From Gossypium raimondii (taxonomy: Eukaryota > Streptophyta > Magnoliopsida > Malvales > Malvaceae), in assembly GCF_025698545.1 (NCBI RefSeq), contig NC_068570.1, positions 51,169,924-51,233,923 of the forward strand: a DNA stretch of 64,000 bases, written 5' to 3'. This document shows positions 1-64,000 of this stretch, piece by piece (position 1 is the stretch's first letter; the number at the start of each line of letters is the position of its first letter). The notes beneath the pieces were generated by a model. That model saw only the letters and a list, made by a program, of their open reading frames with translations, made no database searches and was not told where the DNA came from. The position numbers and the translations under genes are program-made.

Positions 1-418
1 TTTTAGTAAGTTTATGAGTTCCCACATTGAGTTCAATTGCATAGAATCCATCTCAACTTTCATAGCTACTTCCCATTGGAATCTGCACTCTACATCACTT
101 CGTTAAATTTGAATGAGTTGTCATCTTCCTGTTTGATAGGCTCAATGTTAAAAACACATTTGCTAGACTGAAAGAACTTAGGCCTACGGGAGACCCTTCG
201 ATTACGATGAAGCTCCTTACACTACTAATCGTTTGCAGGTTTAATATTAGGAGTTGGATCTAAAATTCTTACTAGAGGGTTTTGTGTATTTCTCAAAAGT
301 TCCTCGAGTATTTCTTTACTTTGAGGTTTAAATTCGTTCTTGTAACTTTCCTCTAGGAAGGTAGCATGAGTCGACACTATAATTGTTTGCTTTTTTAGAT
401 TATAAAAAAACCCGCCCT

Positions 419-1203
419 TCATCTTTTAGGATATCCCACAAACATGCATAATTTTGTCTGTGAATCCAACTTTCTTGCATCTTTGTCCAATACATGGGAC
501 AGGCATCCCCAAATCCTAAAATGCTTTAGGTTTGGCTTCCTATGGTGCCATAATTTATATGGAGTTTTAGATGCAGCGTTAGTTGGTATATCATTCAGAA
601 TGTAGCAAGTCATGTATAAAGCATATCCCCAAAACATCAATTGAACCATGTCTAACAAAGTTCAATTCCTTCTCTTTGCCACACTATTCTATTATGGATT
701 TTCTAACAAGGTTAATTAGGATAATATCACATTCTCTATAAGGTAACCTAAGAAATCATTCGATAAGTATATCCTACTTCGATTAGATCAACATGTCTTT
801 ATGGGTAAACCTACTTGTTTATCCACTTCCATACGAAACTCTTTGAATTGATCAAAAGTTAACTTTTGTGGTGCATTAGGTACACATACCCATATCTGGA
901 ATAATCATCTATAAAGGTTACATAATGATTGTATCCACCTCACGTATTGATGTTCATGGGGCCACATACATCAATGTGTACAAGTTCTAAGGGTTTAACA
1001 ACCCTCATTCTTTTTGAATTAAAAGATCGCTTAGTCACATTACCTTCCAAGCAAGATTCACATTGTAGAATATTAACTTCCTTAAGCAAACTTAAAGTTC
1101 CATGTTTCACAAGGCTAGTGATTCTTTCTTGGTTAATATGACCAAGTCCCAAATGCCAAAGGTACGCCTCGTTAGAGTGAGAAATCTTAAGTTCCTTATT
1201 CAT
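419..1203 (-). pseudogene. copia integrase region (fossil)
   Basis: The minus strand encodes a pre-integrase segment with the zinc-binding HLGLGH...C..C pattern (about 940-1203), followed by an integrase C-terminal stretch containing TPYKLWHHRKPNLKHFRIWG (about 419-658). Both are characteristic of Ty1/copia polyproteins. It belongs to the broken element covering 1-5790 and is not a host gene. Confidence 0.8.
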
Positions 1204-1835
1204 TGTACATCTTTTGTTTGATAAAATATAGATTATTTGACATCCATCAATTACAAATAATAGTACAATTTCTAAAAATTGTAATGCTATTATTGAAAGA
1301 GATAATCAAGTTATCTTTAAATAAACATGCAACAGAAATTAAGTATCTTTTGAAACTTGGTACATAGAAAATATCTTTTAAAATAATATTTCTAAAATTA
1401 TCAACATAAAAATGTACATATCCAACTGCTTCAGCTGTCATATTTGACCTATTTTTGGTCGACAATGATAAGCTCTTATCTCTAATATCTTTCATTTCCT
1501 CGAACCCTTGTAGTGAAACCCACACATGATTAGTGGCCCTAGAACCAATGACCCAGTAGTCTATTGAATCTTCCACTAGGCAAGCTTCTATCTTAAATAC
1601 TTCCATACCTTTGCCCTTAGTGGCTAGGTAATCCTTCCACTATTTACAGTTTGCCTTGAAGTGTCTTTTTCTTATTATAGAAGGAACATTTAGACTTGGA
1701 TAAATCTTTAGGCTTCTTGATTCTCTTCCTTTCCTCTTGAGGTGGCCTAGAGGGATTATCTTTGTTTCTTGTAGTGTGTTTCCCTTTCTCTTTCCCTTTA
1801 GAAGAATAAGCAACGACTAAGTTTTCTTCTACTTT

Positions 1836-2350
1836 TTAGACAAATTGACCGCTATTCAACATCAACTTATAGGATTTTAAATTCTTCTTGAGTTGTGTAA
1901 GTGTTAGATTCTTGTTCCCAAGGTTATATGTGACATTTAATCTTGTAAAATCCTTGCATAAGCTTTTGAACACCATCGCTATCTGCGTGTTTTGGTCCAA
2001 ATTGACCTCATTATCTATAGCCTCGGCAAAGTATCCCATAAGAGTAATCATATGGTATTTGACTAGAGTGTCAGGCTTTTGTTCGACATTCATCAAACTA
2101 GTTATAGTCGATTATCAAGCCAAGGCTGCTTGGCCTCTAAACATGTCCTCTTGTTTTTCTAAAATCGCTTTGGTAGTCTTTCAACTCTCTAGTTGCTTAT
2201 AAAGGGTGTTGGTCACACTTGCCAGCATATAGCAACAAGCTATCCAATTAGACTCCTCTCAATATTTTCTAGCTTTAGATTGAGTGGCCGAAAGACATTT
2301 ATTATGAAATTTTTTTTTGAGTTTCTCATAGCTTAGGACAATCATGAGGT
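1836..2350 (-). pseudogene. copia gag region (fossil)
   Basis: The minus strand at 1836-2096 encodes a gag-like segment with MITLMGYFAEAIDNEVNLDQ and LTLTQLKKNLKSYKLMLNSG, patterns of the UBN2-type gag of plant copia elements. A lysine-rich, zinc-knuckle-like tract follows at about 1640-1800. The region is interrupted and forms the upstream part of the element at 1-5790. Confidence 0.7.
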
Positions 2351-3940
2351 TTCTTTTCTATTCCTTATAGTTATTTCTATTTAGTTTGTTCGCAATGAGA
2401 ATGTTTAATAAGAGAGTAGGTGTCATTTTTAAACTAAAAATAAAATATCCATTCATTAATATCTTTGTATTAAGAAAATATTTTGAAAATATTTTGCGAG
2501 AAATGATACACATTAAGGTGATGCATGCGTCTTGCATTAAACATTGAAAACATTTTTAAGTCTTTGCAACGATGATATCTACACCCATTGAATTGAGTCA
2601 CTGTGAGGCAATCTCAATCTACTAGTAAGAACATAGATTTCCATCCAATTAATGTATGAACCTAATTCCTTATGTATTCACATGTACTAATAACCGTTTA
2701 ACATTTGACTATCATTCTAGCTTAAGTAGAATAGCTTCGTAAGAAGTTACTTAACTAGAAGATCTTAAATGTATAATCATCAACTCAACACTTATCACAT
2801 CATATACCACAAATGAGTAATCATGGGGCAATCTCACTGAGTGACATGCAGTGACTAGTTGTCCTCTTTGAACAAAAACTTATTGTTATATTGCATGATA
2901 ATACCTACAACGTGGTTGGCCAACTATCATACAATTATAAGATAATTCTTCTTACTTTCAGGAAATCCCCTCCGTGAGGTCCACATGGCAATCCTACCGT
3001 GGGATAGTTAAACTGTTATACCATTACAAGAGATCATTGATGGAGGCCGTAGGTCTTGTTTAGAGACCTTCTCCCACTCAATCTTTTAAAAAGCATGTAA
3101 GGTTTTTAATGTTCAATTTCAATAATGAATGATTAATAAATGCATGACAAATACATGTGGCATTCTTTCCTTTAACTATATGACATGCTTATCATACATA
3201 TGCATGAACATATATTTGTAGTCAAATAAATCTTATCATGCTATCATAAATAAAAGCATAAAATTTAAATGACTCTGACCAACCAAAGTTTTCATGATTT
3301 CATCCTAGAAAAATAATAAAATTCTAAAAGTCACCCCAAAACATACTTTGGGTCTCTAGTTTGCCACCACGAACTTCTGTTGTCGCACCAGTTCATATCG
3401 CTGTCATCATTGTTACGTTGCTGTTGTCACTATTGACCATCACCGGGCTGCCTTCATTCAACCACCACCAGATTGTTAATGACCATCGTCCCTAGTATCA
3501 TCGAGCCATCGCCGACCACCTTTGTCGGCCTCCGCCGGGCCGTCACTGACTATCGCTAGCCACTGTCGACCGTCGTTGACCACCGCTGTCGGCCATTCGG
3601 GCTCCATCAAAAGTAATGGTTACATAAGACTTATGTATGTTTCTGACTTACATAAATTATTCCAAAATAATAAAACCAATAAATCATGTGTAGAGATGAT
3701 AGTCCACGATCTAACTACATACCCAAAATTAATAATAATTAAACCAAATTTCTAAGAATCACAACTTTTCAAAATTACTTTATCATATATAATAACATAC
3801 ATTCATTCTCATAAATATCCCTAAACATGCTGATAATTACAAGAATGCCACATTTTATAAAAATTAATCGCATGAAGAAGAGAGAAAATTTTAGTATCGT
3901 TTATACTATAAGCATAGTACAACTTAGTTCCAATACCAAT

Positions 3941-5790
3941 TGTTAAAAGCAATATAGTTTGAAAATGATTTTCTTATACAACAAAAATTAAAATTTTAAA
4001 ATCGAGCAGTTTATAATATTTATAGTAATAAACATTCTCAAAATCGCACTTGTATTTTGGGCTATATGGATTATAAATGTTCCTAGCTTTCAACCAAATG
4101 ACCTTCTTCACTATTCTTGTACCACGAACTGCTTTGAGTGTTTGAGTGTGGGCTCAAATACTTTTGAATCAAACACAGAACTAAAAATTATTTCCTTTTC
4201 TTTTGGTGGGAAAGTAAAACTTTATCTCAAATAAAAATCGGTAGAATTGTTATTTGTAGAAAATATAATTTATTCTAATAAATAAATTTCTACTACTTTC
4301 TAGCAGAATAGCAATATTAAAAACTTATAAGAGACTTGTGTTTCTCCCTTTTCTAAAGTCTATTTTAAAGCCTACCAGTGTCATCATTTATAATGAGAGT
4401 TAAGAGAATCTTGGTAGAACTAGAGCTCAAATAATATTCATTTAATAGAAAAAAAAATCCTAACACTCCATAATATTTAGGAGAGAAAGGTGACAATATT
4501 AGGGTTTGTCATCCCTTGTTTTCATTAGGAGGAATTAGATTTTGTTGTATTATGTTCAATTATATGTGCTTATTAAACTTTTAACTCAACATTTTATAAT
4601 TTAATTCAACTCAATACATGTTTTTTCTATTTCCTTAAATAAATATGATTTGTTAAATTAATTTAAATTAAATAATTTTCTCAACTAAATTCTAATTTCA
4701 TTAAAATAATGACAACTTTATCATAAAAAATCTATAATAAAATATATTTAAATTTTCTACAGTCAACGGATTGACAATGGCCAATTAATTTAAATCTATT
4801 TTGAAATTCAATTAATTAATAATTAATTAATAATTTGAAAAACCATAAATTAATTTTCAGGTCCTTTCCATACTTGGTGAAAACCACATTCATTTCCAAA
4901 TGTAACCCATTTCTCTAACTTTATTTGATTCAACATGCAATTCATTTCTGGTTTTAACGAGCTAGCGGTGGTACCGTTTGGAAATGTGTGTTTAAGGCTT
5001 AAATGATTTATAATTAAGTTCCAACTTTTCGCTTATTAATTATAAACTCATTTAATCACAAAGTCATTCCACTATAATATCATGAATGAGCCCTCTCTAA
5101 TGATATACCATTACGAAAGCTACTCAATCAGTGCTCGTCCAATGACCTTGTCATAATTGTGTTACCCTCACAGACTATCCTTAATCTCTTTGGGATAAAT
5201 TTGTTCTTCCAATATTATCATGTTTTATCTCATGGTAACCATTACATCTTCCTTCATGAAAAGTCAGTTACTATCATATAATAATTAAGTCATTCGTCAC
5301 AAAGACAAACGACTTGTGACCACGTTTACTTTTCATTTATCATGTAGTGCCAATAAGAGGATATCATTTACCCATGTCTTGGGATATGGATTCCAATATT
5401 GTGAATGATGCTACATACTGCAGAAGTCGTATACCCAACACACCAGCTTTCGACACCTTATCTATCTGAACTCAAGCTTTTATTTACATCAAAGTATACA
5501 AGCCATGCATACATACTCCATCACCTACTCGGGATTAAGGTATGTCACACTATGAACGCCACATGTGAATAAATTCATAAATGGATTCAGGATTTATTTT
5601 TCTTAGGTCCAGTCTGATATATTGTCAGTCCAATCAGTTACATATATTTCTTTATCTTTTAGGAGTCATTTGCTCTGATTCCCAAGATAAAACATCTCCC
5701 CAATTAGACTTGATAAACGATATATTAGTCTTTCACTCGGTTTACTCATTTCTAATGAGACTAAAGACATGTTTATCATCTTATTTAAGA
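3941..5790 (-). repeat. LTR of the copia remnant (truncated copy)
   Basis: The start, TGTTAAAAGC on the plus strand, and the following bases align by eye with 31500 onward. The match continues through the blocks near 5100-5400 and 5560-5780 that correspond to 32640-32940 and 33130-33340. Similarity stops near 5790, so the outer end (which should read GGGCACCAAATCCAACA on the plus strand) is missing. It is diverged from the other two copies, which suggests an old insertion. Confidence 0.75.
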
Positions 5791-8700
5791 GTTGGGGGGC
5801 TACAGGTAATTCTAGGCATTGTATCGGAAAGCAAAGACTAGGGATCGTGATGCTACACTCATATGAAAATAAGTAAATAAAAAAAAAACTACTCAAATAA
5901 AATAAGATAAATTATACCATAGGTCACTCTACAATAATGCCATTATTATTTTGGTCATTTAAAAAAAAAGATTATTATTGTGACATTTTTTAATTTTTGA
6001 TTAAAGTCAGAAAACTCGTTATATTAATCCAAAACATTTTATTTATTTATTTACAATATAAGAATTTCCTTTCCTCATAACCATTTAACACCCACAATAA
6101 AAATCAACAATCTCCATCACCGACCATAACAATCACCATCCCTTGCTATTCATTTTACGTAATTGCTTCTCCAACATGGGTGATGCAATTATGAAATCCG
6201 AAAAAACATCACCTTTGTACTTGGCATGACAACGGCCGGATCTTAAGTAAACTACAACTAAAATGATGGGTAGACTTAATTTGAACAATGTCAGACTCAA
6301 TTAATATGCGATTTAGATAAAATGAAGTAAAGAACAACTAAAAAGTGAATTCATGTTTGGATACAATCAACTTGATTGCTACGGAAAGAAAAAAAAAAGC
6401 ACCACGAAATAGTTCATAGCTTCAAGGTGATGCATTTTGCAGGTGCATATAAAATTTGCAATTCAAGAAAACAGAGTCATGTTGGAGGTGATGGGGAGGG
6501 CCATCAACATCAGAGCCATTAAGAGACTTAGAGGGCCAAGGTTTGAGACTTTCTAATTTTTCTTCATATTATGTATTAAAAATATGAAAAGATTAAGCCA
6601 AATTTGAGAGTAAAAAATTCGAATTTCTACCGTTTCTTTCATTTTTTCATCTTGTCTTATTTTCTTGACTATTGCAGAGTTAAACAAATTTTGAGCTTAC
6701 CATCTATATACTGACATTTTCATCGGTTAAATGATATATCCTCAACCTACCAGTGTGTTATTTTTAATGGAAAAGAGGTATTTAGATGTCTCGATAGTTT
6801 ATTAGTAGAATTTGAGAAATCAATTTGCACGTAAAAGTTTAATATTTTTAGATGCTAGTTACTTATATGCTTTTTCATTTATTTATTTGCTTTTTAGTCA
6901 TATGTATGACTTGTTCCGCTTTCTTTCACTTGTTTTCGATGAAGTCTCCTCATTTTTGAAATTCTTATTGTTACACGATATTTCTGTTATTTTAATTTTT
7001 TTTATAATTTTATAAAATTAAATTTCAGGATTGCAAAAATGAAAAAGTAAAACAATTGATATTTTTTAAAGAGAAAAGTAATGATACTTGTAATGTTAGT
7101 CGACCAAACGGTGAATCGAACCGAATCGAAATTTATATATCTTTTGTTAAAATAAGTATAAAATATGTCAAAATAAATAAATTTATAATGTTTATTTAAT
7201 CGAATTAACTGAACTAGTAATAGCCTAATACATATAATACATAATATTATTTATTAAGTTCAGTTAATTCGGTTAATTATTCGATTTTAAACTGAATTAA
7301 CGGTTAATTGAAATTTTAAAAAAAATTTAACCGAACGATTAGTTCGGTCGATAAATTCAAGTTTCACCCCAACCATCGAATTTTAGCTAGGTCTCCGTGA
7401 TTAGGATACAGGGTCCGCCACTGATTTTAAAGCATATATTAGAACATATTATGCTCAGCAAATTAAGCAAGATTATAACATAGAATATAAACCTCATTAA
7501 GATTAAAAAAAGAAAAAGTTGGAGAAAGACGATACTCTGTTTTTGAAAACTAAAACAGAGCAACTTTTGCGCATTATTTATAGCAAACTTGACACCATCT
7601 TGAGCATCCAGATTTTAACATGCGTTGCAAATAAATCAAAAAAACTATTTTAAACTAACTATAGAAAAATCACTAATTCTAATCCAAAGTTAAAAAAATA
7701 CTAGGTGAGGCAGTAATCAATTTAAACAATTAAGTAATTAAATTTTTGTATGAACTGTGAAGAATGACAAATAGAGATAACTTAGAGTCAGAGTCTGATA
7801 TTTTTTTTCACATGCTTTTCCAGTCTTTTAAATAAATTTTTATTTCATGAATTACGAGAGGAAAATAAATTCTTAACAAAATGCGATTTGAACCCAATCA
7901 CACCGAACACCCTAATCATCTGTACAAATATATAACTTTTAATCTAGTGTTACGACTATAAAAAAAACCACTCCTCGTCTGCTTCTGCATGACCGCACAT
8001 CTTTTGAAGTTATCTCTCACCATCTCCATTACCACTTCGGACTTTCGATGGGGAGCCGGGTTTATTTTCTGTAAGACGCATTCATTAACTTTTTTCTACT
8101 TCCTTTAAGCCTTAATATCCATTTCTCTCCTCATATAGATGTTAAGTGCATGGATATTATCTCCGTTTTCAATAAAGGACAGTATAATCCCGGAGCTTTT
8201 ACATATTGTTTGGTTTCCCCAATCCCTGTAGGTGCACCAAAGCTATGGGGTGATCTAATTCAACTGCAGTGGCCTCGCCTCATTGTTGGATCTTATGCTT
8301 TGCCATTTGTTGATTAAAGAATACCACCCATCAACATTCTGCAACTGCAATAATAGTGAACCACTCTCAAAGCAGCCAACCTGGCCGTTGGATGGAACCC
8401 CGTGATATAGTTCTTTTTCTTCCTAGGTTGTCACCATGTGAAAGGTATTGGATGTTTCAACCATTTTTCTCGCCGTATTGTTCGCCGATATATTTTATTC
8501 ATCACAGAGTATTGCACGAAGTAATCTAAACATGAAAGTTCTTTAATCTAATAATGGTTCTTTCTTTGACCATTTTCTCCAGTCTGTTAATGGTGCCTTT
8601 GCAATGGAAAATGGAAGACGGCATCAGTATCAAAACACAGCAGTCTTGTTCGCTACCAAATTCGGACAATGGGCACATGAAATTAGGCAAGTCCAAGCTT

Positions 8701-8945
8701 TGCACGTGATTGGGGTTGATTCCTGTCTTGTTGCTTAGACTTGACAGCCTTTACTTACAATGTTCCATAAATCACAAGCTCGTTTTATCAGTTCTGAAGG
8801 GGCTAATATCAAGCGGCTACTGACGGTCCCACCATATGAACTCGACCCATGTGATGCTAAATAGGGACACGATTAAGCTGGGACCACCGCTTCTCACTAG
8901 ATTCAATTGCATTCAATTGGAACCCACTGACAGCTATTATGCAAT
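5791..8945. other. gene-free AT-rich stretch
   Basis: I see no coding region with family resemblance here. Open frames are short and of low complexity. A probable MITE lies at 7101-7350. 7545-7562 holds a small perfect hairpin (CTCTGTTTT...AAAACAGAG). The 8000-8945 part is the upstream region of the SKS gene. Confidence 0.6.
7101..7350. repeat. probable MITE-like repeat with weak terminal inverted repeats
   Basis: The segment starts CGACCAAACGGT and ends AGTTCGGTCG, so the ends are imperfect inverses. It is full of AATTCGGTTAA-type words common in plant intergenic repeats. No clear target-site duplication is visible. Confidence 0.4.
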
Positions 8946-8952
8946 GTGATCT

Positions 8953-8960
8953 TATAAAAA
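8953..8960 (+). promoter_or_regulatory. TATA box of the SKS gene
   Basis: TATAAAAA lies 235 bases ahead of the start codon at 9188, giving a predicted transcript start near 8985 and a leader of about 200 bases. Placement is by motif only. Confidence 0.5.
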
Positions 8961-9187
8961 AACGCTTTTTTTCACTTGCATACAAAAGAGACCTCTGCTT
9001 TTGCCTCCATACTAATTCTAAGAACCCCGAATAAACTGAGGGAAAGAAAGATTTAAAAAGGATACAACAATGGTGCCTTAAACTTTTTATAGATCTGTGT
9101 TTTATCTAACATTTTGCAAAAACAAGGATTCCTGTTTTTTCCTGTTTTTCTTTTTGTATCCTAAAGTAAGTAAACGAAGTCAACAAA

Positions 9188-12100
9188 ATGGGAGACAGCA
9201 AGCTTATCCTTTGTTGCTTCATTGCTTGCATTTTGTTCCTCGGCGTTAATGGAGAAAACCCTTATCGTTATATCACTTGGAAAGTCACCTACGGTGATAT
9301 TTACCCTCTTGGAGTTAAGCAACAGGTACTTTCTTTCTTCTTTTCTGGGTTTCTTTTTTTGGTTTCTAAAAGCTACTTGTTTAGCAAGTGTTTGAGTAAT
9401 GGATTGGAATGTGGAAAAACTGTATTGCAGGGGATCTTAATAAATGGGCAGTTTCCAGGGCCTCATATCGATGCAGTTACTAATGACAACTTGATTATCA
9501 GTGTTTATAACTACTTAAATGAACCATTCCTTATCTCTTGGTAATCATGCTAACATTCCTTTATTTATGCTTACTTTTTGTTCATCATTTACTTAATGTT
9601 GGTTCGGAAGACAAGGTAAAAGTAGAAAAGAACATATAAAATCTTGAAAGCTTAGCATTAGCTCAAAATGCAGCTTTCATTTTAAGATAATGTGTGCTCT
9701 TTTGGTTTCATCATTGTATATAGTTAGATAACTACAGCTTAGTGGGAAAGTTTTTGAGTTTCTTAGATCTGAAGGTAAATGCTTGAACAGTAGACAATTT
9801 TTCCATCGGTAGACATTTGCATTTATGACTACTATTTTTAGTAAGATCTCAACTAATGCTAAATTTGATAACAATGAAAACCTTATAAGCTACTTCTCAA
9901 TTTGGTACGTGAGTATATCCCTAGTTTTTATCCTTGATCCTTTATACTTCTCAATTTGTTGGTTCTTATTTCATAGACTATCTTGCAGGGGCAGAATCAG
10001 AACAAAATTTTAGGGTTCGAAATTAAATTATCATTTTTACGATAGTAAAAATGCAATTTAGCCATTTTAATAGCCTATATCTTTATAACTTTTAAATGAT
10101 TAAATCAAATTTTTTATTTTTAAGGGGGGCAAAGTGCAATTTTACCTTTACTAATTTAAAATTTTAAAAATTGTAAAGGCTCTAAATGAAAAATTTTCCA
10201 TTTTAGGGACCGGCCCCTTAGTTACGCCCCTACTATCTTGGAAAGACCCTAACAATATGGATCATTTTCATGGTTAAATGATTATTAAATCCAAGTTTTA
10301 TAACGAATAACTCTTTCATGGACTCAATGGGTTCATAGTTTTATGATAATTCAGTTAGTGCATCTGCTGCATCTAACATCTGTGGAGATTCATGTTTAAA
10401 ATATTAAAAGATGAATAAAAATAATTAACAATGTCTGCCTAGTTACGGCAGAGCTGGTTGCAGTAAATTATTTAAATGCATGTGCTTGCCTATAGAATAA
10501 TAAAAGATGTGTCCTTAATTATGTTTACCAGGACGGTATCAGACCTCGGGTTTAGGCCTAGTTTTAATTAAAGCTGTGAATTTTACAAATTACTTTAATA
10601 AAGCTTGGGAACTTTGCATATTATTGATCATTCAAAATGTTTATTTTGTACTTTCCATAGTTTATGTTGTACTTATTAGTGACTGATCCAACTATCCATT
10701 ATCTACCTATTTGGTATGCATGTACTTAAATGTTTATGAAATAAATTGAAACGGTTTTTGGATGTCGCAATTGATGTGAAATTTGACAGTCATCTCCTGT
10801 TTTTTGGGTCCGCAGGAACGGTGTGCAGCAAAGGAGGAACTCATGGCAGGATGGAGTTTCTGGCACAAACTGTCCAATTCGACCAGGGAAAAACTTCACT
10901 TACGTTCTCCAAGTGAAAGATCAGATTGGTAGCTTTTACTACTTCCCATCACTTTTATTCCATAAGGCTGCCGGAGGGTACGGTGCTATCAGAATCTGGA
11001 GCCGCCCCAAGATCCCTGTACCTTTCCCTAGTCCTGCTGGGGATTTCACTGTACTGGCTGGGGACTGGTATAAGACAAATCACTATGTAAGAATTGTGTT
11101 TCTGCATCTGTTATAATAACATGATATACCATATAAGTAGGGGGCTGGAGCTGTAATCAATGTTCTACACACCGACTAATCCCTCATTGTTTCTTAAGGT
11201 ATTGAGACGTCTCTTGGACAGTGGTCATAACCTTCCCTTCCCCGATGGACTTCTCATCAATGGTCGAGGGTGGAATGGATACACATTCACTGTTGATCCA
11301 GGTGAGCAATAGCCAACTTGCTAGTCTCTGTCCCATCGGTTGCTCGAATCTGTTGTTTGTTCAATAAACCTGATCAATACTGTTTTATGCAGTTCATGGA
11401 TATGTTTAGGCCATTCTCGCTTAACCTTAGCTTTTAAATTTTACGCAATGCGAGTTGTTTGTGACATTGGACATTGTTTTTGAACTCAGGTAGGACATAC
11501 CGGTTTAGGGTATCGAATGTTGGGCTCACAACTTCAATTAACTTCAGGATCCAGGGGCACAAGCTGAAACTTATAGAAGTTGAAGGATCACATACGCTTC
11601 AGAACACCTACACTTCTTTCGATATCCATCTTGGGCAGTCATGTTCTTTCTTGGTAACTGCTGATCAGATTCCACAGGACTACTATGTTGTTGCCTCTAC
11701 ACGCTTCACTCGTCGTGTGCTCACAACAACTGCTGTTCTTCACTACAGCAATTCGAAAAGGGGAGTTTCTGGTCCAGTGCCTGGGGCTCCCACTATACAA
11801 ATTGCTCCATCAGTCATGCAGGCCAGATCGATACGGTACTTATCTTATGGAACTCTTTTCAGAAGCTAATAATTGAAACCATTTAAAAGTGGCTATCAAG
11901 CTGATAGTTTTTCTTCTACCAGTTGGAACCTAACAGCTAGTGGACCTAGACCTAATCCCCAAGGCTCTTACCATTATGGATTGATCACTCCAAGCCGCAC
12001 TATCATGCTCTCAAACTCTGCACCTTATATTAATGGAAAGCAGAGGTATGCTGTCAATGGTGTCTCATATGTTCCAGCGGATACTCCATTAAAAATTGCA

Positions 12101-12764
12101 GATTACTTCAAGATTCCCGGAGTCTTCAATCTTGGAAGCATTCCTACTTGGCCCCCTTCAGGAAATAATGCCTACTTTCAGACCTCTGTCATGGCAGCCA
12201 ACTTCCGAGAATATGTTGAGATTGTATTTCAAAATTGGGAGGACACTGTGCAGTCATGGCATATTGATGGCTATTCCTTCTTTGTTGTAGGGTAAGGTTT
12301 TCAATACTAATGCTCTAGGTTCAATTTTCTATGTAAGGATCCGATTCACGTGTTTAAAATGTTGGTTGATCAGGATGAATGGAGGTCAATGGACACCTGC
12401 TAGTCGATCAAGCTACAATTTGAGAGACACGGTAGCCCGCTGCACCACTCAGGTATTGCTGTTATTCCGTCAATGCGCATGAGATGTGATCAATTATAGA
12501 GATTGTAGGAGCACCAGTTCTAAGTCTAGATTTTTTTTCGAGCAAATGCAGGTGTATCCCAGGTCATGGACTGCAATCTACATGGCTTTAGACAACGTGG
12601 GAATGTGGAATATACGGTCCGAGAACTGGGCCAGGCAATATTTAGGCCAGCAGTTTTATCTCAGGGTTTACTCCCCTGCAAATTCATGGAGAGATGAATT
12701 ACCAATCCCGAAGAACGCCCTTCTCTGTGGCCGGGCTAGAGGTCGCCATACAAGGCCTTTCTGA
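9188..12764 (+). CDS. SKS: SKU5-similar (SKS) multicopper-oxidase-like secreted protein
   Basis: Eight exons: 9188-9325, 9431-9540, 10816-11086, 11199-11301, 11490-11835, 11923-12291, 12374-12452 and 12552-12764. Together they give 1629 nt, or 542 residues, the usual length of the NTP303/SKS family. Residues 1-22 are a signal peptide, followed by three cupredoxin-type domains (about 27-145, 155-300 and 355-515). Copper sites of ascorbate oxidase are replaced: the first HWH position reads SWNG (82-85), the HPFHLHG position reads QSWHIDG (about 433), and the C-terminal HCH region reads ENWARQYLG (496-504). It is therefore unlikely to be an active oxidase. The C terminus (RARGRHTRPF) has no hydrophobic tail, so unlike SKU5 it is probably not GPI-anchored. 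NFT at 109 is a possible N-glycan site. Relatives act at the cell wall in pollen tubes and polar growth; that role is inferred here. Confidence 0.93.
9986..10231. mobile_element. 246-bp MITE in SKS intron 2, Mutator-type 9-bp target duplication
   Basis: ACTATCTTG occurs directly before (9977-9985) and directly after (10232-10240) the element, a perfect 9-bp duplication. The ends are imperfect inverted repeats: CAGGGGCAGAATCAG on the left, and on the right the inverse of AGGGGCGTAACTAAGGGG. The 9-bp duplication points to Mutator-like transposition. It sits inside the 1275-bp intron 2 and leaves the splice sites untouched. Confidence 0.8.
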
Positions 12765-14357
12765 ATTAGCTAACAAGAATAATAATGTCACGAGAGGGTG
12801 ACATGTCGCAAGCTTGGAAATATGAAGAGCAAAATTAGATTGTTAATTGCGGATTATTAGAGGTCAACTTGAGCTTTTTGAACCAATTTCTTTCTTGGCC
12901 TTGTGTTCCTAGAACAACTTTGTTGTTTTTATGATAACAGGATTGGCATTCAATTTATATATATTATGATAAATTAATCGTCCCTTATCGAATAATTGAA
13001 ACCTCTGCTTTAGACTTTGAGTCTCCTTGATTCAGACAAAGCTTACGACATCAAGAAACACTTGTCCATGATTCTGGCAAATTCCATCAAGAGGAATATT
13101 CCTCAATTTGAAACCGTCTCCTTTAAGTTGCACTTCTTCAAACCCCCAGTTAGAGGTGCCACAAACCGACAGAAGTAGTTTCAACCATTGTTGGCAATCG
13201 AGATTGCTCACCACACCCATAGCTTAACAATGTGAGCATCAATGGTGACGTTTTAGGCATTGGACGTGGCCACTGCATGAGAAACAAAAGCCAGCTGGGA
13301 AAAGAGAAAAAAGAAAGCTTGCGTAGCCACCCCCACACACGTTATCGGCTTATTGTTGATTGTTGAAATCATCACTCGATCGGTTAGTGTGAACATTGGC
13401 ATGTTCTTACATATATGAAACTGTCCATGTTTTAGTGTTTGAAGAAAGAAATCAACAAAAGCATATATTTTAGATATATTTTTTTGTAAAGTGATGATGG
13501 CCGGAATAAAGGGAACTATCCTGTTTTGAGGAATGAGGGAGGATTGAACATGTTTCTTGTAGGAACTGCAAATCAGCAAAATGCTTAGGTCATTACATGT
13601 CAATGGCTCCATGTTTTACTTTGGGCTATTTTTAACGTTTGTCTCTGTTTGTTTTGTAGTGAAAGTGTGAAACCTTTTTTTTTTTTTTTTTGTTATAACG
13701 TTTACCTTTGCTAATTTTTTTTCTTTGCAACTTTTAACTGTAAATTTTGCAGATACTCCTACAACAATTAATGAAAAATAGTCAAGATTATTTCTAAGAA
13801 TTTGGCTAATAAATGAAGTCAACAGCTGCATTTATGTTCTTCAACTGGAAATAAAAAGGAAAAAGAAAAATGAAGAAGAATGAATGTCAGGAAATACATG
13901 ACCCAAAAGAATAACTTCAATTTCAAAGTTCAAACCATGATATCATCAGGAACTTTGGGTAGAAAAGTTTTCATCTTTTCATCATTTTGGGTTCTTGTTT
14001 TTCACCCAATCAATCGATTTTCTTTTTTGGCCTGAATCAATCAATCAAGTTTCATGAACCAAATTGCGAAGTTTTTTTTTATTTTTTTTATTCTATTTTT
14101 TCTAAATTTTGATGAAGAAAGTGAGTCTGAAATTCCGTGTCCAAATTTCCTTTTTCTAATCGAACCTCCAATAGACTAAAACTGGCCTCTTAAAGAGTGT
14201 AAGAAAAGCTGCGGAAGAAGACAAAATCCATGCAACAGAGTCTTCACTAGTATTTATTCTCTTTTTTGTTTCAACTTTCACTAAAACACCCACCTCTCTT
14301 TTTTTCTCTCTCGTCTCTTTCTCGTTGTTTATATTGTCTGATAATCTTAGGCACAAT
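12765..14357. other. 3' region of SKS and upstream region of the G2-like gene
   Basis: 12765-13000 is the likely 3' untranslated region. 13020-13350 has coding-like composition in short frames on both strands that I cannot assign to a family. 13668-13691 is a T-run. 14290-14335 is a pyrimidine-rich leader just ahead of the next gene. No other gene is seen. Confidence 0.5.
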
Positions 14358-15780
14358 ATGAAGAGAGTTGATGTTGATAGTTGTTGGCTTAAAGGGTGTT
14401 GTTCTTCATCTTCTTCCCTCGACGACAGCGGTGGAATCAGCGTTTATTCACCGTCACCATCGATGATGAGAGTTATGAGGCGATGCCACCATAAGGACGA
14501 TAATCTGCAGCTGCCTGAAATAAGCTTGAAATCGCCAATCGTAAGGCCTTATGTTAGATCAAAAATGCCTCGTTTAAGATGGACACCTGATCTTCACCAA
14601 TGCTTTGTGCATGCAGTTGAACGCTTAGGTGGAGAAGACAGTAAGCTACCTTGTAATATTTTATTAACCCTTTTTCCAACACCTTTCAGTTTTTCATTAT
14701 GGTTTTCAACTATATAGGGGCTACCCCAAAGATGGTTTTACAGATAATGGATGTGAAAGGACTAACAATCTCCCATGTTAAGAGCCATCTCCAGGTTTTG
14801 ATCAAATACTACAAATATCTATATTGTTTGAAAAGAATTCTGGGTTTGTATTTTTCAATTTTTGGTTTGCCATGTATGAACAGATGTATAGGAGCACCAA
14901 GCATGAACAGATGATACAAGGTATACATGAGAAAACTAATATGTTACTAGTGCATGCTCTTTAATTTACTTCTATCCAACTTAAAGTGCATGGAATATAA
15001 AACTTTTCTAATCCCAGTTGCCAATATCTTGAATTATTATGAAATATGTGTTTGTATGGTTATGTAAGTTACAGAAGCAGCTACTGCATCAAGGAGAAAC
15101 GAGAAGGTATCAGAACTGATGAACTGCCCACAAAATCAACAGTTTAAGGATCAAGTGAGACCCTATAACCTAGGCCTCGGAATTGAAGGGATGCCTTCAT
15201 TTACCATCTTTCGGCAGCCACAATGGTATATATATCTATATGTATATCTACATCTATATCTATATCCAGTGTTGCTATATTTGCACTTAATTCTTAGAAG
15301 CCAAAAAAAAAGGGTGTCTTTGAATCTTCCCTCTGAAAATGTTTATATTGAGACCTTCCTCCATATATGCAGGAATGGAAACAAAGTGAGTAACCAGTTA
15401 TCATACAGGGAATTAACAAATAAAGGATCCGAGCAAAGATCAAGTACTTCATATATAATCTTCAAGGATTTACTCAAAAGTTGCACCATCCCAGTAATGA
15501 TCTCTCTCTCTTTCTCTTTCCTTCCTTTTGTTCATATATAGATTGATCTAATTGAAGGGTTTCGGTCCTACAGGAGAATCGTGAAAAGCTAAACGTGGGA
15601 CAACATGGTGGTGCAGATTGGAAATGCAATCATCAAAGATTGGTTCACTTAGGGGATCATAGTCAAGCATCTGATAGTTCAATTCTTCGGTCGCTTAACT
15701 CAAAACTTTCCCAGAAAATGTCGAGGCGTGGCAAAGCTGAGGGCCTCAATGATGTCTCTTTAGAACTCACTCTTGCTTGA
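14358..15780 (+). CDS. GARP/G2-like Myb-type transcription factor with EAR motif
   Basis: Six exons: 14358-14640, 14718-14794, 14884-14920, 15075-15225, 15373-15493 and 15574-15780, totalling 876 nt or 291 residues. The single Myb-like GARP domain spans about 68-127: KMPRLRWTPDLHQCFVHAVE, then RATPKMVLQIMDVKGLTISH and VKSHLQMYRS. The SHLQMYR ending is the G2-like form of the SHAQKYF motif. The C terminus, VSLELTLA, contains an LxLxL EAR repression motif (286-290). A Ser-rich acidic N terminus (16-35) precedes the domain, and the coiled coil of MYB-CC/PHR proteins is not evident. The family resembles Arabidopsis At2g40260/At1g14600-type proteins; this is from memory. A nuclear DNA-binding repressor is the inference. 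The start is the first ATG in frame (14358); the same frame upstream opens with a TTG only. Confidence 0.9.
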
Positions 15781-16220
15781 AACTATGCATATAAAAGAAC
15801 GTAACATAACCAGTGTGGAATATCAAAAAGATTCTGTCTTGTTACGCTGTTTTGTTGGCTAAATTTCTTAAGTCTACAATTCTACGTACTTATCCTTACC
15901 TGCGATAAGATCATTTGACTCCGATATTTATTCACTCGAATACTAACCATTGCACGAGACAAAGGCTTAACAGTATAGCTACCTCCAATTATGACGAAGG
16001 TGACCAAAGGCCTAAATGCATAGGGTGATAAGCCAAGCTTGATTCACGTGTGCCAGTTGCACTGTGGGCTGTGGCTCGACCACACTGTAGAAACTTTTTT
16101 CTGTTTGTGGGTTAGGTTGATGATTGAAATTTCAAGTCTTTCTTGAGTCAATAGAAAGTTTGGTAGACAAAGCACTCGCAAACTAATCCCTGTCAGCTTT
16201 AACAAAGGAAATTTGTGCAA
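15781..16220. other. 3' flank of the G2-like gene
   Basis: No coding signal is seen. It holds the 3' untranslated region of the transcription-factor gene and unassigned sequence up to a probable solo LTR. Confidence 0.5.
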
Positions 16221-16680
16221 TGTTACACTTTAAGAAAAGAATTTAGGTTAGAATTTTGAAGATAATATTATTAAAAAGTGTGGTTAAGAATTTTAAAATA
16301 ATTAATTAATCATTAATGATGTCATAATCATAAAAATAAGTCATGTTAAAATCAAGTGACTCGAATCTTTATTTAAATAAAATACAGTGGTAAAATAAAA
16401 TAAAAATATAATCTATATAGAACTACACTTCTTTTATTTTATTTTAGAATAAGGTTTTTAAACCTTTGATATTGATTAGAATGATGTGTTTCAATCTTAT
16501 TACTCCTATTAGAATATTGCTTTACAAGCCTATAAATAGATATAGTCTACTCCTCTTGTAATGATTCGAATTCAACATAGTAAATTTTATTTTCCTCTTC
16601 CTTTGATTTTTTCTCAAAAGGATTTCCACGTAAAAATCTGTGTGTTTTTTACAAGCCATTTCAAGTATCGGCAAATAACA
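16221..16680 (+). repeat. probable solo LTR, Ty1/copia type
   Basis: The 460-bp segment begins TGTTACAC and ends AAATAACA. Its 3' half carries a promoter-like CCTATAAATAGATATAG (16540s), followed by CTCTTGTAATGATTCGAATT and a CCACGTAAAAATCTGTGTG stretch, the order typical of small plant copia LTRs. Flanking 5-mers (TGCAA and CATTT) do not match, so the exact ends or a clean insertion are unproven. Confidence 0.5.
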
Positions 16681-16689
16681 CATTTTTAA

Positions 16690-17138
16690 GATATAATGAT
16701 AAATTTAGTCCAAACGTTTACTTATTTGTTAATTTTGACACATGTTCTTCTTTCGGGGTCTTTTGGTCCTCAACTTCTAAAATTTAATCAATTTTCTTTC
16801 TTTTGAATGGAAAAATTAACTAAACTGTTAAAATTTTACTCGTGTTGACGTGACAGCTCACATGGTATTTATCCATGTTAAAAAAATAAACTGTTAAAAA
16901 AGTTAATAAAAACCTTTAGAAAATTTATCTATGTTAGTAGTGAAGTATACATAAAATACCAAGTGAGCTGACATGTCAATATCATTAAATTTTTAGCATT
17001 TTGGTCAGTTCTTTTTTTATAAAAAAAGTAAACAATTTGACTAAATTTTAAAGGTTGAGCGCTACAATGACTCAAAAAAAGAATAAAGATCAAAATGACA
17101 AAATGAATAAATATTAGGAGCTAAATTTATTTTTATGT
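16690..17138. repeat. inverted-repeat element (MITE-like)
   Basis: The left arm (ATAAATTTAGTCC...TTTTGACAC) and the inverse of the right arm (AAATAAATTTAGCTCC...TTTTGATC) match imperfectly, and GCTCACATGGTATTTAT is mirrored by ATACCAAGTGAGCTGACATG further in. The arms account for most of the length. The target duplication is not resolved. Confidence 0.5.
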
Positions 17139-18129
17139 TTTTTTAAACAACCAAATGGGTGAATCACTCGTTGTCATAAAGAGATAACCATACAAGCAAG
17201 TGCGTTCTATCTTATACAAGCAAGTAAATTACAATATGGAATGGTCCTCGAAAGTGCCCGAAGGCTAAGAAAGGTCTCAAAGTAGACTGAGACTGATGTC
17301 AATAAACCTTGAACATCAACAAGGTAAAGACAGTGGTCTGAAAAGTGAAAGATAAAAAACAAAACACAAAAATTAGGGCTTATTGTTGTAGCCAATAGAG
17401 AGCAAATATATTACAATTACCTTTTGTATTAAGAACTAAGAACTAAAGTCATCAAAACTTGAGGCTTGTTGAACTGATAAGATTGCTAAAAAATACTTTT
17501 TTATTTTTTTGAAATAAAATGGTTGGGATTTTATTCAAATAGAAGCCTATAAAGACAAGCCCAACAAAACAAAACAGAAATTACAACCCAAAATAAATAA
17601 GACCAACCCAATGAACAGGCTAAACATAAGGGAAATTAGTTCTGATAGAAGAAAAGAAAACCGACAAAGCATTAAAAGAAACATAAATGATCCCAACTAT
17701 CCAGGCAGATTGTTCAATTCCAAAGCATCTGAAAAGCAAAACCCTTCAGCAGCCTGTTAGAGTATCATCCCATCAATCTGCTTCAATAATATATTGGAAT
17801 GTGTTCTTTCAAAAACCATTGCGCCTCTTCAGAATCTTGACACTCCTTTATCTAAAAAGACCCAAAAATTCATCTTCCAACTATTTCCTTCCCATATTCC
17901 AAAATGGGGAACCAATATCAGATGTGGCTTATACGATGTGGTTATCGTCGATTTACTTCAACAACATCGAGTGCATAGGCAACAACATCGCCCACAAGAT
18001 AAGTTGTTTCATTTCTTTTAAGACCCTCTGCAGCCAAAGTATAAGCAGCATCGTTTATATGATTTTGTACATGGTGGAAAACACAGTTTTGGAAAATCAC
18101 ACATGACGCACGAATATTATGAATATATG

Positions 18130-18543
18130 CTCTAATTACTAACCATTCCTCTCTATTTCTTTCAGATTACGAATCACGAACAAGCAATCTCCTTCGACTT
18201 TTACATTTAGAAAACCCATTTGAGCTCCTGTCAAAACTGCCTAGAAGCAAGCCATCGTCTCTGCTGCAAATGGTGAAGGTATGTTGGCATGCAAAATAGT
18301 TTTTGAACAAAAAATATTACCTATGTCATTTCTAATAATAATCCCTGAACAGGATCTATTATCTTGCTTCCAAAATCCTGCATCAAAATTTATTTTGACA
18401 AAAGGGTTCTGAAGCGCCTTCCACACACCAGCGGGTTCGATTTGCTCTGCAATTTTGCTCTTTTCCCCTATATTTTCACCCAAATACTTTCTGATGAAAT
18501 ATATTGTCTCCCTTGCAGTCGCACTTTTCCCTTCATGTAACAA
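18130..18543 (-). pseudogene. LINE ORF2 RNase H (RVT_3 type)
   Basis: FVKINFDAGFWKQDNRSCSG, then SPFAAETMACF and MGFLNVKVEGDCLFVIRNLK, show the RNase H fold with its Asp, Glu and Asp positions. A TAG stop at about 18240 splits the domain. A further tail with INDAAYTLAAEGLKR-like sequence, matching the conserved end of the domain, continues to about 17950. The rest down to 17492 is the 3' untranslated region. Confidence 0.82.
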
Positions 18544-18657
18544 TTTGTTGCATGTAGTCTAGATTGCCCACAACCCACAGCAAAACAATCGACAAAGGTA
18601 CATGAAACTATTTTCAAAAAAACTGTTTACCCATTCTGCCATTTGAGTCATATGCAT

Positions 18658-19098
18658 CTACGTACATTGTGTGAACCTTAACTGTTGCCAGATCTCTTTT
18701 GTGTGCAAACACTCTTGAAAAACATGTTCAATTGTTTCCACACCATTGTGACAGCGGTGACAGTTCGCAGAGTTCATCAACCTCCTGTAGCATAGGTTTG
18801 CATAAGTAGGCACATAGTTGTTCATAATCCTTAACTGTTGCCAGATCTCTTTTGTGTGCAAACACTCTTGAAAAACATGTTCAACTGTTTCCACACCATT
18901 GTAACAGCGGTGACAGTTCGCAGAGTTCATCAACCTCCTGTAGCATAGGTTTGCATAAGTAGGCACATAGTTGTTCATAATCCTCCATGTTGTAATTTTT
19001 ATTTCGGAGGGTAGATCAATATTCCAGAGCTTTTTGTATAAGCTAGAGTAGGGGTAGAAATTCCCATCAGTAGAAATTCCATAATGGTTATGTATCAA
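18658..19098 (-). pseudogene. LINE ORF2 zf-RVT region with tandem 51-residue duplication
   Basis: The zinc-binding segment NCHRCYNGVETVEHVFQECL is present twice in tandem, each in a 153-bp unit (18676-18828 and 18829-18981) that keeps the frame. By eye the two units differ at only two positions, so the duplication is far younger than the decay of the element. A single copy of this domain is normal for the family. Confidence 0.88.
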
Positions 19099-19771
19099 CC
19101 ATTTGTACGCACTTCGAACCGTATATTCCCCCGTAGCTTCACCACTCCAAGCGCGAACATCCTTCTATGGAACAAGGGGTAAATAAATGGCTAAAATCTG
19201 TTGAGTATCATCAACGACAAAGGTAGAATTGATTAAATCCTCCTTCCAATTATTTGTTTGCTAGTCTATTAAATCTGCCACTCTTTGAATAGAAAAATCT
19301 AGTATGGGATTTTGAATTCATTGATTTTAATTTCCAGGTATCCATACATCCGCCCTCAATACTTGAAACAATTCTCCAACACATTCTAGCCTCCAAAATG
19401 TCCTTGGTGGCCCATATGCTTCTCCAGGTATAAGAAGGTAGTTGTCTTAAACTTGACTCCATAAAGCTAGTATTTGGAAAATATTTACTTTTAGAGTACG
19501 TGCTAATAATGAATCTGGATAACTAAGCAACCTCCATCATTGTTTAGCAAGTAGGGCTGAATTAAATTGAGATAAAGAGCAAAAACCTAGGCCACCATAA
19601 CTTTTCAATTCACATAATCGGTTCCATGTACACCAATGAATACCAAGCTTATTACTACTTCAACGCCACCGTAGCTTGGAGGACCGATTTTATAAATACC
19701 TATTTGCCTCATTGTGAGAGATATCGAATACTCGATCCAAAAATTTTTGCTCACATCCCGTCCTTAAGACT

Positions 19772-20811
19772 CTATATAGCTTTTCTTTTACCACCACTGA
19801 CAATGTTTGGTAGGCCTAGGTACTTCTCTAGTACTGTAGAAATCCGTATGTTCATCATTTGGGAAACCACTTCCTTACTCGCGTTTGTAGTGTTTGAGCT
19901 AAAAAACGCTGTGGATTTCTCAAACTTGATGCACTGCCCAGAAATGTCTTCATACTCCCTTAGGATTCCTTTCAGAGCATTAGCACCATTATACGTAGCT
20001 CTCCCAAAGAGTAAGTAATCATCTGCAAACATTAAGTGAGTAATCTGTGGCCTCCTTTTATAAACATTCGCACCCCTTATCAATCTTTCCTGATTTACAA
20101 GTTTCATTAGCATCAAAAGCTCTTCTCCGCAAAATAAGAACAAATACGGATTCAAAGGGTCACCTTGTCTCAATCCCCTTTCCAGTTTAAAAATTCCACT
20201 AGCCTGCCCATTTAGAATAACAGAATAGGATATTAAGTTAATACATCTTATTATGAAATTCACCCAAGAATCTGCAAAACCCATTGATCTCATCATTAGC
20301 TCAATGAAAAGCCATTCTACTCGATCGTAGGCTTTACTCATATCAAGCTTCAAAGACATCTGCCATTTCTTTCCAATTCTCTTATTTTTAAACGCATGAA
20401 ATACCTCATAGGCTAGAAGAACATTATCCGTAATGAGGCGCCTTGGTACAAAGGCACTTTGTGCCTCATCTATACACAATTCCAACATCTTTTGAAAACA
20501 GTTTACTACTATTTTTGCAATAATCTTGTAAAGCATTGTACAAAGGCTAATTGGCCTAAAATCTTTCAATTTGGTAGGGTTGCAATCTTCGGAATCAAAA
20601 CAGTATTCATCTTACTAATGAATTCCATCTATGATCCTTTATTGAAAATATCCAAGTAAAAATTGTTGACATCTCCCCCAATAATGTGCCAGTGTTTCTG
20701 ATAAAAGAGCACAGGGAAACCATCCTCCCCCGAAGCCTTTGTTGGGCCTATAAACTTAAGAGCCTCTTGCATCTCCTCCACTTTGAACTCTGCTATCAAC
20801 ACGTTATTCAT
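19772..20811 (-). pseudogene. LINE ORF2 reverse transcriptase
   Basis: Residues KASGEDGFPVLFYQKHW (20811-20629 segment) and then DFRPISLCTMLYKIIAKIVV, AQSAFVPRRLITDNVLLAYE and GLRQGDPLNPYLFLFCGEEL mark the palm and finger blocks. The catalytic FADDYLLFGRA motif is intact within 19772-20569. One frame change separates the two segments near 20600. The ORF continues toward lower coordinates through 19462-19250 with a thumb/connection region. Confidence 0.92.
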
Positions 20812-21145
20812 TTTAGCGGTAACATACTTATTAACACCAGATAGTAAATGGTTGTGTCATCAATACCCTTAGAGGAGAATAAATCATTAAAATAATTCCT
20901 GGCCACTCTCTCTATATCAGCAGGATCGGAAACAGTGTGCCCATCAGCATCTTGTAAGCTTCTAATTTTATTGAAACGACGCCTATTAGAAGCAAATTTA
21001 TGGGAAAAAAATAAGTGTTTTTGTCACCTGATTTTAACCAATTGGCCCTAGCTTTATGCTCTCAAAAGCGTTCTTATTTTTTTGCTTCAAAGTTAAAATG
21101 CATTTTGACATTGATAATCTCAGCCAACACCTCATCAGTTCGATC

Positions 21146-22066
21146 CTATTGATTTAATTCTTCAAGACGTTGACTCAACCTCTTTGTTAAAGCACATTGT
21201 TTATACCAAATTGTATTTTCCCACTTTTGAAGGCCCATCATAACAAACCTTAATTTTTCTGGTAAAGGCCCAACATGCAATGTCCACAATCTTTGAATTT
21301 CGTCCTCACATGATTCCTCCATACACCACCAAGATTTAAACTTATAAGACTTCTGGCAACACATCGACTCTTTCTGATCAGTTCTAATTAGCAACAGGCA
21401 ATGGTCGGAGAATGATTGAGAAAGATGCCACAAGGAAAATTTTGGGAAAAGTTCCCCCCACTCAATCGTAGCAACCCCTCTATCGAGTCGCTCTTTTATA
21501 TTAGTTTCACGCCAGTTTCCAAGTAAACCAAGGACCAATATATCCGATATCCTCTAAAGTACAATTCTCCAACACATTACGAAATTCTTCTATTCTTCGA
21601 TCATCCTTTGGGATATCCCTTTTCTCTCATAAGAAAAGAGTATCTCATTAAAATCTCCATTCACAAGCCAATGGAGTGTACAAAATCTACTTAGATTTTT
21701 CAGCTTATTCCACGTTCCTTTTCTACTGTGATTATATAAGGACCCATAAAAATCAGTCCATCTCCATTTTGGGCTATCTAAATGTTCTTGAATCTCCACA
21801 TCAATATAATTATTTGAGTAGCTTCGAAGTGTGACCGAACAACCCTCCCTCCATCCTAGACTTAAGCCATCCCTTGATCCATCAGCCCCTACATCGATTC
21901 CACATAAAAAACCACATTTCATACGCACCTTCTTCATTCTAGTATCTGAGAGTTTTGTCTCCATAAAGAAGCTAAGGTGGGGAGAGTATAACTTCAACAT
22001 GTGTTGAAGCCTTTGAACATTTTGTGGATTCCTCAAACCGCGAACATTCCAACATAATAGTTTCAT
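21146..22066 (-). pseudogene. LINE ORF2 N-terminal part: APE-type endonuclease
   Basis: It begins MKLLCWNVRGLRNPQNVQRL at 22066, the standard opening of plant L1 ORF2. The metal-binding ETKL motif follows, then the WLVNGDFNEIL motif near 21650. The frame is broken near 21590 and picks up again to 21146 with SDHCLLLI, the conserved terminal motif of the nuclease. In active elements it nicks target DNA for target-primed reverse transcription. Confidence 0.88.
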
Positions 22067-22239
22067 TGTATTCGGTCGGCATGCCCCTAGGCAGCCGCTG
22101 ATATCTATAAGGCTTGTAGTTTCTCACCATTAGTAGAATTATTGGATGTTGAATCTGATTTTTTTAAAAGAAATATGTAAATCTAGGTCGTTTCTTCCCT
22201 TCCCCAACTTGAATAGTGTCATCCTCCAAGACATGACTC

Positions 22240-23000
22240 ATTGTTTGTAAACCCAACCCAATATTCAAATCTTCTTTCGGCAACTCATCTTTTAAGGAAA
22301 GTCCTTCTAAATCAAATCCCAAGATAAGATTAATTGTTAATAGCTGTCTTTCCACCCTTCTCTCCTAGAATCGCTCCAAAGCTTTCTCCTTTCCTTATTT
22401 GTGCCAAACAATCTGTCATCCCCATCTTCCCGAAACCAGACGCTACTTCCCACCAACGCTCTCTTTGGCGGCATCTAGAGAGACATTCCATCCTACCGAC
22501 ATCTCTTCTCTCCCATTATTAAGCCGAACTGAGCAAAAGTTGTCTCCATGCCTTAAAATGCCACAAATAAAACAAAATAGGGACAGTTTCTCATACTTAA
22601 AGATGGCATAAGTAGAGTGATTAGGAGAGATTATTAGCTTCTTATTTCTTTTTAGCAACTTACAAATATTAATTTGGACTCTAATTCGCATAAATTTTCT
22701 CCCCAAACCAAAACTTTTCTTTGTATCATATTCAACAAATGAACCAATAAAATCCCCGAATTGCTTGGCCATTCTTTCAGAGAAAAATCTCGAGTTTAAA
22801 TCATGTACTTGAACCTAAAAATTATAAAAAATTAATGGGATTAACAAGGGATCTTCATCATCTCGTAATCGGTGGAAAATTAGTAAATGGTTATTGAAAG
22901 ACTATGGTGACCCATTTTCCACCCATTCAATATCCATTTTATTGAAAATTTTAAAAAAATTGCATTTATCCCCTAAGTCTGAGATTTGGAGCCCCTAAGA
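22240..23000 (-). pseudogene. LINE ORF1: DUF4283-type domain and CCHC zinc knuckle
   Basis: The minus strand encodes LLIFHRLRDDEDPLLIPLIF and, further on, FSERMAKQFGDFIGSFVEYD, typical of the DUF4283 domain of plant LINE ORF1. The zinc knuckle CFICGILRHGDNFC (CX2CX4HX4C) follows at about 22555-22600. This is a nucleic-acid-binding chaperone-like protein in intact elements. It is interrupted by stops near 22888 and 22800 and near the downstream end. Confidence 0.8.
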
Positions 23001-23602
23001 GGATGCCATAGATTCACCATTGTCATCCTCAGGGCCGAGAAATAAACCACGCTAGCAGTTAAACAACATCCCACCAGACAGAACTCATAGACAGATCCCT
23101 ACTCATTCTACTCCCTATTATTATCCCATCTCACTTCTTCGTCATCTTCGATCCGCAGATTCTCCATACCCCTTTCCATAGAAACCATTCACTCACACTA
23201 AGTCACGGTGAAAACTGTAACACTCTAAAACCAGAACAAGACAAAAAGTGAATCTAAAAAATTTTGAAAATAAAAAAATAAAACAAAAAACACATGTTAG
23301 AGAGACAGGCCAGAACGTGTCAATAGATAGACTTGTTTAGGTTTGGGAAAGATTTTACACTTAAACTAAAACAGATTGCTAAAATAAAGTTAAGTTAACA
23401 CTTAATATGGATAATTGTTTCAAAAACAATTAAAGTGTCATCCATATTTATTTTACGATATATGAAGATTAAATTTTTTAAAATTTGTGGATATCCCTCC
23501 CAATAATGTTACCTCTAAGGTTCAAATTAGAGTTTTCTCCTTAAGAGTGCAATGTGCCGTATTATTACATCTAACACTTGTTGATTATCCAAGATAAATT
23601 TT

Positions 23603-24150
23603 AGGGTAAACTACACCATTAGCCACTAAACTATGTGTAAGTTTTCGTTTTGGTCACTTAACTAAAAAAAATACAATTTGATCATTGAACTATTTAAAAG
23701 TTTTCATTTAAGTCATTGAACTATTCAAAATTTTTTTTATTTAAGTCACTAGGTTGTTAAGTTTTTTTTTTTTAGTTTCACTAGCGAGCTCCAAGTGACG
23801 ATTCAACGACCAGTATAGTGGATTAGTGCCCATTGATAAGTAAAAGAACACACCTTAAATCCAAGTTAATCAAACAGTCAATGTCAAAGATCAAAGAAAA
23901 AAGTTATTTGAATTTTGGTTCATAAATTCGTGACATCCAAAGTTATTTTATGAAGAAAAAAACTTAACTGTAAAAGAGAAAGGGAAAGAGAACTTTTAAT
24001 TGATGCAAGCAATGTGAACAAAGAAAGTTATATAGCATCGGCTTTAACAATGTGATGACTTAAATAAAAACTTTTGAATAATTTAGTGATCGAATTATAA
24101 ATTTTTTAGTTAAGTGATCAAAAGGAAAACTTACCCATATAGCCATATAG
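23603..24150. mobile_element. MITE with long terminal inverted repeats
   Basis: The left arm (from about 23603, with GTAAGTTTTCGTTTTGGTCA) and the inverse of the right arm (24150 leftward, with GTAAGTTTTCCTTTTGATCA) match over roughly 100 bases, including CACTTAACTAAAAAA and TTAAGTCAT. The centre has no coding capacity. The length of the arms suggests a Mutator-type or foldback MITE. No certain target duplication could be read. Confidence 0.68.
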
Positions 24151-24244
24151 TATGTTGTTGGGAGTGTTGAAGTCCCGTGTTAGTAGTTTTGCCCCATTTT
24201 TCAATGTGATATTGAATATGTTTGTTGACTTATTTTTATTCTAT

Positions 24245-24610
24245 TAAATGAATCAATGTGTACTGAATTGTGCTTCAATATGTATATTGTTTGCTGCCTT
24301 ATGCTAATTAAAAATTGTTTAATTTGTTCAATGTGCTAAAATGTCTCAATGTTTGCTACTTAATGTTGATTACAAATTGTTTAATTTTAACACATGTTTC
24401 AATGTTTGTTGCATTGTGTTGATTAGGAAATTTTTTTGTCTGTTCAATGTGTTAAAATGAGTTTATGGTTGTTTGGTTTTTTGCCTTGTGCTGCTTACAA
24501 ATTGTTTAATTTGTTGAATGTGTTCAAATGGCTCAATGTTTGGTACCTTGTGTTGATTAGAAATTATTTAATTTGTTTAATGTGTTAAAAAATGTTAAAT
24601 AAATCAATGT
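24245..24610 (+). repeat. degenerate tandem repeat, about 60-80 bp period
   Basis: Variants of GTTGATTACAAATTGTTTAA followed by TTGTTCAATGTGTTAAAATG and CTCAATGTTTG(C/G)T recur about five times with substitutions and small indels. It lies immediately upstream of the Mutator-like transposase remnant. Confidence 0.6.
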
Positions 24611-25623
24611 CTACACTGATTTAATGTTTAAAATGTTTAAAATAAAAAAGAAGTTTTATTTTTCAAGAAATCAATTAAAAATAAAAACACATAATGAAAA
24701 TAGTACTTACTATCATGTTAGCTTGAATGGAGAAGAGGGGTATAAGGTGGAGCAAAATGGGATACCTTTGTAGTTGATGTCAAGGGTTGGAAATGTACTT
24801 GTAGATCATGTATCTTACAAGTCTTCCATGCCCACATGGTCTATGTGTTATTTTTCATGGAAATGAGAGGATTAAAGACTATGTATTTAAGGCTTACAAT
24901 GAGTTATATAGTTATGCTCTCCTTACCATACCAAGTGTCAAGTTTTGGGTAGACATCAAAATGGGCCCTGTTAACCCACCAATTAAGAGAGAACTACTTG
25001 GTAGATCAAAGCTAAATAGGAGAAAAGAGGAAGGTGAAGGAAAGGGTGGTAGCAAGCTGTTGAAGAGGAATTAAGATGACATGCTCCTTATACGGCCTCT
25101 CAACACACAATGCTAGATCCTGCCCTACTAGAAAACAACATATAAGTAATACCCCACTTATGTTGCTTCTTAACACCAATTACTTGCTTAAATTCAATTA
25201 TGTTAACTATTCTTATGTTAACATCTTTTCCATGATATGAGCCAAAACTACAATAGTAAATTTTGAAGCTACTCAATCCACACACCATGAAGAATTTGAG
25301 GTATTTTATTTATAAGGTTGTTTTGTAATAGCAATATATTGTTTATATAACTAATATCTCACTTATTTTAATTTTAGGACTATGTAGCTCATTTACAAAC
25401 ATCTCAAGCCCTTGCCTCTCACAATTTAACACCCCCTATAATAAACATAAGGAAAAGGGCAACTACTAAGCCATCTAAACAAGCCACAACCACTCAACAC
25501 TCAGTTTCAACAACATAATCCTTACACAAATTTGTACCCCCTGTTGCAAACATAAGGAAGAAGGTAGCTACTAAGTCATCAAAACAAGCCACAACCTTTC
25601 AAAGTTCAGCCTCAATCTCAATA

Positions 25624-27758
25624 TGTTGGATTTGGTGCCCTAAGTTTAATATTTTCTAACATATTGGTTAATAAAATTATTCATGAATTACATTAATACT
25701 TTGTATTATTGTCCTCACATGGTTTTTTTTGTACACAAAGCAAAATAGAAGCAAATGTTGCTCATTGGTTGTCCAAATGTTTAACTAATACTAAGTTGTA
25801 TTATGTGGTTAGATTATAGTATAGAAAGACAACTTGCATTACTAGACGAACCTAAACATGTCCTTAGTTTAATTAAAAAGGAGAAAACCGATTGAAAGAC
25901 TAATATTTCGTCTATCAAGTCCAATTGGGGAGAGTCTTGTCTTGGGCATCGGAGCAGATGACTCCTAGAAGATAGAGACATAGATGTCACTGATTGGACT
26001 GACAGTACATCGGACAAGACTTAAGTAAAATAAATCTTGAATCTGTTTATGGATTTATTCACTTGTAAAATTTATAGTATGACATATCTAAATCTTGAGT
26101 GGATGACAGACTATGTATGCGTGACTCATATACACTTTGATGTAAGTAAAAGCATGAATTTAAATAGATACGGAACCAAAAGCTGGTGCGTTAGGTGTAT
26201 GAATTCTATAGTATGTAGCATCATTCTCAATAGTGAAATTCATAGCCCAAAACATGGGTAAATGATATCCTCTCATTGGCATTACATGGTTAATGAAAAG
26301 TAAACGTGGCCACGGGTCGTCCGTCTTTGTTAAGGATGACTTGATCACTATGTGATAGTGATTGACTTTTCATGAAAGAAGATGTAATGATTGCCATAAG
26401 ATAAATAGGATCCTATTGGGAGAACAAATATTATTTCAAAGAGATCAAGGATATCCTATAAGGGTAACACACTAATGACAATGTCATTGGACGAGCACTA
26501 AGTAGTTATTTTCGTAATGGTATATCATTAGGGAGAGCTCAATCACGATGCTATAGTGGAATGACTTCGTGACTAAATGAGTTTATAATTAATAGGTAAA
26601 AAGTTGAAAATTAGTTATAAATCATTTGAGCCTCAACTACATATATCTAATCGGTTCCTCCGCTAACTTGTTGAAACCAGAAATGAATTGCATGTTTGAA
26701 TAGAAATGAATGAAATGAATAGAAAAAGAGAATGGGAAACATTCAGGAATGATTATGGTTATCTTCGAAATGGAGAAATAGAATCATTTGGAAATGAATG
26801 TAAGTTTCCACAAATGGAAATGAAAATGGAAATGGAAATGAAAATGAAAATGAAAATGGAAAATTGCAATCCTATATGGATTACTTAAAAATGATCGAAA
26901 GAATAAGTTTACGTTTTTGGGTTGTTTTGAAGCCTGGAAAGGAAAATAAACCATTCGTTCATAGTTAAAATGTTAAGTCATGAAATATTGAACATATTTT
27001 CTCGAAATTTTACCAGGGGCAAAATCGTTAAAATTTTGCTAGAGGTAAAATAGGGATAAGAAAATTGTTTTATATTTAAATATTAAAGTTATTTTGGGAA
27101 ATAGAAATTTTTAATTGGGTTGGATCATATTACAAAGTACTGGGTCAAAAATGCCTAAGAAGTACTTGTAATTAGACTCGATGTGAGAGAGGCCCAAAAC
27201 CCCTCATGTAACATGAAAGGGGAGACAACCCTAGTAGGAATACTAGGGTGTGTCATCTACCCCTTTTCTAATCTAAGTAGGAAGTTGTTTTTCTATTTGA
27301 AATAAACTTCTATAACTCTACAAGAGTTCTACATTCTTTTCATATAAATAGATGACACCGATAGAGCTATTTATACAATTTTGAGAGATTATTATTCTGC
27401 CCAAAAATAGAGAAAGTTTATTCTCAACTATTACATATATTATTCCAGTTAACAATTCTACCAATTTCTATTAAGAAGAGAGTTTTAGTTTTCACCCCAA
27501 AAGGAGAGAACTTTTTCTAGTTCTATGTTTCAATTCAATTGGTTTGAGCCCAAACTTGAATCAGATCGTGGTACGAGAATAGTGGAGAAGATCATTTGGT
27601 TGAAAGTCGAAAAATATCAAGGATCCGCTTATCTAAAAACACAGGTACGATTTTAGTCTAAGGTTTATTACTATAAATATCACAAACCGGGTCAGTTGTC
27701 AAAATTTTAAATTTTCGCTATGCAAGAAAATCGTTTTCAATTCAGGATTTTTCTAACA
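25624..27758 (+). repeat. solo LTR, copia family (same family as 3941-5790), 2.1 kb
   Basis: It starts TGTTGGATTTGGTGCCC and ends TTTCTAACA, canonical TG...CA ends. The 5 bases before (CAATA, 25619-25623) and after (27759-27763) are identical, so this is a clean insertion later reduced to one LTR by recombination. 26700-26865 holds a GAAATG-rich microsatellite-like tract. It inserted into the tail of a MULE transposase remnant. Confidence 0.88.
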
Positions 27759-27763
27759 CAATA

Positions 27764-30700
27764 TGTAATAGCCCGATTTTAGGCTTAGTCGGAACAGTGG
27801 TTTCGGGACCACAAATCCGACGAAAAAAAAATGTAATGGCTTGAATTTTCAGAGGTGTCGGAACGGTGATTCGAGATCACTAAATTCGACAAATGGGTAG
27901 AAAATATTATTAATTTAGTAAGTATAAGTTAAATATGAAGTTAGGAAAATTTTTGAAATAGTGAATAGTGCACTAGAAATAAATATTAAAATAATTAGAA
28001 TCGAAATGAGGTATCAAGACCTCGGGATTTTAAATCGAGCCATAAATATTTTTATAAATATTTATGGAGTGTTAAAAGTTAGTATTAAAGTTTCGTTAAG
28101 AAATTTTAAAGTTAGATAATTAATTGAACAAAAGGACTAAATTGTAACAAATGCAAAATTTTGGGAAATGATTAAATAGCTTAAATGATAAAAGGAAGAG
28201 GGCTTAAAAGACAAATAGACCCAAGGTCTATTTAATGGACAACAGAGGCATGAAATCAAGAAGAAAGTAAGGAGAATTAAGGGCAAAATTGGAAAATTTC
28301 AAAATTTGCTTAATAAAGTTAGGACCCAAGTGGAATTATCTAGATTTCTCTTCATTTTCTGAATTCTCATCACTAAAACACCATGGAAGGGCTTCTTCAA
28401 GTTGGTTCTTCATATTTTTATTACAAGTAAGTTCAATTCTTGACTATTTCTTGAAATTTTTGTATTTTATGACTTTTACAACTAGGCCCACTTGTTAAAT
28501 TCATTAGTTTTGATTTTATGAAAGAAGTTGAAAGTTGATATGAATATGTCTTTGAAGTATATGATGATTTATCATGAAATTAGAGCTTTAAATTGTTCAT
28601 ATCTTGATTTTATTGAAAGAATTGAATAGAAAGTGAATGTTTGGGACCTAATAGTAAAAGAGTTTGAAGATAGAGTTATATGTGGAAATTCAATTTCAAT
28701 AGTTGTGTAACAACTTATAATGTCTAGTAAAGTACTAATTGAGAAAATTAGATTAATTGAGGGTTAATTGAGAAAGGACCGAATTGTATAAATCTGTGAA
28801 ATTTGGGGCAAAATGGAAATCAACATTTTGCCTTTGAAGCGCTTTTGGACAGCTGACGATAGTGTAACTTTGAAAAATCACCAAAATTGTAGAGATTGAA
28901 TTAGAGGATGAATAAAATATGAAACTAAAGCTTATTGAGTCTAGTTTCTTATAAAAGAAATGATGTGAGCAATGGAATTGTAAATCATGAGATATAATAG
29001 ATTTTGTGAGACAAGGTCGAGAATGAATTCGGGTTCCCTATTCGACTTTGGAAAATCATTAAAATTGTAAAAAATGATTATGAGTTATAATTTATATGGT
29101 TAGAATCCTTAATGAGTCTATTTTAGAAGAAACAAGCTAAAACATCATCCGAATTACGTACAATGAGATAATTAATTTTAGTGAAGAGTGGTCGGGGCGT
29201 CGACAAATGTAAACAGGGAAAATTTAAAGAATAAAGCAGTACTATTTGGATGAACCAAAATTATGAAAATTTTATGGTATGAAGATATGTGAGTCTAGTT
29301 TCAGGAAAATTAACGGATCTTAATTTGGAGCTCAGTAGCTCAGGATAAAAATAATTTAGTGACTCGACTCGGATAAATGACTTTGAATATACATGTTAGT
29401 GAATATTGAAATTATGGTTAATGTTGTTTAAGTGTGTTATACACATTAAGGATGTGGAATGGAGAGGAGGAGGAGGAAAATTGGGAAATATATGAATGAT
29501 TAGTGTATAAATGGTCATATGTTTGATTATAACTAATAAACGATGAAATATGAATGATGCTTATTTTTGTGCATTATTGGTCATGGTTTAAGCTCATGTG
29601 TGAAAATAAAGTTTCATAGTATGTGTGTATGGTATATTAGGTATATGATTTGGCATGAAATAATACCATGAATGGTTTATGAATTAACACATGTTGGTAA
29701 GCCGATATATGAATAAATGATCAAATTGAGCGAACGCTTGGATTTGAGTACTTCCGATCAAGTGACAAAGTGATAAGTGGTAGCTTTAGCTACACTTATC
29801 TGATCAAGTGACAAGTGGAAAGTGATAAGTAATAGCTTCGGCTATACTTATCTGATCAAGTGACAAAGTGATAAGTGATAGCTTCGGCTATACTTATCTG
29901 ATCAAGTGACAAAGTGATAAGTGATAGCTTCAGCTACACTTATCTGATCAAGTGACAAGTGGAAAGTGGAAAGTGATAAGTGATAGCTTGGCTACACTTA
30001 TCCGATCAAGTGACAAGTGAAAGTGATAAGTGATAGCTTGGCTATACTTATCTGATCAAGAGACAAAGTGATAAGTAATAGCTTTAGCTACACTTATCTG
30101 ATCAAGAGACAAAGTGATAAGTGGCTACACTTATCTGATCAAGAAACAAAGTGATAAGTGGCTACACTTATCTGATCAAGAAACAAAGTGATAAGTGGCT
30201 ACACTTATCGATCAAGAAACAAAGTGATAAGTGGCTACACTTATCTGATCAGAAACAAAGTGATAGGTGGCTACACTTATTTGATCAGGGACAAGTGATA
30301 AGTGATCATACGTAAGACCATAGTTATACTATGGCAAAGTGAAAGTGAAGTACTCAATTTTCCGTGACTGTTCCCTAATTTGATTAAGGATGGTAAGTGA
30401 CAAATGGGCCCGAAAGAATTAAAGTAAATGGATAAGTGGTAGTGTATTTATATCGGAGACGATGTTGTTATTCAAACTAAAGTGATATTTTCATTGCTAA
30501 ATTGAGAATTTCATAAATGTGTTATTGAATGGTATAATCAATAAACATTGAGTTAAATGGTAAATACGTATTAGTTTTGAATTTGATGTCATTGAATTGT
30601 ACGTGAATTAAATGGAAATTGCTAGTGATATGATTTAAATTATGAGCATGAGAAATTGCGAATTGAATGAAATGGAAATGAAGCATTAAATTGCATGAGT

Positions 30701-30904
30701 ATGTATCGGTCTCATGAGCCCTAATTATTATGATTATAATATTTTGAGGATATATTGTGAAAAGTTATAGAAACATGTTAATTATTTTGAAAGTTTTAAT
30801 TTTGATGAAATTTTATAACTCGGTTAAATACGTTTACAAGTATATGTGTTTTGGTAATGCCTCGTACCCTATTCCGGTGTTGGATACGGTTAAGGGGTGT
30901 TACA
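27764..30904 (+). repeat. solo LTR of a second family (probably Ty3/gypsy), 3.1 kb
   Basis: It starts TGTAATAGCCCGATTTTAGG and ends GGTTAAGGGGTGTTACA, so the ends are near-perfect inverses (TGTAAxAxCCC). CAATA flanks both sides (27759-27763 and 30905-30909). No internal element region is attached. It contains a hairpin-forming tandem array at 29756-30300. The TGTAACACCCC-type end is a common LTR end in cotton gypsy elements; the family assignment is from memory. Confidence 0.82.
29756..30300 (+). repeat. tandem hairpin array inside the 3.1-kb solo LTR
   Basis: About 13 units beginning GATCAAG, 46-58 bp long in the first half and 35-38 bp in the second. Each contains GATAAGTG and CACTTATC as facing arms; in the short form, GATAAGTGGCTACACTTATC, the arms pair over 8 bp around a 4-base loop. 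Unit length falls stepwise as the GATAGCTTCGGCTA part is lost. Confidence 0.85.
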
Positions 30905-31060
30905 CAATAAGCATAAGGAAAAATATTGTTGCATCTAGAAAGGGGAGAGCAACAATCGACCCAAGAGGAAAGACCATAATACAAGGATTGGGCATTTACA
31001 CCAATGAAAAAACAAGACTCCAAATTTTGAATGTAAGTTGATATATCTATAAGTTTCATT

Positions 31061-31499
31061 CCTTAATCACATATGTACATCCGCACAATTAACTTATCGT
31101 AATTTGATATGTCAAATTAGGCTTTCTCAAGTACTTAATAACCTTGTTTTCAAGTAGTTTACGAGTCTTTTTAATATTTTTTATTGATTGTTAGATTTTA
31201 GTGTTAATGATAGCTTTTCTTATATTTTACCTTTTTTGAGACCTAAATGGCAAAACTATGTCATTAGGAGTCCAATGATTGATTTGAGCATGTGTAGGGA
31301 GACAACAATGACCAAACCTTGAGGAACATTGCATCTAACGTGGGTGTCACGACACTGATGCTAGGATATCACGACATTGAGCCTTCATCACCTTAAGGGT
31401 GCAAGACTTCAACGAGACACCAACTTGGAGCAGTCTACTGAGGATGCCGCAACACTATGGGTGTTGTCTCGTGACATCAAGCTCGAGGTCATGACTTTA
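31061..31499. other. unassigned repeat-like stretch
   Basis: No coding region. The words GTGTCACGACACTGATG, ATCACGACATTGAG and GTCTCGTGACATCAAG recur, a pattern that looks like part of a further dispersed LTR-type repeat, but I cannot set its limits. Confidence 0.4.
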
Positions 31500-33596
31500 T
31501 GTTAGAAAAAATTCAGTTTGAAAACAGTTTTTTACACATCTAAAAATTAAAATTTTGAAAATCCACCCGATTTTTTTATATTTATAGTAATAAACCCTTA
31601 GTCAAATTTGCACCTATATTTTTGAATAGACGGATCATTGTCGTTCTCGGCTTTCAACCAAATGACCTTCTCCATTATCCTCGTACCACGAACTACTTTC
31701 AGTGTGGCCCTGAACTATTCAAATCAAACATAGAATCAGAAACAATTTTCTTTGTTTAAGTGTGAAAATGAATAATCTCTTATCAAATAGAAATCGACAA
31801 AAAATGTTATTTTGGAAATTAGATTTAATAGTTGAGAATAAATTCTCTCTATTTTTGAGAAGAGTAACAATATTTGAAAGTTGTGTTTTTAACCCTACCG
31901 GTGCCATGAATTTATAGGGAGAAGAAGTAGAACCCTTGTTGAATTCTAGAAGTTTATTTCAACTAGAAAAACGAACTCTTAGTCTAACAAGAAGTATAGA
32001 TGGCAACAACCCAGTTAATAATAATAGGGTTTGTCATCCCCCTTATCAACATGAAGGGCTTTTGCACCTATCCCATATCGGGTCTAATTACAAGTACTTC
32101 CTAGAATTTTAACCCAATACTTTATTATTCGATCCAACCCAATTTTTTTTATTTCCCAAAATAAATATCTCAATATTTTCCCATTGAATAATCTTCTAAA
32201 CCCAATTCTAATTCCATTAAAATCACGATAATTTTATCATAAAAGAATCTATGAGAAATTATATTTAATATTTCTTCATTCAACGGTTCACTATGACCAA
32301 ATTAGTTCCATTTTTTAACTTCATTTAATTCAAAAAACATAAATTTATTTCCAAGTCATTTTCATTTTGGAGAAAACCACATTCATTTCTAAATGATTCC
32401 ATATCTCTATTTTTATTTTCGTTTTGGAGAAAACCATAATCATTTTCAAATGTTTCTCATTTCTCCATTTTCACCATTTCTATCCATTTATGTTTATTTG
32501 ATTCAACATGCAATTCATTTCTGATTTCAACGAGCTAGCAGAGGGATCAATTAGACATATGCAATTAGAGCTTAAATGATTTATAATTAAGTTTCAGCTT
32601 TTCGCCTATTAATTATAAACTCATTTAGTCACGTAGTCATTCCACTATAGTACGTGACTAAGCTTTCCTTAATGGCATATCATTACAAAACCAACTCGAT
32701 CAATGCTCGTCCAATGACCTTGTCATAAGTTTGTTACCCTCATAGGATATCATTAATCTTTTTGGAATAATATTCATTCTCCCAATATGATCTTATTTTA
32801 TCTCATAGTAACCATTACATCTTCCTTCATGAAAAGTCAATTACTATCAAATGATAATCAAGTCATTTATCTTAAAGACGAACTACCTGTGGCTACATTT
32901 ACTTTTCATCAACCATGTAATGCCAATGAGAGGGATATCATTTACCCATGTCTCGGGCTATGATTTTCATTGTTATGAATGTCACTACATACTACAGAAT
33001 TCGTATACCCAACGCACTAGCTTTCAGTTTCTTATCTATTCGAACACAGGCTTTTACTTACATCAAAGTATACGAATCACACATACATAGTCTATCATCC
33101 ACTCAAGATTTAGTTATGCCACACTATGAATGTCACAAGTGAATAAATCCATAAACAAATTCTGGATATATTCTTCTTGGGTTTATTCTGATGTATTGTT
33201 AGTCCATTCAGTCACATCCATGTCTTTATCTTCTCGGAGTCATTCGCTTTGATTCCCAAGACAAAGCATCTCTCCAATTGGACTTGATAGATGACATATT
33301 AGTCTTTCAATCGGTTTGTTCATTTCCGATTAGATTAAGGACATGTTTAGGTTTGTCTACTAATTCAAATTTGTCTTTTCGTATTACAATCTGACCATGT
33401 AATGCTGCTTAGTATTAGTTTAAACATTAGACAACTAGTGAAAAATATTTGCTTCTATTTTGCTTTGCATACATGAGGACAATTATACAAAGTATATTAA
33501 TGTAATGCACGGATTTGTTTTATTAACCAATTTATTCGAAAAAGTTATCACGTGTACATAGATGAAATTACTACACTTAGGGCACCAAATCCAACA
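31500..33596 (-). repeat. solo LTR, same copia family, inverted orientation
   Basis: On the plus strand it runs from TGTTAGAAAAA to GGGCACCAAATCCAACA, the exact inverse of the ends of 25624-27758, at 2.1 kb. Flanking 5-mers are CTTTA and CTCCA, a partial match only, so the target duplication has decayed or the ends were rearranged. It lies 3.7 kb from the direct-orientation copy. Confidence 0.82.
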
Positions 33597-33643
33597 CTCC
33601 AAGCCCTTAAGGTCACAATTCCACTACTAATGGTTGCAAAAGT

Positions 33644-33690
33644 GACATGTGAAAGTGAAAGTGAATGTGAATGTGTATGTGTATGTGTAT
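33644..33690 (+). repeat. microsatellite-like GTGAAA/GTGTAT tract
   Basis: Runs of GTGAAA, GTGAAT and GTGTAT hexamers lie just outside the 5' LTR of the gypsy element. Confidence 0.8.
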
Positions 33691-33719
33691 GTGTAAATAA
33701 AGATAAAAGTGAACATGTG

Positions 33720-36207
33720 TTTACAAGCCAAATTTTTAGCCCAAAACCCAATACAACCCAATTAACCCTACCAATACACCAAACCAATTAAACTAACCCA
33801 TTAACCTTTAGCCCAAAACAGTTAAACCCAAAACCCATTTACACCCAAACCCGAAGCCTAATAGCATGGCCCAATTTCCCTAAAAAATATCTGCCTAGAA
33901 ACCCTAGGTGCCGCCCCTTTGATCCTAGCCTACTACCTCCAGCCGCCATTACCCATGCCACCGCCGCACCTACTACCACCTGCTTCAAACGCCTGCGAAG
34001 AAGAAAGAAGTGACAATCATAGCAATGGAGAATGATGACACAATCGGCTATAAAAAGCCAACAATATGTAATTTTAAGGGGGTTTCCAACAACTTTTGTA
34101 ACACAAAAAAAGAAACAGACATTAACAAAAAAGAAATAAAAACAAGAAAATTTGAGAGGTGATTTTCTCTCATTTCTATTTAGTTTTTTTACTCTATTTT
34201 CGTTTTTCTTTCTCTTCTTTTGTATGATTTTTTTTACGTAATAAAAATAAGAGAAAGGGACCTTACCTGCGCCGTGTCGGGGAGGAGAAGACGAGCGGCC
34301 TTCCCTGGTTCTTCAGGCTTCGGGCTCTTTTTTTTCGAGGTTTGGCCTTGGATTTGTGCCTAAGAGAAGCCCGGCTTCAAAAAAGGATCAAAAAGATCCA
34401 ATTTTGAGTCGCCGGCAACCGCATGCGGCGATGCTAAGGCGGAGGTACGCCAGAGGCCTAGATCGGCCGATGACCGGCGCCAAGGCCCGAGAGAACGAGG
34501 GAGAGAGAGAGCTCCTATCTGTTTTTTTTTTGAAAAATGGTTTTAAAACTATTTTTTAGTGTTTTTTTAGTATTTATATTAATTTTAAAACGGCGCCGTT
34601 TTGGATAAGGGGATCCGCGCGTCGACCCGACCCAACTCAGGCGATCCGCGTGTTTTCTATTAAGGGGTTATTTGCGCCTCAGGCCCTTCCGCATTTTCGG
34701 TCTGATTCAATTTGATCCTATTTCGCTATTTCCTTTTATTTTTAATGTAGCCCCACAACGTTTTTTTCTTCCAATCTGGCCCACTGCTGAGTTGCATTTT
34801 GGAGGGCTTCGGTTATTTACCCATTTGGTCCCCCTGTTTCGGCGTGTGTCGCAATCTGGTCCTCTTTTTTATTTATTTCGAATTCGCCCAGTATTTTTGT
34901 TTTTACTTTGATTTAGTCCTTTTTAGTAATTTATCATTTTGTTCATTATTTTAATGTTACCATCGATATTATTATTCATTGTTATTGGTTTTATTTCCCA
35001 TTTATTTAGTCATTACAATCTTATTAATGCCTTAACTAGTTTTTAGTGATTTATTATTATTTTAGCTTTATTCTCATAATATATGTACATATACCTATGT
35101 ATATTTTATGTATATGTGTACACATATATGTTTCTATATTTTATTTATATATACCTATATACAAGTCTATACTTCATTTTCATAAATACATATATATACA
35201 CACTTACATTTTTTAATGTATAATAATTCAAATATGTAAACATACACATGTTTTCATATTCTCATTATTTTATTTATATATATGTGTTTATATATTTTTA
35301 TATTTGCATCATGTTGTTAATTTTGTTCATTTATTTGCATGTTTATTATTATTTGTTTTCTTTATTTAGTTCCTAAGTATTTGTTACCTTGCAGTATGAT
35401 TGTTTTTATTATTTATTGTTTTGCTTGTATAATTTTATTTACATTGTCATCATTATTATTATTTTACATCCATTTTACTCGAATTTATTAAGAACAAAAA
35501 ATTTCAAAATAAAAGCAACACTCGGTATTTGGGATCTTCGAGAGAATTGAGCCCTAACGTATTGGGTTCCGATTTTCTTTGCTGAATCTAAATAATCGAG
35601 GTTACTTTTTTTAAAAAAATGAAAATAAAAATAAATAAAAGCTCATTATCAAGAATTCAATATGTCGTGTCCTAACGCATTGGATGTGACACGTTGATTT
35701 TTCGAGATGAGGATTTTCTTAAAAACAACCAAGGCAATGTTCAATGTTTGGAATGTTGAAAAATTGTGCCCTAACGTATTGGGTTGCGATTTCCTCATTT
35801 GACTTGGACAATTGAATATCGTTTTTTAATTTTTGTTGTAGGAGTTTTTTAATATAAGCAACCTATTTTATACAAGTCATTTTAAGACAAAGGATCGTAT
35901 TTTAAATTTCTTTAAAATTTTTAGTTTTCGACATTAAGACATTGACTAATCAACTAGATACCAATTTTTGGGCGTTACGAGGGTGCTAATCCTTCCTCGT
36001 ACGTAACCGACTCCTGAGCCCATTTTTCTAGATTTCGTGGACCAAAATCGTTGTTTTAATAAAATCAAAATCGTTTATTACAAACAACCACTTTTCGAGG
36101 TGATCCAATCACACCTCATTAAAAAGGATTGGTGGCGACTCCCATTTTCGTTTCATTTGTCAAAACCCAAGTCGACCCCGTTTTCAATCAAAAAAATGGT
36201 GTCAACA
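33720..36207 (+). repeat. 5' LTR of the Tat/Ogre-type element
   Basis: It aligns along its whole length with 48594-51080, ending in the shared GGTGTCAACA. The largest differences cluster in 34270-34470, against 49145-49350. It contains an AACGGCGCCGTT palindrome (34589-34600) and a long AT-rich tract with ATATGTATATA words (35060-35300). Confidence 0.9.
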
Positions 36208-36210
36208 GCT

Positions 36211-36229
36211 TGGCGACTCCGCTGGGGAT
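36211..36229 (+). other. primer-binding site, tRNA-Arg-like
   Basis: TGGCGACTCCGCTGGGGAT starts three bases after the LTR. Its complement ends GGAGTCGCCA, as the 3' end of plant tRNA-Arg(ACG) plus CCA does (from memory; one mismatch in the first 18 bases). Confidence 0.65.
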
Positions 36230-36832
36230 TTTAAATAAGAGAGTCAAGCCACGAGTTGATTACTTCTTGTCTTTTTGTCGAAAGTTGAAAATTTGATTTA
36301 AATATACGATCCTTTCATTGCATTTCATTCGTTTTATCACGATTCTCATCGTTGTAATTGTTGTGGTGATTTAAATTTCGGTATCTCTGCACATTGTATT
36401 GCATGACCGTTGGTCAAACCTTTTTAAGTGGGAGTGAGAAGCTAGTCCTTCGTGAGGTTTTCACCTCCGTGCAGGATAGTAGATCACTTTCGGGATACAT
36501 CCGTACCTATGTCTTCGTGAGATTTTCATCTCCGTGCAGCCATAGGGAAATGTATTCCTCTGAACCGAACTCGGTCTATATGAGCCTATAATGGGTGAAG
36601 ATCGAGGAATCTGCTGGTTCGGGTACTTTATCTCTAGAGCCAAACCGCATATAGAAGACCTTAGGAACCCATCCTAGGTAGAACCATTTCCAACCCCTAG
36701 TAGACACCTAACTAGGTGCTTTATTATTTATTGCTTGTATTTGATTTTAGTTTTATATTAACTTATTGTGTTTTGTTTGATTGCATGGCATACATGGCAT
36801 TTCATTATAAAAGGCGTTGATTCACATTCGGT

Positions 36833-38943
36833 TGCTAGATAGAAAGCTAATCATGGAAAGTGAATTTTTTGATAAAGTGAAAGATAATGCGGTTGTCCGA
36901 ATATGGTCAGAAAAAACGCAACTCGAGAAAGGAGACAGCTTGACGGAAGGGTACACGTCAGAGTTATTGGACTTCACTTATATCAATGTAACTCAGAATA
37001 ATTTCCAGGAGTTGAAAGAAATATAGGCCCAGTGGGATGATGAAGTTAAACAATTGTTTTACTCTAATTATGGTAACTTGCCTTATTTGCTTGATATTAA
37101 AGTGGACGAATATTTGTTTCGAGCTCTAGCCCAATTTTGGAATCTCGCTTATAGCTGCTTTACTTTTGGGGAGATAGACTTGGTGCCTACCATAGAGGAA
37201 TATACAGCCTTACTGCGTTGCCCAAGGTTTCAGGCAGATAAAGTCTATTCTAAAGCCGTCAATATCCCTACTTTTGTGAAGAAGCTAGTGAACATGTTGG
37301 GAATGAGTGAGCAATGGGTCTCACCGCGGGTCAAACAGAAATGGGAAAACAAATGTATTCCCTAGAGAAGTCTGCGTGATTTGATTTTAGCTCACCCTGA
37401 TACGAAGAAAAAAGTCAATGTTTTTGCTTTGAGCATTTATGGGCTGATGATTTTCCCTCGAGCGTTGGGGTATGTAGACGAGGCAATTACTGATTTATTT
37501 GATCGACTGGACAAGAGGGTCACACCTGTTCCAGCAATTTTGGTCGAGACATTTAGATCTTTAAGTGCGTGCCGAAGCGTGGGGGAGGGAAGATTCATTG
37601 GATGTGCACAGCTCTTGTTAGTATGGTTTCACAGTCACTTCTGGAAAGTGGATAAAGTCTCTTACCGAGTATTTTCCAAGAATTATTCTCCATTGAAAGA
37701 ATTAGCAGCCATGCCGAGACGTGACAACATTACCGTGGAAAGATGGATAGCGATTCTTCAAAATATCAAAGATGAAGATGTTGAATGGAAAGCTCCTTGG
37801 ATGGTGCCCAATGAGATCTTGTATCGATGTGGGAATTTCGACTGGGTCCCTTTACTTGGGATTTGGGGAGTCATTGGCTATCGCCATTGATGGTCTTCAA
37901 ACAAGATGGGTCAAGAGCAGTTCGTGCTCGCCACCCAAGGACTAGCTCAGTGCGAGTTTTTGTATAAAGATGATGGTTACAAGAAGAAGATTCGAGAAAT
38001 GACTAATGCTTGGAGGTAAACTCATCGGATGAAACGATTTACTGTAGGAGCGATGACGACCCCCGAGTATCATGGATGGAGAAGTAAGAGGATTAATGAT
38101 AACATCCCCGGGCCAAGAAAAGATTGCGTTCGATCCATAGAGGAGTATTTGTAAGTAGTTCCGTCAGAATTAGAGATCATTAAACAGGACTTTGAAAAAA
38201 GAAGTTTGGAATTGGAAAAGAAGATAGAGCAGCTAGAAGAGGAAAAGATGCATTTGGGACTAAATGTCGATATCCACAAGTTGGAAGCTGAAAAGTTGAG
38301 GAAAGGGAAGAACAAGGCTGAAGAGGATTTAGATAGTCTAAAAATAGATTATAAGAAGTTGCATTTGTCACTGAGAACTGCGGGTTTAGGTAAAATATCA
38401 GAGCAATGGCGACAGGAGATCAAGGAAGAAAAGGCCAAAGCTGTTCAGTGGGAAAAGAAATTTCAAGATGCCCGAGCTCGAGAAAGTGCTTTGGAGGAAA
38501 ATTTGTTAGAATGTCGAAATAAAGAAGCAATATTTAAAGCCCAGATAGCTGAGTTGGAAAGGTCGCTTCATTTGTGCCGTAGTCGTAATTCTATGATCGA
38601 GCTGAGAGCAAGTTTGAGCAAGATTGAAGAATTGAAGGAAAAGATAGAAGAACTTGAAGACGCATTGTGAAATTCTAAATTACGAGTAGAACTTCTTAAA
38701 AGACGTAATGAACAGTACCAAGAGCAGCTCCATCATCTTCAAAGTCAGATTAGAGATAGAGATTGCGTTATGGGCGAAGCTGTGACTCAAGTGCGGGAAG
38801 TGGCTGACCATCTGCAAACCTTAGCGGTTCAGGCTGATATACTAAGTTTGAAATATGAGTCGGAATCAAGTCGGGGTCGAGAGTTAGCTTGGGTCTTTAA
38901 GAGGGTTAAGGCTTTGAGCATAAAGGCAAAGCCGTATATGTAA
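36833..38943 (+). pseudogene. extra ORF1 upstream of gag (plant-mobile-domain-like, then coiled coil), fossil
   Basis: A coding region in the position of Ogre ORF1. The first two thirds contain FRALAQFWNLAYSCFTFGEI and LVPTIEEYTALLRCPRF, which resemble the plant mobile domain (PMD/DUF1985-type) shared by some transposons and host MAIL1-like proteins. The last third (about 38170-38930) is rich in Lys/Glu heptads (LEKKIEQLEEEK, KIEELKEKIEELEDAL) and should form a long coiled coil. Its function in the family is unknown. The region is interrupted. Confidence 0.65.
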
Positions 38944-39100
38944 TCCACTTTATGTAAAGAAATTTATTTTCTAGTCAAGTTTTCCTAATGAAATTGAATT
39001 AAAATCAATGCATTTTCTTTGCATCCATCTGCATTACATTTTTATTACATGCATTAAAGTTTCAAAAAATAATAATAAGAGCTCTAATTAATTAAAAATT

Positions 39101-41493
39101 ATGACAGTTACCCTAGAAATCAACAAAAATCTGCCAACTAGATATCATTACGGTACTCGCCGCAGAACCAAAGAAATGGATCAAAGATTAGAGAGATTAG
39201 AGCAATTGCAAGAACAGACGCAAGCTCAGATGCAAGAAAAACTAGATAAAATGCAGCAAGATATGGAAGAATCCCAAAGAGAATTATTGAATCAATTAAA
39301 GCAGTTAATGGCTGCGGGGCACGATACGGGGAAGAGCCCCGTGGTAAATTCTGGGGATGATCACGAAGACCCTGCCTACCCTCCAGGTTTCGCCCCAACT
39401 AATATCCAGACGCAACCAGGGGTGTACCCACAGAGGGTACCTGTCACTATTAGATCCCAATACCAAGTCGGTGCCCCAGCATCGATGAACTTCCCAACAG
39501 GCCCGGGTTCTAACCCCAGGGATAATCCTACTAATCCCGTGGTTCCTGGTCTCGACGATGTAGCAGAAATAGAGAAGGCAAGAATAGACTTGCCGAAACA
39601 ATTAGAAGACCGATGTAGATGGCTAGAGGAGAAGTTTAAAGCCATGGAAAATACTAATTACCACCGAGGAATGGACGTCAAAGATTTTAGCTTGGTATCC
39701 GATTTGGTCCTCCCTCCCAAATTTAAAATGCCGGAGTTTGAGAAGTATAACGGGACAAGTTGTCCCGAAGCTCATATCACTATGTTTTACCGAAGGATGA
39801 CTGGGTATATTAACAATGATCAACTGCTGATTCACTGCTTCCAGGACAGTTTGGTCGGGTCAGCGGCTAGATGGTACAATCAATTGAGTCGGGCCAACAT
39901 CTACTCGTGGAAAGATTTGGCGCAAGCCTTTATAAAGCAATACAGACATGTGATGGATATAGCACCTGACCAAATTGTATTGCAAAACATGGAAAAGAAA
40001 CCTAATAAGAGCTTCCGACAGTATGCTCAGAGATGGAGGGAAGTGGCAGCGCAAGTTCAACCACCACTTTTAGAGAAAGAGATAACCATGCTCTTTATCA
40101 ATACTTTGAAAGCTCCATTTCTCAATCACGTGTTGGGCAGTGCCACTAAAAGCTTTTCAGACATAGTTATATCTGGAGAAATGATAGAGAACGCCATAAG
40201 ATGTGGCAAGATAGAAGCAAGAGAAAGCACTAAAAGGTCAGCACCAAGAAAGAAGGAACACGAGATAAACAACATAAGCACGTTTAACAAGGACTATTCT
40301 AAACCAATCATGGTGGGAAAATCGAGAGCAGTAATTGCTAATCATCAAGGTTCTTCGAAACATGAATCCAATCCAAGGCCAAATGTGGAAAGACTTCAAT
40401 TTACACCCATTCCAGTAACGTATAGGGAATTGTACCAGAACTTATTCGATGCACATGTGGTATCTCTATTTTACCTAAAACTCATGCAACCTCCATACCC
40501 TAAGTGTTATGACACAAATGCCCAATGCGAATACTACGCGGGGATGAAGGGCACTCGATTGAGAACTGCACTGCATTCAAGAAGTTAGTTGAAAAACTTA
40601 TCAATATGAGGATCGTAAAGATTGGTGACTCATCAGGACCAAATGTAGCAGATAATCCGCTGCCCAATCATGATGATAAAAGGGTGAACGAGATAATTGA
40701 GAATAGAGGAAGAAGAGTCAAAGTCAACGTGGCAGAGATAAAGACCCCTCTTGAATGGGTTTGGAAACAAATGGTGAAAATAGGTCTCATCAAGCAAGAT
40801 TTGATAGAAATGCCTGAAAGAATAAAGAAATTTTGTGAGTTCTATGCAGAAGAAGACCACGACATCCAGAAATGCACCGAGTTCAGAACGGTGGTGCAAA
40901 ACTTAATGGATAATAAAGAAATGGAGTTCTATGAGGAGATCAAGGGATTAGAAAAGGGAGAAGTTTATGCTTCAGAGGAAGGACCTGCGGAGAAGGCCCA
41001 AATGGCTAATCACCCAGTGGTGATTATTTCAAAGCCAGTAAGCAAAGAATCTGGAATACAAATAGCGCCAAAGGTCATAATCCAAAAACCTGTATCCTTT
41101 CCTTACAAGGATAGCAAAAAGGTTCCTTGGAATTACGACTGCAATGTGACAATTCCAGGAAAAGAGAGCTTGGTAAATGCTTCAGAAGAAAATGAAGGAT
41201 TCTATACACGAAGTGGAAAGCGCTATGATCTGGCAAGTGCAAAAGTGGAATCTGGAAAAGGAAAAGCCTTAGTAGTTGAGTTGGAAAAAGCAAAAACAGA
41301 CAAAGTTGAATCGCATGTCAATCGGCCGGTAACTGAAAATGAGGCTAGAGAATTTCTAAAATTCTTGAAACATAATGAGTATAGCGTGGTAGAACAATTA
41401 CATAAGCAACCGGCTCGTATCTCGGTGCTTGAGTTGCTTCTAAGTTCGGAGGTGCATCGTAATGCGTTGATAAAGGTACTAAATGAAACTTAA
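39101..41493 (+). pseudogene. gag region of the Tat/Ogre-type element (fossil)
   Basis: A coiled-coil start (RLERLEQLQEQTQAQMQEKL) is followed by a Pro-rich linker. The retrotransposon gag core with YNGTSCPEAHITMFYRRM and LAQAFIKQYRHVMDIAPDQI comes next. The downstream part carries CEYYAGMKGTRLR- and CEFYAEEDHDIQKC-like degenerate zinc-knuckle segments, the double-knuckle layout seen in Tat gag. Broken. Confidence 0.85.
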
Positions 41494-41511
41494 GTCGCTA
41501 AAGATATCTCA

Positions 41512-41934
41512 GTGAACAAGTTGGACCGTTTGGTTAACAACATAAGTGCCGACAATTTCATCTTTTTTAATGATGATGAAATACCACCAGGGGGAAGAGG
41601 AGCCACTAAAGCCCTACATATTACCGCTCACTGCGGGAAATATATGTTGTCAGGTGTGCTAATTGACAATGGATCGGCCTTGAATATCTTACCCCTATCC
41701 ACCTTAAGCAGGTTACCGGTGGATAGTTCTCATATGAAATCATGCCAGAACATCGTAAGAGCATTCGATGGCACCGAAAGAAAGGTGATGGGAAGAATAG
41801 AAGTACCTCTCTTGATTGGCCCAAATACATACGAAGTGGATTTCTTAGTGATGGATATCAAGCCCTCGTATAATTGCTTGCTTGGGAGACCATGGATTCA
41901 TTCAGCAGGGGTGGTGCCTTCATCATTGCACTAG
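41512..41934 (+). pseudogene. aspartic protease region (fossil)
   Basis: The retropepsin signature LIDNGSALNILPLSTLSRL (an Asn-Gly-Ser in place of the usual Asp-x-Gly-Ser form) is followed by the conserved flap and tail, SYNCLLGRPWIHSAGVVPSS. Confidence 0.88.
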
Positions 41935-42590
41935 AAGTTAAAATTAGTGACAGAAGGCCGGTTAGTTACGGTTAACGCTGAGGAAGACATCATTGCATCG
42001 GTAACCAGTGACGCACCATATTTGGGAGTAGATGATGAGGCGGTTGAATGTTCTTTTCGATCCTTAGAGTTCGTAAATGCAACTTTTGTCACTGAGGGAA
42101 AGAAAATCCCAATGCCCAGTATATCTAGAGCCACAAGGATGGGACTACAAATGACAGTTGGGAAATGAGCTATGCCTGGAAAAGGACTGGGAAGATGCCT
42201 TCAAGGAAGGATAGAGGCACCAGTTGTGAAAGACAAACAAGACCGCTTTGGTTTAGGATTTAAACCAAATGCCAAGCAGAAAAGGAAAGAGTTAGAAAAA
42301 AGATAAGAGAGGAGGAAGGCACGTTTGAACGGAAAAGAAGTTGATTGGGAACGTATGGCTTTCCCTCACATATCCAGGACATTCGTATCGGGAGGAACCA
42401 TATATTCTGGACTGAGGACTCCAAGAAAGAAGATCACAGAGGAAATGTTAGGAAACTTGAACATCAACGCCATATTTGAAGAAGAATCTGAAGAAGGAAG
42501 TACATCAGGCATCTATCCCGTTGAACTTGGGAGTGTTTTAAACAATTGGACTGCAGAAGAAATGCCTGAAGTTTTTAGAGCTTTTCCAGA

Positions 42591-42858
42591 GTAATATTCA
42601 AAACATATTAATTGTTCTAAGCCTAGAGAGAATGAAAACTTTTTGTGAACTGAAATGGGCTTATATTTGGACATTGTGATTTCAATGAAATATATCTTCG
42701 CATTTTGAGTATATATTCTTTTAAAATTCTTTTCATTCTTTCAAACGAATAGTCATCTTGAATGCTTTTATTTCGAATCATTCTTTTATTTATGACCACA
42801 CTAAATAAGAATCCTTAAATTCATACATTCCCTTTACATTCTTTGATACTTATAACAG
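42591..42858 (+). other. probable intron of the Tat/Ogre-type transcript
   Basis: An AT-rich, non-coding segment of 268 bp lies between the protease side and the reverse-transcriptase side, beginning GTAATATTC and ending CTTATAACAG. Ogre elements are known to splice an intron between protease and reverse transcriptase, and this lies in that place. Inference by position and motif. Confidence 0.5.
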
Positions 42859-43020
42859 GTCCCAAGATATCAATGACATGAGTGACTCTACTATGGACTT
42901 AGAAAATCTTTTTGAACGAGATATGTATTTAGAGGAATCTCAAGATTTTGAAGATAACATAGATTGCAACCTATCTCCGGACTTGTTAAGGATGGTAGAG
43001 CATGAAGAGAAACAAATCCT

Positions 43021-44250
43021 GTGATCCTGGAAGAGGGAAAGGTGGTAAAGATTGGCACGTGCATAGCTGAAGAAGTAAAACAAAACCTCATTGAATTGCT
43101 TCGAGAGTTCAAAGATGTCTTCGCATGGTCGTATCAGGACATGCCTGGCTTAAATATGGATATTGTAGTTCACCATCTTCCTATAAAGGAAGATTGCAAG
43201 TCGGTTCAGCAAAAACTCCGAAGAATGAGGCCTGATGTTGTATTGAAAATAAAAGAGGAGGTGCAAAAGCAATTCGATGCTGGATTCCTGCAAGTGGTCA
43301 AATATTCTGAGTGGGTAGCCAATATTGTACCTGTCCCTAAGAAAGATGGGAATGTACGAATGTGTGTAGATTATATAGATTTAAATAAGGCTAGCCCAAA
43401 AGATAACTTTCCCTTGCCGCATATCGACGCCTTGGTAGACAACACGGCAGGGCATTCACTGTTTTATTTCATGGATGGTTTCTCTGGATATAACCAAATT
43501 AAGATGCACCCCGAAGATATGAAGAAAACTACATTCATAACCTTATGGGGGACTTTTTGTTATAAAGTGATGCCATTTGGGTTGAAAAATGCAGGGGCAA
43601 CGTATCAGAGGGCCATGGTAACACTGTTCCATGATATGATGCATAAGGAGTTAGAAGTCTATGTTGATGACATGATTGCAAATCTAAAACAGAAAAGGAA
43701 CATGTGCAGTGAGGTTGAGAAAATTTCAGCTAAAGCTAAATCTAGCAAAATGCACATTTGGGGTCAGATCAGGAAAATTGCTTGGGTTCGTGGTCAGTGA
43801 GAGAGGAATTGAGATTGATCCTGACAAAGTAAGAGCAATACAAGAATTACCCCCACCACGTACTCAAAAGGAGGTTCGAGGTTTTCTAGGAAGGCTGAAC
43901 TATATCGCTCGGTTCATCTCACAGCTAACCGAGAAATGCGACCCCATATTTCGCCTCCTCAAGAAACATAATCCAAGTGTATGGGATGATGAATGTCAAA
44001 AAACTTTTGAAAAAGTCAAACATTACTTATCCAACGCCCCAGTGCTGATACCACCCTGCCCAGACAAACCGCTCATACTGTATTTGGCAGTATTTGAAAA
44101 TTCCATGGGATGCGTGCTTGGTCAACATGATGAATCAGGATGAAAGGAAAGAGCAATCTACTATCTCAGTAAGAAGTTCACCGAATGCAAAACAAGATAT
44201 TCGCCAATTGAGAAATTATGTTGTGCCCTAATCTGGACAATTCGGAGACT
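43021..44250 (+). pseudogene. reverse transcriptase and RNase H region (fossil)
   Basis: Typical Ty3/gypsy blocks are readable: DAGFLQVVKYSEWVANIVPV, RMCVDYIDLNKASPKDNFPL, MDGFSGYNQIKMHPEDMKKT, FGLKNAGATYQRAM and the catalytic YVDDMI. These are followed by GFLGRLNYIARFISQLTEKC and an RNase H segment (PLILYLAVFENSMGCVLGQH). Broken. Confidence 0.93.
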
Positions 44251-44399
44251 GAGACAGTACATGTTGTACCATACGACCTGGTTTATGTGAACCAGAAGGC
44301 GGTCAAAGGGAGCGCAATAGCGGAATTCCTAGTAAGTAGAGCTCTGGAAGATTATGAGCCATTGAACTTTGATTTCCCAAATGAGGATTTGATGTATGT

Positions 44400-44830
44400 T
44401 GCAACTGTAGAAAGAGATTTCCAAGAAGGTGGTCCTTGGAAGTTGAGTTTTGACGGAGCTTCAAATGCTATAGGCAACGGAATTGGGGCAGTACTCGTGT
44501 CTCCTAGTGGAGATTACTATCCTTTCACTAGCAAATTGGACTTTGATTGCACAAATAACATGGCTGAGTATGAAGCTTGCATTATGAGCATCCGGGCAGC
44601 TATAGAGCGGAAAATTAAAGTGCTAGAGGTATACGGGGACTCTGTATTAGTAATTTACCAGCTCAAAGGGGAATGGGAAACAAGAGACCCAAAGTTAGTT
44701 CGCTATCAAAAATTGGTTCTAGAATTGATTGAGGAATTTGATAGTGTCACCTTTAGCTATCTCCCACGAGATGAGAACCAGATGGCAGATGCTTTGGTCA
44801 CCCCAGCTTCTATGTTCAAAGTGAACAAAC
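44400..44830 (+). pseudogene. second, archaeal-like RNase H (fossil)
   Basis: GGPWKLSFDGASNAIGNGIG, NNMAEYEACIMSIRAA and YGDSVLVIYQLKGEW show the Asp, Glu and Asp positions of the additional RNase H that marks the Tat clade of Ty3/gypsy elements. Confidence 0.85.
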
Positions 44831-44929
44831 TAGAGGATATGAAGCCTATCCAGATCAGCATCTATGAGGCTCCAGCCCATTGTTGTAACATTGACAATGA
44901 AGAGGAAAATGATGATCACCCATGGTATC

Positions 44930-46168
44930 ACGACATATTACGATATGTGAAAAGTCGTGAGTACCCTGACCATGTAACGGAAAATGACAAGAAGACATTA
45001 AGGAGGTTAGCCATTGACTATGTCCTAGATGGGGAAATTTTGTATAAAAAGGGAAAAGATCAAGTATTGTTGAGGTGTGTGGATGCTGTCGAGGCAAAGA
45101 AAGTTTTGGAAGAAGTGCATGAAGGTATCTGCGGAACGCATGCCAACGGCTTCACGATGGCCAGACAAATTATGAGATTTGGGTACTATTGGTCTACCAT
45201 GGAAGGGGATTGCATTAATTATGCCAAAAGGTTCCATAAATGTCAAATTTATAGTGACAAAAATGCACGCACCACCTTCACCCCTTCATGTTATGGTTTC
45301 TCCATGGCTTTTCTCCATGTGGGGAGTGGACGTTATCGGGCCAATATCTCCAAAAGCTTCTAATGGGCATCATTTTATCTTTGTGGTTATTGATTACTTC
45401 ACTAAATGGGTGGAGGCTGCTTCATATGCAAATGTCACAAACTCAGCAGTTAGCAAGTTTCTGAAAAAAGAGATCATATGTCGATACGGGACGCCTGAAA
45501 GGATCATATCCGATAATGCGCTGAACTTAAACAACAACTTAATAGCGGAAGTTTGCAGTCAGTTCAAGATCAGACACCACAATTCGTCACCGTATCGTCC
45601 AAAAATGAATGGTGTCGTGGAGGCAGCTAACAAAAACATCAAGAAAATTATAGGGAAAATGACTGAAACCTACAAAGACTGGCACGAGAAATTACCTTTC
45701 ACTTTCCTGGCATATCGTACTTCTGTTAGGACCTCTACTAGGGCAACACTGTTTTCTCTAGTCTATGGGATAGAAGCAGTTTTACCCATAGAAGTTGAAA
45801 TTCCTTTTCTCCGAGTATTAGCTGAACTAAAGTTGGATGAGGCTGAATGGATTCAATCTCGATATGACTAGCTAAACTTGGTAGAAGAAAAGAGGTTAAA
45901 AGCTATTCGTCATGGTCAGATGTATCAGAAACGAATGATGCGAGCCTATAACAAAAAAGTTCGTCCCAGAGAATTTTCTGAGGGGACTGGTTTTGAAAAG
46001 ATTCTTCCTCTACAAAAGGATTTTAGAGGAAAATGGATGCCAAATTGGGAAGGTCCTTATGTGGTAAAAAAGGCCTTTTCGGGAGGAGCTTTAATCCTGA
46101 GCGAGATGGATGGTAAAAGCCTGCCAAATCCTGTAAATTCAGACTCAGTCAAGAAATATTTCACTTGA
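44930..46168 (+). pseudogene. integrase region (fossil)
   Basis: An HHCC-like zinc region with GICGTHANGFTMARQIMRFG and the core WGVDVIGPISPKASNGHHFI come first. FVVIDYFTKWVEAASY and YRPKMNGVVEAANKNIKKII follow, carrying the Asp, Asp and Glu catalytic positions. A C-terminal GPYVVKKAFSGGALILSEMD stretch follows. Broken. Confidence 0.92.
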
Positions 46169-47488
46169 AAAAAGGGGCACTCAAAAAAAAAAGGAGAGGC
46201 CAAGGTGAAAACCCTTAAAGGGCACCTTGAGACCAAAGGGGATTTGAGTTGAAAACCTGAAAAAGGCGGCTCAAATTTTGAAGAAACGTGGGGTGAACAA
46301 AATAGCTCAAAATTCAATTAGGACCTGGGGCATGTGGTGGTCTTACTATACCTGAACCACAAGAAGGAGTAGGTGATATCTTGGGGTATTAACAAAATAC
46401 TGTAGATTCCCTAAACATATATTAAATGGTCTTTAGAAAACTTATGCAGGGAAGCTCGTGCTGCGATATCTGGGGCACCTGTTGTCATCTTATATTTTGA
46501 ATCTTGGCAAAATTTGTTATCTTGATTAATGTATTCATTTCAAGCTTTGATCCCCAATAAAATTTCATTTTGTCTATTGTCTTATTCCATTTTATCTTAG
46601 CAAAATTTGTTATCTTGATTAACTCATTCATTTCGAGATTTGTTCTCAATAACATTTTGTTTGTTCATTGTGATAATCTTCTTCGAAAAAACATTTAGAA
46701 TAACTATTAATAAACTGAATGTCCAAGCAAATGGAGTTTTGCATGTTACTCTAGAAATTTCTAAATAACGAAGGAACCTGAAACAGGACTGTTGTTTAGA
46801 ACACACCAAATTCAAAGTGTCTAAAAGGGAAAAGTCTAAGGCAAGACTATCCTTTCAAATTTTGTTCAAACATTGAACAAAATGACAAGATGTCGTGTTG
46901 GTGGCAAAGCTTCAATGAACAAACAAGCGATGTTCACCAAGTAATAAGAAAAGGTCTTCTGGGAGAAGATTCTTCATTGTGCATAAACATTTGGGATAAC
47001 ACCATGGGAATGGGGTAAATGACCAAAGAGCTTCACATTCTGTATTCTTGAATTGTGATAGCAGAGGATCGAGAAAAGGTCAGATCTTTCTTTGGATTAC
47101 AGCGGGAGAAAGATGGTTCAAATTTTGCACCCAGTGGATTGAACTTGGAGGTTTACAGTAGGGGCAATCTGATTAAGTGTTTCTTTGGATATGCCAGCCG
47201 AGCAAGAAGGCGTTGTGACACGTCAGTGATAAAAAAATAAGCAATAACAACTCAAACATTAAAAATGAATCATTCTCATGACATTCTGCATTCATGCAAA
47301 TATCATTCATATAGATCTAGTTAGGAAATTTTGATTCATGACATCCTAAACACTAGGCATAAATAGGTCCATCAAATGGATTATACAGGTCATGTTCCCC
47401 AGAGAACAGTTCAATGAAGATTGCAGATATTGCCTTCCTGTACTGACAGCGAAGCAGACCGAAGAAACCATGGTTTGCAATTCAAAAG
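46169..47488 (+). other. 3' untranslated part of the Tat/Ogre-type element, before the array
   Basis: Non-coding internal sequence between the integrase end and the tandem array. It holds a short repeated motif (CAAAATTTGTTATCTTGATTA at about 46508 and again at about 46601) but no recognisable gene. Confidence 0.7.
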
Positions 47489-48525
47489 ATTGAAGCCACA
47501 ATGGCAAATCTTACTTCCCAGGCGATGCAGCGGAACAGATTGAAGCTACGACAGCGAATCTCACTTCCCCGACATTGCAATTCAAAAGATTGAGGCCACA
47601 ACGGTGAATCTTACTTTCCTAGCGTTGCAATGGAACAGATTGAAGCTACAACAGCGGATCTTACTTCCCTGACATTGCAATTAAAATGATTGAAGCTACA
47701 ACAGCGGATCTTACTTTCCAGGCGATGCAGCGGAACAGATTGAAGCTACGACGGTGAATCTTACTTCCCTGACATTACAATTTAAAATATTGAAGCCACA
47801 ATGGCAAATCTTACTTCCCAGGTGATGCAGCGGAACAGATTGAAGCTACGACGGCGAATCTCACTTCCCCGACATTGCAATTCAAAAGATTGAGGCCACA
47901 ACGGAAAATCTTACTTTCCTAGCGTTGCAATGGAACAGATTGAAGCTACAACAGTGGATCTTACTTCCTTGACATTGCAATTAAAAGGATTGAAGCTACA
48001 ACAGCGGATCTTACTTTCCAGGCGATGCAGCGGAACAGATTGAAGCTACGACGGTGAATCTCACTTCCCCGACATTGCAATTCAAAAGATTGATGCCACA
48101 ACGGCGAATCTTACTTTCCTAACGTTGCAATGGAACAGATTGAAGCTACAACAGCGGATCTTACTTCCTTGACATTGCAATTAAAAGGATTGAAGCTACA
48201 ACAGCGGATCTTACTTGCCAGGCGATGCAGCGGAACAGATTGAAGCTACGACGGCGAATCTCACTTCCCCGACATTACAATTTAAAAGATCAAAGCCAAC
48301 GGCGAATCTTACTTCTCTGGCGATGCAGTGGAACAGATTGAAGCTACAACGGCGAATCTCGCTTCCTCGACATTGCAATTAAAAGATTGAGGCCACAACG
48401 GCGAATCTTACTTCCCAGGCGATGCAGCGGAACAGATTGAAGCTACGATGGCGAATCTTATTTTCTCGATATTACAACTAAAGATTGAAGCCGCAATGGC
48501 GAATCTTATTTCCTCGGCGAGACCG
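47489..48525 (+). repeat. ~50-bp tandem array in the element's 3' untranslated region
   Basis: About 20 units of roughly 50 bp, each beginning ATTGAAGC(T/C)AC and holding GGCGAATCTTACTTCC. Unit types alternate (ending GGAACAG or CAATTCAAAAG/CAATTAAAAGG), giving a higher-order period of about 100 to 250 bp. The array lies 70 bp before the 3' LTR. The unit length is not a multiple of three and no long frame runs through it, so it is not protein-coding. Confidence 0.9.
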
Positions 48526-48580
48526 GGCAAAAATTGGTCTTTCTTAGTCTTTGCTCTGTTATCGTTACACGAAAACGAGC

Positions 48581-48589
48581 AAAGAGGGA
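48581..48589 (+). other. polypurine tract before the 3' LTR
   Basis: AAAGAGGGA ends four bases before the 3' LTR start at 48594, the expected site of plus-strand priming in LTR elements. Confidence 0.55.
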
Positions 48590-48593
48590 CAGC

Positions 48594-51080
48594 TGTACAA
48601 GACAAATTTTTAGCCCAAAGCCCAATACAACCCAATTAACCCTACCAATACACCAAACCAATTAAACTAACCCATTAACCCTCAGCCCAAAACAGTTAAA
48701 CCCAAAACCCATTTACACCCAAACCCGAAGCCTAATAGCCAGGCCCAATTTCCCTAAAAAATATCTGCCTAAGGTTTTAGAGACTGAAACCCTAGGCTCC
48801 GCCCCTTTGATCCTAGCCTACTGCCTTCAGCCTCCATTACCCATGCCACCGTCGCACCTACTACCACCTGCTTCAAACGCCTGCGAAGAAGAAAGAAGGG
48901 ACAATCATAGCAATGGAGAATGATGACACAATCGGTTATAAAAAGCCAACAATATGTAATTTTAAGGGGGGTTCCAACAACTTTTGTAACACAAAAAAAG
49001 AAACAGACATTAACAAAAAAGAAATAAAAACAAGAAAATTTAAGAGGTGATTTTCTCTCATTTCTGTTTAGTTTTTTTTTTACTCTATTTTCATTTTTCT
49101 CTCTCTTCTTTTGTATGATTTTTTTACGTAATAAAAATAAGAGAAAGGGACCTTACTGCTGGCAGTGTCGGGGAGGAGAAGACGATGCCCTCTCTCGTTC
49201 TTGAGCTTGGCTCTTTTTTTCGAGGTTTGGCCTTGGATTTGTGCCTAAGAAGCCCGGCTTCAAAAAGGATAAAAAGATCCGATTTTGAGTCGCCAAGAAA
49301 CGCATCTCGTGGTTAATGCGCTGAGGCCTAGATCGCCAATGACCCAAGGCCAAGGCACAGGAGAACGAGGGAGAGAGAGAGCTCCTATCTGTTTTTTTTT
49401 TTGAAAAATGGTTTTAAAACTGTTTTTTAGTGTTTTTTTTAGTATTTATATTAATTTTAAAACGGCGCCGTTTTGGATAAGGGGATCCGCGCGTCGACCC
49501 GACCCAACTCAGGCGATCCGCGTGTTTTCTATTAAGGGGTTATTTGCGCCTCAGGCCCTTCCGCATTTTTGGTCTGATTCAATTTGATCCTATTTCGCTA
49601 TTTCCTTTTATTTTTAATGTAGCCCCACAACGTTTTTTCTTCCAATCTAGCCCACCGCTGCGTTGCATTTTGGAGGGCTTCGGTTATTTACCCATTTGGT
49701 CCCCCTATTTCGACGTGTGTCGCAATCTGGTCCTTTTTTTATTTTTTTATTTTGAATTCGCCCAGTATTTTTGTTTTTACTTTGATTTAGTCCCTTTTAA
49801 TAATTTATCATTTTGTTCATTATTTTAATGTTACCATCGATATTATTATTCATTGTTATTGGTTTTATTTCCCATTTATTTAGTCATTACAATCTTATTA
49901 ATGCCTTAACTAGTTTTTAGTGATTTATTATTATTTTAGCTTTATTCTCATAATATATGTACATATACCTATGTATATTTTATGTATATGTGTACACATA
50001 TATGTTTCTATATTTTATTTATATATACCTATATACACGTCTATACTTCATTTTCATAAATACATATATATACACACTTACATTTTTTAATGTATAATAA
50101 TTCAAATATGTAAACATACACATGTTTTCATATTCTCATTATTTTATTTATATATATGTGTTTATATATTTTTATATTTGCATCATGTTGTTAATTTTGT
50201 TCATTTATTTGCATGTTTATTATTATTTGTTTTCTTTATTTAGTTCCTAAGTATTTGTTACCTTGCCCGTATGATTTTTTTATTATTTATTGTTTTACTT
50301 GTATCATTTTATTTACATTGTCATCATTATTATTATTTTACATCCATTTTACTCGAATTTATTAAGAACAAAAAATTTCAAAATAAAAGCAACACTCGGT
50401 ATTTGGGATCTTCAAGAGAATCGAGCCCTAACGTAGTGGGTTCCGATTTTCTTTGCTGAATCTAAATAATCAAGGTTACTTTTTTAAAAAAATGAAAATA
50501 AAAATAAATAAAAGCTCAGTATCAGGAATTCAATATGTCGTGTCCGAACGCATTGGATGTGACACGTTGATTTTTCGAGATGAGGATTTTCTTAAAAACA
50601 ACCAAGGCAATGTTCAATGTTCGGAATGTTGAAAAATTGTGCCCTAACGTATTGGGTTGCGATTTCCTCATCTGACTCGGACAATTGAATATCCTTTTTT
50701 AATTTTTGTTGTAGGAGTTTTTTAATATAAGCAACCTATTTTATACAAGTCATTTTAAGACAAAGGATCGTATTTTAAATTTCTTTAAAATTTTTAGTTT
50801 TCGACATTAAGATATTGACTAATCAACTAGGTACCAATTTTTGGGCGTTACGAGGGTGCTAATCCTTCCTCGTACGTAACCGACTCCCGAACCCATTTTT
50901 CTAGATTTCGTGGACCAAAATCATTGTTTTAATAAAATCAAAATCGTTTATTAAAAACAACCACTTTTCGAGGTGATCCAATCACACCTCATTAAAAAGG
51001 ATTGGTGGCGACTCCCATTTTCGTTTCATTTGTCAAAACCCAAGTCGACCCCGTTTTCAATCAAAAAAATGGTGTCAACA
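48594..51080 (+). repeat. 3' LTR of the Tat/Ogre-type element
   Basis: It starts TGTACAAG and ends GTGTCAACA, directly followed by the target duplication ATGTG. It matches 33720-36207 over its whole length. Confidence 0.9.
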
Positions 51081-51085
51081 ATGTG

Positions 51086-54000
51086 AATAAAGTATTAAAT
51101 GTTATATGTGAATTAAGTGTTTATGTTATGTTTGTGAAATGAGAGAAAGATTTTGGTATGTGAACGTAAAAGTTAATTAGCAATAATATATTTTAAAGCG
51201 AGAACTATAAGTGATAAAGTTAATTCAAATGATTTTATGTTTTGGAAGCAATTAAAAGTATATGTATATTAGTGAAAGAAATTATATGAATAAATATTTT
51301 AAAATTAAACAAATTGAATTTATATAAAATGGTAAGATTGAATTCAATTAGGTACTTACTAACTTAACGTGTTTGTTTAAAACGTAGGTGAAAGAAAATA
51401 GATAGAAGGTACATGGAGTACTTCTTCACGAAGATTACATCAACTCTCAAAGTTTCAAGTCTCTTTTGGTATATATTTTGAACATGAAAATATGTAATAT
51501 AAATCTCTCTTTCTTTCTTTTTTCATTTCTACAAAATCAACAAATATGTAATATAAATTAATTTCCTTTTAAAAATAATTTTAATTTATTTGTAATTTTA
51601 GGTGGTCATCTAGCTTTTGTTTCATTTATAATTTTATCTTGATTATGAGATTGTAAAATATTTTGTGCTATATTAAAATTTTCAAAATTGTAATAAAATT
51701 ATTATTTTTAGTATTTGTTAATTCACTTTGAAAAATTAATTGTTAAATTATTTGAGGAGTGCTTCGTCACCGAAGGCTACAAAAATATATTTGATTAATA
51801 TACTTATAATTTTATCAATATCGGATGTAAGTGTATTGGTGAGAAGGATTTTCATGATTTATTTAATAAAGTAAGACATCATACAATGTTATCTCTTTTC
51901 TTTTTTTTCTTTTCATTAATTTAATAAAATAAGATAATCCTTTTTTGTTATACCAAAGTTTCTATTTTAAATTTTGCAAAATATTAGCACTAATTAATTT
52001 TAACAATTTTATTAAGATAACATCTTTTATTATTTTAATATTATTCATAAAATTATAATTAAAAATAATATATTTTAATTAATACATATAACCACCCATG
52101 CATAGCACGTAATAAAAAACTAATTTTAACCATATAGGAAAATAAAAATATTAAAATATAATACATCAAATACACTAAAAATATTAAAATAAATGTTTCC
52201 CAATAAATTGAAAATAAATTAAAAAATTATAATTAAATAACACTAATATAGATGCAATTTAGCAAGCAAAATTAACAATAAAATAAGAATTATACAATAT
52301 CTAAATAATAATAACAAAATAGTAGCAATATAATAACAAAATGACAGCAAAACAATGACAAGACAGTAGGAAAATAACAACAGCTTTTTAGAAAACAAAC
52401 CTTTTTTTTTTTTTTGTCTAAACCCATCTTTCGAACCTATATTTTTATTCAAATCCTCTAACTTTTCGAACCGACCAATGATTTCTCAATTTCACTTTTG
52501 GTTTTATGTACTAATTTTTTTCCATGGGTGTCATGAATCTCTCTCTTCGTACAACTCTAGCAAAAGCTTCGTGTGGATGGCAATGACAGATTTAGTTAGT
52601 GTGAATATTTGGCAATTATAAAAATAAATTTAAAATTATATATCAACTTTGATTTAACGCGTAATTTGATATAATTATATATATGAAATTTTGATTATAG
52701 TTTAAATGCATACATGAAACTTTAATTTTAATTCAATAATATTCACTTCAAAAATAAATACATTAATTTATTTTATATTAATTAAATATAATTATTTGTG
52801 TATGCTATATATAAACATAAAATGATATAATATTAATAATTATGCTAATAATTTATGAGAATTGAATTAAATCAAAATTTAATGTATAAAACTGTACAAA
52901 ATTAAAATTGATAAATAAAGTTTCACATTAAACCAACTTTCACAAACAATTTTAAGATATTTTCCTAAAAAAAAAATTCATCGGTTTCAAATACATAGAG
53001 ATTTTTGGCTTATGAGCAAATTCCAAACCCCATATTTAGGGGTTTCAAATTCCTACAAGTTTCGTCCTATCCCAAAGCAATATTGATAGTTCTAAATTTC
53101 AAACCTTTTTCTTGGATTTCTATTGATAGCTTTAAAGGAAAGTGTAGGTTGATATTCTTAAGATGATCTTGATTTTTCCATTCAAGGAAAGCCATTTCGT
53201 GAAAGGAAGAAAATCTGTTTGGTGATTGAGAAAACCTAAGAAATGACTAGAAAATAAAAAAAGGATAAGATGAAGAAAGAAAAAAAATAGAAAATAAAAA
53301 CTTGAACTTTATCTTTTTTAGTTTAATTATAAATTTATAATTAATTTTTTTCTTTTAATATGACTTAATTTAAAATATACAATATGATTGATTAAGAAAA
53401 AATTTAACAGAGCAAATGATAAAATATAAGTATCCTCCCATATATGTTGGGGTCTTGCTTCATATTTAAAAATGTTTGGATAAAATATATAATTTTATAA
53501 AATAAAATTATAATACGAAGTAAAATATTTTCAATCATTGTATCAAAATAAATGTTTTATGTCTTAAAATTTTCATTTATCCTAAAGTTAGTGTTCAATC
53601 TATAGTGTGATAGAAAAGAGAATCTCAAGAATGCTTTTACTGTGCAAATCCAAGTTGGGTGTTAGGCTTTTATTTTAATAAATAGGATAAATGATAAATT
53701 TAAGGTTTAGAAACATTTATTTTGATCCAAGGGTTGAGAATATTTTAGTTTCGTGGTTCCATTATAAAACTTTTAGTATAGTTGTCACCGTTTAAAATTA
53801 AGTATAGACCCAAAAAAAAATAGACATTTTTAAAATATAGGTCAAGCTCGACTTTTAATATTCAAAACTTGAGTTCGACTTTTATAATAATTTTCTTTTA
53901 TTTCATGTATTAAGTAATTTATATCACACAAAGTTAATTATGTTATACTATAGTATAATATTTAGTAGTCATGAGGTTAACAAGTGTCTTATGGGAATAT

Positions 54001-54990
54001 AATAAAATATATAAGAAAAAGAGACGCATGTCAATTTTGTAAAACTGCATGTGTAATAGAAAAGCACATTACTAGTGTACCAAATGTTAACCCATATTAA
54101 AAAGATGTTGAGTTATTTGCATTTGAAAATTTAATAAAATAAAAGAAATATCCATATATATAATTACTAAAAATAATATGAATTGATTTAAATAATTAAG
54201 CTTAAGTTATCCATTTATTATAAATATAACTAAAATTTAATATTTATATGGTAGTAATGATATGAAAGGTGAGGTATATATTTATAAAACAGTAGCCAAA
54301 AGATGGAACATCTTTAGTTTTGGTTTCTGAAAGTGATGAGGACACTGGATTCCACTTCCAAATTTTATAATTGGATTAGTTGTTTATGGTGAGAATCCCA
54401 TGTTTGCCTAAGACCCCGAACATAAAAACTAGGAGCAACGTGGGCTAAAACAAGTGAAAAATCTTTCAAAAGATTTAGGGTTCATGGTGAGACAGCTAGC
54501 ATTTTGCGCCAGCTCATTAAACCTACTCCATTGCTAATCTTCAATTTCCTTAAATATCTTTAATTAATCCTACTTTGAACTTTTCAAACAGAAGTTGTTC
54601 TACTTATAGATCTTCTGAATACTAAAACCCTAATGGCTATAATAGATGCAATCAACTTCAAATTTAGGATAAAATATTTCATGCCCATACTCTGCCTGAA
54701 TTTCCAAGAAGATACAAATACCAACTCCACTATATGTAGTTGGTTGATTCATAGCACTACTAAATTATTTTTAGTAAAATTGGAAGTTTATGTTTGCACA
54801 AGTTTCTTGTATACATAGTAATAATGTAATATTATTTGTCGGCTATGGTTGACTTCATACTACACAATTTGGACCCCTTTTCCTTCTTGACTTCAATGCC
54901 TATTTTATTTATTTATTTATTTATTTTTATGTTTTTGCCCGCCAAATTTCACGTATTACTTTATCCCTTGGAAATGCAGTCTACAGCCTA
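51086..54990. other. AT-rich gene-free stretch
   Basis: No coding region recognised. It contains a possible Helitron-like 3' end at 52092-52123, several poly-A/T runs, and an ATTT microsatellite (about 54901-54928) close to the promoter of the glycine-rich gene. Confidence 0.6.
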
Positions 54991-55000
54991 CTCTGTGTAG

Positions 55001-55008
55001 TATAAATA
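55001..55008 (+). promoter_or_regulatory. TATA box of the glycine-rich protein gene
   Basis: TATAAATA. A start of transcription about 30 bases on would be near 55033, just after the ATG at 55029, so translation should use the ATG at 55107. Confidence 0.65.
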
Positions 55009-55106
55009 TGTGACCATGGAGATCGAGGATGAAAACCAAGCAAAGTTTAATTGAGATTAGGCCTTACTTAGCCTTGTTACTTCTTGGAGACTCTATTCAT
55101 CAAACA

Positions 55107-56309
55107 ATGGCCGCCATTTCCATTTCTGATAAAGTTTGGTACATGGCTATTCTTCTTTTATGCATTGTTGCTACTTTGAATCGTGGTGTTGTAGGAGGTG
55201 ATGTTAATGATGAAGACGATAATTACTGCTCATATAGAAGTTGGCGAAGTTGTGGCAGCTTCTTTGGCAGAGGTGGTAAGAATTACGGTGGTGCTGGAGG
55301 GGGAGGTGGAGGTGGAGGAGGAGGCGGAGGAGGAGGTGCCTCTGGTAATGCTGTAGGACACGGAGAGGGGCATGGTGCAGGAGGAGGTAGTGGCAGTGGT
55401 GGAATGGGAGGAGGTGGTGGTGGAGGTGGTGAAGGTAGTGCTAGTGCTGGTGCTGGTGGTATTGGGTCAGGTCACGGAGAAGGCTTTGGAGCTGGAGGTA
55501 GTGTGCAAGGTATTGGTGGTGGTGGTGGAGGTGGAGAAGGTGGCGGAGGTGGCAGTAGTTCTGGTAGTTCTGGGGAAGGGTTTGGTCATGGTAGTGGTTT
55601 TGGAGCAGGCATAGGCGAAGGGGTGGGAGGTGGTAGTGGTGGTGGTGGTGGTGGTGGAGGGGGAGGGGGAGGTGGGGGTGGTAAAGGTTCTAATGGAGGA
55701 TATGGCCATGGTAATGGTTATGGTGAAGGTGGTGGTGGTGGTGTTGGCAACGGAGGGGGCGTTGGTGGTGGTGGGGGAGGAGGAGGTGGAGGTGGAGGTG
55801 GAGGTGGGGCTAATGGAGGGTCTGGTCATGGTAGTGGATATGGTGCTGGTATGGGAGTTGGGACTAGTGGAGGAGGTGGAGGAGGTGGCAATGGTTATGA
55901 TAGTTCTGGGGAAGGGTTTGGTTATGGTAGTGGTTTTGGAGCAGGTGCAGGCATAGAGGTGGGAGGTGGTGGTGGCGGTGGTGGTGGAGGTGGAGGTGGG
56001 GGTGGTGGAAGCTCTAATGGAGGATATGGCAATGGTAATGGTTATGGTGCTGGTGGTGGCATTGGTATAACAGGCATTGGAGGGGGAGCTGGTGGTGGAG
56101 GAGGGGGGGGAGGAGGTGGTTCGAGTGGAGGTGGAGGCGGAGGTGGAAGTGGAGGAGGAGAAGGGGTGGGCTTCGGAGGGGGTTCAAATGGTGATAAGAA
56201 AGGAATGAACATGGGATTTGGAATGGGGATGGGAATGGGCATTGGATTTGGTTTTGGCATGGGAACAGGCGGAGGTAAAGACTCAAATAATAATAATGGC
56301 CATCCCTAA
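55107..56309 (+). CDS. secreted glycine-rich protein (cell-wall type)
   Basis: A single exon of 400 residues. The start at 55107 is preferred over the in-frame ATG at 55029: it sits in the plant consensus AACAATGGCC, and the TATA box at 55001 would place the transcript start after 55029. The hydrophobic segment VWYMAILLLCIVATLNRGVV is a signal peptide. A short Cys-containing head (YCSYRSWRSCGSFFGRGGKN) precedes about 300 residues dominated by glycine runs, broken by GHGxGxGAG and SNGGYGxGNGYG blocks. The end (MNMGFGMGMGMGIGFGFGMG) is Met/Phe-Gly rich. A block with SSGEGFGxGSGFGAG occurs twice about 336 bp apart, showing internal duplication. Such proteins are structural parts of the cell wall; that role is inferred. 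AATAAA follows at about 56442. Confidence 0.85.
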   Translation: MAAISISDKVWYMAILLLCIVATLNRGVVGGDVNDEDDNYCSYRSWRSCGSFFGRGGKNYGGAGGGGGGGGGGGGGGASGNAVGHGEGHGAGGGSGSGGMGGGGGGGGEGSASAGAGGIGSGHGEGFGAGGSVQGIGGGGGGGEGGGGGSSSGSSGEGFGHGSGFGAGIGEGVGGGSGGGGGGGGGGGGGGGKGSNGGYGHGNGYGEGGGGGVGNGGGVGGGGGGGGGGGGGGGANGGSGHGSGYGAGMGVGTSGGGGGGGNGYDSSGEGFGYGSGFGAGAGIEVGGGGGGGGGGGGGGGGSSNGGYGNGNGYGAGGGIGITGIGGGAGGGGGGGGGGSSGGGGGGGSGGGEGVGFGGGSNGDKKGMNMGFGMGMGMGIGFGFGMGTGGGKDSNNNNGHP

Positions 56310-56743
56310 ACCAAACATACATCTAAATTCCCATCCCCGTATTGGTTGGGAGGTATCACCCTTGGGCCTTAAGTCACCACACCCTATTCTTTCTTTATTT
56401 TCTACTACGAATCAAGTACTGAGAGTGGAGATTCCTATGGCAATAAAAAATGTCGCTTTCTACTTATTTTTGTCTATCAACTCTTTGGTGTTACATTCAC
56501 CATTCCTTCTACTACTGTTCCTAGTTCCTGTATTAGGTATAAATTGTCAAAATCATCAAATCCACTTCTCAAGAAGATAACTACATAGGTTTGGAAAATT
56601 AAATTTATAATACGGGTAATGAACACAAGATTATACAAGCAGACACAGAGTGTCGTATGTTCTTACATTATTAATATACAGGGAACCACTGCTCGACATA
56701 TGCTCCTGAGAAAATCGGATCACAACAACGTTGAATTACTTGG
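56310..56743. other. convergent 3' flank
   Basis: 3' untranslated sequence of the glycine-rich gene (plus strand) meets that of the next gene (minus strand). No further coding is seen. Confidence 0.6.
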
Positions 56744-58645
56744 TTACACTCTTGGCCACTGTGGACTAACTACCTGCAACAGCCATTAAAAACAATCAGA
56801 ATCTATCATATATGTTCAACTTAAAGATCTATAATTGTTAATGTAAGGATATTCCTGGTGCTTGCTATGAGTTATTTGTCCCTTTAAATATTGTCTTCAC
56901 AGTTTTGTCCAAAAAGAATAGCATTGTCGAGGTATTGTTCGTTTCGAAGATTTGAAAACTGTCCTCACTGTTTTGTTCTACAGGGAAGGGTGATTCTTGC
57001 TTTAAAAATCCTTATTTCATCAATGTGGAATCATGTTTTCCCCTCAACAATAATCACCATTAAAACTTATTCAGCTACGTAGATCCTAATCGTTTGAAAT
57101 CCCTCGGCAGCTCAAAGTCCTGGGTCATATCATCCATCTCAACAACAATTCACTCACCTCAAGTGTGCTAAAAACTAACCGCATTCGGCTAGCAACAACT
57201 GAAGGCTCTTCTGCACGTCCGGCCACTGCCATTTGCTCGAGCTGGAGAGTTTTCACAGGAAGCCTATGGCAAAAACAACAATCCATCTTTCAGTCGCTAC
57301 TGTTTAAATATATCGAAACAGCAGATTCTAGGATAATCAAAGAAATAACAGCATTTCTTTCTTTTAAAACAATGCATAAAAGATCAAAGTCTAACATTTT
57401 AAAAAAATGGTGGTTAGGTTTTTTTTTTTCAATCAGCATTGCCAAAAGCATATCTCACCATGCCATTCCTCTTATGAAGTATGCATTCGCTATGAGAGCG
57501 CAAAAGCCTTTCCATTGATGCAAGACATCATCTGATACTGGTGGTGTAGATGACCATCGGACTATAGTTGGTTGTGGTGTACACAATATGGTAATGAATA
57601 TAATGCTCAGCCATAAAATACACTCATTAACCTGCATAGTGAGAAAGAATGTTTTCCTTCAGCAAAAATATAGGGTCGGTTTAGTTTTTTCATGTACTTG
57701 GAGGGCTCTTAGAGGATTATATCACAAACCAATATAAAAAAAATGTGTTGGATTAGGTGTCAGATGCAAATACTTATTCAGAAATGAAGAGTTGAAGCAA
57801 CATAGGTTTATAGTGCTTCAGAGAAATGAATGTACCGCAGCTAAGTTATGGAATATCGCTTGTAAAACTAAAGGATCTCTAGAACAAAAGTAAGAGCTAA
57901 AATATGTAAGATCATCGCTGACCTCCTCTGCACAAATCTTGGATTTTACACTGGTGCTTCCGCCATAACTATGCATTACATCGATTTCAATACCGGATTC
58001 CTTCATGGCAATCAGTTCTTTCCGCAATCCTTCATCAGTGCAGCCCAATGCATATGCATTCACCCCAGCACTAATGAACTCCTGAGATACAACATCAGTC
58101 CAATAGTATTACATGAAGAAAGGCTAACATATATGGGTAAAATCGTTTGAACAAAGAGCAGATCAAGCAAGCAAGCAAATCAATGAATATACTTTTAGGT
58201 TGTCACCTCCTCCACGATCGATGACATTCCTGTACCGCCTAAACAAGCTGATTGCTATATTTCGCGACGATTTATACTCATCATCGGATGAAGCAGAACC
58301 ATGTGATTGACACTACAGTTAAAAAAATCATAGTCCAAACATGAAAACACTCAATTTTATTTCTAAAAGACAAAGTAAAATGGAAGAGTTCAGGTTCAAT
58401 AAAATCCTAACCAGCCATCTCTTTGGAGCAACTCGATGTGGTACAAGATAGGTTGTAAGCTTACTGGAATCTTTCCATGAAGGCAATGAACTACGAATAT
58501 GAACTACATTATTAGAGTGAATCCCTGGTAAGCTATGGTGAATTGCAGGCTTTGAAACAGAAGGTAGTTTAGAATGAAGAAGAGTATTGCCCAGAAATGT
58601 CTGGGTTTGGTTGATTGTTCCCGGAGGATTTCCCACCAACATCAT
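56744..58645 (-). CDS. conserved plant protein of unknown function, probably plastid-targeted
   Basis: Six coding exons on the minus strand: 58645-58412, 58312-58193, 58081-57923, 57631-57459, 57263-57158 and 56773-56744. They total 822 nt or 273 residues. A probable non-coding first exon ends at the GT near 58887. The first 58 residues lack acidic residues and are rich in Ser, His, Lys and Arg (HSKLPSVSKPAIHHSLPG), like a chloroplast transit peptide. The conserved part runs from SLFRRYRNVIDRGGGDNLKE through ALGCTDEGLRKELIAMKESG, LWLSIIFITILCTPQPTIVR and FCALIANAYFIRGMAWLP to VVSPQWPRV. The ILWLSIIFITIL stretch may be a membrane or buried helix. I recall this as a single-domain family kept across land plants, in some annotations called seed-maturation-like (Arabidopsis At5g14970 type); that label is from memory and its function is unknown. 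Confidence 0.85.
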
Positions 58646-58980
58646 GGAACCATCCTACGTTTATAGCCTTCAAATGAGGAAATAAAACAAGAACAAATAA
58701 GATGATTGCAAATTAAGAGGAATTTTATAACTTGGAGAAAAAAAACCCATCTCATCATCGCTAAGCGATTATTTTCTTTCTTGATTAAGGCGCTTAGAAA
58801 AATTAAATTGAAACCAAAGAGAGGATACAGATGATCAAAAAAGCGTGTTTATTAAACTGAAAAGAAAAGAAAATCAATATATTACCTTGGAGGATTTTGT
58901 GTTGGAGAGAAGGGTTGAAATTAAGAATATTTGAAGAAAACGTAAAAAGGAAGAATCTTGGAAATGGGCTAAAGCTTAAC
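58646..58980 (-). other. 5' untranslated exon and intron of the unknown-function gene
   Basis: On the minus strand a pyrimidine-rich leader ends at the donor CCAAG/GTAATATA (58887), and the acceptor GTAG at about 58657 precedes the coding exon by 11 bases. Placement is by splice motifs only. Confidence 0.5.
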
Positions 58981-58985
58981 CCCAC

Positions 58986-59757
58986 TTGTTATTTGAATGG
59001 TTCCCAGAGATTCAGTTGTTTGAAGGAAATTTAAAACGAAATTTTAAAAGCAATTTACGTGAATTATTTGGAGTCCTCAAATACCAAGATTTTTATTGCC
59101 TAGAGATGCACGTCAAGACCCAGAACTTATTAATTTGTCACAAGCAACCAAATATAGCGACGTTCCCCCTATCCGCCGTCGTTTTTGGGAATCATCATCA
59201 TACTCATGCCTATCCCATGAATCTTTTCTTCAAACAAACATGTTTGTGCATAATCTGACTAGACCTCATTCTCAATGAGATTTAAGGGCTTCTTTGGACG
59301 GGTATTTATCACTATTGCGGTGTATAATATTTAATTTCACCGTCACTACTGTTTTTACACTAATCACAGATAAAACGCTCTGCCCATCCAAAAAAGACTT
59401 CCATCATTGATGAAAAGCTTGCTATCACTTGAATAAGACTGCATAAATTCCTTGATTTATTGCGGTTCTACCTGTTTAGACATTCCAAGTCACTTAGACA
59501 GAGTAAGAGATAAAACCTCGATAAAAGAAAATGCCAAGCCATTATGAAACTTTGCCAGGTTTCAATCTTTCCCTTTCTTACTGATATATAAAATTCATTG
59601 TCATTATTCGAGAAATTGGAATTGAACAGAATACAAGCAATAAACAACAGCATGTTCATGTAATGTCATGTCAGTTAAAAGAGAAACAGGGCATTGGCAT
59701 TTGATTGCAGATGAAACAACGCAGGAAAACTGAGGAGCTGAAAGCGCAAATTCCATC
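58986..59757. other. intergenic stretch with a MITE and a small coding-like segment
   Basis: It holds a coding-like stretch at about 59094-59277 (+) and a short inverted-repeat element at 59287-59400. The rest, to 59757, is the probable 3' untranslated region of the T-protein gene. No complete gene is seen. Confidence 0.5.
59287..59400. repeat. short MITE, hAT/PIF-like ends
   Basis: The left end GGGCTTCTTTGGACGGGTA and the inverse of the right end (GTCTTTTTTGGATGGGCAG) are imperfect terminal inverted repeats of about 17 bp around a 110-bp body. The target duplication is unclear. Confidence 0.5.
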
Positions 59758-61369
59758 TTAGGATGGCTTGTAATATTTTGTGGGTACAAAAGGCATTTTT
59801 GTGACAACTCCATCATAGGCCTTTCCTCTTACCAAAATCTTAGCTTTGGTGCCTGCCTTGTGTAATCCAGATTTCACATATCCCATTGCTATGTTCTTCT
59901 TCAGGCAGGGGCTAAATCCTCCGCTGGTGATTTCACCAATGTTGTTCCCTTTCTCGTCCTGAATCTCACTGTGAGATCTTGGAGGTGGGCCAGTGGAGGT
60001 GAAGCCGACTCTCCTGATCGACGGACCCTCTGCCAGTTGTTTCAGGATTACCTCAGCTCCTAAGAATCCACCTTCTGCTCTTCTCCTCTTCCCTATGGCC
60101 CATGTCAGTCCAGCTTCGACTGGTGAAATGTGTTGTTCCATGTCATTGCCATATAAACATAGGCCAGCTTCGAGTCGGAGACTGTCTCGAGCTCCAAGTC
60201 CTGTCAACCTTACCTTTCCTTCCGATTTCTCCAAGATTGCTTTGGCAAGATCCAGAGCATTTTCTGAAGGAACTGAGATTTCAAACCCATCCTCACCGGT
60301 GTACCTGAAAAATAGATAGATAAGAGACAACTTTATCAGTTATCCTCCATAGCATCCCAAGATATGATAACATTCAACCTGCCAACCAAACCAGTACTCT
60401 TGGAATATGAAGGAAACAAAATTGAAGATTACCCTGTCCGAGTGAGAAAACATGTTGCACCGTTGATATCCAATATTCGGAATTCCCCAAAATATAACTT
60501 ACTCAAATCATCCTTTGTCAGGTGTTGAAGAACAGGGGCAGCAAGAGGACCCTGTAATAGAAAAATATGTTTCAAAACTGTTCAAATGCTACAGGAAAGT
60601 CATTTCTGCACAAACCTGCAAATCTGTGCTAGTTACCAAATTATTCAAGAATAAATGGAGAACATTTGTGTGGACTACAACTCAAGAAAGTATGAAAAGT
60701 ATGCATGTTTGGCTCAACAATCACTGGCAAATTGCATGGAAGCAAAACAAATGAATCCGTAACTAGAATCAAATATGGAGACCTATAAATGGAAAGGGTG
60801 TAGTGATTAACCTGGAGAGCTAGAAGAGATCTCTCATCATGGATGTGCCATGAGACATCACCACCTTTGGCCTTGAATGCTTTCATATGCTCTTCAATGT
60901 GAGCCAGATCCTTATCCCTGCAACCTGCATTCACAACTAGGTATATGTGATCATCTTTCACTTTGGTAATCACGGAATCATCGATTGCCCCTCCTTTCTC
61001 ATTTGTAAAAACAGTTAGAGTTCCAGTTCCGGGGGCAAGGCCAGCTACATCAGCAATGACGAGCTTTTCAAGGAATGAAACAGAGTCCTTTCCCTTAAGG
61101 CTCAGCCCACACATATGGGATACATCAAACATGCCACCATTCACCCTGCAATTCACAGTAGAGTCCATGATCGAGTCCTTGTACTGAATGGGCATGCTCC
61201 ATCCCGCGAATGGGACCATCTTCCCACCATGAGCAACATGGAAATCATAAAGAACAGTTTTCTTCAGATCTGCCTCTGAAGCAAAGTACCGACGTGCTAC
61301 AGCCTTCTTGTCAGCCTCTGAAAGACGACGAATAATCGATTGCCCAAGTTGCCAAAGACTTCCCCTCAT
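59758..61369 (-). CDS. GDCST: aminomethyltransferase, mitochondrial (glycine decarboxylase T-protein)
   Basis: Three coding exons on the minus strand: 61369-60812, 60551-60433 and 60304-59758. They total 1224 nt or 407 residues, the normal plant length. In the glycine cleavage system it takes the aminomethyl group from the lipoyl arm of H-protein, releases ammonia and makes methylene-tetrahydrofolate, a central photorespiration step in the mitochondrial matrix. The presequence is rich in Arg and ends ARRYFAS near residue 31, a typical cleavage motif. GCV_T domain motifs are intact: [36 protein letters not shown] and GGAIDDSVI (active-site Asp at about 130), then [35 protein letters not shown] and the C-terminal barrel [20 protein letters not shown]. 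The ending, [12 protein letters not shown], is family-typical. No defects are seen. Confidence 0.97.
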
Positions 61370-62030
61370 CTTCTAAAGTTGAAATATCTGATGAAGAGTA
61401 AATTCTCAGAAACAAGACAATATTGTACTACTAAGAACAGCATTCACTTGCCACTACAAAGATTTTTAGGAGCATTCAAATTTAAAGGGGAGAAGTGATT
61501 TTTAACAGCATTGAGCCTATATGGGGTTAAACAACACATCCATTTATTGAAAATATTTATTGGCTTCTAAATCATAAGCATAATGCCATAATCTAACGAA
61601 TCCATTCAATCTTAATGTTACAATCCAACACCATATTCCCAAGCAAAGCATCAAAGGCATTTCCTGACAGATGATAACCCAATACGATCTAAAATCAGCA
61701 CTGAAGTATCCAATAGAGACATTTCACCAAATAATCCGACCATCCGACAATACAATGAAAACCACGACATTATACCACAGTTTTTGAGATGCAAATGATC
61801 AAAACTGAAAAGGGTATTTAGCAAATCAAGAAAAGAAACCAATGCTATCAAGTTATCGAGATCCCAATCCCGTTTATCACAGAATCACAAAGACAACGTC
61901 AAGCTACAAATGCAGTCACAGAAAAAGAATAAGAGAGAGAAAAGGCTTACACAGAACCCTTGTTTGCGTTCTTCAAAAAGAGAGCAAATCAGAGAGCACA
62001 AAAGAGCATTCTTCTGCCAACTCTGGGCCA
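61370..62030 (-). other. 5' leader and leader intron of the T-protein gene
   Basis: On the minus strand a leader exon of about 80 bases ends at TCTGT/GTAAGCC (donor at 61950). The acceptor CATCAG (61388) precedes the ATG by 18 bases, so an intron of about 560 bp lies in the 5' untranslated region. Based on splice motifs only. Confidence 0.5.
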
Positions 62031-62056
62031 AAAGATGAAAGTAAAAAAGGATAGCC

Positions 62057-62066
62057 TTTTATATAT
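62057..62066 (-). promoter_or_regulatory. TATA box of the T-protein gene
   Basis: ATATATAAAA on the minus strand, about 105 bases before the predicted leader donor, predicting a transcript start near 62030. Confidence 0.6.
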
Positions 62067-62989
62067 GCGCCAAAGAAATTAGATATAAAAATATTATTTT
62101 GGGTATTTAAAAAAAAAATGAGGAAAGTGGTTGGTAGCACAGGAGTGAGTGGAGGAGGGGGTTTCTCTGCCAAATCCAAAAAAAAAAAACCAAATCTTCA
62201 GCGAGTGGTGCTTAGAGGGCTTTAGAGCTATTTCATCACTTCCCAAATCCTCGTCTCCTTTCTCTGCATGTCTTACTCAACTTCATCTAACGGCTGTCAT
62301 GACAAGGAATCTAAGGCATGTTGCTGATTTTGTCCGAGGTTAAAATTGTCTGTCTCTGTTACAGTGCCAACAAGGTCTAATGTAACTGGTCTGTAATTGA
62401 ACTGAGTTTAGAAACGAATACATTGGATTAGTGTCTCAGATAGGGGGGACCCATGCAGTTGAGAGATCACTATAGTATGGAGACACTAATCTACCACAAA
62501 AAAGGAATGAAATGGGGAGTTGGTGAGATCTGTGTTGGCGGGGTCAACTATTAGCTGTTAACAAATGTTTTTAACCCAAGCCATTCTTGGTTGGTTGGTG
62601 GCTCTGATTTCTTTAAATCGAAAAATTCATGTGATTGTTTTACTAATCAACAGTTTCATTGAAATTGGTAAGTACTTTGTTTGTCCCTAAAGAAAATGTG
62701 TTCCTTTTTATAAAGAAGAGTTCACCTTCAACTATTTGGAAGAATGACTCCATTGCTTGTTTTCTCCATTTAACTAGAATGATATCAATAAAAAGCGAAG
62801 GAATGCTTTATTCTGGAGCAGATGATCGACCAGCATAGGCCTTTTAACAGATACAATGGGAAAATGTTATGGCACACCAAGAAAATGCAAATATAAGAGC
62901 CCTGGAAATCTCAGTTGCTATTTATTCTACACCCAAGAAAATGTGTGCCATATCCAGGCTATAAATAGACTGTTGTTTATATGGTTTCC
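62067..62989. other. intergenic region between the T-protein and E2 genes
   Basis: Upstream region of the T-protein gene followed by the 3' untranslated region of the E2 gene (both minus strand). Open frames here are short and unlike known families. Confidence 0.55.
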
Positions 62990-64000
62990 TTATACATCAA
63001 GCAGCAGTCTCCGTGGATCCTCCACGACATCTTTAATGCGACGCAAGAAGAATACTGCTTCCCTTCCATCAATCAGTCGATGGTCATATGTCAGTGCAAT
63101 GTACATCATTGGCCTTGGAACAACTTCTCCACTGACAACCATTGGACGGCTAACTATGGAGTGCATTCCCAGAATAGCCGACTTACAAAGAAAAAACAAA
63201 CAACTGTTAGTAAAAAGAGAACATGGAAGAAAGATATCGGATCTAGCATATTTATTGTGAATGCAAAGCCATGAATGTCTGGTAAAAAATGCATTAAACA
63301 TGGATAATCGGCTTATTTCCCAGAAAACAAAGCTTCACTTGTTATACATTACAAGTTCATCCGAATGAGACATGGGGGAGAGGAGGGGGAGGAGTAAATT
63401 GACTGTAAAGCATCTCACCTGAGGGGGATTAATAATTGGAGTACTTAAGAGGCTTCCATAAACTCCACCATTGGATATTGTGAATGAGCCCCCAGCCATC
63501 TCATCAATTGATAAAGACCCATCATTTGCCTTCTTAGCAAGGATGTTTATTCCTTTCTCGATTTCAGCAAAGTTCATTCTGTCAGCATTTCGGATTACTG
63601 GAACTACAAGGCCCTGGAAAAAAGTCAGCGAAAGCAACGCAATTTCAGATATAGATGGAGAACTGGAAACCAAAACACAGTTGAGGACTTTAGCACATTT
63701 ATGATGAAAAAGGTGGTGCAGTGTGCAGGCAGAGAATATGAAAAGCAATGATAAATAGAAATAAGAGTATTCCTTAACATATCTTAATTTGCTAGACTAG
63801 GAAAACAAAAGAAAAACTAAATGACAAAATTTAGAGATCATAAGGAGCATCCACTCCCGAGATCTCAATGATGATACAACAATTGACAAAATCTCAACTA
63901 TGCAACATCTTAAAGAATACCTCCACTCAGCAAAGTGGGAAGTTCAGATAAAGAGTGGCGAGCAAACAACCAATCGCATTTGCATTAGTACATACAGATG
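62990..64000 (-). CDS. dihydrolipoyllysine succinyltransferase (2-oxoglutarate dehydrogenase E2), C-terminal exons
   Basis: Two exons on the minus strand, 63613-63419 (65 residues) and 63181-62990 (63 residues plus TAA), encode the last 128 residues. The protein is the core acyltransferase of mitochondrial 2-oxoglutarate dehydrogenase, moving succinyl from lipoyl-lysine to CoA in the TCA cycle. The first exon reads [20 protein letters not shown] to [17 protein letters not shown]. The last reads [16 protein letters not shown] to [18 protein letters not shown] and holds the catalytic DHRLIDGR (HxxxDG). The wording [16 protein letters not shown] and GGVYGS fits the succinyl rather than the pyruvate enzyme. 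63614-64000 looks like intron; the lipoyl and E1/E3-binding domains lie beyond the right edge. Confidence 0.95.

Follow-up and report, generated by a model that had tools for sequence, protein, structure and literature searches.

How do two LTRs of different families come to stand side by side at a single five-base target? The question is raised by a pair of LTRs in the genome of Gossypium raimondii, which we analysed within a window of 64,000 nucleotides (C6:51169924–51233923), with genome-wide searches covering 750.8 Mb in 281 contigs.

Two solo LTRs and three copies of CAATA

An earlier sequence-only reading had described a run of CAATA, one LTR, CAATA, a second LTR and CAATA. Its coordinates proved right, and the three copies of CAATA lie flush with both LTRs (Table 1), which have the same orientation and abut across the central copy. 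LTR1 begins with TGTTGGATTTGGTGCCC and ends with TTTCTAACA; LTR2 begins with TGTAATAGCCC and ends with GGGGTGTTACA. A comparison of LTR1 with LTR2 gave no real similarity, in agreement with their description as unrelated families, and the junction letters bear out that each LTR has a perfect 5-bp duplication of which the central copy is common to both. An Rfam search of positions 25000–34000 at gathering thresholds gave no hits to RNA families. A second family-1 LTR, about 75% identical to LTR1, lies in the opposite orientation at 31500–33596 (minus strand), some 590 bp beyond the pair, and its flanking 5-mers, CTTTA and CTCCA, differ.

Table 1. The LTR pair and the interrupted gene tail, in window positions.
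Feature	Coordinates	Strand	Basis
Left half of interrupted gene tail; decayed, with a 105-bp direct repeat and one internal stop	25378..25623	+	
CAATA, left target-site duplication copy	25619..25623	.	Junction reading
LTR1, solo LTR of family 1	25624..27758	+	Family alignments, junction reading
CAATA, central duplication copy, common to LTR1 and LTR2	27759..27763	.	Junction reading
LTR2, solo LTR of family 2	27764..30904	+	Family alignments, junction reading
CAATA, right duplication copy	30905..30909	.	Junction reading
Right half of interrupted gene tail; continues the left-half frame	30910..31038	+	

Whether either LTR in fact ends elsewhere was a question set beforehand, and copies of both families agree that neither does. 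For family 2, the best 40 of 11062 candidates were scored. Seventeen of these, the one in the window included, match bases 1–3141 of LTR2 in one piece, and the other 16, all full-length, are 92–97% identical to it. The head TGTAATAGCCC was present in all 12 of the 17 one-piece copies that were fetched for reading of their ends, as was the tail GGTGTTACA or a one-base variant context (GTGTTACA tail); outside these ends stand differing flanks or sequence resembling a PBS or PPT. A PBS, TTTAGTGGTATC(A)GAGC, follows the tail in four of the 12 and a PPT, a tract of the GGGGAGAGT type, precedes the head in another four, giving eight copies with one or the other. Six of these eight form three pairs, in each of which one partner has the PBS and the other the PPT and the outer flanks match (L016/L013, ATCTC; L012/L014, TATTA; L015/L017, GAAGA), and two, L011 and L019, were read without their partners. 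Together with the perfect 5-bp duplications around three other solo copies of LTR2 (L010, ATTTT; L018, TGCCT; L020, GTACC), this places 5-bp target duplications of family 2 at six sites besides the window. The remaining 23 of the 40 scored candidates give two-piece matches to LTR2. For 21 of these, the first piece ends (query 2316–2470) within a tandem array of units mostly 36–52 bp long, located at about 29742–30281 on the plus strand, so the copy number of the array seems to vary among family-2 copies. From its terminal motifs, we take family 2 to be putatively gypsy-like.

The ends of LTR1 are reproduced too. All seven copies fetched from outside the window carry its head word, with 1–4 mismatches in 21, and its tail word, with 0–2 mismatches in 14. 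Their BLAST alignments begin at LTR1 base 24–29 because LTR1 in the window, judged by eye, appears to be missing some 25 bases immediately interior to the head. Identity to LTR1 is 81–83% for the seven copies compared and 78–85% for family-1 matches of at least 1 kb in the genome. The listing of target duplications of both families elsewhere, which the sequence-only reading had proposed, yielded 5-bp duplications for family 1 too: L005 has a perfect one (ATATC) and L004 agrees at four of five positions, while the flanks of the other five copies (L002, L003, L006, L007 and L008) agree at 0–3 of 5. Polypurine-like sequence precedes the head in L002 and L007, which may be halves of longer family-1 elements; a PBS after the tail was seen in none of the eight family-1 copies read, and so no full-length element of this family was seen. 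Ends of the TGTTGG...CCAACA type suggest that family 1 is presumably copia-like.

No internal region borders either LTR. Neither a PBS after the tail nor a PPT before the head was found beside LTR1, where the gene tail and LTR2 adjoin; the PBS result concerns a family in which none of the eight copies read shows one. The same search beside LTR2 found neither, and there LTR1 and the gene tail adjoin across CAATA. Both are therefore solo LTRs, and their earlier description as such holds. Solo LTRs are a known product of recombination between LTRs, an established route (PMC7251063). Each member of the pair resembles the solo LTRs of plants that retain target-site duplications, with a single LTR, a perfect 5-bp duplication and no internal region; the pair differs from the usual case in that two of them abut and have one duplication copy in common.

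Adjacency and a common orientation might also be expected of one compound repeat, or of a chimeric insertion that carried both LTRs with the central CAATA inside it. We regard such an origin as very improbable, since each family is found alone elsewhere with its ends at these same bases, and since a chimera would have CAATA at its centre only by chance, about 1 time in 1000. Nor was a second LTR1–CAATA–LTR2 junction found: the spacer sequence in the window is unique among 93 exact matches to GGGCTATTACA-N{0,30}-TGTTRR, a search that takes exact matches and would miss diverged copies of the junction.

The target site and its surroundings

When the flanks of the pair are joined at a single CAATA, one reading frame runs across the junction, and nothing therefore seems to have been lost at the site. 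This agrees with the earlier statement that the flanking gene is continuous outside the pair. There is one stop further upstream in the joined frame, and the gene tail is therefore one that decayed before the insertion or has done so since. The same reading had labelled this gene a MULE, a name that we could not confirm, as Pfam gave no family for the three pieces tried; a putative MULE identity does fit the look of the tail.

Two further observations bear on the empty site. The 20 bases over the joined junction match the first unit of the 105-bp repeat at 16 positions, a likeness reached in 5 of 2000 shuffles and one that fades over longer stretches (24 of 50); this is weaker support for the structure of the empty site than a paralogue would be. 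No paralogous empty site was found with either of two queries: 600 bases of joined flank returned, among 40 of 462 candidates scored, only the two halves in the window and 38 matches confined to the last 125 bases of the query (476–600), and a 52-residue peptide across the junction returned only the right half in the window (21 of 21 candidates scored).

Other parts of the window hold what look like further elements and pieces of genes. On the minus strand, 18661–20611 resembles a non-LTR (LINE-like) retrotransposon, with Pfam matches to RVT_1 in the ORF at 19775–20611 and to zf-RVT in that at 18661–19164. On the plus strand, 37366–43797 contains a retrotransposon gag match (ORF 39092–40585) and a reverse transcriptase match (ORF 43006–43797); upstream of the gag ORF, the ORF at 37366–37887 matches DUF7745 and, below threshold, a plant mobile domain, possibly a captured domain. 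Pieces resembling ordinary genes lie at 11873–12292 and 14175–14714 (plus strand), where Pfam gave a multicopper oxidase domain and, under its cut-off, a Myb-like DNA-binding match.

Spacers between LTR ends across the genome

The shared target is one coincidence and not two. With intact 5-bp duplications on both LTRs and a spacer of 5 bp between them, all three copies must be identical; because the identical target follows from the length of the spacer, only that length needs explaining. If insertion is random, all spacers near the edge of an LTR are equally likely, and we therefore tabulated the spacers between LTR-end words throughout the genome. A chance estimate of N squared over G gives about 13 flush pairs per 100,000 insertions in 750 Mb, the number of insertions N being assumed.

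The sequence-only reading had raised the possibility that integration favours a fresh duplication. Such a preference, or one for the border of an LTR already in place, would have guided the second element to the same 5 bp. The cleanest counts bearing on this come from two sets that together hold 53 places: set A (GGTGTTACA-N{0,30}-TGTAACACC; 74 rows representing 37 places, no control matches) and set B (GCTATTACA-N{0,30}-TGTAACAC; 16 places, including the 7 of another search, and 4 control matches). Spacer 5 occurs in 4 of the 53 against 1.7 expected (P 0.09, uncorrected), with a 95% range of 0.6- to 6-fold. Spacer 12 also occurs in 4, and chance gives a maximum of at least 5 at one spacer or another with P 0.63. 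The commonest spacer between these family-2-type ends is 2 (5 of 53), for which junction products of two LTRs are a possible cause.

Three further sets were tallied. In set C (GGTGTTACA-N{0,30}-TGTTGGA), which is noisier (18 control matches), spacer 5 occurs in 7 of the 100 matches listed of 109, against a mean of 3.2 (P about 0.04, uncorrected), spacer 1 in 7 and spacer 7 in 10, three of the last with the same spacer sequence. Set D, the pattern already used for the junction (5 control matches), has spacer 5 in 5 of 93, the pair in the window included, with a mean of 3.0 and, without that pair, P 0.35; we think that its control understates the number of chance pairs by a wide margin, since TGTTRR is a short word and reversing the pattern removes the abundant LTR word. 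Set E (GGTGTTACA-N{0,14}-TGTAAYA; 15 control matches) comprises 93 distinct rows, 7 reverse-strand duplicates having been dropped from the 100 of 226 matches listed. Spacer 5 occurs in 4 of these rows against a mean of 6.2; that mean is raised by 22 rows with spacer 10, many of which repeat a single sequence. There is partial overlap among the sets, two of the four spacer-5 pairs of set E being also in set B. A family-1 pattern, TTCCAACA-N-TGTTGGA, gave 156 matches against 73 for its reversed control and was left untallied as too noisy.

We also read the surroundings of 15 other spacer-5 pairs (L021 and L058–L071). The five in set D are the pair in the window, two that were fetched, and those at L028 and L044, which were left unread. 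By eye, both sides resemble LTR ends in L021, L058 and L059; the others are plausible or due to chance. At L021, the right LTR has GTAGG at both ends and the left LTR has AAAAT at its presumed far end, so that this pair is not a shared triple. A search for GTAGG followed by TGTAACACC gave 22 matches (25 in the control), none other near this place. Searches reaching about 2.9 kb to either side of L058 and L059 gave no far end that convinced us. No second clean shared triple was thus found among the three pairs whose far ends were sought.

Taken across the sets, spacer 5 lies above the mean in three of four (A and B together, C, and D) and below it in set E. These low and in part noisy counts show no convincing genome-wide peak at spacer 5, so that the suggested preference for a fresh duplication was not borne out. 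We consider this preference improbable as the cause of the pair. The weak excesses in the cleanest sets and in set C, and the three other pairs that look LTR-like on both sides, are what it would predict; in those same sets, however, spacers 2 and 7 outnumber spacer 5, set E is without an excess, and L021, the sole other pair with far ends found, is no shared triple. Published work likewise speaks against it: across 12 plant genomes and 1491 nested pairs, LTRs are reported not to be commonly targeted (PMC6911290), a statement made for nested pairs and not for flush neighbours as such. A modest preference at spacer 5, up to about 6-fold, is compatible with our counts, and it seems doubtful that the integrases of plant LTR retrotransposons have even a mild one (perhaps 2- to 3-fold) for the duplication at an existing LTR edge, which would show as more 5-bp spacers than expected between neighbouring LTRs.

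A likely history of the pair

The insertion order, the timing and the ages of solo LTRs cannot be read from the LTRs themselves, and divergence within each family offers an indirect guide. The 81–83% identity of family-1 copies against 92–97% in family 2 suggests that family 1 was active much earlier, and LTR2, on this apparent order, probably landed in the right-hand duplication of LTR1. The same figures, with 78–85% for family-1 matches of at least 1 kb, suggest very different periods of activity and so weigh against simultaneous integration, in which a second intasome would have used the first one's staggered gap before it closed. The product of such an event would look identical in sequence; we nevertheless give it hardly any probability.

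We are confident that the pair arose instead by two independent integrations, probably of family 1 and then of family 2, each element being later reduced to a solo LTR. A family-1 element would have integrated into the tail of a transposase-like gene, duplicating CAATA. Later, a family-2 element would have integrated with its cut spanning precisely one of these copies, the right-hand one being the simplest choice, and ordinary staggered cleavage would have produced the third; the 5-bp spacer would have arisen by chance. Recombination between its LTRs would then have cost each element its interior and one LTR, with the duplications left intact. Of the earlier proposal that two elements hit the site at different times, the two insertions thus stand as the most likely account, and their order draws on the divergence of the families.

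The arrangement resembles nested insertions of LTR retrotransposons, in which a later element lies in or beside an earlier one and 5-bp duplications are reported to dominate (PMC6911290). It differs from them in that the later element appears to have struck the duplication instead of the earlier element's body, so that the two stand side by side.

We know of no report of a rule by which an LTR edge or its duplication attracts later insertions, and the titles returned by a thin literature search name none. Were an excess of 5-bp spacers to be proved across the genome, it would mean that later integration is drawn to LTR edges or duplications already in place. The pair described here is most likely ordinary in kind, a coincidence of independent insertions, and it neatly illustrates how two solo LTRs can have one duplication copy in common. 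It also carries a caution: a target duplication shared between abutting LTRs requires nothing beyond a 5-bp spacer.
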